NCBI GenBank assembly: GCA_947501355.1
Contig: CANMVA010000001.1
Span: 2,503,492 to 2,567,491, forward strand
Origin: an uncultured Paracoccaceae bacterium
GTDB taxonomy: Bacteria > Pseudomonadota > Alphaproteobacteria > Rhodobacterales > Rhodobacteraceae
Direction: 5' to 3'
DNA: 64,000 nucleotides
How positions within the stretch are numbered: position 1 is the first letter of the stretch; each line of letters begins with the position of its first letter. The notes beneath the pieces were generated by a model. The model was not told the DNA's origin and searched no databases. It was given only the letters and a program-made list of their open reading frames with translations. Below are positions 1 through 64,000 of this stretch, one piece after another. The position numbers and the translations under genes are program-made.

Positions 1-1
1 T

Positions 2-1549
2 AAAATCCTAAAAATCCGCGTCCTGTTTTCTTGTCTGATAGTCTTGCTTTTGGCTGTCACACTGTTTGTTGCCCAAAGCATCCCCTTTAGCTTCCTTCCC
101 CCGTCCGACCGCGATCAATTTCAGATACCATTTGAAATCTCCCCAGGATCACCGCCTGAGGAAACTCTAAGGTTCGTTCAGGACCTTTCAGATTTTTTGA
201 ATGATCCGGAAAAGAACCCGGATGTTACAAGCCATGTCGCATATATCGGTTCAGGTGGCCCGCGTTTCATCCTCGGCCTCAATCCGCCAACAGCCGCCAC
301 GCATCGCGCCTTTGTGGTTGTAAACACAAAAGCAGGTTCGGACATTTCGAACATCATCGAGCGCGTCCGACAGCATATCGAAACGACAATGCCCGACGTC
401 GAGGCCAGACCAAAACTCTTCTCATTGGGAGAGACAGACGCTGGAATGGCTGCTCTCAAGATTACCGGAGACGATGCTTCAAAGCTGCGTCAATATGGAG
501 AAACCTTGAAAGATGCCCTGCAGCAAGTCCCCGGGATCGTCGAGGTTCATCACGACTGGGAAGCGATCATTCCCCGGCTCAAGGCAAACATGGATGATGC
601 GCGCATGCTTGCTGCGGGCCTCACGCGTGACAAGATAGCCCGCACGCTCGAGAGCGCGGTGCGCGGTTCAAGCATCACCGTTTATCAAGAACATGATGCG
701 CAGTTGCCTGTGTTCTTCCGAGCACCTGAAAATGAGAGATCAGATTTCGACGCGCTGAGATCGCTGAACATAGAACGAAGTGACGGGCAGATTATTCCAC
801 TTTCCGCCGTCGCAGATTTCGCATTGGTCGGAGAGCCAAGCGTCATACAACGTCATAATCATCAACGGGCCATTACTATATCGGGATTGCACCGTGACAT
901 GACGGCTCAACAACTGGTGGATTACCTGCAGCCAAAAATTGAAACCCTTTCCATGCCTGATGGCTACGAGCTTACCCTTGAGGGAGAGATCCGGGAGGCG
1001 TCTGAGTCCGCTGCCGCCATCACAGAGCATCTGCCACATTGCTTGATTGCGATATTCGGGTTGTTCATCCTTCAATTTAACTCGGTGCGGCGCGCCACGA
1101 TCATCGCAGTGTCAGTGCCGTTCTGTCTTGTTGGGGTCAGTGCCGCACTTTTGCTCACAAGAATGCCCTTCGACTTCATGTCGTTTCTTGGGATCTTCGC
1201 TCTGATCGGCACTATCGTCTCGAATGCCATTCTGGTGATTGAGCGGGTCGACCAACTCCGCTCAGAAGGGCTTAGCCCGCACCAAGCCTTGATCGACGGC
1301 GCAACACAAAGGTTGCGCCCAATCATGCTCACGCAACTGACAACGATCTTGGGGCTGGTTCCCTTAATGCTCGCGTCCGAACCACTGTGGCGATCCTTTA
1401 ATGTCGTCGTGGTTGGCGGCTTGATTGCAGGCACTTTGATAAGTCTGGGGCTGGTTCCGGCACTATATGCTCTGTTCTTCCAAGTTGGCGCATCTGGCGC
1501 CACGAAAGGACGAGCCATGGGCCAAGGAACACTGTCCCAGCCAAGCTAG
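2..1549 (+). CDS. Efflux RND transporter permease, C-terminal part (gene continues upstream of the window)
   Basis: Frame is open from base 2; RND-like porter domain plus C-terminal TM block (GIFALIGTIVSNAILVIERVDQLRSEG, RLRPIMLTQLTTILGLVPLML). Confidence 0.9.
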   Translation, partial: KILKIRVLFSCLIVLLLAVTLFVAQSIPFSFLPPSDRDQFQIPFEISPGSPPEETLRFVQDLSDFLNDPEKNPDVTSHVAYIGSGGPRFILGLNPPTAATHRAFVVVNTKAGSDISNIIERVRQHIETTMPDVEARPKLFSLGETDAGMAALKITGDDASKLRQYGETLKDALQQVPGIVEVHHDWEAIIPRLKANMDDARMLAAGLTRDKIARTLESAVRGSSITVYQEHDAQLPVFFRAPENERSDFDALRSLNIERSDGQIIPLSAVADFALVGEPSVIQRHNHQRAITISGLHRDMTAQQLVDYLQPKIETLSMPDGYELTLEGEIREASESAAAITEHLPHCLIAIFGLFILQFNSVRRATIIAVSVPFCLVGVSAALLLTRMPFDFMSFLGIFALIGTIVSNAILVIERVDQLRSEGLSPHQALIDGATQRLRPIMLTQLTTILGLVPLMLASEPLWRSFNVVVVGGLIAGTLISLGLVPALYALFFQVGASGATKGRAMGQGTLSQPS

Positions 1550-1568
1550 AACGAACGGGTCTACACAT

Positions 1569-2372
1569 ATGAGATATGTTGCTGTGGAACAGTTTGTGCC
1601 CATTGGGTTTGATCTGCTCGGTCCGAAAACAGGCATCCCGCTTGTGATCTGCCATGGGCTTGGCGCCTATCACATTCAATGGGAGGCCGAAGCCCACAGC
1701 TTTTCCAAGACCCGTCCAGTGCTAAGGATTGATTTGCGGGGTCACGGCGCGTCGGCCGACGTCAGAAACGGAAAACGAAAGGACTACTCAATCACACGCA
1801 TGGCCGAGGATGTCATTGGCGTCATCGAACATTGCGGATTTGAAAAAGTCGACTTTCTGGGCAACTCGTTGGGGGGCATGATCGGTCTTGAGATCATACA
1901 TCGAAAGCCTGAAATCCTTCGCAGCTTGATCACTTGCGGAACAGCCTACCGGTACAAGGTTTCTCCGCTGGTTATCTGGTCAAAGTTTGCAATGTATTAC
2001 CTTCTGGGAAGGTATCTTCCCAGCTTTATCGCGAAACACGCCACGACAAATCCCGCAAAACGGCCGCTTGTCCGTGAGATGTACGCAAATGCCTCCCGAA
2101 GGGTCATGCATCTGATTGACCGAAATATATCCATCTTTGATCGGCAATCAGCAGCAGAATCCTTCCGCGGTCCCATCGTCATATTGCGTGGCGAAGACGA
2201 TACACAGATCAACCACTACCTCGACCCAACGATAGATGCTCTTCTGGGACGAGCGCGTTTTCAGGTCATCGAACTGCCCAATACCGGGCACTTCACAAAC
2301 CTTGACCAACCGGAAGAGTTTGAACGTTCACTCCGACATGCGTTGGAGTATATTGAGCATTCATTTGAATAG
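1569..2372 (+). CDS. Alpha/beta hydrolase
   Basis: CHGLGAYHIQW, GNSLGGMIGLE nucleophile elbow, C-terminal GHFTNLDQPEEF; ATG at 1569 preferred over the longer ORF start. Confidence 0.85.
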   Translation: MRYVAVEQFVPIGFDLLGPKTGIPLVICHGLGAYHIQWEAEAHSFSKTRPVLRIDLRGHGASADVRNGKRKDYSITRMAEDVIGVIEHCGFEKVDFLGNSLGGMIGLEIIHRKPEILRSLITCGTAYRYKVSPLVIWSKFAMYYLLGRYLPSFIAKHATTNPAKRPLVREMYANASRRVMHLIDRNISIFDRQSAAESFRGPIVILRGEDDTQINHYLDPTIDALLGRARFQVIELPNTGHFTNLDQPEEFERSLRHALEYIEHSFE

Positions 2373-2860
2373 ACTGTGCTTTTGGGCTGACAGACTGGCC
2401 GCTGCTGTTAAGAAGAGAAACGTGGCCGCGGCAAAATCTGAACGCATGAGAGAATGACGCCTATCTCCACCTGCGCGATCAGTATCCAGCATTGGATCGT
2501 CTGTGGGGCGGATCGCCCTGATCCTCATCGCGCTTGCTGCTGCTAATGCGCTGCTTGACGAAGACTGATCTGGTCACGCCAGAGTAATTGCCGGAGAGCA
2601 AGAAGGCGGGAACGAGACAGGCGAAACGCAGCACGGCTTGAAACGAGCGACGCCGTCCTGCACAATATGCTCCGGCAAAAAGGGACGTGTTCGCCGAACT
2701 CAGCGACACATTGGTCGCCGTGCAGGTCGTTGGAAACCGCGTTCTTCGGACTTAGATCGAAATACCCGCACGACCGAGAATCGTAACCATAGAAAAGAGG
2801 GCCGAAGACCAGCTCCAAGTGGTTCCCGACCCGCACGCAAACAAAGCGACGCCGCGCAGA

Positions 2861-5278
2861 TCATGCGTTTTCCGATCTCTCGGCGTTGGACCCGCCATGT
2901 CGCGCAGATTTGGAACCGGCACCGCTTTTCACGTCATCGATGACCGGAATATCGAGCGTCTTGCATATGTCACGCACCATAGCTTCCAGACCGGGCGAAC
3001 TGTTTTCGACTGATGCAATGATGCGCCGCACAATGTTTACGGCTTGAGCGCGATCAGCGGCGGTCGGAAGTAAGTCGGGCAGCGTGTCCAATGCGCCTTC
3101 AACGTCGAACGCAACGATGATGGTTTGCTCATGGATCAGGCCGCGGCGGGCATCGACCGACAGGTCGCTGAACGGCGCTTCATTCGCGAAAACATGGGCC
3201 CAACGATCCAGCATATCCACCCGGAACGACTGATGACTGTTGGCTAGCAGGATCAGGATGCGCACAATTGCTTCGCCCAGCCCCCCTTGCGCCATATGGG
3301 ACAGAGCCGCCTCCGCCTTTGGTAACTTGCGCAGTGAAAGCCGGTCGGGCAGCGTGCGGCGCGCGGCGTGTTTCTGCCCGAACCACGTAGCCCAGGGCCC
3401 ACCCCAAATCGTGTAGAACGTCGCCTCATACCATGCGTCCCGCAGATCACGGCCCAGATTCATCGCCTGTTCAATACACTCGGCCATCAGGTCTTCAAGC
3501 TGCACATAGGGGTTCTCGGGCATGGCTGGTTTGCGATCGTCGCGCACCTTGTCCACAAGTATCTGAACCCCTTTCATCGCAGGATTACGTGATGAGGCGA
3601 TGGCCCGTTCCAGCCGCAACGGGTGCAGATCCCGCAGGGCTTTCGCACTCATCGGCGTTGACAGCGCCTGCACAAAGGGGCGGCCTACAGCTTCATACAG
3701 ACCCGCCTGCACCTCAGACATATGCGCGGCAGCGGCAAAACTGGTCTCATCATGCCGCCCGTCATCCAGTGCCGCCACATCTTCCAGGCTGCGCTCGACA
3801 AAATGCACCTTGAACTGCTTGTCGAACCCCTCGCCTTCAATACCCTCGACCTGCATCTCGTAAAGGCCGGGCGCCATCGCTTCGACGGTCTCAAGGGTCG
3901 ACGCCATGTGTGTGTGCTCTTTCCGGGCGACCTTGGAAGACACGAAGATCCCCAGATGCCCAACCTCATCATGCAACATGTAGATGATGCGCTGCCCGCG
4001 CAGCTTGATTTCTTGCGTGTCGGCATAGGTTTCGGCGATCCAGTTCAAGGCTTGTTGCGGCGGCGTGATGTTGTCCCCATGGCTTGCAAAGACGAAGATG
4101 GGCGCCTTGACCGCCTTGATGTCGACCGGGTTGCCTGGCTCTAGCTGGGCGGTGTTCTTGACCAGCCGGTTGCCCACGAAAAGCTGCTCGACGGTCCAAA
4201 GGATCTCCGCTTCGTTCAGGATGAAGTACCCACCCCACCAGCGTTCAAAATCAAGAAAGCGCACGAGCCCGCCTTCGGGATCGCGGTACAGATCAAAGTA
4301 TTTCCCAAAGTGATTGCGGCTGGGGTTCAGCAATTCGAAACTCGTCACCAGATTGGCGCCGTCAAACTGGCCCGCACCCAGATCAGACCAGAACATCGGC
4401 TGCCATGCTCCGCCCAAAACCCCGCCATTGTACCGCATCGGGTTCTCACCCACCGCACCGGCCCATGGCGCGACCGGCGCACCGTTCAGGACCAGCGGCC
4501 CGGTCAAATCTGGATTGCAGGCCGCCATCAGCAACGCGGCCCACCCGCCCTGACAATTTCCCGTAACGACCGGTTGCGGGCTGTCCGGATGTCGGGCACG
4601 CACCGTGCGGACAAACCCTGCCTCGGCGTGCATGACATCGGCCAGCGTCTGCCCCGGCACCGGATCACGCTCGAAGCTGACGAAGTAGACCGGATGCCCT
4701 TTCGACAGGGCCACGCCCACCTGGTTATCGGGTTTGAACCCTCCAATACCCGCACCATGGCCGGCACGTGGGTCAATGATGACGTAGGGCCGCTTCGTCT
4801 CGTCCACCTCAACCCCGGCCGGGGGCCGAATGCGCAACAATTGATAGTTGCAAGGGCGATCCAGCGTGGCCCCATCCACAATCACATCGTAGTCATAACT
4901 GAGGACCGGTGGGCACCCCGCCCCTTCATGTTCCAGACAGACATCACCGCGTTCACGTAATGCATCCATGGTGAGGATCATGCGCTGCGTCGCATCGTGC
5001 AGATAGGCTGCAAAGACACCCATCTGCGCCTGCGGGGTGCCGATAATCTGTCCCGCCAATGCACCAAAGCGGTCCATCAACCCATGCGTTCGGTCCCCGT
5101 GATGATCAGCGATCTTTTTGGACTGCAACGCCACAACCCGTGACAGAATGTTTGATTGCAGGCCCAGCTGATCAATATTTTGCGTCAAGAAGTCAGCCGT
5201 TCGATCATGCACAAATGCCACATCCTTGATCAGGTCCGGCCCGATCTGAAATACATCAGCGTGGTCTTTCGGTTTCAT
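2861..5278 (-). CDS. DUF3141 domain protein (PHA-synthase-like alpha/beta hydrolase fold)
   Basis: Long ORF; GNCQGGWAALL lipase-like box with Cys nucleophile; start at MKPKDHADVF. Confidence 0.8.
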   Translation of the reverse strand: MKPKDHADVFQIGPDLIKDVAFVHDRTADFLTQNIDQLGLQSNILSRVVALQSKKIADHHGDRTHGLMDRFGALAGQIIGTPQAQMGVFAAYLHDATQRMILTMDALRERGDVCLEHEGAGCPPVLSYDYDVIVDGATLDRPCNYQLLRIRPPAGVEVDETKRPYVIIDPRAGHGAGIGGFKPDNQVGVALSKGHPVYFVSFERDPVPGQTLADVMHAEAGFVRTVRARHPDSPQPVVTGNCQGGWAALLMAACNPDLTGPLVLNGAPVAPWAGAVGENPMRYNGGVLGGAWQPMFWSDLGAGQFDGANLVTSFELLNPSRNHFGKYFDLYRDPEGGLVRFLDFERWWGGYFILNEAEILWTVEQLFVGNRLVKNTAQLEPGNPVDIKAVKAPIFVFASHGDNITPPQQALNWIAETYADTQEIKLRGQRIIYMLHDEVGHLGIFVSSKVARKEHTHMASTLETVEAMAPGLYEMQVEGIEGEGFDKQFKVHFVERSLEDVAALDDGRHDETSFAAAAHMSEVQAGLYEAVGRPFVQALSTPMSAKALRDLHPLRLERAIASSRNPAMKGVQILVDKVRDDRKPAMPENPYVQLEDLMAECIEQAMNLGRDLRDAWYEATFYTIWGGPWATWFGQKHAARRTLPDRLSLRKLPKAEAALSHMAQGGLGEAIVRILILLANSHQSFRVDMLDRWAHVFANEAPFSDLSVDARRGLIHEQTIIVAFDVEGALDTLPDLLPTAADRAQAVNIVRRIIASVENSSPGLEAMVRDICKTLDIPVIDDVKSGAGSKSARHGGSNAERSENA

Positions 5279-5341
5279 GGTGAACTCCTTTGTCAGCGGC
5301 GACGTAGCCGCCACTAATGCGTGATTGGAACGTTCCGTTGC

Positions 5342-7189
5342 TCAAAGCTCGGCAATCTTTGCTTCGATCTGCGCCAGCAGCGACTTGTAGTCCGGCGTGT
5401 CATCCGCCGCGTAGTGGAAGTTCTTGAAAAGTCTGGTGATCTCGGTGAACCAGCTGCGGATCAGACCTTTATTCTCCAGCGTCATCGTCGCATCGACGAC
5501 GCGCTGCATCAGCCCGAACACCCGCTGCTGGCGCTCAAGCGGCGCACAGCTGTCCACGGCATCAAACGCGTCCTGCTGGAGAAAGATCATGTCGACAAAC
5601 AGCGCCTTCTGGAAGGTTACGTAGTCGCCAAGGGTCACACCCTCTTCGCCCGTCACCTTCATCATCTGGCTGATCTGCTCACCCTGCTCCAACAGGGATT
5701 GCAGCGCTTTCACCCTGCTCGTCCAACCCGGTTCGATATGGCGGTCATACCAGTCCGCCATCTGGTCCAGATAGCGTGACCACGACAACAGTGGGTCAAC
5801 AGCGGGGTAGAAGTGTTTGTAGGCACGTTCCGACGACAGGCCGAGAAAGCACTTCACCGTGGACAAGGTGGCCTGCGTCACGGGCTCATCAAAGTTGCCG
5901 CCAGCCGGAGAGACGGTGCCAATCATCGTCAGGCTTCCGATGGCCCCATCCACCCCCTCGATCACCCCGGCCCGCTCATAGAGGCCCTTGATCGAGCTTT
6001 CGAGATAGGCGGGAAATCCCTCCTCGCCCGGGATCTCCTCCAGCCGCCCGCTCGTTTCGCGCATCGCCTGCGCCCAGCGGGAGGTGCTGTCTGCGATCAA
6101 CAGCACATCCAAACCCATCTGACGGTAATACTCTCCCAAGGTGATGCCGGTGAAAATCGACGCCTCGCGCGCGGCCACAGGCATCGACGAGGTGTTGCAG
6201 ATGATGATCGTGCGATCCATCAGGCTCCCGCCCGAGGTCGGGTCGGTCATTTCGGGGTATTCGGTGATGGTCTCGACCACTTCGCCCGCGCGTTCACCGC
6301 ACGCCACGATGATCACGATATCCACCTGCGCATTGCGCGCGATCAGGTTCTGCAACACTGTCTTGCCCGCCCCAAAGGGTCCGGGAATACAGGCCGTCCC
6401 ACCCCGGGCAATGGGAAAGAAGGTGTCAATCAGCCGCTGCGAGGTCAGGACCGGAGTGTCCGGAAACTTGCGCTGCACGGCGCCCGATTTCAGCAAGTCA
6501 CCCGCCATAGGCCGCCGCACCGGCCAACGCTGCGACAGGGGAATGACATATTCCTGCCCTCCGTCAGAGGTCAGGCGTGCCACCGGGTCATTGACGGTCA
6601 CAGCCCCTTTCTGCACCCAGTTGACGGTATAGGTGCCTGTCCAGTTGAACGGCAGCATGATCTTGTGCGCAAAGCGCCCTTCGGGAACCGTCCCGATGGT
6701 CTGGCCCGCAATCACGGTATCCCCAAGTTTCACCGACGGCGTGAACGACCACTTGGCCGCCGGATCCAGCGGGGTCACATCCGCGCCCCGCGGCAGGAAA
6801 ATGCCATAGGCGTTGGCCACCTGCTTCAGCGGTGCCTGCAACCCGTCATAGACGTTCCCCAGCAGCCCCGGCCCAAGCGTGACCGACAAAAGCTGCCCGC
6901 TTTGCACCACCGGATCACTCACGGCGACCCCTTGGGTGCTTTCATACACCTGCGCTTCAGCGGTGTTGCCCCGCACGCGCAATATCTCGGCCTTCAGGCG
7001 CTCCTGACGACCACCTACAGCCAAACGGCTGGGCAGGATGTAGACCATCTCGTTCTTGACCAACGCCCCTGGCGTTCCGTCAGGATTGTCCATGGATTCG
7101 ATCTGAACCAAGCCTTCCTGAACGGCAACGACGCGGGCAGTGGCAGTGTCCGTCTCTGAGTGTCGACCCTTTTTCGCAGCGGCGGTCAT
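5342..7189 (-). CDS. atpA: V/A-type ATP synthase subunit A (catalytic)
   Basis: GPFGAGKTVLQ P-loop, ACGERAGEVVE, ADSTSRWAQAMRE, SGRLEEIPGEEGFPAYL. Confidence 0.95.
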   Translation of the reverse strand: MTAAAKKGRHSETDTATARVVAVQEGLVQIESMDNPDGTPGALVKNEMVYILPSRLAVGGRQERLKAEILRVRGNTAEAQVYESTQGVAVSDPVVQSGQLLSVTLGPGLLGNVYDGLQAPLKQVANAYGIFLPRGADVTPLDPAAKWSFTPSVKLGDTVIAGQTIGTVPEGRFAHKIMLPFNWTGTYTVNWVQKGAVTVNDPVARLTSDGGQEYVIPLSQRWPVRRPMAGDLLKSGAVQRKFPDTPVLTSQRLIDTFFPIARGGTACIPGPFGAGKTVLQNLIARNAQVDIVIIVACGERAGEVVETITEYPEMTDPTSGGSLMDRTIIICNTSSMPVAAREASIFTGITLGEYYRQMGLDVLLIADSTSRWAQAMRETSGRLEEIPGEEGFPAYLESSIKGLYERAGVIEGVDGAIGSLTMIGTVSPAGGNFDEPVTQATLSTVKCFLGLSSERAYKHFYPAVDPLLSWSRYLDQMADWYDRHIEPGWTSRVKALQSLLEQGEQISQMMKVTGEEGVTLGDYVTFQKALFVDMIFLQQDAFDAVDSCAPLERQQRVFGLMQRVVDATMTLENKGLIRSWFTEITRLFKNFHYAADDTPDYKSLLAQIEAKIAEL

Positions 7190-7878
7190 GCTGTGGCTCC
7201 TTCCGCTTGCAGATGGGGGAAATTCTTCAGCGCGTCTTGAGACAGCTCAGCAAAGCGCTGTGCGGCGGCCACGCTGTCGGCCTTGGCCCAGCGGTCAAAG
7301 ATGTTCCATTTCAGCACGTAAATCACGACCGCCTCGAAATCGAAGTGATGGCGGCCTGCATGGCGTTGCAGTTGGCGAAAGGTGACATCCAGCAGATGGC
7401 GTTGCAGACCCAGTGGATCCCCCTGTTCCAGCAGCTTTCCCGCCTGCGGCAACCACGGCAATGACCGCTCAAGACCAAAGGCAGGCTCGTTCCAATTGGC
7501 GACGATCTGCGAGGTTACGACGCCGTGGCCCCAAGCCGTTTCAGGTGGCTTTGCGCCGCCATGCCGAAGCCGCAGCGCGGCCACGGCGGTGCGCAACGCC
7601 ATCCGTTCCTCCACGATGTGAAGCAACGTGCGATATGGTAAATCAGCCATCAGCTCCTTCGCCCGACCAACCAACGTGCCCAGGTCAGACCCCGGATCAT
7701 AGGCAGACCAGCTCAGCAAACGCTCGATCTGCGCAAGTGTCTCCGCATGTGCTTCGCTCAGCGCGGACAGGCGCCTGTTGAGCCGCAAACGGGACAGCGG
7801 GGGCCGCTTTGCAACGAACAACCGCTCCGAACTCGGCAGGCTGGACACCAGCGCGACATAGGCATCGGGATCAGACAT
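7186..7878 (-). CDS. V-type ATPase-associated DUF2764-like subunit (C-like position)
   Basis: Position between E and A; N-terminal YVALVSSLPSS; 4-bp overlap with A. Confidence 0.65.
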   Translation of the reverse strand: MSDPDAYVALVSSLPSSERLFVAKRPPLSRLRLNRRLSALSEAHAETLAQIERLLSWSAYDPGSDLGTLVGRAKELMADLPYRTLLHIVEERMALRTAVAALRLRHGGAKPPETAWGHGVVTSQIVANWNEPAFGLERSLPWLPQAGKLLEQGDPLGLQRHLLDVTFRQLQRHAGRHHFDFEAVVIYVLKWNIFDRWAKADSVAAAQRFAELSQDALKNFPHLQAEGATA

Positions 7879-7880
7879 GG

Positions 7881-8561
7881 TTACTTGATCACCCCCTCAA
7901 GCACGGCACGGAACCGGGGCTGCAAATGCTGCATTAGCAGCGCGGCAATGGCCTGATCGGATAGGTCCAGCGCCACGCCATCTTCTCCCGCCTGTGCGCG
8001 GATACCGGCATGCAGATCACTTGCGGCAAACAGCGTGACACCCTCGCGCAGCTGCTCCTGCGCCAGACCCAGCACGTATTTTGTCAACGCCCCGGACTGG
8101 ATATCATCGGCGTTGGCCGTGATCGCGTCTGGTCCGACCACCTCGGATGGCAGGATCACGCTGGCACCGTTTCCCACAGATGCCGCCCGCCCGGCACGAC
8201 CGACAAGCTCAAGCACCATCTGGCGCAGCATCTCGGGGTCCGACATCTCGGCGCTGACCATCCGCTGCACATCCTGTTCGAACTGCGTCATGAGGGTCGA
8301 TTTCATAGTCAGTACGGCATCGCGCATGGCGGTGTTCAGTGCCTCCTCTCCCGCGCGCATGTAGCGGTCTGCGACGCGTTTGGCATCGACCCTGGTTTTC
8401 TCCGCCGACACCTCCGCCTCAGTCAGGATCCGTGCGGCCTCCGCCTGCGCGCCCGCAACCAAACGCTCGGCTTCCGCCGTGCCTGCGGCCACCCCGTCTT
8501 CACGCAACCGCGCGATCAGGGCATCGACACCTCTGGCTGTTTCCTGTTCCATAGCCATCAC
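7881..8561 (-). CDS. atpE: V/A-type ATPase subunit E
   Basis: Coiled-coil N-term rich in Ala/Glu, C-terminal stalk-like region, operon context. Confidence 0.75.
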   Translation of the reverse strand: MMAMEQETARGVDALIARLREDGVAAGTAEAERLVAGAQAEAARILTEAEVSAEKTRVDAKRVADRYMRAGEEALNTAMRDAVLTMKSTLMTQFEQDVQRMVSAEMSDPEMLRQMVLELVGRAGRAASVGNGASVILPSEVVGPDAITANADDIQSGALTKYVLGLAQEQLREGVTLFAASDLHAGIRAQAGEDGVALDLSDQAIAALLMQHLQPRFRAVLEGVIK

Positions 8562-9001
8562 GCAATCCCCGCACTGATGACCAAAGCAAAGACAAACGCG
8601 AAAACGCCGAAGCCCTCGATGATGGCTGCAGGCGCAAGAGCCAGACCAAAGATTTGCGGCTTCTCTTTCGACGCATTGATCGCCGCGGCGCAGGCCCGCC
8701 CCTGCCAGATGCCCGAATACAGCAGCGCAATACCCGACAGCAGGCCGACCCCGAAGAGGCCACCCGCATTTTCAAGCGTCACCTCACGGTTGAGGGTGAA
8801 CATGATCACGATGCCATAGATTACAAAGGTCGACGGAAAGGCCGAGATGCCGACGAAACGGCCATAGCCCCCCTCGGTCTCGAGCATGGCACCGATACTC
8901 GCCTGCCCGGCAATGGAACAGCCGATGGAACTGGCCACAGAACCAAGGGCCATCGGCGCAAAAATCCCCACCCAGCCCAATGCGATAACGAACTCAGTCA
9001 T
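8558..9001 (-). CDS. atpK: V/A-type ATPase subunit K (c-ring proteolipid, two hairpins)
   Basis: Four-TM duplicated proteolipid; SGIWQGRACAAAI and APAAIIEGFGVFAFVFALVI carboxylate helix. Confidence 0.9.
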   Translation of the reverse strand: MTEFVIALGWVGIFAPMALGSVASSIGCSIAGQASIGAMLETEGGYGRFVGISAFPSTFVIYGIVIMFTLNREVTLENAGGLFGVGLLSGIALLYSGIWQGRACAAAINASKEKPQIFGLALAPAAIIEGFGVFAFVFALVISAGIA

Positions 9002-10791
9002 TCCTGAACCTCCTTGCGGGCAAAGGCCCGGAAGACGATGCCTTCGTCGGGCAGACCCCATTTGTAAAACTCGATGAAATTAAGCCGCAGCCCGTGCACC
9101 ACGCCGCTCATCATCGCGAGCGCGAAACTCAGCACATGACCGATGACAAAGATCAGTAGCCCGCCCAGAACGGCAAGGCCGGAGCCAGACACCATCACAT
9201 CCGCCGCCAGATCGTTGAAGGTGATAGCCAGCGAGGCCGAGGCGAGGCCAAGCGCGAACAGGCGCATATAGGAGAGCACATCTCCAAACATGCCCATCAA
9301 GCCTGCCGCTCCCTTGAGACCGTCAAAGCCGCGCCACAGCCAGTCTTTGGGCTGTCGAACCGGCCGGTCGCTCGCATAGGCCACGACCAGGAGCAGGCCC
9401 GCGCCCATCAATACGCCACCCACCTCGCGGAATAGTCCTTCCAGAGCGCTGACCCAAAGCACCATCCCGCCCGCCAACAACGCGATCCAACCAAGATTGG
9501 CGTAGCGGCTGCGCGTGGTCTTGGCCTGAAACGCCATCGCGTTGGCAAAGCAGATGTGCAAAACGCCGATCAGGATCGACAGGGTCATCATCGCGTCGAA
9601 GTCATTGAGATCTAGGAACGCAAGGCGGTCCAGCAGACCTCGTTCCGGCGGTGCAAAACCGAAATAGCTGCCCACGATGATGCCAAACGCCACAGACGCC
9701 CCGGCCAGATACAGACCCATCCGCCGCCACGCCCGCATATGCGCGCTGACGCCCAAGCGCCGCCAAAAGATCATAGCGAGCAGGCCTACCACGATGCCAT
9801 AGCCTGCATCCGCCACGATCATCGCAAAAAACAGGGCAAAGGACAGCATCAGCATCCGCGTCGGATCCCAAGCGCGGTAATGAGGAGGTTGGTAAAAGGT
9901 CGCCAGATCGACGCCCGCCCCCGCATCGTCGGGTTGCTCTAGCAAGGTCGGCGGCGTCTCTTCGGGCGCTGGCGCTTCGATCAACAAGGCCAGCCCCAGA
10001 TCGGTGCAGGCTTCCTCAATCTCCGGCAACCGTGCCTCTGGCACCCATCCCTGCATCGCAAAGAGGTCCGGATCGCGCAAGATCTGGCTATTGGCAAAGG
10101 CCCGTTCGGCCACCGTTTCGGCCTCTGACAGCTTGCCCCGTAACAAGGTCAGATAGCGGGTCAAAGCCATCCGCTCGCCCAGCAAAGTCTCAATCTCGAT
10201 CTCGGCGGTTTCCAGATCTGCTTCAAGCACACGGCCGGGTTTCGCCCCCAGATGCACCCGCGGTATAGGCAGCAGGTCACTCGGCGGCTCATCCGGGCTT
10301 ATCACCGCCACATAGACGTAGCGCGCATCCTGCCCGACAATCTGCCAGGGCAGGTCCACCGACTGCAGCGCTGCACGGTGCTTCACAGGCAACTGCCAGA
10401 ACCACAGGCGCTGACCCGCCAGGCTCTCAAGCGGTGGGAACTCGAAATCCCCCCACGGCTGCATATGCTGCAACCGATTGGCCAGCGCATCACGACGGTC
10501 CCGCGCGGCGCGCAACCTGTCCTTAAGCGCCAGCACATCCGCGACAAAGCTTTGCACATTGAATTCAGGATCACTGCGTACCTGTCGACGACGCCCCGGC
10601 ACAACAGCCAGAAATCGCAGCGCCTTATAGGCTTCTTCCGCCGCCCGGCTCACCCGCTTTTCCACACAGGCTTCGGCCGGGACCAGCGGCAGGATATGCA
10701 TCACACCCATATCCTGAAGACGGCTGAGGACGGCGGCGTGCGCATCCACAGGCCCTACAAGGCTCAGCTTTTTCAAGGGCGCGATGCTCAT
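8998..10791 (-). CDS. atpI: V/A-type ATPase subunit I (a-subunit homologue)
   Basis: Long soluble N-term, multi-TM C-term with LSYMRLFALGLASASLAITFN. Confidence 0.92.
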   Translation of the reverse strand: MSIAPLKKLSLVGPVDAHAAVLSRLQDMGVMHILPLVPAEACVEKRVSRAAEEAYKALRFLAVVPGRRRQVRSDPEFNVQSFVADVLALKDRLRAARDRRDALANRLQHMQPWGDFEFPPLESLAGQRLWFWQLPVKHRAALQSVDLPWQIVGQDARYVYVAVISPDEPPSDLLPIPRVHLGAKPGRVLEADLETAEIEIETLLGERMALTRYLTLLRGKLSEAETVAERAFANSQILRDPDLFAMQGWVPEARLPEIEEACTDLGLALLIEAPAPEETPPTLLEQPDDAGAGVDLATFYQPPHYRAWDPTRMLMLSFALFFAMIVADAGYGIVVGLLAMIFWRRLGVSAHMRAWRRMGLYLAGASVAFGIIVGSYFGFAPPERGLLDRLAFLDLNDFDAMMTLSILIGVLHICFANAMAFQAKTTRSRYANLGWIALLAGGMVLWVSALEGLFREVGGVLMGAGLLLVVAYASDRPVRQPKDWLWRGFDGLKGAAGLMGMFGDVLSYMRLFALGLASASLAITFNDLAADVMVSGSGLAVLGGLLIFVIGHVLSFALAMMSGVVHGLRLNFIEFYKWGLPDEGIVFRAFARKEVQE

Positions 10792-11384
10792 GCCGCACCC
10801 CGCTTGCGCTTGGCGATCTTCGAGCGGATCACCGCGCTGGTTTGCTCGTCACTCAGGTAGATGCGGATTTTTTTGATGTTGGCGCGGGCTTTCGGGATCA
10901 GCACCTTGTCAAACAGGTTCAGCCGCTGGGTTACAATCTGGACAGCCCGGTCCAGCAGTTCAACCCGCTGGCGTGCCACGTGCACGCGCAACTGAGCGGT
11001 CAGCATATCGTGCAACAGGTGCGTCACATGATCGACCCAATGGGGCAGCACCATGGGAGAGTAAGGGCGTATCGTGACCTCGATCCGGTCGAGCACGGGA
11101 AGACGCGTGCCCACTACATTCTCCTCGTCCAGATGATAGTCGGTCAGCTCCACCAACCCGCTCAGATCAATGTCGCGATTGCTCAACATCGGCACATCGC
11201 GACCGACCTCCGCCGCCCGCCGGTCGACCTCCTCCTGCAAAGCGGCGACCTCGGCCACAGCCTTGGCCCGTTCCGCCATCAGCTGCTGACGCTTCAGGTC
11301 CAGCGACGGCAAGAACCGCTCATAGCTGCGCAACTGCGCCGCCTCGCGGGCGAGTGAGGACTTATTCAGCTGCAAGCGTGCCAT
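10788..11384 (-). CDS. atpD: V/A-type ATPase subunit D (central stalk)
   Basis: MARLQLNKSSLAREAAQL start, coiled-coil, context. Confidence 0.9.
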   Translation of the reverse strand: MARLQLNKSSLAREAAQLRSYERFLPSLDLKRQQLMAERAKAVAEVAALQEEVDRRAAEVGRDVPMLSNRDIDLSGLVELTDYHLDEENVVGTRLPVLDRIEVTIRPYSPMVLPHWVDHVTHLLHDMLTAQLRVHVARQRVELLDRAVQIVTQRLNLFDKVLIPKARANIKKIRIYLSDEQTSAVIRSKIAKRKRGAA

Positions 11385-12723
11385 CAGCCACCTTGGGAAA
11401 GAACTTGTCGATCAGGGTTTGCTTCATCAGCAACTGTTCTGCGGTGAAGCATTCCGCCAGCGTCTGCCAACACAGGTCCAGCGCCTCTTCCAGCGGCATG
11501 GAGACATTGATGTCCATGAACCGGGTGCTGAACAGGTCGCCAAACTTCAACACCTGATAGTCATACTCCGACAACTCGAACGCCATCGCCTGCTTCTGGG
11601 CCGCATCGCGCGCCTCCGAGTAGAAGCGGATCATCGTGTTCATGATCTGGCTGTGATCTTCGCGCGTGGTCTTGCCCACAACATTCTGCTTGAGGCGCGA
11701 CAAGCTGCCGAACGGATCAATCACGCCGGAATGCAGGTAAAACTGCCCCTCGGTGATATAGCCGGTGTTGTCCGGCACCGGATGGGTCACATCGTTGCCG
11801 GGCATGGTGGTGACAGCCAGAATTGTGACGGATCCACCCTTGGCATAGTCGCACGCCTTCTCGTAACGCAGCGCCAACTCGCTATAGAGATCACCCATAT
11901 AGCCACGCTGCGAAGGCACCCGTCCCTCGGTGATGCCAACCTCTTTCATCGCGTCGGCATAGGCGGTCATGTCGGTCAGCAGGACCAGCACACGCTTGCC
12001 CTCCTCCACCGCGAACTTCTCGGCCACAGCCAGTGCCATGTCCGGCACCAAAAGGCGCTCCACCAGCGGGTCAGACGCCTGATTGACGAACATGACCGTG
12101 CGCGAGAACACCCCCACATCCTCGAATGATTGCCGGAAGGTATGGAAATCATCAAAGATCAGGCCCATGCCGCCAAAGACGACGATATCCGCGTCAGCCT
12201 GAATGCCGATGCGCGCCAAGAACGGATTGTAGGGCTCCCCCGACACCGAAAAGATCGGGATCTTCTGGCTCTCGACCAGAGTGTTGAATACGTCGATCAT
12301 CGGCACATCGGTGCGGATCATCCGTTTTGGCACGATGCGCTCCGTTGGGTTCACTGACGGCCCGCCAATGTCGTATCGCGGCTCACTGCTCAGGTCCGGA
12401 CCGCCATCCACCGGCGTGGCGGCCCCGTCAAAGACGCGGCCCAGGATGTTGCCGGAATAGGGTGCTTGCATCGGATGGCCCAGAAACGTGGCCGTTGTCC
12501 CGGTTGAAATACCCTTGGTTCCGGAAAAGACTTGCAACGAGACAATATCGCGCTCAATCCGAATGACCTGCGCCAGCGATGTCGCGCCATCCACGCCCTT
12601 TACAACGGCCAGATCGCCATAGCGCACGACACTGTCCGCCTCGGGCTTCTCCGGCACATGGACCTTGAGCGTATCGCCCACGATTTCGAGGACCTGCGAA
12701 TAGCGGATCAGTTCACGCACCAT
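11362..12723 (-). CDS. atpB: V/A-type ATP synthase subunit B
   Basis: RVFDGAATPVDGGP, MIDVFNTLVESQKIPIFS, GRVPSQRGYMGDLYSELA. Confidence 0.95.
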   Translation of the reverse strand: MVRELIRYSQVLEIVGDTLKVHVPEKPEADSVVRYGDLAVVKGVDGATSLAQVIRIERDIVSLQVFSGTKGISTGTTATFLGHPMQAPYSGNILGRVFDGAATPVDGGPDLSSEPRYDIGGPSVNPTERIVPKRMIRTDVPMIDVFNTLVESQKIPIFSVSGEPYNPFLARIGIQADADIVVFGGMGLIFDDFHTFRQSFEDVGVFSRTVMFVNQASDPLVERLLVPDMALAVAEKFAVEEGKRVLVLLTDMTAYADAMKEVGITEGRVPSQRGYMGDLYSELALRYEKACDYAKGGSVTILAVTTMPGNDVTHPVPDNTGYITEGQFYLHSGVIDPFGSLSRLKQNVVGKTTREDHSQIMNTMIRFYSEARDAAQKQAMAFELSEYDYQVLKFGDLFSTRFMDINVSMPLEEALDLCWQTLAECFTAEQLLMKQTLIDKFFPKVADGTLAAE

Positions 12724-12776
12724 GTCGCGCCCTCCATCTCTTTGATGTGTGCCGAGCAGATGACATGCCGCGAACC

Positions 12777-13235
12777 CTACTCATGGAATGTGACACCTAT
12801 GGCATCGGTTGAAGTCGATGTGCCCTTGGACCCGGCCACCACGGGGTCCAGATCGGCGAGCTTCCCGATGGCCACTGTCTTGTCAGTCAGCTGTGCGAGC
12901 TGGCCGCCAACGGCGATCGTCGGCCCCATCGATGCAGCGGCAAAGCTCTGCTTTTCCAGCGCCTCAGGTGATGCCCGCTTGATCACGGGCTGGTTGGGTG
13001 TGCTCAGGTCCAGAAACACAGCTTCAGTGTCCGCAGAAACAAGGAACGGGTCCGCACCGATCTTGCGCGCCAGCACGTCCCAGGCGAAGCCCCTGTCGGT
13101 CACCACCTCGACGCCCTCTTCCGGACCCATCCCAATGGTGGAGCCCGATGCCGGTCTTGCCCATGGGCAACCCATCGGCGTCATGACCAAAGAATTCGGA
13201 TGGATCGTACCGGATTTGCCCACGGCGCGACCCAT
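12777..13235 (-). pseudogene. Decayed carbamate-kinase-like C-terminal fragment
   Basis: GVEVVTDRGFAWDVLARKIGADPFLVSADTEAVFL...TPNQPVIKRASPEAL...FAAASMGP resembles the ArcC C-terminal half; no intact N-terminal half in frame. Confidence 0.6.
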
Positions 13236-13702
13236 CTAAGTTGTTGGTGGTGTTGCCAATCGCAGGGCGGCTTAGTGCGTCAAACCAATGATGGCACAAC
13301 AGGTTCGGGTTGGGATCGGCGGCAAAGGATGAGAGCGCCTTGCCATCATCGACCAAAGTCATGACAGGGTTCAGTTGACCAGAAATCGTCGAGGTCGCGC
13401 CAGACTCTAACAAATACCCCAAGTCCGTAAATACGGGGCTTGCCAATACCGTCAATCCGGCCGCGGTTTGGATAGGGACCGTTTTCATTTGAACGCTCGT
13501 GTTTGTCCGCTGCGCGCCCTGGTTTCACCCGGTCCACGCGGGCAAAACAAAAGCATTGCCCGCAGGGCACCATTGCCAAAAAGAATTGAAAGGGGACGCA
13601 CAAAAAAACACTCTTGCCCAAAGATATAGAGACCAAGCATGTACGAAATGGCATCTTCGGACAGATGCTTGATAATTCCGGCCAAGTACATAACTGCCGG
13701 AT

Positions 13703-14737
13703 ATGAGAAAGCTGTCCAAAATGCGTTCTGCGACAGGCATCCGGGCGGTGTGTGACGTTGCGCATGACATGGGCATTGATCCAGAAGAGGTGTTGGAAAA
13801 CACCGGATTGCTGCGCCAGGACCTTGTCGGCACAAATAGCAAAGTCACTTGGCTGCAAGAAATTCAGACAATCAGGAACATCGTTCGCCTCGCCCCGCAC
13901 GACATCGGACTGGGTTCCAGAGCAGGCCGCAAGATGCACCCCTTCACACACGGGGTCTATGGGTTCGTCCTGCTGACCGCACCCACTTTGCGGGTCTCGG
14001 CCCAGCTCTCTCTCGACTACATGCAACTCTCTACTGGCCTGACCACCTACACGGTGGAAGACAGCGGTGATCGGATGCTTATCAAACTGGACATGACCGA
14101 ACTGCCCCCCGAGGCCCACACTTTCGCGATCGAGGCCCAGTCAGTGATCACCATGGAATTCATACGCGAAATGTTGGAGGCGCCCGACTTCAACGACATG
14201 GTGGTGGAAACGCCCCATACCGATGCGCACTATGTTCAGGATATGGCCAGCGCAATCGGCGTGACGGTCAAAGGGTCAAGCCCCGGCTTTGCCCTGTCTT
14301 TTTCCTCCGCCCAGCTAGACCAACCTTTGCCAAAATCAGACCCCGCCACATTCCAGTATTGTGTCGAGCAATGTCAGATCCTGTTGGAACAGCAGGACGC
14401 GCAACCCGACCTCTGGTCGCAAAAGGTCAGACAGACGATCCTCGACAATATCGAAGACGACCTGAATATCCAAACGGTCGCCGCAATGCTTGCCACAACC
14501 GAACGCACCTTGCGTCGACGGTTGTCCGAGGAAAAGACGAGCTTTCGCGAGCTGTATCTCGACGCAAGATTGTCACGGGCCCATCACCTCCTTGAGATTT
14601 CCGGTCTGCACGTGGACAGGGTGTCATGGCTTGTGGGCTATGCTGAACCTGCCAGTTTCGTGCGGGCCTTCACCAAAAGATTTGGTAGATCGCCGGGTCA
14701 GGTGCGACCACACAAAACGCCTGTCGGTACGAGCTGA
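13703..14737 (+). CDS. AraC-family transcriptional regulator
   Basis: C-terminal HTH: DDLNIQTVAAMLATTERTLRRRLSEEKTSFRELYLDARLSRA...VGYAEPASFVRAFTKRFGRSPGQ. Confidence 0.9.
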   Translation: MRKLSKMRSATGIRAVCDVAHDMGIDPEEVLENTGLLRQDLVGTNSKVTWLQEIQTIRNIVRLAPHDIGLGSRAGRKMHPFTHGVYGFVLLTAPTLRVSAQLSLDYMQLSTGLTTYTVEDSGDRMLIKLDMTELPPEAHTFAIEAQSVITMEFIREMLEAPDFNDMVVETPHTDAHYVQDMASAIGVTVKGSSPGFALSFSSAQLDQPLPKSDPATFQYCVEQCQILLEQQDAQPDLWSQKVRQTILDNIEDDLNIQTVAAMLATTERTLRRRLSEEKTSFRELYLDARLSRAHHLLEISGLHVDRVSWLVGYAEPASFVRAFTKRFGRSPGQVRPHKTPVGTS

Positions 14738-15242
14738 GCGGGTCCTGACGATCAATTGCAAATAAGTCCGCCTGTCAAAGGGTTTGGAACGCCGCCTCTA
14801 CGAACCGGCCCGCAAGCCCGAACGGTAGTTCGGCATCAAGCGACCAGCAAAGAAACGCGATCCATGGACATGGAAAGGAACCTTTAGTTCCGCATCAACA
14901 AGAGCTGTGAGGCGAGCGCCATCGCCGACGACCACGTCGAGATCGCGGACCCCTCCTCCATCTGCATCCCGCTCAGCCCGTGGGCAAGCATGCGCTTGTC
15001 CGGTTCCAGCCAAAACCTGACAACATAAGTCGTCCCTGAAGTCCGGATAGCGCCATGATACAGGCCAATTCAAGGCCTTGCCGCCCGCAGAAATACGACA
15101 AAAACCCCATACGTTTCCCGCCCTGCTGAACACCAAACAGGCAGATAAACCTGCCGGTATATTCGCTTTTTTAAGTTCGGCAGTCGCACGCTTGTAATGT
15201 GAATCAACCATTCTTACCTGCGAGCAGGAGCGACAGCGGAAG

Positions 15243-16967
15243 GTGCGCAAGATGAAAGACACCCACAGCAAACCATCCGAACGGTCCCCTGACCATACAT
15301 TCCGCAAACTCATTGCGACAATGACACATGGCACCTCCCCCGTTTCTACAATTAACATGTGGAACGACTGGGCTCTGCACCTAGCGACGTCGCCCGACAA
15401 GCAACTCGCCCTGGCCCGCAAAGCGCAGGGAAACTTGACGAGCTTGCTCCACTTCATGGCAAATGGCTGCCCGGCAGAGCAGGAGAATTGGCCCGCCCAG
15501 CCCAAAAAAGGCGACCGCCGGTTTACTGATCCCGGCTGGACCAAACCATCTTTCGCCGCCTGGGCACAGGCCTTCTTACTGACAGAAGACTTCTTTGATA
15601 CGGCCACATCGGACGTCCCCGGCCTGAACCCTGCAAATGACGCGGCCATGACCTTCATGATGCGTCAAATGCTGGACGCAATGTCACCTAGTAACTTTCT
15701 TGCCACCAATCCCGAAGCCATCGCGCGAACCACGGAAACAGGCGGACAGAACCTCATCAAGGGCGCAGCTCACGCCTTTGCCGATATGCAGAAAGAGCTC
15801 AAAGGCACCCGGAAACAACCCACAAGAGTGGTTGGACAGGACGTTGCCGTGACCGAAGGAAAAGTCGTCTTTAGAAATCACCTGATGGAGCTGATCCAAT
15901 ACGCCCCGCGCACCGACACGGTACATCCGGAACCGGTCCTTATGGTGCCTGCCTGGATCATGAAATACTATATTCTCGACCTCGGCCCGGACAATTCGAT
16001 GATCCGCTACCTGACGGATCAGGGGTTCACTGTATTCACGATCTCATGGCGCAATCCGGGTGCCGAAGACGCCAACCTTGGCATGCTCGACTACCTGCAT
16101 CAGGGGCCCATCGCTGCACTTGACTACATCGTTGATGCAACCGGTGCGCAAAAGGTGCACGGCACCGGCTACTGCCTTGGTGGCACACTTCTGTCGATCG
16201 CTGCGGCCAGGATGGCTCGGGACGGAGACACCCGGCTCGCCAGCCTCACCCTGCTCGCGGCCCAGACCGATTTCAGCGAGGCTGGTGAACTGATGATGTT
16301 CATCAACGAAAGCAAGGTGTCCTTCCTAGAGGATGTCATGGCCGAACAAGGCTACCTCGAAGCCGACCAGATGATGAGCGCGTTCCAGATGCTGCGGTCC
16401 AACGATCTGATCTGGTCGAAGATGGTCCGCAAATACCTGCTGGGCGAAGGCGAAACACCGATGAATGACCTCATGTCGTGGAACGCCGACAGCACCCGGA
16501 TGCCTGCACGGATGCACGGAGAATACCTGCGCCAGATGTTTCTGAACAATGACCTCGCGGCGGGGCGTTATCACGTGGATGGACGTGCGATTTCGCTGCG
16601 TGACATCCGTGTCCCCATCTTCGGCGTCGGCACGGAAACCGATCACATCGCTCCGTGGAAATCGGTGTTCAAAATCCACGATCTCGGCCACGCAGACGTG
16701 ACGTTTGCCCTGACCAATGGCGGGCATAATGCTGGCGTCGTGTCCAAGCCGGGCCACCCTCGCCGTCACTTCCGCCTGCACACCATTCGCGATGATGAAA
16801 ATACTCTGAGCCCCGATGATTGGCTCGAGGTGGCAGCGCTAAATCAAGGCAGCTGGTGGCCCGCCTGGACCGCATGGTTGTCCGATCGGTCTGGCAAAAT
16901 GGTCAAACCTCCGAAGTTCAAGAATGTGTTGGCGGACGCGCCAGGAACCTATGTCAAAATGGAGTAA
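15243..16967 (+). CDS. phaC: Class I poly(3-hydroxyalkanoate) synthase
   Basis: MVPAWIMKYYILDL, GTGYCLGGTLL lipase box, NGGHNAGVV, WWPAWTAWL. Confidence 0.92.
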   Translation: MRKMKDTHSKPSERSPDHTFRKLIATMTHGTSPVSTINMWNDWALHLATSPDKQLALARKAQGNLTSLLHFMANGCPAEQENWPAQPKKGDRRFTDPGWTKPSFAAWAQAFLLTEDFFDTATSDVPGLNPANDAAMTFMMRQMLDAMSPSNFLATNPEAIARTTETGGQNLIKGAAHAFADMQKELKGTRKQPTRVVGQDVAVTEGKVVFRNHLMELIQYAPRTDTVHPEPVLMVPAWIMKYYILDLGPDNSMIRYLTDQGFTVFTISWRNPGAEDANLGMLDYLHQGPIAALDYIVDATGAQKVHGTGYCLGGTLLSIAAARMARDGDTRLASLTLLAAQTDFSEAGELMMFINESKVSFLEDVMAEQGYLEADQMMSAFQMLRSNDLIWSKMVRKYLLGEGETPMNDLMSWNADSTRMPARMHGEYLRQMFLNNDLAAGRYHVDGRAISLRDIRVPIFGVGTETDHIAPWKSVFKIHDLGHADVTFALTNGGHNAGVVSKPGHPRRHFRLHTIRDDENTLSPDDWLEVAALNQGSWWPAWTAWLSDRSGKMVKPPKFKNVLADAPGTYVKME

Positions 16968-16970
16968 GAT

Positions 16971-17744
16971 ATGCTGCCCAAAACCGACTTTCTGGCCGGT
17001 AAGAAGGGACTTGTCATTGGTGTGGCCAACGCAGATTCAATCGCAGCAGGCTGTGCCCGTGCATTTCGCGCCTCACAGGCCGATCTGGCGCTGACGTATC
17101 AAACCGAAAAGTCTCGCAAATTTGTGGAGCCTGTCGCACAGGCGGTCGATGCAGAGATCTTCATGCCACTGGATGTCACGGATGATGACCAGATGGATGC
17201 TCTTTTTGACAGTATCCGCACCCGCTGGGGCCGGTTGGATTTCCTTGTCCATTCCATCGCCTTTTGCCCCCGCGACGACCTGCACGGGCGGGTCGTCGAT
17301 TGTTCAAAGGACGGCTTCGGGCTGGCGATGGACATTTCGGTACATTCGCTGATCCGACTGGCAAAGCAGGCCGAACCTCTGATGACCGACGGGGGAACGA
17401 TCCTGACAGTGTCTTATCACGGGTCGGAAAAGGTTGTGGACAACTATAACATCATGGGTCCGGTCAAGGCGGCACTCGAGGCGACAGCACGCTATCTGGC
17501 CGCCGAGCTGGGGTCGAAAAAAATCCGCGTGAACGCGATGTCACCTGGCCCGTTACAGACTCGTGCGGCCTCTGGCATCGACCATTTCGATGCCCTGATT
17601 GACGATGCCAAAGCCCGCGCCCCGCTCAACCATTTGACCACCGTCGAAGAGGTGGGCGCGATGGCGGCCTGTCTTGTCTCGGACTTCGCCCGGTCGGTCA
17701 CCGGCAACACTGCTTTCATCGACGGGGGACACCATGTCGTCTGA
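16971..17744 (+). CDS. fabI: Enoyl-[ACP] reductase, FabI-like
   Basis: GLVIGVANADSIAAGCA, LVHSIAF, YHGSEKVVDNYNIMGPVKAALE. Confidence 0.92.
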   Translation: MLPKTDFLAGKKGLVIGVANADSIAAGCARAFRASQADLALTYQTEKSRKFVEPVAQAVDAEIFMPLDVTDDDQMDALFDSIRTRWGRLDFLVHSIAFCPRDDLHGRVVDCSKDGFGLAMDISVHSLIRLAKQAEPLMTDGGTILTVSYHGSEKVVDNYNIMGPVKAALEATARYLAAELGSKKIRVNAMSPGPLQTRAASGIDHFDALIDDAKARAPLNHLTTVEEVGAMAACLVSDFARSVTGNTAFIDGGHHVV

Positions 17745-19143
17745 TATCACCCCCAGCATGGGCTATATTGAAAACCGGCCTTTCGAAGACATCTCGGTGG
17801 GCGACAGCGCCGATCTGGTCCGCACCCTCACCGAGCAGGATATCGATGCCTTTGCCGTGGTGTCTGGCGATGTGAACCCGGCCCACGTGGATCAGGAATT
17901 CGCGCAAGAAGAGGCTTTTCACAAGGTCATCGCCCACGGCATGTGGGGTGGCGCGCTGATCTCCAACGTGCTGGGCACGCAGCTGCCCGGCCCGGGCGCG
18001 ATCTATCTTGATCAGACACTGAAGTTCCACAAGCCCGTTGGTATTGGTGACACCGTGACAGTGCGCGTCACGGTGACTGCCAAGGACCCTGAAAAGAAGC
18101 GCCTGACGCTGGATTGCGTATGCACGAACGGCGATGGAAAACCGGTGATCACGGGGCAGGCGGTCGTCCTCGCCTCCAGCCACAAGATACGGCGCCCGCG
18201 CGTCGTCATGCCCGACCTTGTCATGCACCGACGGGGCGCAAGGCATGACCGGCTGCTTGAGGCCGCGCGCAAGCACCCTGCCCTGCCGACGGCTGTCGTG
18301 CACCCGTGCGATGCAACGTCTCTGGAGGCTGCTTTGGAGGCCTCTGACCTGGGTCTGCTTCACCCTATCCTCGTCGGTCCCCAGGCCCGCATCTTGGCTG
18401 TCGCAGAGACGGCCGAGCTGAATATCAGCAGGCTTGAGATCATCGACACCCCGCACAGTCATGCCTCCGCCGAACGCGCGGTTGCTCTGGTCTGTGAGGG
18501 TCGTGCCCGGGCGCTGATGAAAGGCGCGCTTCACACGGACGAGATCATGTCCGCCGTGGTTTCCAAAGCGAATGGCCTGCGCAGCGAACGGCGGATGAGC
18601 CACGTCTATGTCATGGACGTGCCCACCTACCCCAAACCGCTGTTGATCACCGATGCTGCGATCAACATCGCGCCCGACCTTCAGACCAAGGCCGACATCG
18701 TCCAGAACGCTATCGACCTGGCCCATGCCATTGGGATCGACGCACCCAAAGTGGCCCTTCTCTCTGCGGTGGAAAACATCACCCCCCGCCTGCAATCGAC
18801 GGTCGAGGCTGGTGCCCTGTGCAAGATGGCCGACCGAGGCCAGATCAAGGGCGGCGTGCTGGACGGTCCGCTCGCTTTTGACAACGCGATTTCGATGCGG
18901 GCGGTGGCCAGCAAAGGGATCACCTCGCCTGTTGCGGGTCAGGCTGACATCCTCGTGGCACCGGACCTTGAGGCGGGCAATATGATCTCCAAACAGCTCA
19001 TGTATCTGGCGGGTGCCGAAGCCGCTGGCATCGTACTGGGCGCGCAGGTTCCGATCATCCTGACCAGCCGTGCCGACGACCGCCGAACACGGGTTGCCTC
19101 CGCCGCGATTGCATCGCTTTTCAGCGGCGCTCGGGATCGATAA
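17734..19143 (+). CDS. Bifunctional MaoC-type enoyl-CoA hydratase / phosphate acetyl(butyryl)transferase
   Basis: N-term hot-dog NPAHVDQEFA..IAHGMWGGALIS; C-term PTA/PTB domain GIVLGAQVPIILTSRADD; start MSSDITPSM. Confidence 0.9.
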   Translation: MSSDITPSMGYIENRPFEDISVGDSADLVRTLTEQDIDAFAVVSGDVNPAHVDQEFAQEEAFHKVIAHGMWGGALISNVLGTQLPGPGAIYLDQTLKFHKPVGIGDTVTVRVTVTAKDPEKKRLTLDCVCTNGDGKPVITGQAVVLASSHKIRRPRVVMPDLVMHRRGARHDRLLEAARKHPALPTAVVHPCDATSLEAALEASDLGLLHPILVGPQARILAVAETAELNISRLEIIDTPHSHASAERAVALVCEGRARALMKGALHTDEIMSAVVSKANGLRSERRMSHVYVMDVPTYPKPLLITDAAINIAPDLQTKADIVQNAIDLAHAIGIDAPKVALLSAVENITPRLQSTVEAGALCKMADRGQIKGGVLDGPLAFDNAISMRAVASKGITSPVAGQADILVAPDLEAGNMISKQLMYLAGAEAAGIVLGAQVPIILTSRADDRRTRVASAAIASLFSGARDR

Positions 19144-19454
19144 AGCAGCTATCCTGCCGCTCAATACAGACGCGTCTTTGTTGAAATCCGGGCTCCACCG
19201 AGGGGCCCCTGAACCCGAGATGTTGTGGAGCAGCCCTTAGGATGTGCCGGGTGCGGATGCCCGATTGGTGCTGGAACGGGCAGCGGCAGAAAGAGCAAGC
19301 AGGAGACGCCGCTTCTGACTATGAACTGCGCCATGTCTGTGAACGCCTTGAACATCACGTCGAAAAACTCAGCTTTTTCACTCTCAGACATGTTTCCGGA
19401 CACAATTGATGTCTTCGTGCCAATGTTCTTCAACACGTCAAATCGGCGATTATA

Positions 19455-19605
19455 CAGTTAGGCTCTTGCCTGCTTTTGTGCGAACCGCCCTCGCATCCGG
19501 CAAGATCAACCTCTGCTTGACATGAACGTGCATGATCCGCGGAGAGATGAGAATGTCCGTTTGCGATGCGCCCAGAAAAACGAGAAACTTCTTTCTGCTT
19601 CACTT
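19455..19605 (-). pseudogene. Tyrosine recombinase (integrase) remnant, left flank of phn cluster
   Basis: Minus frame reads KKFLVFLGASQTDILISPRIMHVHVKQRLILPDARAVRTKAGKSLTV, resembling the right-flank integrase remnant; plus-strand 19524-19559 matches 57050-57085 at 30/36 bases. Confidence 0.5.
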
Positions 19606-20179
19606 GGGGCAGAGCGCGCCACAACTGCTCTAGGAAGCTGAAGATAACTAAGAACAGGCAGAAAATTCAAAAACGCGGCTAACAAGTTATCCAAGACGGT
19701 CGAGGTAAATCAGAAAATCGCTATGCTGACGGAGGTTCGGTCCGCTTAGTTTTCCCCTAAATAACTGTTTATAGATGTTTTTCCTTGTAAAGCATTATGC
19801 CACTGTAAACCACGGCAGAAACATGACCCGACAAATACGATATTTAATCCAAACCTTGGGTCGAATACCGTTCGCTAAGACGCCGCGTGCCTAAGGACTG
19901 TTCCTTCGAGTTCCAGCACATCACCTTTGTACAAGAAGGGTAGCAGTCAGCCATGGCGGACATTCAACCGCAGTTTCCGATGCCGAAGTTGCAAAACGAT
20001 TTTGGCATCTGTTGCATCGACTTGAACGCTGGCCTCCAAATGACTGCAAACGTGTGATCTTGCCAAGTATTCTGCAGGTTGAGAGTTGATGCTCACATCA
20101 GTCAAGAATGCTACTTGGTGCAAAAAAACTGTCGTTTAGAACCTGTAGTTGCGTCGTGGTGCAGCACTTCTCATTTATT

Positions 20180-20197
20180 TTGTCACGTGTCTGTCAT
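20180..20197 (+). promoter_or_regulatory. Putative Pho box upstream of phnF1
   Basis: TTGTCACGTGTCTGTCAT: 11-bp direct repeat matching the CTGTCAT/C PhoB pattern. Confidence 0.65.
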
Positions 20198-20215
20198 GCA
20201 AACAGCATACTCAAA

Positions 20216-20231
20216 ATTCATTCGGATGAAT
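20216..20231 (+). promoter_or_regulatory. Putative PhnF1 operator, site 1
   Basis: ATTCATTCGGATGAAT, 6-bp inverted repeat with TCGG centre; recurs at 26750 and 56268. Confidence 0.65.
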
Positions 20232-20236
20232 GAGAC

Positions 20237-20953
20237 ATGAAACGCGAATACTGGACCATAATTCAGGAAAAGATCTCAGACGACATTCGCTCCGGGCGGC
20301 TGTCGGCAGGGGATCAATTGCCGACGGAAACGCAACTTGCGGATCGATTTGAGATTGGTCGTCACTCGGTGCGCCGGGCGCTGGAAGCGCTGGCGCGCGA
20401 TGGCAAGATCAGTATTGAACAAGGGCGTGGGACCTTCGTCGCCGACGCCCAACGGCTGACCTATCAGATCGGCAAACGCACAAGGCTCAGACGAAACCTG
20501 ATCCCTCAGGGCGTGGATGTGACCAGTCACCTTCTCTCAGCAAACCGTATCGCGGCATCTGAGGATGTTGCACAGGCCCTTCTTTTGAATTCCGGCGCCA
20601 CCGTGACAGAAAGCAAGCGGATCACGCTGGCGAACGATCTGCCTGTGGCGTTTGGTTGCGTTTATCATTGCGTGGAGCGGTTTCCCGATTTTGCGGAGCG
20701 TCGGGACGTGTTGGGCTCGACCACCGAAACCTACCGATCCTTTGGCATTGAAGACTATGTTCGGCAACACACCTCGATCTATTCGCGGGCGGCAAAGTCT
20801 GACGAGGCCAAGACGCTGAAACAGCACCCGGATGTTCCCGTACTGGTCGTCTCGGCCTTGGACGCGACCCCGGACGGCACGCCAATCTCAACCAGTCGCG
20901 TGATTTGGTCTGCCGCGCGCGTAACTTTTACCATGGCGCATTCCGATGGATGA
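20237..20953 (+). CDS. phnF: GntR/HutC-family phosphonate regulator PhnF (copy 1)
   Basis: Winged HTH DQLPTETQLADRFEIGRHSVRRALEALARDG plus UTRA-like domain; heads the phnGHIJKLM operon. Confidence 0.9.
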   Translation: MKREYWTIIQEKISDDIRSGRLSAGDQLPTETQLADRFEIGRHSVRRALEALARDGKISIEQGRGTFVADAQRLTYQIGKRTRLRRNLIPQGVDVTSHLLSANRIAASEDVAQALLLNSGATVTESKRITLANDLPVAFGCVYHCVERFPDFAERRDVLGSTTETYRSFGIEDYVRQHTSIYSRAAKSDEAKTLKQHPDVPVLVVSALDATPDGTPISTSRVIWSAARVTFTMAHSDG

Positions 20954-21353
20954 CACGCTTGACACGCTGGCGCGGGCCGATGGCGCGCGGCTCAAAGCCT
21001 TTGCGGAAACCCTGATCCCTGATCTTGGCGCCATAGAGGTCGTGGAATCGCGCAGCGGGCTGGTGATGCTGCCGATCCGCGACACAGCGGCTGGCGTTGC
21101 ATTCCATCTTGGTGAAGTGCTGATGAGCGAGGCGCATATTCGGAAGGGCGATGTCAGCGGCTATGGGATGCGCCGCGGGCATGATCTGGAAGCCTCGATG
21201 GCGATGGCGCTTGTCGATCTTGCGATGGCAACCGATGTGCGTCTCTCAGAGTGCAGAGCGTTCTGTGACGCACAAGCCGAGGCGTTGCAAAAGGCAGACG
21301 ACGACGTGCTGCGCCGGGTCGAGGCCACCCGCGTGAACATGGAGACGTTTTGA
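20946..21353 (+). CDS. phnG: PhnG (copy 1)
   Basis: GLVMLPIRDTAAGVAFHLGEVLMSEAHI; syntenic position. Confidence 0.88.
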   Translation: MDDTLDTLARADGARLKAFAETLIPDLGAIEVVESRSGLVMLPIRDTAAGVAFHLGEVLMSEAHIRKGDVSGYGMRRGHDLEASMAMALVDLAMATDVRLSECRAFCDAQAEALQKADDDVLRRVEATRVNMETF

Positions 21354-21889
21354 TGCTGTCCGTACCTGCGCCAAGCCCAGCCGAAATGCGTGACAACGCA
21401 GCCTTTGACGCTTTGTTATGGTCTTTGAGCCGCCCTGGACGACCCCGTGACCTGCCCGAACCCGGCGAGAGCGGGATCATTACTGCGCTTCTTGACCGGG
21501 AATGCCTCGTCTACGCGGACGATCCGCTTCTCATGCCGCAGATTATGCGCACGGGTGCAACTCTCTCCGATATTGAAAAGGCCGATCACGTCTTTCTGGG
21601 TGCGATGGGGACGTCCGATCCGCTCGCCGACATTGCCATCGGAACTGACTTTTACCCTGACGATGGGGCCACCGTCATTATCCGCGCCAAAATCGGGTCG
21701 GGTCCTGCGCTGCGTCTGACGGGACCGGGCGTTGATGGCATCTTGACCCTGCACATGGGCGGCCTGCCTGAAGGTTTTTGGAAAGCGCGCACTGCGAGAC
21801 TGAGATACCCGATGGGGTTCGATCTTTTCTTTGTCGATGGTGCCCGTGTTGTCGGGATACCGCGCTCTACGACTGTTGAGGAAGCATAA
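21350..21889 (+). CDS. phnH: PhnH (copy 1)
   Basis: FDALLWSLSRPGRPRDLPEP, LTGPGVDG, FDLFFVDGARVVGIPRSTTV. Confidence 0.9.
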   Translation: MMLSVPAPSPAEMRDNAAFDALLWSLSRPGRPRDLPEPGESGIITALLDRECLVYADDPLLMPQIMRTGATLSDIEKADHVFLGAMGTSDPLADIAIGTDFYPDDGATVIIRAKIGSGPALRLTGPGVDGILTLHMGGLPEGFWKARTARLRYPMGFDLFFVDGARVVGIPRSTTVEEA

Positions 21890-22956
21890 TGGCCTATGTC
21901 GCGACACGTGGTGGCGAGCGGGCCATTGAACAATCCGAACGGCTGTTTCGTGAAGATATGGGGCCTTTCGACCGCAAACGCGTCGACGAGGTGAAACAAG
22001 GCCTGCCCTATCTGATCGACCGTGTCATGGGCGAGGCGTCGCTCTATGACGAGGACCTGGCCGCGCTCGCGCTGGCTCAAACGGGCGGCGAGCTTTACGA
22101 AGCTGTCCTGCTGCTGCGCGCTTGGCGAACGACGCAGCCGCGATTGCAGGTGGCTGCTCCGATTGAGCAGGACAGCTTGTTCACCCATCGCCGTATCTCG
22201 GCAGCCTTTAAGGACATTCCTGGCGGGCAGGTTTTGGGGCCGACGTTAGACTACGCGCATCGCATTTTGGCAACCGATGTGCTGCAGGGCGAAACCTATT
22301 CGCCAGAACCCGTCGAGCCGGCAGCCAACCCTTCACCTGCGTATCAGCCCAGTGTCAGTGCATGGCAGGCCGAGAACGATCTGCTTGATCCTCCGGCTGA
22401 CGATCCAACCAAGGGGAACGAAATTCCCGATCTCACGCGCGAGCCTCTCCTATTTCCCGCCAAACGCGCCCATACGCTGCAAAGTCTCGCACGGGCTGAA
22501 ACGGGTGGTGTTCTGGCGCTTGGCTACGCGGCGATGCGCGGCTACGGACAAGCACACCCCACGGTGAACGAATTGCGTTTGGCCGAAGCCGAAATTGCCG
22601 TCACGCATCCCGATGGCAGGCAGTTTTCTGCGGGTCGGGTCAAGGTCTCTCAGGCGGAGGTTGTCGACAAAAAGGGTGAGAAGCTGGGCATTGGCTATGC
22701 CGCCACCTTTGGCTGGAACGAGGTAAAATGCATCGCGGCGGCCACGCTCGACCTCAACAGCCCCGGTGCGGAAAAAGGCTCGGCGACCGAAGAGGAGTTC
22801 TTCCTCTACCACACCGAGGGCGTCGAAAGCTCAGGCTTCTGTATTCACTTCAAGCTGCCCCATTATGTGACGTTCCAGTCTTCGCTTGATGCGATGCGGG
22901 ATGCGAAGGCAAAGAAGGCGGCGGGTGCGGCCAAGCAACAGGAACCGGCAGAATGA
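21889..22956 (+). CDS. phnI: PhnI (copy 1)
   Basis: MAYVATRGGERAIEQSE, DRVMGEASLYD, FKDIPGGQVLGPTLDYAHR, GFCIHFKLPHYVTFQ. Confidence 0.92.
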   Translation: MAYVATRGGERAIEQSERLFREDMGPFDRKRVDEVKQGLPYLIDRVMGEASLYDEDLAALALAQTGGELYEAVLLLRAWRTTQPRLQVAAPIEQDSLFTHRRISAAFKDIPGGQVLGPTLDYAHRILATDVLQGETYSPEPVEPAANPSPAYQPSVSAWQAENDLLDPPADDPTKGNEIPDLTREPLLFPAKRAHTLQSLARAETGGVLALGYAAMRGYGQAHPTVNELRLAEAEIAVTHPDGRQFSAGRVKVSQAEVVDKKGEKLGIGYAATFGWNEVKCIAAATLDLNSPGAEKGSATEEEFFLYHTEGVESSGFCIHFKLPHYVTFQSSLDAMRDAKAKKAAGAAKQQEPAE

Positions 22957-23867
22957 GCCTTTCAACGCTGACAAAGCCATGGGAAGCGATGAGCTATGGC
23001 TTTCTTGACGGCTCGGCCAAGCGCGAGCTGCGCCGCAAGATGCTGAAATCCGTCGCCGTGCCGGGGTGCCAGATGCCCTATGCCAGCCGCGAAGTGCCGA
23101 TGGCACGCGGTTGGGGCACGGGCGGGCTTCAGGTATCGCTGACGCTGGTGAACCCGCAAACGCGTGTGAAGGTCATTGACCAAGGTGCCGACGACAGCGT
23201 CAACGCCGCGTCGATCCGGCGCTTCATTGCACGGGTGGCGGGCACGCCCACGACGATGGACACTCTTGAGGCAGACCTCATCCAGTCGCGCCACCGCATC
23301 CCCGAAGAGGTTTTGCGCGACGATCAGGTCCTTGTGTTGCAAGTGCCCAACCCAGAGCCGCTGCGGCCGGTTCAGCCCAATATGTCCATCGCCCGCCAGA
23401 TGCACGCGGATGCGGATTACGGGCGGATGTGGCTGCAGCTTTACGAGCAGATCGTGCGCTCGGGCCGGGTCATGCAAGGCGCGAGCTATCCCAGCCTTGT
23501 ACACGGTCGCCATGTCATGACGCCCTCACCCATTCCGCGTTGGGACGTTCCGAAACTGCATATGGCAAAGCACCTGACGATCCTGTCTGCGGGCCGGGAA
23601 AAGCGGATCTTTGCGGTCCCGCCCTATACGCGGGTAGAGCCTTTGGTGTTCTCGGATGTGCCCTACAAGGTCGAAGACCATGGTAATCTGACATGCACCC
23701 GGTCCGGCACCACGGGCTTTTTCATGAACGAGATTCCGCAGGATGATAGCAGTTCCGCCTTCGAAGTCTCGGACAGCGAATGGGGTGTGAAGACCATTCG
23801 CGCGCGCGAGGGCGAAGGCGAAAGCCGGGGCGAGACCTGGTATAAAGACGGTGAGATGCCACAATGA
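22953..23867 (+). CDS. phnJ: PhnJ-like protein (copy 1) lacking the canonical Fe-S cysteine motif
   Basis: VPGCQMPYASREVPMARGWGTGG, IDQGADDSVNAASIRRF, SPIPRWDVPKL; C-term LTCTRSGTTGFF...AFEVSDSEWG in place of CX2CX21CX5C. Confidence 0.88.
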   Translation: MSLSTLTKPWEAMSYGFLDGSAKRELRRKMLKSVAVPGCQMPYASREVPMARGWGTGGLQVSLTLVNPQTRVKVIDQGADDSVNAASIRRFIARVAGTPTTMDTLEADLIQSRHRIPEEVLRDDQVLVLQVPNPEPLRPVQPNMSIARQMHADADYGRMWLQLYEQIVRSGRVMQGASYPSLVHGRHVMTPSPIPRWDVPKLHMAKHLTILSAGREKRIFAVPPYTRVEPLVFSDVPYKVEDHGNLTCTRSGTTGFFMNEIPQDDSSSAFEVSDSEWGVKTIRAREGEGESRGETWYKDGEMPQ

Positions 23868-24661
23868 CATTGACCCTCGATGCCCCCCGCATTGTTGAAA
23901 CGCGGCCTCTTCTTGAGGTGAAGGCCGTATCCAAATCCTACGGCCCCGTGCAGGCCGTGCGCAACGTCTCAGCCCATGCCTATCCCGGAGAGGTGCTTGG
24001 TATTGTCGGCGAAAGCGGATCGGGGAAATCGACGCTGCTGCGGATGATGAACCTTGAGGAGATCCCGGAGACGGGCAGCTACACGCTCGACCTGCCGGAC
24101 GTGTCTGGCAATCTCTTTGAACTGGACCGGTTCGCCCGCCGGATGCTCTGCGCGACCAAGATCGGGATCGTGTATCAGAACCCCCATCTGGGCCTTCTGA
24201 TGAAGCATTCTTCGTCTGGGAATGTTGCCGAACGGCTTTTGGTCGCGGGGGAACGCAGCTTTGCGACATTGCGACAAGCGGCCACCGAAGCGCTGGACGC
24301 ATCCGAGTTTCCTCTGGATCGCCTTGACGCGCCGCCGATTGAACTCTCTGGCGGTATGCAGCAGCGGGTCCAGTTAGCCAAGGCAATTGCGCTGGAACCG
24401 GCACTCTTGCTGCTGGACGAGCCAACGACGGGTTTGGATGTGAGCGTGCAGGCGCTGGTGCTCGACACGCTCAAGCGCCTTCAGCAGGACCGACAGATCA
24501 CCATGGTGATCGTCAGCCACGACCTTGGCGTGATCCGCACGCTGGCGGACCGCGTTATGGTGATGCGACGCGGCGAGGTGGTAGAGACCGGCCTTGCGGA
24601 TCAGATTTTCCAAGACCCGCAGCATCCCTATACGCAACAATTGGTGCACGCGAAGCTATGA
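23864..24661 (+). CDS. phnK: PhnK (copy 1), ABC ATPase-like
   Basis: GESGSGKST, LSGGMQQRVQLAKA, position. Confidence 0.9.
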   Translation: MTLTLDAPRIVETRPLLEVKAVSKSYGPVQAVRNVSAHAYPGEVLGIVGESGSGKSTLLRMMNLEEIPETGSYTLDLPDVSGNLFELDRFARRMLCATKIGIVYQNPHLGLLMKHSSSGNVAERLLVAGERSFATLRQAATEALDASEFPLDRLDAPPIELSGGMQQRVQLAKAIALEPALLLLDEPTTGLDVSVQALVLDTLKRLQQDRQITMVIVSHDLGVIRTLADRVMVMRRGEVVETGLADQIFQDPQHPYTQQLVHAKL

Positions 24662-25377
24662 CACAGGTTCTGGAAATCGACAGGCTTACCAAGGGCTTTT
24701 CGCTGCATCATCTTGAAAAGGATATTGCGGCTTTTGAAGACATCTCTTTCAGTGTTGCAGCCGGTGAGTTCGTGTTGCTCAAGGGGGCAAATGGGGCTGG
24801 TAAATCGACGCTGTTGCGCACGCTCTACCGGTCTTACCTGCCGCTATCTGGAGAAATCCGGTTTCATTCCAGCCATGGCATGATTGACCTCGCGCGGGCC
24901 GCTGATGTGGATGTTGCACACTTGCGGCGCACCGAGATCGGGTTTGTGACGCAATTCCTGACTGCACGCCCGCGCGTGAGTGCCGAAGCCATCGTGGCCG
25001 AGCCGCTCAGGCTTGCCGGGTGGGAACATGAGGCAGCTTTGAAGACTGCCCGCAAAGCGCTTGAAACCTTTGGTGTAAAGCCGGACCTGTGGGCCGCCTA
25101 TCCGACAACGTTTTCGGGCGGTGAACAGCAAAAAGTGAACCTCGCCCGAGCGCTCATCCTGCCGCAAAAGCTGTTGATGCTGGACGAGCCAACTGCCTCG
25201 CTTGACGCAAATGCGCGCCGTGCGCTGGTGGCCCGACTGCAAGAATTGAAAGATCAGGGTACGGCGATGATCGGTGTCTTCCATCACCCTGACGATGTGA
25301 TCCACCTGATCGACCGTGTGGTTGATCTGACCCCCGACGCGGCCCCTCAAGAGGATCGAGATGATGTGGCTCTCTGA
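24658..25377 (+). CDS. phnL: PhnL (copy 1), ABC ATPase-like
   Basis: [36 protein letters not shown], position. Confidence 0.9.
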   Translation: MTQVLEIDRLTKGFSLHHLEKDIAAFEDISFSVAAGEFVLLKGANGAGKSTLLRTLYRSYLPLSGEIRFHSSHGMIDLARAADVDVAHLRRTEIGFVTQFLTARPRVSAEAIVAEPLRLAGWEHEAALKTARKALETFGVKPDLWAAYPTTFSGGEQQKVNLARALILPQKLLMLDEPTASLDANARRALVARLQELKDQGTAMIGVFHHPDDVIHLIDRVVDLTPDAAPQEDRDDVAL

Positions 25378-26527
25378 CGTAAAACTCATCCTGGCAGACC
25401 AGATAATAGAGAATGGCGCGCTGCGGATCGAAAACGGCATCATTGCCGAGATCACCGAGAGCGCGGGCCAGCCGTCCGGCTTCACCGTGTTTCCAGGCTT
25501 CATCGACATGCACGGCGATATGATCGAGCTTGAGTTGGAGCCGCGTCCAAAGGTCGATTTCCCGATGGACGTTGCGGTCGGTCATCTGGATGCGCGCCTT
25601 GCTGCTGCCGGTGTGACGACGGCCTATGCGGGCGTGTCCTTTTCGCGCAGCGCGAAGGATGGAGAGCGACGGTCCTTTGAGCATACAAGCGCGATCATTC
25701 GTGCACTCAAGGATAACATCCAAGGTCTTCGGGTCGATCACCGCATCCATGCGCGGTTTGACATGACCTATACAGATGCCATCGCCGCACTCGAAGGTTT
25801 GCTGGTGGCGGGGGCGGTCGATCTTGTTTCCGTCATGGATCACACCCCCGGGCAAGGCCAGTATCGCAACATCGAAAAGCTGATTTCTTACCGCATGAAG
25901 GGCGGCAAAACCGAAGAAGCAGCTCGCTCCGAAATCCAGACACGAATGGACAATGCCGTGCCTGCGGAACAGCTGTTGAAGAACCTTCACGACGTCTCGC
26001 GGCTCTGCAAAGCCCACGGTGTTGCGATGGCGAGCCATGATGACGACACAATCGAAAAGGCCAATTTAATGGCAGATATTGGCGTGGTCATCAGTGAGTT
26101 TCCCGTGACGCTGGACGCGGCGAAGGTCGCCAAGGAACGCGGGCTTATGATTGCCATGGGCGCCCCCAACGCAATGCGCGGGCAAAGCTATTCCGGCAAT
26201 CTTTCTGCACGCGACGCCCATGCAGCTGGTTTGCTGCAAATTCTGGCGGCGGACTATCACCCTGCTGCCATTTTACCGGCCATTCGCGCTCTTTCCGGAT
26301 CTGATCCTGATAGGTTGGTCGGAGCGGTACGCCTCGCATCAAGAAACCCCGCGAAGGCTCTGGGCCTTTCGGACCGGGGCGAAATCGCCGTTGGCAAACG
26401 GGCTGACTTGGCGGTTGTCAATCGCTCGGACCGCGTGGTGCAAACCTATTGTGGCGGGGACACCGTTTTTTCAAATGGGGCCGGTTCACATCTGTCGTCA
26501 CACCCAAGGATAGCCGCCACCGCATAA
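25361..26527 (+). CDS. phnM: PhnM-family amidohydrolase (copy 1, HGD type)
   Basis: FPGFIDMHGDMIELELEPRPKVDFP, MDHTPGQGQYRN, MGAPNAMRGQSYSGNLSARD. Confidence 0.88.
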   Translation: MMWLSDVKLILADQIIENGALRIENGIIAEITESAGQPSGFTVFPGFIDMHGDMIELELEPRPKVDFPMDVAVGHLDARLAAAGVTTAYAGVSFSRSAKDGERRSFEHTSAIIRALKDNIQGLRVDHRIHARFDMTYTDAIAALEGLLVAGAVDLVSVMDHTPGQGQYRNIEKLISYRMKGGKTEEAARSEIQTRMDNAVPAEQLLKNLHDVSRLCKAHGVAMASHDDDTIEKANLMADIGVVISEFPVTLDAAKVAKERGLMIAMGAPNAMRGQSYSGNLSARDAHAAGLLQILAADYHPAAILPAIRALSGSDPDRLVGAVRLASRNPAKALGLSDRGEIAVGKRADLAVVNRSDRVVQTYCGGDTVFSNGAGSHLSSHPRIAATA

Positions 26528-26749
26528 AGAAGGCCTGAGCACTGGAAGCGCCGTGCAAGGGCGCGGCCGATCTTGCAAGGCAGGTTTCGAAACCGGACCT
26601 CCCCGCGTTTGGCTATGACAACGTGCCGATACATGGCGAGATCGAGCTTTGCATCTCCATCCAACCAGCGTCGCGCCACAGCGCACGTAACCCAACTTTT
26701 ACAAAAAGGACTCTTTGGCGTCACAGAGGCAGGTCATCTTCGCATTGAA

Positions 26750-26765
26750 ATTCATTCGGATGAAT
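26750..26765 (+). promoter_or_regulatory. Putative PhnF1 operator, site 2 (immediately upstream of phnC1)
   Basis: ATTCATTCGGATGAAT identical to site 1; ends 1 nt before the GTG start. Confidence 0.65.
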
Positions 26766-26766
26766 C

Positions 26767-27570
26767 GTGATGGCTTCTGATCTTACCCTCACTGGTGTCT
26801 CCCGGCTCTTTGACGAAACGCGTGCCGTGGACAATGTCACGTTAAAGATCAAACCGGGGCAGTTCGTTGGCGTCATCGGTCGCTCTGGCGCTGGCAAGTC
26901 CACGATGCTCCGTTTGATCAATCGTCTTATCGACCCCAGCGAGGGGTCGATTTCGTTCGGGGGTGTCGAAATCACGAGCCTCCGCGGCAAGGCCCTGCGC
27001 AATTGGCGTCGCGATTGCGCGATGATTTTCCAACAATTCAATCTGGTGGACCGGCTGGACGTGCTGACCAATGTGCTTGTCGGGCGGCTGGCTGAACATG
27101 GGTTTCTCAGTTCCATGGCCATGAAATTCACCGACGCAGAGCGCGCGATGGCGCTGCAAGCTCTGGACCGGCTGGATTTGGTGCCACAAGCCCTACAACG
27201 CGCAGGCACGTTGTCCGGCGGGCAGCAACAGCGTGTGGCGATTGCTAAGGCTCTTGTGCAGCAACCCAAGATTATGCTGGCCGATGAGCCGATTGCCTCC
27301 CTTGATCCTGCGAATGCGACCCTCGTCATGGATGGCCTGCGCCAGATCAACAAGGAAGACGGGCTGACCGTTCTGGTGAACCTCCACACACTCGACACCG
27401 CACGCGCGTATTGCGACAGGATTATCGCGATGCGCAGTGGTCAAGTGTTCTTTGACGGGGTTGCAGCCCAACTCACGAATGATGTCGTGCGGGACATTTA
27501 CGGCCTCGAAGGCCTCCGAGAATTCAATGAGGCGGTGACGTCGACCCAATCTGTCGCCCTACCCGCCTGA
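26767..27570 (+). CDS. phnC: Phosphonate ABC transporter ATPase PhnC (copy 1)
   Basis: [42 protein letters not shown]. Confidence 0.92.
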
Positions 27571-27612
27571 CCCGAGTTTCCAACTGCCAAACCAACCAAG
27601 GGGGACCTGACC

Positions 27613-28512
27613 ATGAAATACCTTGTTACCACTGCACTGACCGCTCTGCTGGCCACAACGGCTGTCGCTGATGACTGGAAAGACGACTACCAGATCATCC
27701 GGTTCGGCATCCTGTCTGGTGAGAATGAAAAAGACCGGATCGCACGTTACACACCGTTTGAGGCGTATCTTGAACGCGAACTCGGCGTTGAGGTCGAAAT
27801 CTTTACCGCAGGCGCATATGACGGTGTGATCCAGGCCCTGGCAGCCGACCAGATCGAGTTTGCGTTCCTCGGCTCGTCCTCTTACGCCGCTGCCTACACT
27901 GCAACCGATGGCGCCGTCGTGCCACTGGTGAGCCGCCTGCAGAATGATGATTCAACCGGCTATTACTCTATCCTTGTCACCCGCTGCGACAGCGGCCTGA
28001 ACGATCTGGCTTCGCTGGAGGGCAAAGTCCTTGCATTCGCCGACCCGGATTCAACGTCAGGCTATGCAGTGCCGTATTACAACATCGCACAGGAAGTCGA
28101 CCCAAAGACCTTCTTCTCGGCCACGCCGTTCTCCGGCTCGCATGAAGCTGGCGTCGCTGGTGTTGTGCAGGGCACATTCGATGCGGCCGCCACATACATG
28201 ACAAACGAGACCTCGGGGATCATCCCGCGCATGGTTGAGAAAGGCATGATCGCGGAAGGCGAAGCCTGCCCGATCTGGCAGTCTCCCGAAATCACATCTG
28301 GTCCCCTGACTGCGCGCGCCAATTTGCCGGAAGAGCTGATCGAAGCGATGCGCACGGCGATGTTGGAGTTGGCTGAGAAAGACATGGCGGCCCTCAAGGA
28401 AATGTCTGGTGGCGAAACATCGACGCAGAAAGATTGGATTGCGGTCGATCAGGAGCGCTACCAGTGGATCGTGGACATGCGCGCGTGGCTGAAAGAGCAG
28501 CGCCGGTCCTAA
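27613..28512 (+). CDS. phnD: Phosphonate-type ABC transporter substrate-binding protein PhnD (copy 1)
   Basis: Signal peptide; IRFGILSGENEKDRIARYTPFEAYLERELG, FADPDSTSGYAVP. Confidence 0.9.
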   Translation: MKYLVTTALTALLATTAVADDWKDDYQIIRFGILSGENEKDRIARYTPFEAYLERELGVEVEIFTAGAYDGVIQALAADQIEFAFLGSSSYAAAYTATDGAVVPLVSRLQNDDSTGYYSILVTRCDSGLNDLASLEGKVLAFADPDSTSGYAVPYYNIAQEVDPKTFFSATPFSGSHEAGVAGVVQGTFDAAATYMTNETSGIIPRMVEKGMIAEGEACPIWQSPEITSGPLTARANLPEELIEAMRTAMLELAEKDMAALKEMSGGETSTQKDWIAVDQERYQWIVDMRAWLKEQRRS

Positions 28513-28525
28513 AATCAAAAACTTG

Positions 28526-28550
28526 GACCCTCGCCGATTTGGCGGGGGTC
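28526..28550 (+). terminator. GC-rich hairpin plus short T tract between phnD1 and phnE1
   Basis: GACCCTCGCC-GATTT-GGCGGGGGTC then TTTGTTT; 9/10 paired stem. Confidence 0.55.
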
Positions 28551-28572
28551 TTTGTTTGTGGGGATTTCAAAC

Positions 28573-29505
28573 ATGACCGCTGCCGCCGACGTGACGCCCC
28601 TGCGTCCGATTGATCAGTTTGAGTTTGACTATGCTGCCCAGAGGCGGCGCGCGAAGCTTGGTTGGCTGATCGCGAGTATCCTGTTTTTCGTGTTTTTTGC
28701 TTTTTCGGCGTGGCTCGGAGATTTCTTTAAGGTCACGCAGGTCACATTGCCGGATGGATCGCGAGACTGGCGCTGGATCATTCCGGCAGGTCTCCCCCGA
28801 TTGGGGGAATTTATCGAAAAGACGCTCCCGGTTCTGCGGTGGGACACCTTTGGCGCAGATTTTGCCGAATGGTTCTGGCGTTGGCACATCTGGCTGAACC
28901 TCTTGGTTGAAACCATTTTGATCGCCTTCATGGCGACAGTGCTTGGCGTGTTCGGTGGGTTTGTCATGTCATTCCCGGCTTCCCGAAATCTCGCCCCAAA
29001 CAAGTGGGTGCTTTGGTTCAGCCGTCGCTACCTCGAAATTGCGCGCACAGTGCCGGAACTCGTCTGGGCGCTCATATTTGTCTTCTGCTTTTCAGTGGGC
29101 CCTATGGCGGGCGTGTTGGCCATCGGGCTGCATACCGCGGGAGCCTTGGGCAAGCTCTATTCGGAAGTGAACGAAAACATCGACATGCGTCCGCTGGAAG
29201 GCGTCAAAGCGGCTGGCGGCACATGGTTTGATCAAATCCGTTACGGCGCCGTCCCGCAGGTCATGCCGAACATCATCAGCTATACGCTGTTGCGGTTCGA
29301 GATCAACGTGCGCGCCTCTTCCATCATTGGCTACGTCGGCGCAGGCGGGCTTGGCCAGGAGTTCCGCGAGGCGCTCTCCTTGCAGGAATACACCGACCTG
29401 TCAGCCTTGTTCCTGATCATCTTTGTGACCGTCATGGTCATTGACTACGGATCAGAAAAGCTGCGCCACAAGGTTATCGGACTTGAGAAAGGGCCAGCGA
29501 CATGA
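28573..29505 (+). CDS. phnE: Phosphonate ABC transporter permease PhnE (copy 1a)
   Basis: ABC permease; RTVPELVWALIFVF, VGAGGLGQEFREAL. Confidence 0.9.
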   Translation: MTAAADVTPLRPIDQFEFDYAAQRRRAKLGWLIASILFFVFFAFSAWLGDFFKVTQVTLPDGSRDWRWIIPAGLPRLGEFIEKTLPVLRWDTFGADFAEWFWRWHIWLNLLVETILIAFMATVLGVFGGFVMSFPASRNLAPNKWVLWFSRRYLEIARTVPELVWALIFVFCFSVGPMAGVLAIGLHTAGALGKLYSEVNENIDMRPLEGVKAAGGTWFDQIRYGAVPQVMPNIISYTLLRFEINVRASSIIGYVGAGGLGQEFREALSLQEYTDLSALFLIIFVTVMVIDYGSEKLRHKVIGLEKGPAT

Positions 29506-29539
29506 CTGTCCTATCGCTTTGCTGCCTGAGGACTGCGAC

Positions 29540-30397
29540 ATGACCCCGACCGACGCCCAGATCGAAAACTGGATGAAAAAGCAGCCCCGCGCTTTCCGGG
29601 ACACCCCGGTCGTCCGGGCGCGCAAAATCGCGCTCTGGACTGGCTTCTTCGCTTTGTTCGCGTGGTGTCTTTACGACTTCAATTTCTCACCAGATCGGAT
29701 CTGGATTGGCCTTCAGCGTCTTGGGACCGTTGTGTCCTTCATGTTCCCGCCGCACTTTTGGGAAACCTGGCCGGAATGGGTTGAGGTGTTCACAGCGCTT
29801 GGCGAAACCGTCGCCATGGCGTTTTTAGGCACCGTATTAGGGCTTATCATCGCCTTTCCAATTTCCTTCCTTGGGGCCAAGAACATCACCCGTATTTTCT
29901 GGCTGCGCCACTCTGCGCGCCGCGGCTATGACATCATCCGGGCGTTTGAGACACTCATCCTCGCGCTGATCTTCATCCGAGCCTTTGGCTTGGGTCCCTT
30001 GGCAGGCATTCTTGCCATCGCAGTCTCAGAAATCGGGACCTTCGGAAAGCTCTTCTCAGAAGCGCTGGAGAACACCTCAAAACGCCCGGTAGAGGGCGTT
30101 GTCGCCTCGGGCGGATCACGGTTCCAATCTATTCTCTATGGGATTATGCCGCAGGTTCTGCCAGTGCATCTGTCCATCATCCTGTACAACTTCGAATCCA
30201 ACGTCCGCTCTTCCACGATCCTTGGCATCGTCGGCGCAGGCGGCATTGGCTTTATGCTGTCTGACCGGATTGCGGGGCTCTTTTGGGATCAGGTCTGGAC
30301 GATCATCTTCCTGATCATCGCGATGGTCTATATCGTTGATTACCTCTCCGGCCTGATCCGCACCCGGGTCATTGGTAAATGGGAGGGCGCGCACTGA
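29540..30397 (+). CDS. phnE: Phosphonate ABC transporter permease PhnE (copy 1b)
   Basis: ABC permease; GTFGKLFSEALENTSKRPVEGV, IVGAGGIGFML. Confidence 0.9.
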   Translation: MTPTDAQIENWMKKQPRAFRDTPVVRARKIALWTGFFALFAWCLYDFNFSPDRIWIGLQRLGTVVSFMFPPHFWETWPEWVEVFTALGETVAMAFLGTVLGLIIAFPISFLGAKNITRIFWLRHSARRGYDIIRAFETLILALIFIRAFGLGPLAGILAIAVSEIGTFGKLFSEALENTSKRPVEGVVASGGSRFQSILYGIMPQVLPVHLSIILYNFESNVRSSTILGIVGAGGIGFMLSDRIAGLFWDQVWTIIFLIIAMVYIVDYLSGLIRTRVIGKWEGAH

Positions 30398-31022
30398 TGG
30401 CAGGTGCCGGTTCCAAAAACGCCCTTTCCGAGACCCCGACACTCCATGAGGGCGCCATCGTCGACGATTTCGAGTTGGGGATGTGGACCGAAGTGGGAAA
30501 AGGCACAACGCTTAAACACGGGTCAATGGGCGATTGGTCCTACATCACGCAAGACTGCCATGCGATCTGGACGACGATCGGAAAGATGTGCTCAATCGCC
30601 AAAACCACACGTATCAATCCCGGTAACCACCCGACATGGCGCGCAGTGCAGCATCATTCGGTCTATCGCGCCGAAGCCTACGGGTGGGCGACGATGACGA
30701 CGCCTTTTTCGACTGGCGCAAAGCGGATTGGGTGACGATTGGCCATGACGTCTGGATCGGACATGGGGTGACTGTGACGGCTGGCGTGACGATCGGGACT
30801 GGTGCCGTAATCGGCGCCGGCGCGGTTGTGACCAAAGATGTCGACCCCTACACGGTGATCGGTGGCGTCCCGGCCCGCTTTATCAAACGCCGCTTCACCA
30901 AAGCTCAGGCAGACGCCCTGCAGGAGATTGCGATTTGGGAGTGGTCGCACGACGCATACAAGGCGGCCTTGCCTGATGTGCGTGCGCTGGAGATCGATGC
31001 GTTTATTGCGAAATACGGCTAG
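30397..31022 (+). pseudogene. Frameshifted hexapeptide (phn-associated, xenobiotic acetyltransferase-like) protein
   Basis: N-half in frame of 30397 ([19 protein letters not shown]), C-half in the -1 frame ([25 protein letters not shown]...); intact paralogue at 40670. Confidence 0.75.
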
Positions 31023-31580
31023 ATGCGCCTCGTCTTACCTTCTGCAGACGGTCTTGATGCCTACTGCACCGCGCTTGAAACCGGCTGGTCCCCGCGCACG
31101 ACCCGACCAGAAGCCGCGATGGAGGAATTGCAGGCAATCTCACGCGATGCAAAGGCCTTCCTTGCATCCCTGAATGATCCCGGCGCGTGTGGCCCCGACA
31201 TCCAGTTGCCAGACGGCAGCTCTGTGAAACGCCTTCCAAGTTTCCGCCGCTGGATGTGGAAGGATGGCTTTTGCGGCAGCATCGAGCTTCGATGGCAGCA
31301 CGGCACCAATGCCCTCCCCCCGACATGCCAAGGCCATATCGGATATTCCGTTGTTCCGTGGCGCAGGCGCGAAGGGGTGGCAACAGCCGCACTCGCAGCA
31401 CTTTTGCCAGAGGCCCGGCACGTTGGCCTGACCGCCGTCGACCTGACCGCTGATCCGAGCAACATCGCTTCCATCCGCGTGATCAAGGCCAACGGAGGAC
31501 AGCTGGTCGAACGCCGTGACAAAATGCACGTCCATGGAGAGGGTCAGGAGCTGCTTTACCGTATAGATCTTGTTGTATGA
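31023..31580 (+). CDS. GNAT-family N-acetyltransferase
   Basis: IGYSVVPWRRREGVATAALAALLPEARHVG...VDLTADPSNIASIRVIKANGG. Confidence 0.85.
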   Translation: MRLVLPSADGLDAYCTALETGWSPRTTRPEAAMEELQAISRDAKAFLASLNDPGACGPDIQLPDGSSVKRLPSFRRWMWKDGFCGSIELRWQHGTNALPPTCQGHIGYSVVPWRRREGVATAALAALLPEARHVGLTAVDLTADPSNIASIRVIKANGGQLVERRDKMHVHGEGQELLYRIDLVV

Positions 31581-32644
31581 TCAGCGCTCAGAAAGACCAT
31601 CGTTCAATTGTCTCCGCAATCGCGCTTGGGACTGTCGGGGGCACGTTATTCTATGTCCTCAACCTACCGCTCCCATGGATGCTGGGCGCGATAATCGTCA
31701 CGTTGATCGGGACACTTGCCAAATGGAACCTGACCGGTCCTGAAAAAGCCCGCCCATACGTCGTCGCAGTGATCGGGGTGATGCTCGGGTCGGGGTTCAA
31801 GCCCGATACGTTTGACCAACTTGGTCAATGGGCGGTTTCGCTGGTCGGGCTTGTCGTCTGCGTCGCGGCATCGGCTTTTCTTGTTCAAGAGTACCTTCAT
31901 AGGTTTGGAGGCCAATCTCGTGTGACGGCGATTTTTAGCGCTATGCCGGGAGGTGTGGTCGAAATGGTCGAGGCGGGGCGCGCCGAAGGCGGCGATGAAA
32001 AGGCAATCATTCTTGCGCATGTCTGGCGCATCATCCTTGTCATCGCGGCCATCGCAGTCTGGTTTAGATTTGTCTTGGGTTTTGAAGTTGACGGGACGAT
32101 TCCGATGTCTTCGAACCCGACCGGGCCGATGGACTTGTTGGTCCTTGGGGTGTGTGCTGTCCTGGGCAGCGCCCTGGGACTGGGTCTCAGGCTACCAGCG
32201 CCCACTTTTATCGGCCCCATGGTCTTGAGCGCCGCTGCCCACATGACAGGGCTCACCTACAGCAGCCCACCGCTTGCATTGGTCATTGCGGCCCAAATTG
32301 TTTTAGGCGTGATTGTCGGCTGCCGGTTCAAGGGAAGCCAGACTGGGGACGTTTTCCATGCCTTGAAACTGGCAGTCGTTTCCACTGCGATCATGATGGC
32401 AGTCGCCGTCAGTCTTGCCTGGGCTGTGCATCTGATAACGGGACACAGCCCCGCGCAGCTTCTTTTGGCCTATGCTCCTGGCGGTCTGAATGAGATGAGC
32501 ATCGTGTCCTTGGCAATTCAAGCCGACGTCGCCTTCGTGGCAACGCATCACCTCTTTCGAATTGTTGCGTTGCTCGCCCTCGCGGGGACGGTATTGGCAA
32601 GACTTGCAAAGGCCATAAACGCTGCTTCGAAAGATACTTCATGA
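31577..32644 (+). CDS. AbrB-family membrane protein (COG3180-like)
   Basis: Multi-TM; PLPWMLGAIIVTL, FSAMPGGVVEMVEAG, LAYAPGGLNEMSIVSLAI. Confidence 0.82.
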   Translation: MISAQKDHRSIVSAIALGTVGGTLFYVLNLPLPWMLGAIIVTLIGTLAKWNLTGPEKARPYVVAVIGVMLGSGFKPDTFDQLGQWAVSLVGLVVCVAASAFLVQEYLHRFGGQSRVTAIFSAMPGGVVEMVEAGRAEGGDEKAIILAHVWRIILVIAAIAVWFRFVLGFEVDGTIPMSSNPTGPMDLLVLGVCAVLGSALGLGLRLPAPTFIGPMVLSAAAHMTGLTYSSPPLALVIAAQIVLGVIVGCRFKGSQTGDVFHALKLAVVSTAIMMAVAVSLAWAVHLITGHSPAQLLLAYAPGGLNEMSIVSLAIQADVAFVATHHLFRIVALLALAGTVLARLAKAINAASKDTS

Positions 32645-32695
32645 CAAGGGGTTCGAAGCAACGTGTTGCCCCTTCCAATCAATTGAGGTCCGCCA

Positions 32696-33268
32696 ATGCC
32701 CGTTTCTGACCTGCGGTTTCAAATACATACCGAAATCGCTGGCATCGCGCCCTTCGACGATGCTGAGCGCGAAACCATCCATGACGCGCTTGAATGGTTA
32801 GACAGTGCGGCGGAGATTTTTCGTTTGCAGAAACCAGCCACGCCGCCGAAGCACCTGGTCTCTTACTTCCTGTTGGTGGATGGCGATCATATTCTGCTGG
32901 TCGATCACATCAAAGCTGGCCTCTGGTTGCCGTCCGGTGGGCATGTCGACCCCGGTGAACATCCGCGCGACACCGTCGCTCGGGAAATTGTCGAGGAGTT
33001 GGGCATTCAGGCGGACTTCGCGTTCCCAGACCCTCAATTCATCACCGCAACCACGACCGTCGGCAGCACGCCCGGTCATATCGATATGTCGCTTTGGTAT
33101 GTAGTCAGAGGGGATCGCCGACAAGACCTTGCGTTCCACCGTTCCGAGTTTACACAAATCAAATGGTTCCATCGCCGCAATGCTCCATCTGAGCGTTGCG
33201 AACCGGAACTGCATCGGTTTCTGGCCAAATTGGAAGTCTTGGAGAAACAGGAGCACAACAGCGAGTGA
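32696..33268 (+). CDS. NUDIX hydrolase
   Basis: GGHVDPGEHPRDTVAREIVEELGI Nudix box. Confidence 0.9.
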   Translation: MPVSDLRFQIHTEIAGIAPFDDAERETIHDALEWLDSAAEIFRLQKPATPPKHLVSYFLLVDGDHILLVDHIKAGLWLPSGGHVDPGEHPRDTVAREIVEELGIQADFAFPDPQFITATTTVGSTPGHIDMSLWYVVRGDRRQDLAFHRSEFTQIKWFHRRNAPSERCEPELHRFLAKLEVLEKQEHNSE

Positions 33269-33315
33269 GGTGCGGCTTCAGTTTTGCTTACGAAACACAT
33301 CGCAACACTTAGGCA

Positions 33316-33333
33316 CTGTCACGGGGCTGTTGC
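33316..33333 (+). promoter_or_regulatory. Putative Pho box upstream of phnM2
   Basis: CTGTCACGGGGCTGTTGC, 11-bp spaced repeat. Confidence 0.6.
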
Positions 33334-33411
33334 ATAATCGTTGCAAAAGCGGGCGGCGGCTTGGCGTTACGCTCTCCGACAGAACGAAACACATAACAGT
33401 TTGAGAGATCC

Positions 33412-34599
33412 ATGGATACGCTGCTTGAAAGACAGGTCCAATCGACCACAGGGCTAACCCTGACAGGTGGTCGCGTATTAGGGCCCGACAACACGTTCAC
33501 CAACGCAGATCTGCACATGGATGCAGGCATCATCACCGACACGGCCCCGGCTGCGGCTCAGGTGATGGACATGTCAGACTGTGTGATCCTGCCCGGTCTT
33601 GTCGACGCACATGGAGACGGGCATGAGCGCCACCTCATGCCGCGTGTTGGTGCTGACTTTCCCGAATGGGTTGCGCTTCGGAATGTGGATCGTGAGCTGA
33701 CCGCGAACGGGATCACAACGGCCTATCTGGCGCAATCCTATTCCTGGGAGGGCGACATGCGCGGCGCTGATGCTGCCCGGAAAGTTATCGAGGGACTAAA
33801 CGGCCTGCACCCTCGACCCGCAGCAGACATCCGCATCCAGTTGCGCTACGAGACCTTTTACCTCGACGGCGCAGACCAGTTGCTGGCGTGGCTGGAAGAC
33901 GGCACGGTGCAGTATGTTGTTTTCAACAATCATCTCCCCCAATTTGAACAGTTGCGGGACCAGCCCGAGCATATCGCGCGTTGGGCAGCGACCATCGGCC
34001 TGACACCTGACGATTTCTGGTCGTTGATGGCCAGAACTGTCGAGGGCGGTGTCGGTGTGCTCGACGCCATCATGCGCTTGTCGGAGGCCATGCGCCGCCT
34101 TGGCGTTCCCTTTGGCTCTCACGATGACCCTGACCCAGAGACCCGACGCCATTACAATGCGGTCGGCGCGACAATCGCAGAGTTTCCGCTGACACGCGCC
34201 GCTGCGCAAACTGCGCGCGATTTGGGGAATCCGATCATCATGGGCGCGCCCAACGCTTTGCGCGGGCTGAGCGCGTCGGGAAATGTCTCTGCACGGGAAC
34301 TGATTGAGGCCAATCTTTGCGACGCGCTGGTCTCGGATTACTATTTCCCGGCGCTTTTACATGCGCCGTTCAAACTGGTCCGAGACGGTGTTTGCGACCT
34401 TGCAACAGCGTGGCGCCTCGTCTCCTCTGGTCCGGCGAAAGCCGTTGGTCTTCACGACCGGGGCACTCTGGCCCCTGGATTGCGCGGCGATGTGGTTGTC
34501 GTGCGTCAGGACGATTTGGGTCGCCCACATGTCGTCGCCTGTTTCGTCTCTGGCCAACTGGCCTTTTTGGACCGGACCTACTCTGCGATCATGTCGTGA
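33412..34599 (+). CDS. phnM: PhnM-family amidohydrolase (copy 2, HGD type)
   Basis: LPGLVDAHGDGHERHLMPRVGADFP, MGAPNALRGLSASGNVSARE. Confidence 0.88.
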   Translation: MDTLLERQVQSTTGLTLTGGRVLGPDNTFTNADLHMDAGIITDTAPAAAQVMDMSDCVILPGLVDAHGDGHERHLMPRVGADFPEWVALRNVDRELTANGITTAYLAQSYSWEGDMRGADAARKVIEGLNGLHPRPAADIRIQLRYETFYLDGADQLLAWLEDGTVQYVVFNNHLPQFEQLRDQPEHIARWAATIGLTPDDFWSLMARTVEGGVGVLDAIMRLSEAMRRLGVPFGSHDDPDPETRRHYNAVGATIAEFPLTRAAAQTARDLGNPIIMGAPNALRGLSASGNVSARELIEANLCDALVSDYYFPALLHAPFKLVRDGVCDLATAWRLVSSGPAKAVGLHDRGTLAPGLRGDVVVVRQDDLGRPHVVACFVSGQLAFLDRTYSAIMS

Positions 34600-35219
34600 G
34601 CGCGCCACCCATTTTCGGTGACAGCAAGCATGACAAGCACCATCGGATCCTGATCACAGGATGTTCCGGCGGCGGGAAGTCAACCCTGATCGATGCGCTC
34701 TCTCGAGCGGGGCGCAGTGTCGTGCCCGAACCGGGACTGCGCATCCTGCGCAGTGAAAAGGCACGAGGCGGCACAGCGTTGCCGTGGCGCGACATGCCCG
34801 CCTTTTTGTGGAGCGCCGTGGCGGTGGCAAAGGCTGATCTGGAACGCGTCTCCAACAACACCGATCCCGTTTTCTTTGACAGGGGCCTGCTGGACGCGGC
34901 GGTCGGTCTTAAGCACCTGTGCGGCGTCCCGTTCGGTGACACCCTCGGAACTGGGTTTCCCTATGCAAAGCGTGTCGTTCTGGCACCACCATGGCGCGAA
35001 ATCTATGTGCGGACCGCGGACAGACAGCACAGCTTCGAAGACGCCACCAATGAATATGATCGCATCCGAGATGCCGCTGTAGAGCTGGGGTGCGACATCT
35101 TGGAATTGCCGCAAGTGGATGTGAAAACGCGGCTCAGCATCGTTGACTCCACGTTTGACCTTTCGCCACCGGTAACGGCGCGCCTTGAGGTGGGACCAAG
35201 ATTGACAAACCTTCGCTGA
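34596..35219 (+). CDS. AAA-family ATPase / small-molecule kinase-like protein
   Basis: RILITGCSGGGKSTLIDAL P-loop; GTG start overlapping the phnM2 stop. Confidence 0.75.
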   Translation: MSAPPIFGDSKHDKHHRILITGCSGGGKSTLIDALSRAGRSVVPEPGLRILRSEKARGGTALPWRDMPAFLWSAVAVAKADLERVSNNTDPVFFDRGLLDAAVGLKHLCGVPFGDTLGTGFPYAKRVVLAPPWREIYVRTADRQHSFEDATNEYDRIRDAAVELGCDILELPQVDVKTRLSIVDSTFDLSPPVTARLEVGPRLTNLR

Positions 35220-35372
35220 CGACTTACCCGCAGTATACCGGAGAGTATTATGCCAAACACGCTCACAGTTTTTGCGTTCGCTTACGCCCATTACTGGGAG
35301 CATCACGCGTGCGGCGGCATATCTTCGAGCGGTGACAGAGTCTAAGTCACATACCCCACCCCGAAGCCAACG

Positions 35373-35399
35373 AGCCGCCCATTTTGAGGCGGCTTTTTT
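35373..35399 (+). terminator. Rho-independent terminator
   Basis: AGCCGCC-CATTTTGA-GGCGGCT followed by TTTTT. Confidence 0.75.
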
Positions 35400-35531
35400 C
35401 GTTCAGGAGACCCAAATGTCCTTCCGTCTTACCCCCCGCATTTACCGAAACAGCTCAACAAAATCCCATGTGGCCCCTCGCCGTTGGACCGTGTCCTTTG
35501 ATGCGCCTCCCCCATCGGGAGTACCACCGTT

Positions 35532-35846
35532 ATGAAAGGCATCTCCCTGATAAGCGCGGCGGGCGCTGTCGCACTTCTACTTGGCCAATCGACCTTTGCG
35601 GTTGCGAATGGTGGACCCATAGCGGATGTGCTTTGCAGCGCGGGGGCAGATATGCGCGACAGGCTCGAAACCCACTACCGGGCTGAGCGGTCTTGGGCGG
35701 GTTTGCGCGGCCCGGATGAGGTCATGGAGCTTTGGCAGGATGCGGATGGCGATTGGACTTTGATCATCCGGCACGCAAGTGGGAACTGGTGCATCGTCGC
35801 CATGGGCGACGCATTAGAGCCTTTTTCACATAGTCCCCACAGCTGA
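35532..35846 (+). CDS. Small exported protein (paralogous pair member 1)
   Basis: Signal peptide; DVLCSAGADMRDRL...AGLRGPDEVMELW...NWCIVAMGD, parallels the 36291 gene. Confidence 0.7.
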   Translation: MKGISLISAAGAVALLLGQSTFAVANGGPIADVLCSAGADMRDRLETHYRAERSWAGLRGPDEVMELWQDADGDWTLIIRHASGNWCIVAMGDALEPFSHSPHS

Positions 35847-35853
35847 GACTGCG

Positions 35854-35880
35854 CTTGGGGGCGCTACTTGTGCCCCCAAG
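35854..35880. terminator. Perfect 9-bp hairpin between convergent genes
   Basis: CTTGGGGGC-GCTACTTGT-GCCCCCAAG; no strong T tract. Confidence 0.4.
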
Positions 35881-35997
35881 GTTGCCTCTGACCGGTCTGG
35901 GCCATTCGTACAAACAAGTTGCCCACGTTGCCTGACGCATTCCGACGCCATCTTCATGGCCTACGCCAGCAAATGATCTTTTTAAGGTGAAACCGAC

Positions 35998-36291
35998 CTA
36001 GGCTGGCCCCGCCAAGCGGGCCTCCCAGTGTTCGCCCATTGCAACAATGCAGGACGTGCCATTTGCGTAGTTCTGGACGATCATCCATTCGCCATCCTGT
36101 CGGCTGACCCAAACCTCCAACATGGTTTCCGGATCACGCAGCCCCATGCCCTGACGTTCGGCACCCAAGACTTCAGTCAGCATTGACAACATCCGTGCTC
36201 GATCATCGCAGCTGACATCCGACATTTTGGCATCAGCCAGTGTTGGCGCAGACAGACTGAGTGTCAAAAAGAGAACGAAACGAGCAATCAT
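35998..36291 (-). CDS. Small exported protein (paralogous pair member 2)
   Basis: Signal peptide MIARFVLFLTLSLSAPTLA; DVSCDDRARM...GLRDPETMLEVW...TSCIVAMGE. Confidence 0.7.
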   Translation of the reverse strand: MIARFVLFLTLSLSAPTLADAKMSDVSCDDRARMLSMLTEVLGAERQGMGLRDPETMLEVWVSRQDGEWMIVQNYANGTSCIVAMGEHWEARLAGPA

Positions 36292-36450
36292 GCTCGAAGC
36301 ATAGATGGGCCGGGCACAAAAGGTAACAGTTTTATGACGACTTGTGGATAAAATCCGTTGAAAGGCAAAACCGATCTCGATCTCTGGATCGTCATCATGG
36401 GCGCCCTTGTCATAAATTCGTTGCGCAATTGGCAAGAAATTGAATCCAAA

Positions 36451-36468
36451 CTGTCATGTGAGTGTCGC
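36451..36468 (+). promoter_or_regulatory. Putative Pho box upstream of phnC2
   Basis: CTGTCATGTGAGTGTCGC. Confidence 0.55.
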
Positions 36469-36505
36469 TTCGCCTGCGTAATTGCCCCTCAACCACGGGG
36501 ATGAC

Positions 36506-37321
36506 ATGCTAACAATTGATGCACTGACAAAGCGGTTCGGGGACAAGACGGCTGTGGATTCAGCCAATATCTCTGTCGACCAACCGACGATGATTGGGAT
36601 TATCGGGCGTTCTGGCGCCGGCAAATCCACCCTTCTCAGAATGGTCAATCGCCTCAGCGACGCCACGAGCGGAACCATCACTTTCGAAGGTGAAGATATC
36701 ACAGCTCTACGCGGCGCGGCGAAACGCGATTGGCAGTCACGCTGTGCCATGATCTTCCAGCAATTCAATCTGGTCCCACGGATGGATGTGGTATCGAACG
36801 TCCTACACGGCACTTTGAACAAGCGCTCAACCGTCGCGACCATGTTCAACCTCTATCCGCAGGCGGACATTCACAAGGCAATTGAGATACTCGATCGTCT
36901 TGGCATCGCCGAGCAAGCGCCCAAGCGTGCGGAGGCGTTGTCTGGTGGCCAGCAGCAGCGCGTCGCGATTGCGCGGGCATTGATGCAAGATCCCAAAATC
37001 ATCTTGGCGGATGAGCCCATCGCCTCGCTTGATCCGATGAACGCTCAGGTGGTGATGCAATCCCTGCGCAACATCCATGAAGAGGATGGGCGCATGGTGA
37101 TCGCCAATCTTCACACACTCGACACCGCCCGCCGTTATTGCGACCGGGTGATCGGGATGCGTGACGGACGGATCGTCTTTGATGGGACGCCTGCGCAACT
37201 GACCACCGGCGCGGCACGCGACATTTACGGTGCTGGCGCGGACTTCTCTGAAGCCGCGACATCCACCGAAATCGAAACACTGGACAGGCCCGAGGTTCGC
37301 GAAGCTGAAACCTACGTCTGA
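36506..37321 (+). CDS. phnC: Phosphonate ABC transporter ATPase PhnC (copy 2)
   Basis: [32 protein letters not shown]. Confidence 0.92.
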
Positions 37322-37381
37322 TCCAGGTGTCTACCTGCACAGGTGTGCAGGCCAACTTCATCACATCCAACGGAGAGACCG

Positions 37382-38293
37382 ATGAAAAAGATCCTTGCCC
37401 TTGCACTGGCAACAACCACAGCGCTGAGCACAGGCGTTGTCGCAGAAGACATCACCGAATTCCGCATCGGCATTCTGGGCGGCGAAAACGCTCAAGACCG
37501 CCTGAACGCCTATTCCTGCCTGCAGGAATACACCACAGAAGCGCTTGGCGTCGAAACCAAGCTGTTTGCACCTGCCGACTATAACGGTGTGATCCAGGGT
37601 CTGCTGGGTGGCACTATCGACATGGCGTGGCTGGGCGCATCGGCCTATGCGGCGACCTTCCTGCAGGATGAAGCCGCGGTTGAGCCTGTCCTCATCAAAG
37701 TGAACCTCGACGGCTCCGTCGGCTATCACTCCATTGGTTTTGCGCGCGTTGACAGCGGCATCACCTCGCTTGATGACATGCAGGACAAAGTCTTTGGTTT
37801 CGGTGATCCAAACTCGACATCCGGCTACCTCATTCCTTCGATCGAAATTCCGCAGCATGCGGAAGGCATCACGATGGAGTCTGGCGACTACTTCGGTGAA
37901 GTGAAATTCACCGGCGGTCACGAGCAGACCATTGTTGCGGTCAACAACGGCGACATCGACGCTGGCGTGACCTGGGCCGACGCTCAAGGCAACTGGGAAG
38001 ACGGCTACAACTCCGGCGCGCTGCGCAAGGCGGTTGATGCGGGTCTCGTGGACATGAACGAGCTGACGCAGATCTGGAAGTCCAAGGTTATCCCGGAAGG
38101 CCCCATCGTTCTGCGCAAGGCCCTGCCCGAAGACGTGCGTGCCACAATGACCGATTTGATGGACACCCTGCACGAACGTGACGAGCAGTGCGCCTATAAC
38201 GTCGCTGCTGGCGAAACTCTGGGCTTCCAGCCCGTCACACACGAGACCTACGAATCCATCGTGGAAGCCCGCAAGTCGAAGATCGGCGGATAA
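37382..38293 (+). CDS. phnD: Phosphonate ABC transporter substrate-binding protein PhnD (copy 2)
   Basis: Signal peptide; FRIGILGGENAQDRLNAYSCLQEY, GDPNSTSGYLIP. Confidence 0.92.
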   Translation: MKKILALALATTTALSTGVVAEDITEFRIGILGGENAQDRLNAYSCLQEYTTEALGVETKLFAPADYNGVIQGLLGGTIDMAWLGASAYAATFLQDEAAVEPVLIKVNLDGSVGYHSIGFARVDSGITSLDDMQDKVFGFGDPNSTSGYLIPSIEIPQHAEGITMESGDYFGEVKFTGGHEQTIVAVNNGDIDAGVTWADAQGNWEDGYNSGALRKAVDAGLVDMNELTQIWKSKVIPEGPIVLRKALPEDVRATMTDLMDTLHERDEQCAYNVAAGETLGFQPVTHETYESIVEARKSKIGG

Positions 38294-38312
38294 CCCAATT
38301 TTCATGACGTGT

Positions 38313-38336
38313 CCGGTGGCGCTTCGGTGCCACCGG
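38313..38336 (+). terminator. Strong hairpin with TTCG tetraloop between phnD2 and phnE2
   Basis: CCGGTGGCGC-TTCG-GTGCCACCGG (one G-T pair), then TATTCTTTT. Confidence 0.6.
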
Positions 38337-38356
38337 TATTCTTTTGCGGGGGCATA

Positions 38357-39232
38357 ATGGCAGACCTATCCCTTGGCAGCGCCGCGCAAAGCGTCGGCAG
38401 CATCCAATCCAATTACATGGCGCAAGTTCAACGGCGCAGGCTCTACAGCGGTCTTGCTCTCCTGATCTTCGTCGTCCTCATGGTGTCGGGTTTCAACATC
38501 GCCGACGACCGCAATGCAGGCGGCTTTTGGGACGGTCTCGGTCAGATTGGCGACTATCCCGCCGAAGTGCTGTCAGAGGCATGGGAGAAGCGCGCTGATC
38601 TACCTGGCCTGATCGCGAAATACTTCCCCGCGTTGATCGAGACCATCAACATCGCCGCTGTCTCCACCCTGATCGGCGCAATCGCTGGCCTGATCCTGTC
38701 GTTTCTCAGCACACGTGGTCTCGCCAAATGGCCCCGCCTGATCCCACTGTTTCGGCGCTTTTCCGACATCATGCGCGCCGTGCCTGAAATCGTCATTGCC
38801 CTTGTTCTGATCTTCGTTCTGGGCGGTGGGCCTGTGCCCGCGATGATTGCCATCGCCATCCACACGGCCGGGGCTTTGGGCAAACTTTTCTCGGAAGTCG
38901 CCGAAAACGCTGACCTCAAACCCGTCGAAGGCCTTGCCTCGACAGGCGCGACGTGGTCGCAGAAGATGTTGCTCGGTGTGGTCCCGCAGGTCGCGCCCAA
39001 CTACGTCAGCTACGCGTTGCTGCGGTTCGAGATCAACATACGTGCCTCTGCCATCCTTGGTTTCGTGGGCGCTGGCGGCCTTGGTTACGAGCTGCGCAAC
39101 GCCATGGCATGGGGTCCAGGTCGATTTGATGAAGCCGCCGCCATCTTCATCCTGCTCTTCGGCACCATCGTCTTCTTCGATCAGGTCTCCAGCCACTACC
39201 GCAACCGTCTGACCGAGGGGCAAGCACAATGA
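38357..39232 (+). CDS. phnE: Phosphonate ABC transporter permease PhnE (copy 2a)
   Basis: ABC permease; AVPEIVIALVLIFVLG, FVGAGGLGYELRNAM. Confidence 0.92.
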   Translation: MADLSLGSAAQSVGSIQSNYMAQVQRRRLYSGLALLIFVVLMVSGFNIADDRNAGGFWDGLGQIGDYPAEVLSEAWEKRADLPGLIAKYFPALIETINIAAVSTLIGAIAGLILSFLSTRGLAKWPRLIPLFRRFSDIMRAVPEIVIALVLIFVLGGGPVPAMIAIAIHTAGALGKLFSEVAENADLKPVEGLASTGATWSQKMLLGVVPQVAPNYVSYALLRFEINIRASAILGFVGAGGLGYELRNAMAWGPGRFDEAAAIFILLFGTIVFFDQVSSHYRNRLTEGQAQ

Positions 39233-40554
39233 CAGCCACGGATATCTGCCTCGCCAAGAGCAATGCTGACGCGCTGTTCCAGCGCAAGCGTATCTTCGGT
39301 TTCGCAGTCCCTGCCGTGATCTGCGCCTACCTCGTTTACATCTTCTTTGCGTTCGACATTCAGGGCCTTGCTCAACGCGCGAACATGGAGAATGCGGTCA
39401 CCCTCGCCTCCGATAGCTGGTCGCACAAAGTTCACGTCACCCGCGACAACCGGTCAGGCGAAATCAGCTATGCTGTCGAGGGCGAACGCAAAGGCCGTTA
39501 CCCGGAGGGCGAGCGCCCAGCCTGGGTGTCGGGTGACGACATCATCACAATCGATCTGGGCGGCGACCAGATCGTGCGCTACCTGCCGGACAACCGCACC
39601 GAAATAGACCTCCCGGATTTCCCGCTGATAGAAGTGCAGGCCGAGGGTCGCACGCTGACCAGTAACCTTGAGACTGCATTTCCTGGCGACCTGCCCGATT
39701 GGATCTCGGCTTCAAACCGCCGCATCGGCATCACCACGCCTGAGGGCCGTATCACCCTCACAGGCGCGCGTACCGAGGTCTTCAACTACTTTCCGGGCTG
39801 GGAGCTGTTCTGGTTCACTCTCGACAGCCCCTATCACGGTCAGGGCGTGGGCCAGATCCTCTTTGGTGACCGTATTGACCCCACACGCAGCAATGTCACA
39901 GGCGCAGTATACGACTGGTGGAATAACGCCATGTGGCGGCACAAGGACGTGATGTGGGCGATCGGCGAAACGCTTTTGATGGCGTTTCTCGGGACCATGG
40001 GCGCCGCGATGATCGCGCTGCCGATGGCCTTCCTTGCTGCCAAGCGGTTCACGCCCATCATGCTTTTGCGTGCCACAACGCGGCGCCTTTTCGACTTCGT
40101 GCGCGGCGTGGATGCTCTGATTTGGACGGTGGTTCTGGCCCGCGCCTTTGGCCCTGGCCCCCTGACCGGCACGCTGGCGATCCTTATCACCGACACGGGC
40201 ACGTTCGGGAAAATCTTCTCGGAGGCGCTGGAAAACGTCGACAACAAGCAAATCGAAGGTGTCTCTTCAACCGGTGCCAAACCCCTGCAACGCTATCGAT
40301 TTGGCGTGATCCCGCAGGTCGTCCCGGTGCTTCTGGCGCAGATCCTCTACTTCCTTGAGTCCAACACCCGGTCCGCCACAATCATCGGCGCAATCACTGG
40401 CGGCGGCATCGGCCTGATGCTGACGCAAGCGATCCAGACCCAGAAAGACTGGGAAGAGGTCGCCTACTATATCGTCTTGATCATCCTGATGGTCATGTTC
40501 ATGGATTGGTTCTCCGGCTGGCTGCGCGGCAAACTGATCGGGCGCAAGGACTAG
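39229..40554 (+). CDS. phnE: Phosphonate ABC transporter permease PhnE with large periplasmic insertion (copy 2b)
   Basis: C-terminal ABC permease plus an extra region between TM1 and the permease core ([19 protein letters not shown]...[11 protein letters not shown]). Confidence 0.9.
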
Positions 40555-40670
40555 TGGCACGCATCCTGATCACGGGGGCGAACCGGGGCATCCCACCCAT
40601 CGCCAATCACCCGACACGCGCCGACACCGGCAAGGTCTTTCGCCCCTCCGGAGAGGAAACTCCCTCCTAA
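40554..40670 (+). pseudogene. Short in-frame remnant of a short-chain dehydrogenase (38 codons)
   Basis: GTG-initiated [13 protein letters not shown] + [26 protein letters not shown]-term SDR Rossmann start fused to an SDR-like C-term. Confidence 0.5.
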
Positions 40671-41287
40671 TGCCCCGCCTCACTGCCGAGCGCCCATTCA
40701 TCCACCCCGATTGCGAGATCGCGGACAGCACCTTTGGGGCCTATGTCGAAATCGGGCGGGGCAGCCGTGTCGCGCATACGCAAATGGGCGACTACAGCTA
40801 TTGCGACCGTTTTGCGGACATCGCCAACGCGCGCATTGGAAAGTTCGCCAACATCGCTGCATTCTCGCGCATCGGGGCGACGGATCATCCGCTCCACACG
40901 GCAGCGTGTCATCATTTCCTGTACCGCTCAGACGACTACTGGGACGACGCCAGCCGAGACGAGGATTTCTTTGACCAGCGCAAGTCTCGCATCGCCACCA
41001 TTGGCCACGACACATGGATCGGCGCAGGCGCGATGGTCAAACCAGACGTGACCTTAGGCGACGGGGCCGTCGTAGCGGCAGGCTCAGTGGTGACCAAAGA
41101 CGTGGCCCCCTACACCATCGTCGCCGGAACTCCGGCCAAACCATTGCGCTTGCGCCAACCGCCCGAGATCGCCAAACGCCTCATCGCGCTGGCGTGGTGG
41201 GACTGGCCGCATGACGCGCTCCGCACGGCGCTTGACGACTTTCGGGCGCTTGAGGCCATGGCATTTCTCGAAAAATACGAGACCTAA
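40670..41287 (+). CDS. Phn-associated hexapeptide acetyltransferase-like protein (intact)
   Basis: Left-handed beta-helix repeats; [50 protein letters not shown]. Confidence 0.88.
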
Positions 41288-42003
41288 CCCTCCAGCGTTA
41301 AGGTCACGCGATCGCCAGCAAACCATGTCCGTCCGTACTCGACTGGGGTGCTGGTCTCATCCACGTTTACACTCGAAGATTTCATAAGCGGAACACCTTC
41401 TGAGACCTGAAGATGGAGCGCCTGCATCGCTGTCGCCCGCACGGCAGTCAGTCGGGTGGACCTGCGTGTATAATCTGAAATACCGCATAAACGAAGGGCC
41501 TCGGTCACGCTACTGGTCTTGGCGAGGGTCCCTGTGATGCCTGCGAGCCTTTGAATTGGAAACAGACTTTCAAAGACAGCAATAGGCTGACCATCCGCAA
41601 GCGAAAGACCGTGATACGCACAAACCGGATCCGTTGGGGCAATCTGCAACGCCTTGGCTTCACCCTCCGTCGCAGACCGCACCTCGATCTGGAGAGCGCG
41701 CTTGTCTGGCCGTCTGCCCGCTGCGATCAGGTTTTCGTGGAACCGGACACGCTGCCCGATAGGGTAGTCGGTCGGCGTTGCCGCCACGAAGGAACCAGAG
41801 CCACGGCGTGTGCGTATCAGGCCTTCCTCGACCAAAACCGAAATACCGTGTCGAACTGTGTGCCGGTTGACACCAAAACGCTCCGCCAGAGCTGCCTCTG
41901 TCGGCAGCTTATCGCCGGGCGCATACTTTCCCTCTGACAGGTCGCTGCGCAGCGCATCCGCGATGGCCTGCCAGATGGATGTTTTGCCTGAACTGTCACG
42001 CAA
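41284..42003 (-). CDS. phnF: GntR/HutC-family phosphonate regulator PhnF (copy 2)
   Basis: [34 protein letters not shown]; divergent from phnG2. Confidence 0.9.
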
Positions 42004-42048
42004 GCTTCACAAATCTCTTCTGTCTAAAGTGCGGCTATCTGTTATGAT

Positions 42049-42066
42049 ATGTATAGTTGTATAGAT
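42049..42066. promoter_or_regulatory. Putative PhnF2 operator in the phnF2-phnG2 intergenic region
   Basis: ATGTATA-GTTG-TATAGAT imperfect inverted repeat (6/7 arms). Confidence 0.45.
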
Positions 42067-42084
42067 TTTGGAAAAGTTGTCGAG

Positions 42085-42540
42085 ATGAAAGACGCTTTCG
42101 AAGAAAACGCAGAGCGGAAAGCCTGGATGGGATTGCTGTCAAAGGCACCGGAGGGCCGCGTCGCCGCCCTTCTGGACGCCGCTATGGCACGGCCGGACTT
42201 CACATGGCTGCGCACACCGGAAATTGGCAGCACGATGGTCCGTGGTCGCGCAGGTGGAACGGGCGCGCCCTTTAACATAGGGGAAGTGACTGTGACGCGC
42301 TGCGCACTGACGCTTGCCAGTGGCGAAGTTGGGCATGCCTACATCCAGGGCCGCCGCAAGTCGGATGCTGAAGCCGCCGCTCTTGTCGACGCGCTGATGC
42401 AAACCGGCCAGGCGGGGGCGGTCCGCAAATCAGTTCTTGAAGCGCTTGAGGCGGAGCGATCCGCCGCAACGATCGCCCGCGCGAACAAGGCCGCCGCAAC
42501 CAAGGTTGAATTCTTTACGATGACGCGAGGAGAGGACTGA
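42085..42540 (+). CDS. phnG: PhnG (copy 2)
   Basis: RKAWMGLLSKAP, FNIGEVTVTRCALTLASGEVGHAYIQGR. Confidence 0.93.
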   Translation: MKDAFEENAERKAWMGLLSKAPEGRVAALLDAAMARPDFTWLRTPEIGSTMVRGRAGGTGAPFNIGEVTVTRCALTLASGEVGHAYIQGRRKSDAEAAALVDALMQTGQAGAVRKSVLEALEAERSAATIARANKAAATKVEFFTMTRGED

Positions 42541-43142
42541 TGCTGGCTGATGCTCTTGCAGGTGGGTTCGACACGCCCGCGACCCAGTCCGCGCACGCGT
42601 TCCGAAGTGTCATGGAGGCGATGGCGCGTCCGGGTGCGATCCAAGGCATTCAGGGCGGCGCGCCGCCCGCGCCCTTGTCCGTCGCGGCCGGCACCGTTCT
42701 ATTGACCCTGTGTGATACAGACACGCCCATCTATCTTGCTGGCAAAGCTGATCACAGTGATGTCCGCGCGTGGCTGGCATTTCATACTGGCGCTCCGCTG
42801 ACAGGTCCGTCTCACGCGATGTTTGCCATCGGGGACTGGGACGCTTTGATGCCGCTCAGCAGCTATCCCATCGGAACATCGGAATACCCGGACCGCTCGA
42901 CAACCCTCATTGTGGAATGTGCAGAACTCGAAGCGAATGGCACAACGCTGCGCGGACCGGGCATCAACTCCAAGGCCATGCTGTCCTTGCCAGAAACCCG
43001 CGCTTTTCAAGACAATCGCGCCCTGTTTCCGCTTGGGCTTGATTTCATTTTCACCTGTGGAGACAGGTTGGCAGCCCTTCCCCGCAGCACAGTGGTTTCG
43101 CGTTCACATGGCGAAGCGGCCCCAGCTCAAGGAGCGTTCTGA
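42540..43142 (+). CDS. phnH: PhnH (copy 2)
   Basis: FRSVMEAMARPGAIQGI, LRGPGI, FPLGLDFIFTCGDRLAALPRSTVV. Confidence 0.93.
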   Translation: MLADALAGGFDTPATQSAHAFRSVMEAMARPGAIQGIQGGAPPAPLSVAAGTVLLTLCDTDTPIYLAGKADHSDVRAWLAFHTGAPLTGPSHAMFAIGDWDALMPLSSYPIGTSEYPDRSTTLIVECAELEANGTTLRGPGINSKAMLSLPETRAFQDNRALFPLGLDFIFTCGDRLAALPRSTVVSRSHGEAAPAQGAF

Positions 43143-44230
43143 TGTATGTTGCAGTAAAGGGCGGCGAGCAGGCCATTGAAAGCGCCCATGCCTGGCTTGC
43201 CGAAGAGCGGCGGGGTGATCTGAACATCGCAGAGCTCAGCATTGCGCAAATCCGTGAGCAATTGAAGCTGGCCGTCGACCGCGTCATGGCCGAAGGGTCG
43301 CTTTACGATCCTGACCTTGCCGCGCTTGCGATCAAGCAATCGCGTGGTGATCTGATCGAGGCGATCTTCCTGATCCGGGCCTACCGCACAACGCTACCCC
43401 GGTTTGGCGCGTCAGAACCGGTGGATACGGGTGCAATGGCCTGCGACCGGCGCATCTCGGCCACCTTCAAGGATTTGCCGGGTGGGCAGGTTCTGGGGCC
43501 AACCTTTGACTACACCCACCGCTTGCTGGACTTCAAACTGGCCGCTGATGGTGAGACCCCAGACGCGCCATCACGTGAAAGCGTTCCCGGCGACGTGCCC
43601 CATGTGACAGAGTTTCTGAACCGCGAAGGGCTCATCGAGGAAGCCCCTCATGACGACACGCCCCCACCCGACCTAACACGCGAGCCGCTGGAAATGCCGG
43701 CAGACCGCGCACTACGCTTACAGGCGCTCACCCGCGCCGATGAAGGCTTCACCCTTGGTCTCGCCTATTCCACGCAACGCGGCTATGCGCGCAACCACGC
43801 GTTTGTCGGCGAATTGCGGATCGGCAAGGTCGCCGTTGAAATGGACATCCCCGAGCTTGGCTTCGCGATTGAAATTGGGGAGGTCACGCTGACCGAATGC
43901 GAGACCGTGAACCAGTTCAAGGGATCAAAAACCGAGCCTCCACAATTTACGCGCGGCTATGGATTGGTCTTTGGCCAATCTGAACGCAAAGCAATTTCCA
44001 TGGCTTTGGTCGACCGCGCGCTGCGTTGGGAAGAGCTGGGCGAAGACAACGTGGGCGCACCCGCTCAGGATACCGAATTCGTGCTCTACCACGCGGATAA
44101 TATCCAGGCGACGGGATTTCTCGAGCACATCAAGCTGCCCCATTATGTCGACTTTCAGTCCGAGCTGGAATTGGTACGCAAGCTGCGCCGCGAAGCCGGT
44201 GCAGATCAGGTGCAGGAGGCTGCGGAATGA
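43142..44230 (+). CDS. phnI: PhnI (copy 2)
   Basis: MYVAVKGGEQAIE, DRVMAEGSLYD, FKDLPGGQVLGPTFDYTHRLLDF, LEHIKLPHYVDFQ. Confidence 0.95.
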   Translation: MYVAVKGGEQAIESAHAWLAEERRGDLNIAELSIAQIREQLKLAVDRVMAEGSLYDPDLAALAIKQSRGDLIEAIFLIRAYRTTLPRFGASEPVDTGAMACDRRISATFKDLPGGQVLGPTFDYTHRLLDFKLAADGETPDAPSRESVPGDVPHVTEFLNREGLIEEAPHDDTPPPDLTREPLEMPADRALRLQALTRADEGFTLGLAYSTQRGYARNHAFVGELRIGKVAVEMDIPELGFAIEIGEVTLTECETVNQFKGSKTEPPQFTRGYGLVFGQSERKAISMALVDRALRWEELGEDNVGAPAQDTEFVLYHADNIQATGFLEHIKLPHYVDFQSELELVRKLRREAGADQVQEAAE

Positions 44231-45102
44231 CCGACCAGGCTTACAACTTCGCCTACCTCGACGAGCAAACCAAACGGATGATCCGCCGCGCGATCCTCAA
44301 AGGGCTCGCCATACCCGGCTATCAGGTGCCCTTCGCGAGCCGTGAAATGCCCATGCCCTACGGCTGGGGCACCGGAGGCGTTCAAGTTTCGGCAGCGATC
44401 CTGACACCCGACGACACTTTCAAGGTGATCGACCAAGGCGCCGACGATACGACCAATGCGGTCTCGATCCGGTCCTTTTTTGAACGGACCGCTGGCGTGG
44501 CGACCACAACTGCGACATCCGCGGCGAGCGTGATCCAGACCCGTCACCGCATCCCCGAGGAGCCACTGACCGAAGATCAGATCCTCGTCTACCAGGTGCC
44601 GATCCCAGAGCCTCTTCGCTTTCTGGAGCCACGCGAGAGCGAGACCCGCAAGATGCACAGCCTTGAGGAATACGGGCTGATGCATGTGAAGCTTTACGAG
44701 GACATTAGCCGCCACGGCCATATCGCCACCTCTTACGCCTATCCGGTTAAAGTCGAGGAGCGCTATGTGATGGACCCCTCCCCGATCCCCAAATTCGATA
44801 ATCCGAAGCTGGGCGACATGGCAGCGATCCAGCTTTTTGGCGCAGGCCGCGAGCAGCGGATCTACGCGTTGCCACCCTACACGCAGGTCGTGAGCCTCGA
44901 TTTTGAAGACCACCCGTTTGAGGCCACGAAAGCCGACCAGGTCTGCGGTCTTTGCGGCGCAACCGACAGCTACCTTGACGAGGTGATCGTGGACGACGCC
45001 GGCGGACGGCTCTTTTGCTGCTCGGACACCGATTACTGCACAGCCCGCCGCGCCCAAGGCCATCAAGGCCCTGCCTTCCTGGACAGTGAGGCTGTCGCAT
45101 GA
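44227..45102 (+). CDS. phnJ: PhnJ, canonical C-P lyase radical SAM subunit (copy 2)
   Basis: IPGYQVPFASREMPMPYGWGTGG; CGLCGATDSYLDEVIVDDAGGRLFCCSDTDYC = CX2CX21CX5C. Confidence 0.96.
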   Translation: MTDQAYNFAYLDEQTKRMIRRAILKGLAIPGYQVPFASREMPMPYGWGTGGVQVSAAILTPDDTFKVIDQGADDTTNAVSIRSFFERTAGVATTTATSAASVIQTRHRIPEEPLTEDQILVYQVPIPEPLRFLEPRESETRKMHSLEEYGLMHVKLYEDISRHGHIATSYAYPVKVEERYVMDPSPIPKFDNPKLGDMAAIQLFGAGREQRIYALPPYTQVVSLDFEDHPFEATKADQVCGLCGATDSYLDEVIVDDAGGRLFCCSDTDYCTARRAQGHQGPAFLDSEAVA

Positions 45103-45671
45103 GCGGTAACGTCATCATTCTAACCCACGCAGATGTGGCCATCGACCCGGTCGTGCCAGTGCCCGAATGGGGACTAAACGAGACCGGCCGCGCCCGACAC
45201 GCCGCTTTTGCGGTGACGGCCGACCTGTCCGCCGTCACTGCCATCTACGCCAGTACCGAACAAAAAGCCCGTGATGGCGCCGCGCCCATCGCCACACGAC
45301 TGGACCTGCCGGTGCACACACGCGAGGCGCTCGGCGAAAATGACCGCAGCGCCACCGGTTTCTTGCCGCCAGAGGAGTTTTGGCCGGTGGTCGATGCGTT
45401 CTTTGCGAGGCCCGAGACCTCCACACGCGGTTGGGAAACGGCAAAGGCCGCGCAGGATCGCATTCTGGGCGCAGTCAAAGATGCGGTCGCCGAAGCGCCC
45501 GCAGGCGACATCGTGATTGTCTCCCATGGCGGGGTCGGCAACCTGTTGCGCTGTGCGTTGCTGGGTAAGCCGATCTCCAGAGATGAAGACCAGCCACATC
45601 CCAAAGGCGGTTGCTGGTTCAGCCTTCCCCGAAATTTTGATGCTGCTCCGACAGATTGGAACGCCATATGA
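45099..45671 (+). CDS. Histidine-phosphatase-family protein with variant THA motif, between phnJ2 and phnK2
   Basis: LTHADVAID...PEWGLNETGR...VIVSHGGVGNLLRCALLG. Confidence 0.75.
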   Translation: MSGNVIILTHADVAIDPVVPVPEWGLNETGRARHAAFAVTADLSAVTAIYASTEQKARDGAAPIATRLDLPVHTREALGENDRSATGFLPPEEFWPVVDAFFARPETSTRGWETAKAAQDRILGAVKDAVAEAPAGDIVIVSHGGVGNLLRCALLGKPISRDEDQPHPKGGCWFSLPRNFDAAPTDWNAI

Positions 45672-46438
45672 CCCCGCTTCTTTCCGTGAATGGCGTCACC
45701 AAACGCTACGGCGCGCATATCGGCTGCGCGGACGTGTCGTTTGAACTCTACCCCGGCGAGGTCATGGGCGTGGTCGGCGAAAGCGGGTCGGGGAAATCCA
45801 CGCTTTTGAATTGTATGGCAGGCCACCTGACGCCAGACGCCGGGCAGGTCATTTTCGACACGCGCACAGATGGCCCGAGGGACACGCTCACCATGTCCGA
45901 GCCTGAGCGGCGGATGCTGGGTCGCACCGATTGGGCCTTTGTGCATCAGCATGCCCGCGACGGGCTACGCATGGGCGTCTCGGCAGGCGGCAATGTTGGC
46001 GAGCGATTGATGGCTGTCGGTGAACGGCATTACGGCGACATTCGCGGCAAGGCCACGGATTGGCTGGAGCGGGTCGAGATTGCCTCCAACCGCGTCGATG
46101 ACCGCCCCACCACATTTTCCGGCGGGATGCAGCAACGTCTGCAAATCGCCCGCAATCTGGTGACTGGCCCTCGTCTTGTCTTCATGGATGAACCCACAGG
46201 GGGCCTGGATGTCTCTGTCCAGGCGCGGCTGCTGGATCTCTTACGCGGGCTGGTGCGCGACATGGGGCTCTCTGCAATCATCGTCACCCACGACCTTGCC
46301 GTTGTGCGGCTGCTGGCCGACCGTCTGATGGTCATGAAGAACGGCCATGTGGTGGAAGCAGGTCTGACCGATCAAGTTCTGGATGATCCGCAGCACGCCT
46401 ATTCCCAACTTCTTGTCTCTTCCGTTTTGCAGGTATGA
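45668..46438 (+). CDS. phnK: PhnK (copy 2)
   Basis: GESGSGKSTLLNCMAGHL, FSGGMQQRLQIARNL, LAVVRLLADRLMVMKNG. Confidence 0.94.
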   Translation: MTPLLSVNGVTKRYGAHIGCADVSFELYPGEVMGVVGESGSGKSTLLNCMAGHLTPDAGQVIFDTRTDGPRDTLTMSEPERRMLGRTDWAFVHQHARDGLRMGVSAGGNVGERLMAVGERHYGDIRGKATDWLERVEIASNRVDDRPTTFSGGMQQRLQIARNLVTGPRLVFMDEPTGGLDVSVQARLLDLLRGLVRDMGLSAIIVTHDLAVVRLLADRLMVMKNGHVVEAGLTDQVLDDPQHAYSQLLVSSVLQV

Positions 46439-46441
46439 GCG

Positions 46442-47164
46442 ATGATTGAGCTTAAAGACGTCTCGAAAACCTTCACGCTACACAATCAGGGCAGTGCCGT
46501 GATTGAAGTCATCAGCAATGTCTCCTTTCACGTCGCACCCGGAGAGTGCGTGGCTTTGACAGGGGCTTCGGGTGCCGGCAAATCAACCCTGATGCGGATG
46601 ATCTACGGCAACTACCTGACGCAATCGGGATCGATCTGCATTGACGATGTGGACATCGTGCAGGCCGAGCCCCGCGAGATCATTGCCCTGCGCCGCGAGG
46701 TGCTGGGCTATGTCAGCCAGTTCCTGCGGGTTGTTCCACGCGTCCCGACACTGGACGTTGTCGCGGACCCATTACGGGCGCTGGGTGTCCCTGCGGAAGA
46801 CGCACAAAATCGTGCTCGGGAACTCCTGTCACAGTTGAACATCCCGGAACGGTTATGGTCGCTCTCTCCAACCACATTCTCGGGAGGCGAGCAGCAGCGC
46901 GTCAACATCGCGCGCGGCTTTGCACATGCCTACCCCGCGATGCTTTTGGACGAACCCACAGCCAGCCTCGATGCAACCAATCGCGAGGTCGTCTTGTCGC
47001 TGATCGAAGAGGCCAAAGCCCGCGGCGCGGCGATCATCGGCATTTTCCATGACGAGGCCGCACGCGCGCGTGTTTGCGACCGCGAAATCGACGTCAGCGC
47101 TTTTACGCCCGGCCTGTCCTCAAGCAGCGAAGCGGTAGGGCAAAAAAAGGAAACTGCCGCATGA
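46442..47164 (+). CDS. phnL: PhnL (copy 2)
   Basis: [34 protein letters not shown]. Confidence 0.94.
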   Translation: MIELKDVSKTFTLHNQGSAVIEVISNVSFHVAPGECVALTGASGAGKSTLMRMIYGNYLTQSGSICIDDVDIVQAEPREIIALRREVLGYVSQFLRVVPRVPTLDVVADPLRALGVPAEDAQNRARELLSQLNIPERLWSLSPTTFSGGEQQRVNIARGFAHAYPAMLLDEPTASLDATNREVVLSLIEEAKARGAAIIGIFHDEAARARVCDREIDVSAFTPGLSSSSEAVGQKKETAA

Positions 47165-47706
47165 CCGAGGGCCGCCTCATCGCAGTTGTTGGCCCATCCG
47201 GTGTGGGTAAGGACAGCGTGATGCAAGGCTTGGCCGAGGTAATGCCAAGACTACATCTTGTCCGGCGAGTGATTACGCGGGCCCCGGATCTGGGCGGCGA
47301 AGACTACGATGCTGTCTCTGGGGCGCAGTTTCAGGAACTGGCCAGCGATGGTGCATTCGCTGTGCATTGGGGCGCGCATGGGCTGTTCTATGGCATTCCC
47401 CAAACCGTCAGATACCAGCTGAACAAGGGGACTGACTGCCTTGCGAACTTTTCGCGGAAAGCGCTTCAGGCGGGTGCAGATGCGTTCCCCAACTTTGTCG
47501 TCCTGAATGTCATAGCCGAGCCCGAGACTTTGGCTGCCCGTTTGGTAGCACGCGGCCGCGAGTCCGAGGCCGATATCGCCAGACGCCTGGCCGAGGCGAC
47601 GAAGCCGCTACCGACAGGTCTGGACGTCATCACACTGTCTAATGACGGACCGCTGGAGCAGACAATTGCACGCGCAGCTCAAGCGCTTCAGCCCGCGAGC
47701 GTGTAA
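47161..47706 (+). CDS. phnN: Ribose 1,5-bisphosphokinase PhnN
   Basis: AVVGPSGVGKDSVMQGL, RRVITRAPDLGGEDYDAVSGAQF; ATGA overlap with phnL2. Confidence 0.92.
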   Translation: MTEGRLIAVVGPSGVGKDSVMQGLAEVMPRLHLVRRVITRAPDLGGEDYDAVSGAQFQELASDGAFAVHWGAHGLFYGIPQTVRYQLNKGTDCLANFSRKALQAGADAFPNFVVLNVIAEPETLAARLVARGRESEADIARRLAEATKPLPTGLDVITLSNDGPLEQTIARAAQALQPASV

Positions 47707-48359
47707 CGATGGATCAGTTCGAACCGCCCATCCTCCCGCTCTCCGCAAAGCGCGATCTGATCAATGACAAACGGCGTCGGCAAGTCTGGCAGATGGCTCT
47801 GCAAGGTCTCAATCCATACCGGCAGGTCGTCTTCTGGCACGCGACCCGACAGCGTCAGATGGAATCGGAACTCCTCAAAGACGTAAGGGTACCCCCATTG
47901 CGTCAGCAGAGCCTCTTGTCGTGTGCTGAGACCCGCCTTGCGACGCCGCGCAAGCTCAGCCTCGGTCGCGGGTTCGCGGAACCCATCAAGACCTCGCACA
48001 GAAGCCTCGGCAACAGCTTGCAGACCGTCAGTCGACCCAAACGGCGTAAGCGCCAGAAATCGGCCCAATTGGGTCAGTTTCAGCCCATCACAGACAGCAG
48101 GTGCGACCCCGCGCGCAAGATCACACACAGCCTCTTCAAGAGCCTCAATTGTGCGCCCGTCTTTCAGTTTGAATGGTGGCTTCAACGTGCCATGAAACCC
48201 ATACTTGCGCGGAGCGCTCGTAATGTCGTGCAGGCCAGACACATCGAATTGCTCCACCTGACGACCCGTTACAACATCCCAGCCCAGCCAGGTCGCGCCG
48301 AAGTCAGCCAGCGGACCGTCCGGCGGCACGTAGTAAATTGCGAAGCGAGTGTATGACAT
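47688..48359 (-). CDS. DUF1045 phosphonate-operon protein (2H phosphoesterase-like)
   Basis: MSYTRFAIYYVPP, YGFHGTLKPPFKL and FRFHLTLSGRV 2H motifs. Confidence 0.85.
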   Translation of the reverse strand: MSYTRFAIYYVPPDGPLADFGATWLGWDVVTGRQVEQFDVSGLHDITSAPRKYGFHGTLKPPFKLKDGRTIEALEEAVCDLARGVAPAVCDGLKLTQLGRFLALTPFGSTDGLQAVAEASVRGLDGFREPATEAELARRRKAGLSTRQEALLTQWGYPYVFEEFRFHLTLSGRVPEDDLPVWIETLQSHLPDLPTPFVIDQIALCGEREDGRFELIHRYTLAG

Positions 48360-49551
48360 GAACTCCCCTTTTCCGGCATCGTCTTTGACAAAGAAACATG
48401 ACAACTCGGTGTCAGCCGATCTTTGCCTTGCCAATGCCCAACTTGTTTTGCCAGATCGCGTGATGGTTGGGTCCATCACAATCGAAGCAGGCGTCATCTC
48501 TGAGGTTATCGAAGGCGACGCCATCCCGACAGGCGCTTTGGATTGCTGCGGTGATCTGGTGATACCAGGACTTGTCGAGTTGCATACCGACAATGTCGAA
48601 CGCCACATTGAGCCGCGACCTGAGGTTGACTGGCCCCATCTGCCTGCCCTGTTGGCCCACGATGCAGAATTGGCCTCGACCGGCATTACGACCGTGTTCG
48701 ATGCCATGCGCGTGGGGTCTATCCATTCCGGCAAAGGCCGCTACGTCGATTATGCCCGCAAACTCGCGGACGAGCTTCTGGCCGCGCGCGCTGACGGCAT
48801 GTTCAAAATCAGTCACTTTCTCCATCTGCGCGCCGAGATTTGCTCTGAAACGTTGCTTGACGAATTGGCAGCGTTCAGCCCGGAAGATCGCGTCGGCATT
48901 GTCAGCCTGATGGACCACACGCCGGGCCAACGGCAATTCCGTGATCTGACGGCGCTAAAGACCTACGTCGCCAAAAAACGCGGCATGAATAACGCCGAAT
49001 TCGCCGATCACGTTCAAAATCTGCTGAGCCTTCAAGAACGCTTCGGCGCCAAGCACGAAACCGGCGCGGTGGCCGAAGCCAGCCGTCTGGGTGCCGTCCT
49101 TGCCAGCCATGATGACACCACGGCAGAGCATGTGCAGACCTCCGCACGCCATGGGGTGGGCTTTGCCGAATTCCCGACGACCGTTGAAGCTGCCGACGGC
49201 TGCCGATCACACGGGATTGCCGTCATGATGGGCGCGCCAAATCTGATCCGGGGCGGGTCGCACTCCGGCAATGTCGCGGCCGAGGACCTGGCAAAGCAGG
49301 ACCTGCTGGACATCGTTTCCTCCGACTATGTCCCATCGGCGCTTTTGCTTTCTGCCTTCCATCTGGCGCGCATCTGGAACGACATCCCGCGTGCCATCGC
49401 AACGGTGACGCGCAACCCGGCGAAAGCCGCACGCCTCGACGACCGCGGATTGCTAAAAATCGGCATGCGCGGCGATGTTCTGCGCGTCCGCCAAGTTGGG
49501 ACCACGCCCCTGCTACGCGGTGTTTGGAGCCAAGGTGTGAAGATCGGCTAG
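48358..49551 (+). CDS. phnM: PhnM-family amidohydrolase (copy 3, canonical HTDN type)
   Basis: IPGLVELHTDNVERHIEPRPEVDWP, MDHTPGQRQFRDL, MGAPNLIRGGSHSGNVAAEDL. Confidence 0.92.
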   Translation: MNSPFPASSLTKKHDNSVSADLCLANAQLVLPDRVMVGSITIEAGVISEVIEGDAIPTGALDCCGDLVIPGLVELHTDNVERHIEPRPEVDWPHLPALLAHDAELASTGITTVFDAMRVGSIHSGKGRYVDYARKLADELLAARADGMFKISHFLHLRAEICSETLLDELAAFSPEDRVGIVSLMDHTPGQRQFRDLTALKTYVAKKRGMNNAEFADHVQNLLSLQERFGAKHETGAVAEASRLGAVLASHDDTTAEHVQTSARHGVGFAEFPTTVEAADGCRSHGIAVMMGAPNLIRGGSHSGNVAAEDLAKQDLLDIVSSDYVPSALLLSAFHLARIWNDIPRAIATVTRNPAKAARLDDRGLLKIGMRGDVLRVRQVGTTPLLRGVWSQGVKIG

Positions 49552-49874
49552 GGCGGCGTCCGAAAATGCTGCCATGCAGCTTTTGCAGTGGTAAAGGCAT
49601 AGGCAAGCAACGGTGCCGCAATTGTCAGTTGAATGTCGGCCAAGCTTTCGCGCCATCGCCAAAGGCCAAAACTGCGCAAATCATCGCGCGCATCCAAGAC
49701 TTCCATCGTGACACCGGCGAGAAGCGCACCCGCAAGTGCCAGAGAAAGAGAGCGCTTGCCTATAAGGGTGGCCAGCAGAATTGCAGCCCCGATCGCCATG
49801 TGAAAATAATCCCGATCCAAAGGGATATAGCCTTGAAGCCAGAGTTTCAGCGCTTGGTATCCAGAGGGATCCAA
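49548..49874 (-). CDS. Small membrane protein, unknown function
   Basis: ORF with hydrophobic segments, abuts the downstream end of the minus-strand operon. Confidence 0.5.
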   Translation of the reverse strand: MDPSGYQALKLWLQGYIPLDRDYFHMAIGAAILLATLIGKRSLSLALAGALLAGVTMEVLDARDDLRSFGLWRWRESLADIQLTIAAPLLAYAFTTAKAAWQHFRTPP

Positions 49875-49878
49875 GGCG

Positions 49879-50694
49879 TCACACCACCAGACCCAAGCCC
49901 TTCAAGTAAGCAAACCCTTGCGGAATGTCCGATTTGCGGCGCAGTTCCAGAACAAGATGCGGCTCGGATGTGCAGTCAGACAACGCACGGAACACCTCTT
50001 GCCAGTGAATCTCGCCTTCGCCCGGTGCCCAGTGCCTGTCCGCGTGGCCATCAACGTCTTGCAGATGAACATGGCGAAGATGATCGCCCGCATCGCGTAC
50101 AAAGTAATCGACCGGCGGCGCCCCTGCCATGCGTCGCGCCAGATGCGCGTGGCCGGTATCAATCGACACGGCGATGGCGTCACTATTGAAACTTGCCACC
50201 ATCTCGCGCCGGGTTGCGGGGTCGATATCGACGATGTTCTCGATCACCAATATGATCCCGGCTTGCTCAGCCGCTTGGACCACAGGAACCATTATGTCGT
50301 GGACGAGCGCCAGCTTTTTCTCGGCATAGTCAGGGTTGTTCAGCCGGTTATACGCATACCAGCGGTCATAAGGCGAGTGCAGCACCATCTGGCGCGCACC
50401 AACGCGGTCAGCGGCCTCCAGTGCTTTGAGAAAGCGCGCCGTGATCAGTGGACGCAGCTCGGGGTCCTTATTGTCCATGTCCAGCCCTTCGAACGGGCCA
50501 TGGATGCCGATCCTCCCCTGAAACCCGTCCAACGCCGTGTTGGCCGCAGCAATGCGATCCTCAAAGTCAGTGGTCAAGTCAGCGTGCTGGCTGAATCCCT
50601 GCAATTCAAGGTCGCGGTCTGCGTCGAACAACCAGTCTCTGTGGGCGGCGATCTCGTGCGGCGCGAGGCACGCGCCGATTTTAAGCGGGGTCAT
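49879..50694 (-). CDS. Sugar-phosphate isomerase/epimerase-like TIM barrel
   Basis: FQGRIGIHGPFEGLDM, MVLHSPYD, ILVIENIVD, VSIDTGHAHLA, HLQDVDGHADRHWAPGEGEI. Confidence 0.85.
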   Translation of the reverse strand: MTPLKIGACLAPHEIAAHRDWLFDADRDLELQGFSQHADLTTDFEDRIAAANTALDGFQGRIGIHGPFEGLDMDNKDPELRPLITARFLKALEAADRVGARQMVLHSPYDRWYAYNRLNNPDYAEKKLALVHDIMVPVVQAAEQAGIILVIENIVDIDPATRREMVASFNSDAIAVSIDTGHAHLARRMAGAPPVDYFVRDAGDHLRHVHLQDVDGHADRHWAPGEGEIHWQEVFRALSDCTSEPHLVLELRRKSDIPQGFAYLKGLGLVV

Positions 50695-51889
50695 AGCTGG
50701 AGGTCTCCTGAGATTTACGGGCGTCGGGGATGAAGAAGCTGGCAAGGACAGCGATGCTCAGAACGACCGTCATCGCGGCAAAGCTCACCCAGCCGCCATA
50801 GGTCTGCGTCAGAAAGGCAAAAGCAAAGGGTGCGGAGGCATTCGCCGCCATGGACGCACTGTTGATCCAGCCCAGCCGCGCGCCGTAGCCCTTATGGCCA
50901 AACAGGGCCAACGGCAGGGTGCCGCGCGCAATGGTCTTGATACCGTCACCCATGCCGTACAGCGCCGCCGCCAGCAGGATACCCGGCACGGTGAAGCCCA
51001 CCGTCAAGATTGTCAGGAAGCCGGTCATCATCAGGCCGAGCGACAGCCAATAGGTATTAAGCGGGTAAAGATTACGACTGACGAGCAGCTCCAGAAAACG
51101 GCCTACAGTCTTGAAAGGGCCAATCACGGCACCTGCCAAAGCGGCAAGTGCCACACTATGACCAAGGTCCTGCACATTCGTGACCCATAACGTCATGACA
51201 GCGCCCATCAGGTAGCCCGAAAAGATGAACGAAGCGACCATCCAAAACATGCCTTTGCGACGCGCGAGGCCCGTCAGTTCGGGCCAATCCTGCGGCGTTG
51301 CGCTCTCGCCCCTCGGATCGCGTTCCGGCCCTGAAAGACATACCCAATGCAGCGGCACGCAAATCACGAGATACACCGCTCCAAGGATCATCCACGTCAT
51401 GCGCCAATCCACTGCTTCATAAAGCGCGAGTGTAAGCGGCCAGAAAATCGTCGATGCGACACCGCCAAAAAGGGTGATGATTGTGATCGACCGTTGCGGC
51501 GTGACCGACAGATCAAGGCGTGCAACTGAGGCGAAAGCCACAGAATAAAGAACAAACATCGCAGCCGCCTCAAGGATCAGCACCGCGGCGAAAAGGCTGC
51601 TCCGTCCCTCAACGAAGCCGATGGCCATGGTCGCAAGACCAGCTGCCAGCGCGCCGCCGGTCATGACATAGCGCCCGCCATAGCGGTCGGTCAGCATTCC
51701 GGCGACTGGCGAAAGAAACTCGCCGAAGAACAGAGCCAGCGACAGCACACCGAAAATGCCCGCAAGGGTCAGCCCTAACGGGTCCGCCATCTCAGGCAGT
51801 AGAATAGCGTAGGCGTAGTAGAGCACGCCGTAGCCCATGATCTGCGAAACGCCCAGCCCGATCGACGGCAGATGGTCGTGTGTGATCAT
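50681..51889 (-). CDS. MFS transporter
   Basis: 12-TM pattern; MLTDRYGGRYVMTGGALAAG; ATGA overlap with phnM4. Confidence 0.85.
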   Translation of the reverse strand: MITHDHLPSIGLGVSQIMGYGVLYYAYAILLPEMADPLGLTLAGIFGVLSLALFFGEFLSPVAGMLTDRYGGRYVMTGGALAAGLATMAIGFVEGRSSLFAAVLILEAAAMFVLYSVAFASVARLDLSVTPQRSITIITLFGGVASTIFWPLTLALYEAVDWRMTWMILGAVYLVICVPLHWVCLSGPERDPRGESATPQDWPELTGLARRKGMFWMVASFIFSGYLMGAVMTLWVTNVQDLGHSVALAALAGAVIGPFKTVGRFLELLVSRNLYPLNTYWLSLGLMMTGFLTILTVGFTVPGILLAAALYGMGDGIKTIARGTLPLALFGHKGYGARLGWINSASMAANASAPFAFAFLTQTYGGWVSFAAMTVVLSIAVLASFFIPDARKSQETSSYDPA

Positions 51890-53097
51890 GCCCCGGGTTG
51901 CGCGCGATACGCCGCGCGACCTGCAACCCACGTGCCCTGAATGGTTGGCGTATGACCTTTGGGCCAGTCCACCAACACCAGGTCCGCGCGTTTGCCCTCG
52001 GCAATCTCGCCTCGGTCCGTCAGGCCCATGGCCCGGGCAGGACCGGTTGAGACCAGCGACCACAATGACAGCCGGTCCGCGCGTTTCTCCCGATCCAGCC
52101 GGTCTACGGCCGCAAGCATGGCCGGGTAGTAATAGTCCGACGCCAGCATGTCGCAAAACCCGGCTTCAACCATGTCAGCCGCGCCAAGCGAGCCGATATG
52201 ACTGCCGCCGCGCACCGCATTAGGTGAGCCAAAGATGATCATGTCCCCACCCGCGCGCGCCGCTTTGACTGGACCCATGGTCATCGGAAACTCAGACGTC
52301 GTCGCCCCAAGGTCGTGATAAAAGCTGCGCGTCTCCGCCTGCGTGTCATCATGGCTGAGCATCGGGATGCCCCTGTCGCGGGCCTTCGCGGCAACGGTCT
52401 GCGTCGTTGAAACCACGTCCGGGCGCCGCTCCCAAACCCGCTTCACGAGCCGCTTGTGATCTTCATAATCCAGTCCCGAGCGTTCCTTGTGTTTGCTGTA
52501 ACGCTTGGCAAAAAGCGCCTCGTCGCCCACATCCATCACCGGGAAATCGGGGGAGTGTTCAAACAGGCGCTGTTGAATAGGCACCTCTTCGGCGCGCATC
52601 GCCATGGACAGGTGGTCATTGAACGCAAGCGATGGCTTCAAGGGCGCCTCCATCGCCCAGTCGAGCGTATCGAGCGCCTCGAACGCAAATGTCTCCCATC
52701 GCAATTGGACCCTGTTCTCAACCGTCAGACGCGGCGCAAGATCGCGGAGCGCCTCCATCAAGGCCCGCCCGCGTTCGACACTGCGCAGCCCGGGCTCAAA
52801 ACTGAGCGTCACCGAATGGTATGCGGTCGCGATCCCGTTGGCTGCAAGTTGGCGGTCCGTCTCAAGCACAGCGGTTTCCATCGGAAAAAACACGCCGGGG
52901 CGCGGCATCATTTGCCGCTCAAACGCGTCGCCGTGCACGTCGATCAACGCGGGTGCAACGATCTTGCCGCGTGCGTCGATTTCCACGCCCTGAACTGGGC
53001 CACCGATCTCAACGATACGGTCGCCGTCCATTGTCACGGTGGTGTTGGCAATCTCACCGGGCAGGTAGACGTCTGCCCCTACTAAAGTCTGGATCAC
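51886..53097 (-). CDS. phnM: PhnM-family amidohydrolase (copy 4, HGD type)
   Basis: APALIDVHGDAFERQMMPRPGVFFP, MLSHDDTQAETRSFYHDLGA, FGSPNAVRGGSHIGSLGAADM. Confidence 0.88.
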   Translation of the reverse strand: MIQTLVGADVYLPGEIANTTVTMDGDRIVEIGGPVQGVEIDARGKIVAPALIDVHGDAFERQMMPRPGVFFPMETAVLETDRQLAANGIATAYHSVTLSFEPGLRSVERGRALMEALRDLAPRLTVENRVQLRWETFAFEALDTLDWAMEAPLKPSLAFNDHLSMAMRAEEVPIQQRLFEHSPDFPVMDVGDEALFAKRYSKHKERSGLDYEDHKRLVKRVWERRPDVVSTTQTVAAKARDRGIPMLSHDDTQAETRSFYHDLGATTSEFPMTMGPVKAARAGGDMIIFGSPNAVRGGSHIGSLGAADMVEAGFCDMLASDYYYPAMLAAVDRLDREKRADRLSLWSLVSTGPARAMGLTDRGEIAEGKRADLVLVDWPKGHTPTIQGTWVAGRAAYRAQPGA

Positions 53098-53759
53098 GCT
53101 TGCCGCTCCAGAATGAGATGCCAGTGCAAAGAGCCGGGCCTTTCATGCTCACGGTCTTCCATCCAAAGGACCTCGAACCCCTGAAACAGGGCAAGCATCT
53201 CGACCGCGCCGCAATAATAGTGCGGGTGGCGCTTGTCAGAATAGTCCTCATCAAAGACCCACGTATTGCGGCTGATTTCTTTCGGACCGTTCAGCTTTTC
53301 GCGGTCGATCCACAGGCGGCGCTTCGACAACATGGTCAAGAGAAAGGTCCCGCCTGGCTTAAGAACGCGGCGGACCTCGGTGATGGTATTCAACAGGACG
53401 GTTTCATCGCCGTGATAGATCACGTTCCAACTCAGCACATGGTCAAAGGCGCTATCCTCGAACGGCAGGTCATTCATACGACCCAATTGGGTCTTCACAC
53501 CAGTGCCCACCTTGTCGATCTCGGCCAAGCCTTCAGCTGCCGCATCAAGCGCGGTCAGTTGAAAACCAGCGGCCTGCAAAGAGAGAGCATGCCGCCCAAC
53601 ACCCGCCCCAAGATCAAGGATCGCCGCACCTTGCGCCAAACCCTCGGCCCAACGCTTCACATCCGGTTCAGGCGTGAGCCATTTCGATCCATCTTCAATG
53701 CCATCCCAGATCTTGCTCCAATGCTGGTCGGCTGTGTCGGTCTTGGTCAAAACAGTCAC
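53094..53759 (-). CDS. Class I SAM-dependent methyltransferase
   Basis: AILDLGAGVGRHALSLQAAGFQLTALDAA, EVRRVLKPGGTFLLTM. Confidence 0.88.
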   Translation of the reverse strand: MTVLTKTDTADQHWSKIWDGIEDGSKWLTPEPDVKRWAEGLAQGAAILDLGAGVGRHALSLQAAGFQLTALDAAAEGLAEIDKVGTGVKTQLGRMNDLPFEDSAFDHVLSWNVIYHGDETVLLNTITEVRRVLKPGGTFLLTMLSKRRLWIDREKLNGPKEISRNTWVFDEDYSDKRHPHYYCGAVEMLALFQGFEVLWMEDREHERPGSLHWHLILERQA

Positions 53760-54574
53760 CGTTGTTCTCCGATAATCTTCGTTCGGGCCCAGCCCGAAAG
53801 GTATTCAATTGAGATGACCACAACAGCGATCATCAGGATGACGGTCATGGCAGTGGGGTAATCGAACAGGTCAAACCCGACCTTCAGTTCGATCCCGATG
53901 CCCCCAGCCCCGACCAAGCCCAGAATAGTCGACGACCGGACCGCTTTTTCCGTCGCAAAGAGCGAGGTTGAGATGAACGCAGGCATCGCCGCCGGGATCG
54001 TGGCGCAGGCGACCACATCTATCTTACGCGCGCCAGTCGCGGTCAGGCTTTCCGAAGGGCCCTTGTCGGCGGCCTCCATGTCATCGGCAAAGAACCGGCC
54101 GCAGAACCCAATTGTATCGACCGCAATGGCAAGCATCCCCGCAAACGGCCCAAGGCCCACGGCGACCACAAAGACCAACGCCCATGCGATGTCAGGGACC
54201 GCCCGAATGAACCCAAGCCCCGTCCGCACGATCTGATTGATCCAGGTCGGCGCGATCAGCCCCCGCGCTGCTAAAAGAGCGACCGGCACGGACAGGATGA
54301 TCCCGATCACTGCGCCAGCCAGTGCAATCTGCAAGGTCTCAAGCATCTTCCAACCCAGCCGCGCGAGCACCTGTGGTTCTAGATTGGGCGGGAAGGCTCG
54401 GTCTATGAAATCGGCAAAACGCGGTGGTGAAGACATCACCTTCTCGATGGAGAAGCCTGCCCCCGCAAACGACCAAAGGATGATCAAGATCGCGGCAGCA
54501 TAGCCCAGAAATGCCAGGGCTGACGGGCGCTCATAGCGAGATGGAAGCCCCATGGGATGAGACGCGTCAGTCAT
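53756..54574 (-). CDS. phnE: PhnE-type ABC permease (copy 3)
   Basis: ABC permease; FIRAVPDIAWALVFVVAVG, LVGAGGIGIELKVGFDLFDY. Confidence 0.9.
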   Translation of the reverse strand: MTDASHPMGLPSRYERPSALAFLGYAAAILIILWSFAGAGFSIEKVMSSPPRFADFIDRAFPPNLEPQVLARLGWKMLETLQIALAGAVIGIILSVPVALLAARGLIAPTWINQIVRTGLGFIRAVPDIAWALVFVVAVGLGPFAGMLAIAVDTIGFCGRFFADDMEAADKGPSESLTATGARKIDVVACATIPAAMPAFISTSLFATEKAVRSSTILGLVGAGGIGIELKVGFDLFDYPTAMTVILMIAVVVISIEYLSGWARTKIIGEQR

Positions 54575-55385
54575 AGAGGCCCCGCAGTTTTTCTGCGCTC
54601 AGGCTTTCGGCACGTGCATCCAGCGGCATGCCCCCATCTGCAAGACCCAAGACACGATCCCCGTATTGCAGGGCGTGGTTGATGTTGTGCGAGATGAAGA
54701 TCACCGTCACCCCCTCTTGTCGTGCGAGTTTGAAGAACAGATCCATGACATCCTCGCCCGCTGCAGGGTCAAGCGAGGCGGTGGGTTCATCCGCAATCAA
54801 AATCTTTGGGTCGCCCACCAACGCCCGGGCGATGGCAACCCGTTGAGATTGCCCGCCTGACAGACGATCCGCCCGGCGCGAGGCGAGATGCGCCAATCCC
54901 ACTTTTTCCAACGCCGTCATCGCCGCGTCGCGCGAGGGCGCTGGCGCAAGGCTCTGGCTCCAGTGACGTACACCGGGCTTTTGCCCAAGCAGCCCCTGGA
55001 CCACATTCGACAGCACTGACAAGCGCGGCACCAGATTGTGTTTCTGGCTGACCAAACCCATCTTCGCCCGCATGCTGCGCAGTTGCGCACCCGAGGCATT
55101 GCGCACATCCGTGCCCAAGACGTCTATCACGCCTGCATCGGCAGGGATCAGCCCCATCAGGCACCGCAGCAATGTCGACTTCCCTGTCCCATTGGCACCA
55201 ACAATTGCCACTGCCTCGCCGCGGGACAGGCCGAAGGAAACATCCTTGAAGATCGGTGTTCCGGAAAAGCTCTTCGCCAGGTCGGTGACACGCAGATCAA
55301 CAGGCAAAACCGGGGCAGACGTTCCTGCCCCGGTCTTATCCGGCCGCGCAGGCGCGACCAGGGTTTCCACACCCAAATCAGTCAC
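54567..55385 (-). CDS. phnC: PhnC-type ABC ATPase (copy 3)
   Basis: [45 protein letters not shown] start overlapping the phnD3 stop. Confidence 0.9.
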   Translation of the reverse strand: MTDLGVETLVAPARPDKTGAGTSAPVLPVDLRVTDLAKSFSGTPIFKDVSFGLSRGEAVAIVGANGTGKSTLLRCLMGLIPADAGVIDVLGTDVRNASGAQLRSMRAKMGLVSQKHNLVPRLSVLSNVVQGLLGQKPGVRHWSQSLAPAPSRDAAMTALEKVGLAHLASRRADRLSGGQSQRVAIARALVGDPKILIADEPTASLDPAAGEDVMDLFFKLARQEGVTVIFISHNINHALQYGDRVLGLADGGMPLDARAESLSAEKLRGLYD

Positions 55386-56247
55386 CGATGAAGTTATCAA
55401 ACTGCGGGTAGCCAGCATTCGAGTACATCGCACGAACGTAGTCGTAGGCACTGTCTTCGATCTCAACGAGGTCCATGCCGACATATTTGTCGTTTTCCTC
55501 ATGGGCCGTGATGCCAGCGATGATGCTGTCCTTATTGGCGAGAATGGCTTGCTGAACAGCCGTTGCCGCCTCTTCCGGGACGTGTGCGCCAACCATGATC
55601 ATGTCGTTGGGAAGATCTCCCGAGCGCGCGATCATCTTGAAAAAGCCGTATGGCAAGTCGGTTTCCTTGTTGCGCACGTTGATCCAGCTGCCTGCGTTGG
55701 ACCCAAGCGCATCCACGTCACCGTTCTTGAGCGCTTCATGCGCGATGTTCCGGCTAGTATGTGTCTTCTCGACGTCGTTGACCGGATCGAGACCGTAATC
55801 GGCCAGAACCTGCATGGGGCACAGCATGTTCGACGTGGAGCCAATGTCACCAAACGCGACGCGCTTGCCCTTGAGGCCCATGACAGTATTGATCCCACTG
55901 TCCGCGCGCACGACGATGGCACAATGATAATCTGGACGCCCAAGACCGATGATGGGCGTCGCGTTGGTCAGCTTGTTGATGACCACATACTCGGCAGGAC
56001 CAGAGACAACAAAGTCAACCGTTTCACCGCGCAGCGCTTCGGCTGCTGCTGTGCGCGAATTCACGGCATAGAACTCGAAGGTGTCTCCCGTCGCTGCTTC
56101 AAGAGCATCCTTAAAGGGCCCCCACTCAAGCTGCAGGCGCTCCATGCCTTCAACATCGGTGACGGCCAGTTTCCAGGTTTCAGCTTGAGCCGAAACAGCA
56201 GCCGACAGTGCCAAGACAGCGCCGGCCAGAACAGAACGAAGTTTCAT
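55378..56247 (-). CDS. phnD: PhnD/PtxB-type substrate-binding protein (copy 3)
   Basis: Signal peptide MKLRSVLAGAVLALSAAVSAQA; VDFVVSGPAEYVVI, VAFGDIGSTSNMLCPMQVL. Confidence 0.88.
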   Translation of the reverse strand: MKLRSVLAGAVLALSAAVSAQAETWKLAVTDVEGMERLQLEWGPFKDALEAATGDTFEFYAVNSRTAAAEALRGETVDFVVSGPAEYVVINKLTNATPIIGLGRPDYHCAIVVRADSGINTVMGLKGKRVAFGDIGSTSNMLCPMQVLADYGLDPVNDVEKTHTSRNIAHEALKNGDVDALGSNAGSWINVRNKETDLPYGFFKMIARSGDLPNDMIMVGAHVPEEAATAVQQAILANKDSIIAGITAHEENDKYVGMDLVEIEDSAYDYVRAMYSNAGYPQFDNFIGD

Positions 56248-56267
56248 GGTGATTCCCCCATTGTGAA

Positions 56268-56283
56268 ATTCATCCGAATGATT
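56268..56283 (-). promoter_or_regulatory. Putative PhnF1 operator, site 3 (upstream of phnD3)
   Basis: Minus strand AATCATTCGGATGAAT, 15/16 identical to sites 1 and 2, same orientation relative to the gene. Confidence 0.62.
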
Positions 56284-56304
56284 TCGTGGGAATGAAACGC
56301 TTCC

Positions 56305-56322
56305 GTGACGCGCAAATGACAT
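56305..56322 (-). promoter_or_regulatory. Putative Pho box upstream of phnD3
   Basis: Minus strand ATGTCATTTGCGCGTCAC, 11-bp repeat. Confidence 0.55.
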
Positions 56323-56566
56323 TTTCGCTTCAGCGGCATTCGACAGACGCGCTGAACATGCTCAATGTTCGTCACTGTCGCTCAAGCCCCTGCGGATACA
56401 TCTGTCAGAGCCAAGCTGACCGCATGGGTTTTAGGCAATCACTGCAGCTCATCTTGGACCCGCAGGGAAGGTCCGTTTTCCGCGCTATGCGACGACTTTC
56501 GTCAATCGTTGACCGATCATCCGATCACCGTTTCTCGACTATTTTATGGGTTTGCTGACAGCCGAC

Positions 56567-57172
56567 TTACCCAGCGACAGTCTTGCGGAGCAACGGTTCC
56601 ATCAAGCTATCGTATGCCGCATCTTTCTCAACACCCAGGAGCTCTGGCAAAGAGGCGCCACTATCTTGGTGGTCTGACCTCTCACCAAGCTCAAACCCGC
56701 GGTCGTCTGATATGCTTGCGTAAAAGGTATCGGTTGTTGGCTCTTCGTCGTGACCCATGTTTAGCGACCAGGCTTTGCGCTGTGCGTTCGTCAGAGACAG
56801 AATGTCCCTGAGCCCGCCGATCATTCGGCGCGCGTGGCTGTGGTGCGTGACCAAGACCCTCAGACAGAACTTCGATATCTGAAAAAAGGGGCATCTTGGC
56901 CAGCGAACCCGTTGCTTTGCAGGTCTTCGACCCAGTTAATCAGCGTCTGCGCGAAAAGAACTGGGATCGGAAACCACTGGATGGTCAATCTTTTTCCGTT
57001 CTTGAACGGGATACCGTCGGACACCCAATAACGCGACTTTCTTCGATCCGAACGTGTTTGATCTGCAGAGAGATCAGCATGTCCGCCCGAACGGCGCCGA
57101 GGAAATCGATGGCGAAGATTGCGTGCGCCTCTGCCTAAGCGTTCTTGCCGGTATCGCACGCGAGAGATCATC
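56567..57172 (-). pseudogene. Tyrosine recombinase remnant (middle and C-terminal parts, frameshifted)
   Basis: Pieces: IFAIDFLGAVRADMLISLQIKHV; PFKNGKRLTIQWFPIPVLFAQTLINWVEDLQSNGFAGQDAPFF; HHSHARRMIGGLRDILSLTNAQRKAWSLNMGHDEEPTTDTFYAS. Confidence 0.7.
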
Positions 57173-57249
57173 CCTCTTCAACTGATCGAAGGGTTGACTA
57201 TTCAAAACCACCTCAAGATCGCGGATTGCCGCCAAATGGCTGTTTATCG

Positions 57250-57480
57250 TTCTGACATCCTATGTCTTAGCATAGTCCTGCCACGCGTAGAGCAGACTGT
57301 CGTTTTGGCCGTGACGAATTTCCGCCTCAGTCCCAATATCACCGAGAGGTGACCCACTCTCTTCACGTGACGATATCGGCGCCGCGCCCCAGACGGATCG
57401 GCAACCAGATATAGCCGGTTGCCGTCCCCGTGACGCCCAGCGCCCAAGTTCTCGACCAGCTGCTTTGTCAGCTGCCCAGA
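57250..57480 (-). pseudogene. Integrase N-terminal (arm-DNA-binding-like) remnant next to the tRNA 3' end
   Basis: LTKQLVENLGAGRHGDGNRLYLVADPSGARRR resembles P4-type integrase N-termini; downstream frame broken. Confidence 0.55.
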
Positions 57481-57516
57481 CAAGACGATCCAATTCTGTC
57501 CGTGAAAAAGATATGA

Positions 57517-57606
57517 TGGCGGAGGCTCAGGGATTCGAACCCTGGGGACGCTTTCACGCCCGCCGGTTTTCAAGACCGGTGCATTCGACCACTCTGCCAA
57601 ACCTCC
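57517..57606 (-). tRNA. tRNA-Ser(TGA)
   Basis: GGAGGTTTGGCAGAGTGGTCGAATGCACCGGTCTTGAAAACCGG...GGTTCGAATCCCTGAGCCTCCGCCA; anticodon TGA, long variable arm. Confidence 0.95.
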
Positions 57607-57827
57607 GCGGTCGCACAGCCCTACCGTCACCATCGCGATTCTGAAAGATCGTTTTATGCCGGGCAGATCGGGTGCGCAGTTCACGGGGATTTTTGCCACC
57701 GGGTGGCCGACAGACTTCCCAAAACGCAACACCACCGCTAAGGTGTCGCCAAAGCGTGGGAGGAAACCCGCGCATCATCAGGCAGGGCGCTTGCCCAATC
57801 ACGTCAGAGCAGTCATGGGGCACCGGT

Positions 57828-58706
57828 ATGACGACAGGAACTCTCAAACGGACGATGCTTGCGGGAGCGGCGCTGGTTCTTGTGGCCGCTTGTGAGGACG
57901 GACAGGGCTTCACAAACCCCTTCCAGCAAAGCGCAAACGCCAGCGAGAGCAGCGCGCCTGCCGCAGGCAGCACAGGCCGTATGGTCGAACGCGATGTGGA
58001 AGCGCCCGACGTCTTTTCGGTGTCCGAAGCCGGTCTCTGGGACGGTCGCCCGTCGCTGGGCGGTGTCTGGGTCGCCCACCCTGATGTCAAGGATCCCGAG
58101 CGGGTGATCATCCGCAACGAGGCCACCGATCAGTTCGTCATCGGCGCGCTGTTCCGCAAGGAACGCGAGACACCCGGCCCGCGCGTTCAGGTGTCCTCGG
58201 ATGCCGCCGCCGAGATCGGCTTGCTTGCAGGTCAGCCCCAGCGCGTCAGCGTCGTCGCCCTGCGCCGCGAAACGGTTGAGGAAGCGCTCGATCCGGTCGA
58301 GGCCCCCACCGAAGAGGGTCTGAACGCCCCCGCTCAGATCGAAGCCTCCGAGCTTGATCCAATTGCCGGTGCCGCCGCCGCGATTGACACCGCCGAAGGC
58401 ACTGAAACACAAACGGCAGCAGTCGCTCCTGCGCCAGCGCCGACACCTGCCCCGCGTCCAACATCAAGTTCGCTCGCCAAGCCCTTCATTCAGATCGGTA
58501 TTTTCTCGGTTGAGCAAAACGCAAAGAACACCGCCGCCTCCATGCGCACGGCCGGGATCGTGCCGATGATCAAACAATCCACCTCGTCGGGCAAGACGTT
58601 CTGGCGGGTCATCGTAGGTCCTGCCAGCAACAACGCTGAGCGGGCGACATTGTTGAATAAGGTAAAGGAAAAAGGCTTCACCGACGCCTATTTCGTCACC
58701 AATTGA
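57828..58706 (+). CDS. SPOR domain-containing lipoprotein-like protein
   Basis: Lipobox-like LVAAC; C-term FIQIGIFSVEQNAKNTAASMRTAGIVP...FWRVIVGP. Confidence 0.85.
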   Translation: MTTGTLKRTMLAGAALVLVAACEDGQGFTNPFQQSANASESSAPAAGSTGRMVERDVEAPDVFSVSEAGLWDGRPSLGGVWVAHPDVKDPERVIIRNEATDQFVIGALFRKERETPGPRVQVSSDAAAEIGLLAGQPQRVSVVALRRETVEEALDPVEAPTEEGLNAPAQIEASELDPIAGAAAAIDTAEGTETQTAAVAPAPAPTPAPRPTSSSLAKPFIQIGIFSVEQNAKNTAASMRTAGIVPMIKQSTSSGKTFWRVIVGPASNNAERATLLNKVKEKGFTDAYFVTN

Positions 58707-58718
58707 CGGGAATCTGAC

Positions 58719-59879
58719 ATGAAAACGCTGCTCCTCACTGTCACTGCTCTGCTCATTTCGACCCTTCAGGTCGCCGCCTTCGACACCCGTGCCACGGCGG
58801 CGTTCGTGCTGGATCAAACGACCGGCACCGTTTTGCTGAACAAGAACGCCAAAGAGCCGCTGCCGCCTGCCTCCATGTCCAAGCTGATGACGCTCTACAT
58901 GACGTTTGAAGCCGTCGCCGATGGCCGCCTTACTCTGGATGAAACCCTGCCCGTCTCGCAACGCGCGATGGATCTGGGCGGCTCCACGATGTTCCTTAAC
59001 ACCCGCGACCGCGTCACGGTCGAGGATCTGATCCGCGGCATCATCGTGCTGTCGGGCAATGATGCGTGTATCGTGTTGGCCGAAGCGCTCAGCCCCGACG
59101 GGACAGAGGCCGGGTTTGCACGCATGATGACGGCGCGGGCCGAGGAGATGGGGATGATGAACTCCACCTTCACCAACTCCACCGGCTGGCCCCAGGCCGG
59201 GCATCGCATGTCCATGGAAGACCTCGCGATCCTCGCTGACCGTCTGATCACAGATTACCCAACCTACTACCCGCTCTTTGCCGAACGTGAGTTTCTCTTC
59301 GATGGCCGCGCCCCGCAAAACAAACGCAACCGCAACCCGCTGCTGGGCCTTGGCATCGGTGCGGATGGTCTGAAAACAGGCCACACACAGGAAGCAGGCT
59401 ACGGGCTTGTCGGCTCTGCCAAGCAAGGCGACCGCCGCGTGATCTTCGTGATCACCGGACTTGATACCGTGGCCGCCCGCGCCGAGGAGGCCGAGAAGAT
59501 CACGACCTGGGCCTTCCGCCAATTCGTCGAAAAAGAGGTCGCGACCAGCGGTACGCTCATCACTCAGGCCGACGTCTGGATGGGCAATCAGACCACCGTT
59601 GGCCTGACCGTTCAGGACGATCTGTCCCTGCTTGTGCCGGTCGTGGGCGCAAATACGGTGAATGCTTTTGCCGAATTCAATGGGCCCATCGAGGCCCCGA
59701 TTGAAGCCGGTCAGCAGCTTGGTGAGCTGGTGGTTGAGGTCGAAGGCCTACCTGAAGTGCGCCATCCTCTTGTGGCCGACCGCGCCATCGCCCGTGGCGG
59801 TGTCATGCCCCGCCTGCGCGCCGCTGTGACGGTCCTCTTGCGCGATTATGCGGGCATCTCGACCGAAGGCACGATGTAG
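58719..59879 (+). CDS. dacA: D-alanyl-D-alanine carboxypeptidase
   Basis: PPASMSKLMTLYMTFE (SxxK), SGNDACI, KTGHTQEAGYGLVGSA. Confidence 0.93.
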   Translation: MKTLLLTVTALLISTLQVAAFDTRATAAFVLDQTTGTVLLNKNAKEPLPPASMSKLMTLYMTFEAVADGRLTLDETLPVSQRAMDLGGSTMFLNTRDRVTVEDLIRGIIVLSGNDACIVLAEALSPDGTEAGFARMMTARAEEMGMMNSTFTNSTGWPQAGHRMSMEDLAILADRLITDYPTYYPLFAEREFLFDGRAPQNKRNRNPLLGLGIGADGLKTGHTQEAGYGLVGSAKQGDRRVIFVITGLDTVAARAEEAEKITTWAFRQFVEKEVATSGTLITQADVWMGNQTTVGLTVQDDLSLLVPVVGANTVNAFAEFNGPIEAPIEAGQQLGELVVEVEGLPEVRHPLVADRAIARGGVMPRLRAAVTVLLRDYAGISTEGTM

Positions 59880-59882
59880 TCT

Positions 59883-60500
59883 GTGACCGCGCACTTTATT
59901 ACGTTTGAAGGGATCGACGGTTCGGGAAAATCCACCCAAGCCAAACGCTTAGCCGCCGATCTTAAAGCGGATGGCGTTGATGTTGTCCTGACGCGTGAGC
60001 CAGGTGGCTCTGCCGGAGCCGAGGAAATTCGCAGGCTTCTGGTCGAAGGCGATCCCGACCGCTGGTCCGGCGAGACGGAAATCCTGCTTTTCACAGCCGC
60101 TCGCCGCGATCATCTCGAAAAGACCATCCTGCCCGCATTGGAGGCAGGCAAAACCGTGATCTGCGACCGCTTTGCAGACAGCACCCGCGTCTACCAAGGT
60201 GCTGCACGCGGCGACCTGCGCGCCGTCGTCGACCAGTTGCACGCGCTGATGATCGGGCGTGAACCCGATCTGACCTTCGTCATCGACATGGACCCAAGCA
60301 TCGCCCTGCAACGCGGCTTGGCCCGCGCCAGCGGCGAAGACCGCTTCGAAGACCTCGGCCTCGCCTTCCAGGAAAAACTCCGCGCAGGCTTTGCCTTACT
60401 CCAAAGCGAAAGCCCGGATCGCTTCCGCCTGATCGACGGAAACGACACGCCAGAGGTGGTGGCTCACACGATCCGGAGCGTGCTACACAGCACCTCATGA
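59883..60500 (+). CDS. tmk: dTMP kinase
   Basis: ITFEGIDGSGKSTQAKRLA, LTREPGGSAGAEEIR, DRFADSTRVYQG. Confidence 0.97.
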   Translation: MTAHFITFEGIDGSGKSTQAKRLAADLKADGVDVVLTREPGGSAGAEEIRRLLVEGDPDRWSGETEILLFTAARRDHLEKTILPALEAGKTVICDRFADSTRVYQGAARGDLRAVVDQLHALMIGREPDLTFVIDMDPSIALQRGLARASGEDRFEDLGLAFQEKLRAGFALLQSESPDRFRLIDGNDTPEVVAHTIRSVLHSTS

Positions 60501-61633
60501 GCGACGACGATTTTCCCCAACCCGACCGTCTTGATGGCGCGCCACATCCGCGTGAAACGGTGCAGCTGATCGGGCAGGACGCCGCCCGCGATGCGTTTCT
60601 GACCGCCTACAGCTCAGACCGGTTGCATCATGGTTGGTTGATCACCGGCCCCAAAGGTGTCGGCAAAGCCACGCTGGCCTGGCAAATCGCGCGCTTTCTG
60701 ATCGCGACGCCCCCTGCGCAAGACGATGGCCTCTTCGGCGCGCCGCCACCGCCCACCTCCCTCGATATCGACGCAGAGCATCCCGTTGCCCGCCGCATGA
60801 TGGCAGGATCCGAGTCCGGCCTGTTTGTGCTCAAGCGCCCCTACGACGAGAAACTCAAGCGTCTCAAGCAAGACATCACCGTCGATGAAGTGCGCAAACT
60901 CAAAGGGTTTTTCGCGCTCTCTTCCACCGATGGCGGGCACCGCGTCGTGATCGTCGATGCCGCCGACGAGATGAACGTGAACGCCGCCAATGCGCTTTTG
61001 AAACTGCTCGAAGAGCCGCCGAAAGACACAACGCTCCTGCTGATCAGCCATCAACCCTCGCGCCTTCTGCCGACGATACGGTCGCGCTGCCGCGAACTGC
61101 GTCTCGCCCCCCTCGCCCCGGATCAGGTGGCGCAAGCCCTGACGCAGGCGAACCAGGACGGCACCCAAGCCGCAGCCCTTGCGACCCTCGCCGGTGGCTC
61201 TGTCGGCGAGGCGATCACCCTTCTGACCCTCGATGGCGTGAAGCTATACGCCGATCTCGTGAACCTCTTTGCCACCTGCCCCAACATGAACCGCGCCCAC
61301 GCGCTCAAGCTGGCCGACAGTGCCGCCGGGCGCACCAATGCCGCGCGCTTTGATCTGATGCTGATGCTCATTGATCTCTTCCTCGCCCGTGTCGCCCGCA
61401 CCGGCGCGATGATGCCGCCGGTGCCCGCCAATGACGCCGAACCCGCCGTGCTGTCGAAACTCGCCCCCAGCCCCCATGCGGCGCGCCATTGGGCCGCGTT
61501 GCAGCAAGACCTCAGCGCCCGCGCCCGACATGGCCGCGCGGTGAACCTTGACCCCTCTGCGCTCATTCTAGATATGGTTTTGAAGATTGATCAAACCGCC
61601 GCAAAACTTGCGGCCCCTCAAGGTGCTGCATGA
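60497..61633 (+). CDS. holB: DNA polymerase III subunit delta'
   Basis: HGWLITGPKGVGKATLAWQIARF, ANALLKLLEEPPKDTTLLLISHQPSRLLPTIRSRC. Confidence 0.95.
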   Translation: MSDDDFPQPDRLDGAPHPRETVQLIGQDAARDAFLTAYSSDRLHHGWLITGPKGVGKATLAWQIARFLIATPPAQDDGLFGAPPPPTSLDIDAEHPVARRMMAGSESGLFVLKRPYDEKLKRLKQDITVDEVRKLKGFFALSSTDGGHRVVIVDAADEMNVNAANALLKLLEEPPKDTTLLLISHQPSRLLPTIRSRCRELRLAPLAPDQVAQALTQANQDGTQAAALATLAGGSVGEAITLLTLDGVKLYADLVNLFATCPNMNRAHALKLADSAAGRTNAARFDLMLMLIDLFLARVARTGAMMPPVPANDAEPAVLSKLAPSPHAARHWAALQQDLSARARHGRAVNLDPSALILDMVLKIDQTAAKLAAPQGAA

Positions 61634-62418
61634 CCCTTCCGCACATCGTTGACAGCCATTGCCACCTTGATTTCCCCGATTTCGAGGACGACCGCGACGC
61701 CATCATCGCCCGCGCCCGCGAGGCTGGCGTGACGCGCATGGTCACGATCTGCACCAAGCTGCGCGCGGAACCCACCGTGCGCGCCATTGCAGAGGCCTAT
61801 GAGGGCGTCTTCTATGCCGCCGGAACCCATCCCATGTCCGCGGCGTCCGAGCCTTTGATTAGCGTCGAAGACCTCGTGACACTCGCCGATCACCCGAAAT
61901 TCGTCGGTATCGGAGAGACCGGGCTCGACTATCACTACACCGCCGAAAGCGCTGATATTCAAAAACAATCCTTGCGCATCCATATCGAGGCGGCGCGTCA
62001 AACCGCACTCCCGCTGATCATCCACGCGCGCGCAGCGGATGACGACATGGCGCAAATCCTGACCGAAGAACACGCCGCGGGAGCCTTCACCTGCGTCATG
62101 CACTGCTTCTCCAGCACGCGTGAACTGGCGGAAGCTGCCCTCGATCTGGGCTTTTATCTGTCGATGTCCGGCATCGCGACCTTCCCCAAATCACAAGAGG
62201 TGCGCGATATCTTCGCCGCCGCCCCCATCGACCGGATCCTCGTCGAAACAGACGCCCCCTACCTCGCGCCCCCGCCCCATCGCGGCAAGCGCAACGAGCC
62301 GGGCTACACCGCGCATACCGCCCGCGTCGGTGCCGAGGTTTTCGACATGGAGTATGCCGATTTCGCAGCCCAAACCTCGGCCAATTTCGACCGGCTCTTC
62401 ACGAAAGCGACCGCCTGA
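61630..62418 (+). CDS. TatD-family hydrolase
   Basis: VDSHCHLDF, GIGETGLDYHY, MHCFSST, LVETDAPYLAPPPHRGKRNEP. Confidence 0.95.
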   Translation: MTLPHIVDSHCHLDFPDFEDDRDAIIARAREAGVTRMVTICTKLRAEPTVRAIAEAYEGVFYAAGTHPMSAASEPLISVEDLVTLADHPKFVGIGETGLDYHYTAESADIQKQSLRIHIEAARQTALPLIIHARAADDDMAQILTEEHAAGAFTCVMHCFSSTRELAEAALDLGFYLSMSGIATFPKSQEVRDIFAAAPIDRILVETDAPYLAPPPHRGKRNEPGYTAHTARVGAEVFDMEYADFAAQTSANFDRLFTKATA

Positions 62419-63209
62419 TGCGCCGTTTCACGATCCTCGGCTGCGGCTCCTCCGGCGGCGTCCCGCGTCTGGGTGGCAATTGGGGCGAGTGTGATCCCAC
62501 GAACCCGAAAAACCGCCGTCGCCGCTGTTCGATGCTGATTGAGCAGGACGGCCCCGAGGGCACGACCCGCATCCTGATCGACACCTCCCCCGATATGCGC
62601 AGCCAGCTTCTGGATGCGGGCGTGGGAGAGCTGGACGCCGTCGTCTACACCCATTCCCACGCCGATCACGTCCACGGTCTCGATGACATCCGCATGATTG
62701 TCTACAATATGCGCACGCGGCTTAATGTCTGGGCCGATGAGGCCACGCAGAAGGACCTCTACGCGCGCTTTGGCTATGCATTCATCCAGCCAGAAGGCTC
62801 CAACTATCCGCCGATCTGCGAGATGAATACAATCGACGGCGACGTCACCATCACAGGCGCCGGTGGCCCGGTCACGCTGACCCCGTTCTACGCCAATCAC
62901 GGCATGATGGACGCCCTCGGCTTCCGCATCGGAGACCTTGCCTATCTGCCGGATGTCGCTGATCTTTTCCCCAACGCATGGGAGAAGCTCAAGGACCTCG
63001 ACACGCTCATCATCGACGCGCTGCGGCGCACCCCGCATCCGACCCATCTGCATCTTGAAAAAACGATGGAGTATATCGACCGGATCGCGCCGAAAAACGC
63101 CGTGCTGACCAATATGCATATCGACCTCGACTACGCGACACTCGACGCGGAAACGCCCGATCATGTCACACCGGCCTATGATATGATGACCCTCACGCAG
63201 CCGCTCTGA
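62418..63209 (+). CDS. MBL-fold metallo-hydrolase (PhnP-like family, housekeeping context)
   Basis: GCGSSGGVPR, THSHADHVHGLDDIR, LTNMHIDLDY. Confidence 0.9.
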   Translation: MRRFTILGCGSSGGVPRLGGNWGECDPTNPKNRRRRCSMLIEQDGPEGTTRILIDTSPDMRSQLLDAGVGELDAVVYTHSHADHVHGLDDIRMIVYNMRTRLNVWADEATQKDLYARFGYAFIQPEGSNYPPICEMNTIDGDVTITGAGGPVTLTPFYANHGMMDALGFRIGDLAYLPDVADLFPNAWEKLKDLDTLIIDALRRTPHPTHLHLEKTMEYIDRIAPKNAVLTNMHIDLDYATLDAETPDHVTPAYDMMTLTQPL

Positions 63210-64000
63210 TGCAAGCGCTGCTGCAGGTCATCCTTCCCGTTTTCCTGCTGATCGGCGCGGGCTATCTTGCTGTCTGGCGCGAGTATTTCTCTCAGGCCCA
63301 TGTGGAGGGTCTGATGAAATTCACGCAGAATTTCGCGATCCCCTGCCTGCTGTTCGCGGCCATCTCGACCCTCGATCTGGGTCAGGAGTTTGACTGGCGG
63401 CTCCTGCTGTCGTTCTACACCGGCGCGACGCTCAGCTTCTGCGCGGGCATCTTTGGCGCGCGCCTCATCTTCAAGCGCCCTTGGACGGATTGCGTGGCCA
63501 TCGGCTTTTGCTGCCTTTTCTCGAACTCTGTCCTGCTCGGCCTGCCGATCACCGAGCGCGCCTACGGGGTCGATGCGCTGGCCGGGAACTACGCGATCAT
63601 CGCGATCCATTCGCCCTTTGCTTACGGCCTCGGCATCACCGTGATGGAGATCGTGAAGGCCGACAAGACCGGGGCCGCGTTGGTGCCGCAAGTGCTCAAG
63701 GCGATGTTCCGCAACGCGCTGATCCTTGGCATCGGACTGGGTTTCGCGGTCAATCTTTCCGGCGTGACCCTGCCCATGGTCGTCACCGATGCGGTCAACC
63801 TGATGGCCCGCGCCGCGCTTCCCGCTGCCCTTTTTGGCCTTGGCGGCGTGCTGGTGCAATATCGCCCCGAAGGCGATCTGCGCACCATCGGCTTTGTGAT
63901 CTGCGCATCGCTGATGCTGCATCCCGCGATCACATGGGCCGTCGGAACCACCCTCGATCTGGACCGCGACGCATTCCGCTCCGCCGTGCTGACCGCGGCC
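63209..64000 (+). CDS. AEC-family transporter (runs off the window end)
   Basis: Open frame to end: MQALLQVILPVFLLIGAGYL...FTQNFAIPCLLFAAI...LGLPITERAYG. Confidence 0.88.
   Translation, partial: MQALLQVILPVFLLIGAGYLAVWREYFSQAHVEGLMKFTQNFAIPCLLFAAISTLDLGQEFDWRLLLSFYTGATLSFCAGIFGARLIFKRPWTDCVAIGFCCLFSNSVLLGLPITERAYGVDALAGNYAIIAIHSPFAYGLGITVMEIVKADKTGAALVPQVLKAMFRNALILGIGLGFAVNLSGVTLPMVVTDAVNLMARAALPAALFGLGGVLVQYRPEGDLRTIGFVICASLMLHPAITWAVGTTLDLDRDAFRSAVLTAA

Follow-up and report, generated by a model that had tools for sequence, protein, structure and literature searches.

A sizeable share of the ocean's dissolved organic phosphorus consists of phosphonates, and methane is released when methylphosphonate is broken down. 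In Escherichia coli, the phnCDEFGHIJKLMNOP operon co-locates a phosphonate importer and a PhnM protein with C-P lyase and includes PhnO, an accessory tailoring enzyme, but it has no methyltransferase, no second PhnM, and no TIM barrel. Here, we analyzed a window of 64,000 nucleotides (the whole stretch of DNA under study), in which an importer of the same family is encoded together with a methyltransferase (MT), an additional PhnM family protein (PhnM4), and a TIM-barrel protein (TIM).

Layout and conservation of the phnD3 operon

The initial annotation described a minus-strand run of phnD3-C3-E3, MT, phnM4, an MFS transporter gene, TIM, and a gene for a small membrane protein, with overlapping stop and start codons at most junctions. 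Gene calls, with start codons refined from the junction sequences, bore out the order and strand of the first seven genes (Table 1), confirming the operon mostly as described. Neighboring genes overlap by 8 nt (phnC3/phnE3), GTGA (phnE3/MT and MT/phnM4), ATGA (phnM4/MFS), and 14 nt (MFS/TIM). The score given for phnC3 was taken on a longer open reading frame (to 55592) that overlaps phnD3, and the start was reset from the junctions. The small ORF lies 4 nt beyond TIM, and no fetched locus other than its own contains a homologue of it; thus, its status as a gene and as a member of the operon is unsupported.

Table 1. Features of the phnD3 operon and of its putative regulon, in window coordinates
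Feature	Position	Strand	Description
phnD3	55378..56250	-	Periplasmic binding protein, PhnD/PtxB (PhnT) family; PF12974, 138 bits
phnC3	54567..55370	-	ABC ATPase, GTG start; TIGR02315, 243 bits vs cut-off 266
phnE3	53756..54574	-	ABC permease; TIGR01097 (PhnE), 262.6 bits > cut-off 216.7
MT	53094..53759	-	Class I SAM-dependent methyltransferase, unnamed family; PF13649/PF08241
phnM4	51886..53097	-	Type-2 PhnM amidohydrolase with extra ~24-aa loop; NF011987, 367.8 bits > cut-off 253
MFS	50681..51889	-	Transporter, ArsK-like but below ArsK cut-off; optional; NF033733, 278 bits vs 400
TIM	49879..50694	-	AP_endonuc_2 TIM barrel, putative multi-metal phosphodiesterase; optional; PF01261
Small ORF	49548..49874	-	Putative membrane protein of doubtful membership; matches nothing in Pfam or NCBIfam
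Palindromic operator AATCATTCGGATGAATTT	56266..56283	-	Putative PhnF1 site, 15 bp before phnD3 start codon
Second operator copy	20214-20233	+	Precedes phnF1
Third operator copy	26748-26767	+	Precedes phnC1 transporter
phnC1-D1-E1-E1' transporter, including operator	26748..30397	+	Same regulon
Pho-box-like direct repeat TGTCATttgcgCGTCAC (one mismatch)	56305..56321	-	Upstream of phnD3; putative function
Pho-box-like repeat before phnF1	20181-20197	+	Same regulon
phnF1-G1-H1-I1-J1-K1-L1-M1	20237..26527	+	Co-regulated C-P-lyase-like cluster; Pfam; G1 and H1 by order and homology

Gene calls also agreed that this third transporter has a single PhnE and the order D-C-E, and that transporters 1 and 2 are C-D-E-E. 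A single PhnE in D-C-E order is not by itself remarkable: HIMB59 and Prochlorococcus also have known phnDCE systems (PMC10734472). A classical C-P lyase operon carries phnG-H-I-J-K-L-M together; the sole C-P lyase gene within the phnD3 operon is a phnM, and the remaining C-P lyase genes are found in neighboring operons.

A neighborhood search recovered D-C-E-MT(-M4) at 80 loci, mainly in Rhodobacterales, plus SAR116; the operon is a conserved gene set and not a local oddity. MT adjoins D3-C3-E3 at nearly all of these loci (D3, 74/76; M4, 71/78). The association extends to other alphaproteobacterial families, where D-C-E-MT borders canonical C-P lyase clusters. Outside Rhodobacterales, it abuts canonical G-H-I-J-K-L clusters, without J1 and without M4 orthologues. 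Because the link between MT and D3-C3-E3 holds at nearly all loci and in other families, the conserved core is D-C-E-MT(-M4). MFS (15/70 loci) and TIM (30/70 loci) are optional, and both are found beside other phn genes as well. Thus, of the proposed cargo of MT, PhnM, MFS, and TIM, the association of MT with the D3-type transporter held up, but the full set did not hold up as a unit. MT is itself dispensable, since two genomes retain M4 without it, one (G176) as D-C-E-M4 and one (G170) as an orphan M4. We rejected the idea that MT is a partner of M4 only, as each is found without the other: MT accompanies D-C-E where no M4 orthologue is present, and M4 also exists where MT is missing.

Co-occurrence was assessed in 197 Rhodobacterales genomes, 10 of which carry the module. 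Canonical PhnJ is present in 10/10 module genomes, compared with any PhnJ in 126/197 (p = 0.01, uncorrected for relatedness), and J1 is present in 5/10 module genomes versus 3/187 others (p = 6e-6, likewise uncorrected).

Regulatory sites and the PhnJ1 cluster

The window contains exactly three copies of TCATYCGRATGA, one each before phnF1, phnC1, and phnD3, whereas 0.08 matches are expected in 64 kb (18-mer, up to 3 mismatches). This count upholds the earlier proposal that the phnD3 operon and the PhnJ1 operon have an operator in common. The operator before phnD3 is found at the same position in many relatives, and its presence tracks that of the J1/F1 cluster. With ≤1 mismatch allowed, the Pho-box-like repeat is matched five times across the window versus 1.09 expected, and three of these matches directly precede phnF1 (20181), the phnC2 transporter (36452), and phnD3; the operator copies of phnF1 and phnD3 adjoin such repeats. 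Through these sites, PhoB would switch on the phnD3 operon at phosphate starvation and PhnF1 would hold it off.

The PhnJ of the co-regulated cluster had been described as lacking cysteines. Three of the four catalytic cysteines (the equivalents of C244, C266, and C272) are indeed lost in 15/15 PhnJ1 sequences, based on alignment columns of 15 J1 and 17 J2 proteins; however, two cysteines remain, one of them at the first cluster position.

Candidate functions of the gene products

PhnD3 passes PF12974 (137.9 bits versus a gathering score of 27) and fails the PhnD equivalog TIGR03431 (88.2 bits versus a cut-off of 261.1). Among solved structures, its best relative is PtxB, a phosphite protein (58 bits). 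Like PtxB, HtxB, and the Prochlorococcus phosphite binding proteins, it belongs to the PhnT family and has the STS oxygen-binding motif (PMC5700983). Its pocket residues are R66, Y108, STS138-140, N168, and D216, which we compared using published residue roles (PMC5700983 and PMC12718374). PhnD3 retains the STS but not the STS-H motif and capping tyrosine of the PtxB type: in alignment with Te_PtxB, in which Y208 is the cap and H160 and Y55 also have assigned roles (PMC5700983), His160 becomes Asn168, Tyr208 becomes Asp216, and Tyr55 becomes Arg66. Since Arg66 and Asn168 replace Tyr55 and His160, the head of the ligand may not be an ordinary phosphonate. The cap Asp is common to D3 and E. coli PhnD, while D1 and D2 have Gly; E. 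coli PhnD contacts the amine through Glu177 and Asp205, of which D3 shows only the Asp. We considered Glu87 (GPAEY) as a third-oxygen ligand and dropped it, because H160, Y55, and S130 are the residues named in PMC5700983.

MT has 45 invariant columns in 70 homologues, passed no NCBIfam equivalog, and was modeled by AlphaFold2 (pLDDT 91) with a generic methyltransferase fold. A fold search likewise returned only generic matches (TM 0.5-0.8) that name no function, and neither sequence nor fold names a substrate. PhnM4 fails TIGR02318 (288 bits versus a cut-off of 390.6). Its metal-site motifs (HxD, SHDD, DH, and SDY) are conserved in 76 M4 proteins, but MDHTPGQRQ has been substituted and an insertion of ~24 residues is present. 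M4-like type-2 PhnM proteins occur in canonical C-P lyase clusters elsewhere.

TIM was initially annotated as a sugar-phosphate isomerase. Nine candidate metal ligands (H82, H123, E169, D196, H199, H225, D236, H238, and E267) are conserved in 33 orthologues, and the same nine are kept in 31 homologues including paralogues (271-aa numbering); these His/Asp/Glu residues may correspond to the metal-ligand positions of endonuclease IV. The nearest structures are TTHB071 and MJ1311, the CbiR model NF041277 is failed (38.8 bits versus a cut-off of 105), and a fold search ranked epimerases above endonuclease IV. Based on the resemblance to CbiR and endonuclease IV and on the nine invariant candidate ligands, we read TIM as a candidate phosphodiesterase in preference to an isomerase. 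CbiR, a cobamide phosphodiesterase, and endonuclease IV (PMC7733943) share with TIM the AP_endonuc_2 barrel and may share the nine His/Asp/Glu candidates; unlike CbiR, TIM sits with phnM, and no cobamide genes were seen nearby. At canonical loci, homologues of TIM are paired with paralogues of PhnM. PhnP (TIGR03307), which is present in E. coli, is absent from all 197 Rhodobacterales genomes. We nonetheless rejected TIM as its replacement: a 2H phosphoesterase has already been proposed to fill this place (PMC3840354), and the J2 cluster contains DUF1045, which fits the description of that enzyme; TIM is thus not required.

Competing readings and comparison with known systems

These data are best explained if the operon is an uptake-and-tailoring branch of the C-P lyase pathway under the control of PhoB and PhnF1; we put the probability of an accessory branch that has a substrate range of its own at about 0.5. 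This retains the earlier interpretation of a dedicated uptake and processing unit, conserved and with a shared operator, but not of a four-gene cargo as a unit. We infer the following chemistry. PhnD3-C3-E3 would import a phosphonate that is poorly handled by the standard PhnD proteins D1 and D2. It may bear an amino group, since the D3 cap is Asp216, as in the 2-aminoethylphosphonate-binding E. coli PhnD. MT would methylate this phosphonate, either as such or once ribosylated, which would make it accessible to C-P lyase or lower its toxicity. Position and context suggest that this role is perhaps comparable to that of the E. coli N-acetyltransferase PhnO, an acetyltransferase to which MT is not homologous; as a point against this reading, the window also encodes a GNAT acetyltransferase (31023-31580). 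That MT specifically N-methylates an amino-phosphonate is doubtful. PhnM4 would act on the ribosyl-phosphonate triphosphate as an alternative diphosphatase, and, where present, TIM would cut a ribose phosphodiester downstream and MFS would export a product.

Several other readings were weighed. With PtxB as the closest solved relative of D3, and with the PhnT family GpxB of marine bacteria binding glycerol phosphates (PMC12718374), the importer could simply take up a reduced or ordinary small P compound (phosphite, methylphosphonate, or a phosphoester such as glycerol phosphate), with the accessory genes little involved. We consider this unlikely, given the three substitutions in the PtxB pocket, the score of only 27.6 bits between D3 and chain 9lf9 (probably the GpxB structure), and a linkage of MT that is too strict for an idle gene. 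Less likely still, MT could cap a phosphonate-derived ribosyl by-product for excretion by MFS. E. coli phn mutants excrete ribosyl phosphonates, and MFS overlaps M4 in the window; however, MFS accompanies the module at far fewer loci than MT does, and two importers in the regulon fit scavenging. Nor did we find specific evidence for the excretion of a sugar by-product that had been suggested, as MFS is missing from most loci with MT.

The shared operator and the co-occurrence of the J1 cluster with the module, together with the conserved cysteine loss, would also suit a separate C-P-lyase-like pathway, in which the PhnF1 regulon (G1-H1-I1-J1-K1-L1-M1, two importers, and MT-M4) ribosylates its substrate and, since PhnJ1 would be incapable of radical cleavage, leaves the bond intact or cuts it by other chemistry. 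Elaborated in full, the PhnF1/PhoB regulon (the pseudo-PhnJ cluster, C1D1E1E1', and D3C3E3-MT-M4) would be a second, non-radical phosphonate pathway: the C-P-lyase-like complex would ribosylate an unusual phosphonate, M4 would trim the triphosphate, and MT and a multi-metal phosphodiesterase would finish either breakdown or detoxification, with no need for radical chemistry by PhnJ. We regard both versions as improbable, to much the same degree as export by MFS, because in the Rhodobacter clade and in other families the module exists beside canonical J2 alone, and because J2 is also present in every J1 genome of the 197-genome sample and so could do the cleavage. Finally, the ArsK-like MFS and MT could process methylated or sugar-bound arsenic entering through a phosphonate-type importer. 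DMA upregulated phnD in Pelagibacter (PMC6426599), and MFS scores 278 bits on ArsK; this is short of the cut-off of 400, though, MT has one cysteine and reaches only about 23-27 bits on ArsM-type models, and the module tracks C-P lyase, which together make organoarsenical handling highly improbable.

The accessory branch favored here has partial precedents in HIMB59 islands and in a second phnM of marine bacteria. The marine Rhodobacteraceae fosmid B3_TF_MPn_2 has an extra PhnM paralogue of undefined role in a marine C-P lyase cluster (PMC3840354); no methyltransferase was reported there, and its second phnM-like hydrolase need not be M4. Island fGIphn-A of HIMB59 (PMC10734472, 2023) brings phnDCE together with a methyltransferase and a C-P lyase cluster, although its auxiliary MTase and hydrolase genes were only listed, with no homologues compared and no operator. 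Among our loci, L182 (genome G452, probably HIMB59) has an fGIphn-A-type layout, in which the M4 orthologue, the J1 cluster, and TIM were not found. The gene set described here is small, defined, and apparently co-regulated. In several alphaproteobacterial families, MT is strictly tied to an importer of phosphonates, which suggests that phosphonate chemistry extends beyond the textbook C-P lyase scheme.

Distribution of the PhnD3-methyltransferase-PhnM4 module

The minus-strand run phnD3-phnC3-phnE3-MT-phnM4-MFS-TIM described in the initial annotation is present in the window, with mostly short overlaps at its junctions and a few bases separating phnD3 from phnC3. Pfam and NCBIfam assign the products, in order, to a PhnD-type binding protein, a PhnC-like ATPase, PhnE, a class I methyltransferase (MT), PhnM, a major facilitator (MFS) and an AP_endonuc_2 TIM barrel (TIM). 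No homologue of the small terminal ORF, which had been counted as a further member, turned up in the fetched loci, and this ORF was excluded from the system.

We chose MT as the marker for the module because it separates cleanly from other methyltransferases. Among 197 genomes of the order, nine carry an MT orthologue (52 to 100% identity) and a tenth (G037) carries a shortened one; the remaining matches listed were partial, generic methyltransferases of 26 to 43% identity. A scan of GTDB contigs for MT yielded 108 relatives, from which 80 loci were kept, chiefly from Rhodobacterales, with some SAR116 single cells and one Hoeflea metagenome-assembled genome. Where the flank was sufficient, D3 lay upstream of MT in 74 of 76 loci, C3 in 73 and E3 in 72, and M4 lay downstream in 71 of 78; part of the missing genes reflects ORF calling in draft contigs. 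The proposed gene order is thus conserved as far as D3-C3-E3-MT-M4, with MFS (15/70 loci) and TIM (30/70) as optional members.

In L039 (G037), only the N-terminal part of MT is left and TIM is interrupted by an internal stop, both natural partial losses; M4 and the transporter are intact. M4 is directly followed by a second, different methyltransferase gene (PF08241) in L087, L088 and L093, and in one SAR116 locus by a gene that resembles, by eye and with no Pfam match, a PHP-type phosphoesterase. Ugp-like sugar-phosphate ABC transporter genes flank the module in L050, L060, L069, L085 and L086, some with a metallophosphoesterase-like gene alongside.

A class-wide profile search found MT in four genomes from three further families. 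In three of them D-C-E-MT adjoins canonical C-P lyase genes (a contig end interrupts the fourth locus), and none of the four has an M4 orthologue above the cut-off. The pairing of D-C-E-MT with canonical C-P lyase therefore looks like the oldest association, with M4 the usual addition in Rhodobacterales and SAR116.

Association with C-P lyase and a shared operator

Canonical PhnJ occurs in 10/10 module genomes, versus any PhnJ in 126/197 (hypergeometric p = 0.01, uncorrected for genome relatedness). The second cluster, phnF1-G1-H1-I1-J1-K1-L1-M1, which encodes J1, occurs in 5/10 module genomes versus 3/187 others (Fisher p = 6e-6, likewise uncorrected). J1 is conserved as an intact protein, yet it has lost all but one of the four C-P lyase cysteines, the C272 equivalent being among those missing: at E. 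coli C244, C266 and C272, 15 J1 sequences have Ser, Val/Leu/Ile and Gly (one gap). C241 is retained in these sequences, as are the family's G32 and, mostly, H108 equivalents. All four cysteines are present in 17/17 sequences of J2, the canonical PhnJ. In Roseovarius sp. EGI FJ00037 (L034/L079), the module is intact and the J1 cluster is apparently reduced, with J1 broken into two matches and I1, K1, L1 and M1 undetected. PhnP (TIGR03307) was found in 0/197 Rhodobacterales genomes, although PhnJ matched in 126; DUF1045 may substitute for it.

Features of the C-P-lyase-like (J1) and canonical (J2) clusters in the window
Feature	Position	Remark
J1	22953-23867	14 orthologues
Histidine phosphatase gene	45099-45671	between phnJ2 and phnK2

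A palindrome with the core TCATYCGRATGA lies immediately upstream of phnD3. Only two further exact matches to it exist in the window, one before phnF1 and one before phnC1, the first gene of transporter 1, which bears out the suggestion that the phnD3 operon shares the phnF1 operator; none lies upstream of the J2 cluster or transporter 2. The site precedes D3 in 5/5 J1-carrying module genomes (four exact, one mismatched). Of the J1-less module genomes, G036, G156, G018 and G177 lack it there and G037 has a copy with one mismatch (exact matches, J1 carriers versus J1-less, p = 0.015). Across the 80 loci the operator recurs before D3, phnC1 and phnF1; within the Rhodobacter-type clade it was not seen upstream of D3. 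Pho-box-like repeats adjoin it at phnF1 and phnD3, and we infer that PhnF1 and PhoB bind these putative sites.

Predicted properties of PhnM4, the TIM barrel and PhnD3

Aligned M4 sequences retain the PhnM metal-site motifs; MDHTPGQRQ is replaced, and its loop is longer by about 24 residues. In other families, related type-2 PhnM proteins that lack this insertion adjoin phnF-G-H-I-J-K-L, which makes a role for M4 as an alternative diphosphatase plausible.

The predicted TIM structure (pLDDT 94.8) is nearest to MJ1311 and TTHB071; epimerases come next, and endonuclease IV ranks 48th. Its nine candidate ligands are conserved. Phosphodiesterase activity has been proven for CbiR, which belongs to the same superfamily as TIM (PMC7733943). 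Homologues of TIM are also found next to canonical C-P lyase alongside further PhnM paralogues, an arrangement that links TIM to the products of PhnM and not to MT. Three canonical C-P lyase loci (L167, L168 and L174) pair a second PhnM paralogue with a TIM homologue and lack the MT module. The MFS protein is ArsK-like, below the ArsK equivalog cut-off.

D3 aligns best with PtxB. Its Arg66, Asn168 and Asp216 correspond to Te_PtxB Tyr55, His160 and the capping Tyr208 (roles from PMC5700983), and Asn168 and Asp216 are conserved across 76 D3 sequences. Asp216 also aligns with the E. coli PhnD Asp that holds the 2-AEP amino group; D1 and D2, the binding proteins of transporters 1 and 2, have Gly there.

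Proposed role and relation to known systems

On the best-supported general reading, the module would serve C-P lyase as an accessory branch for import and tailoring, controlled by phosphate. As a guess, it would import an amino-phosphonate, whose N-methylation would replace acetylation by PhnO; we base this on one pocket residue, on position and on the absence of phnO from three marine clusters (PMC3840354). In the open-access papers that we searched, neither the conserved module nor its operator nor its link to the cysteine-poor PhnJ was described. A second marine phnM was reported in 2013 (PMC3840354), and the HIMB59 islands listed in 2023 (PMC10734472) combine phnDCE with a methyltransferase, as the module does, and also contain a hydrolase.
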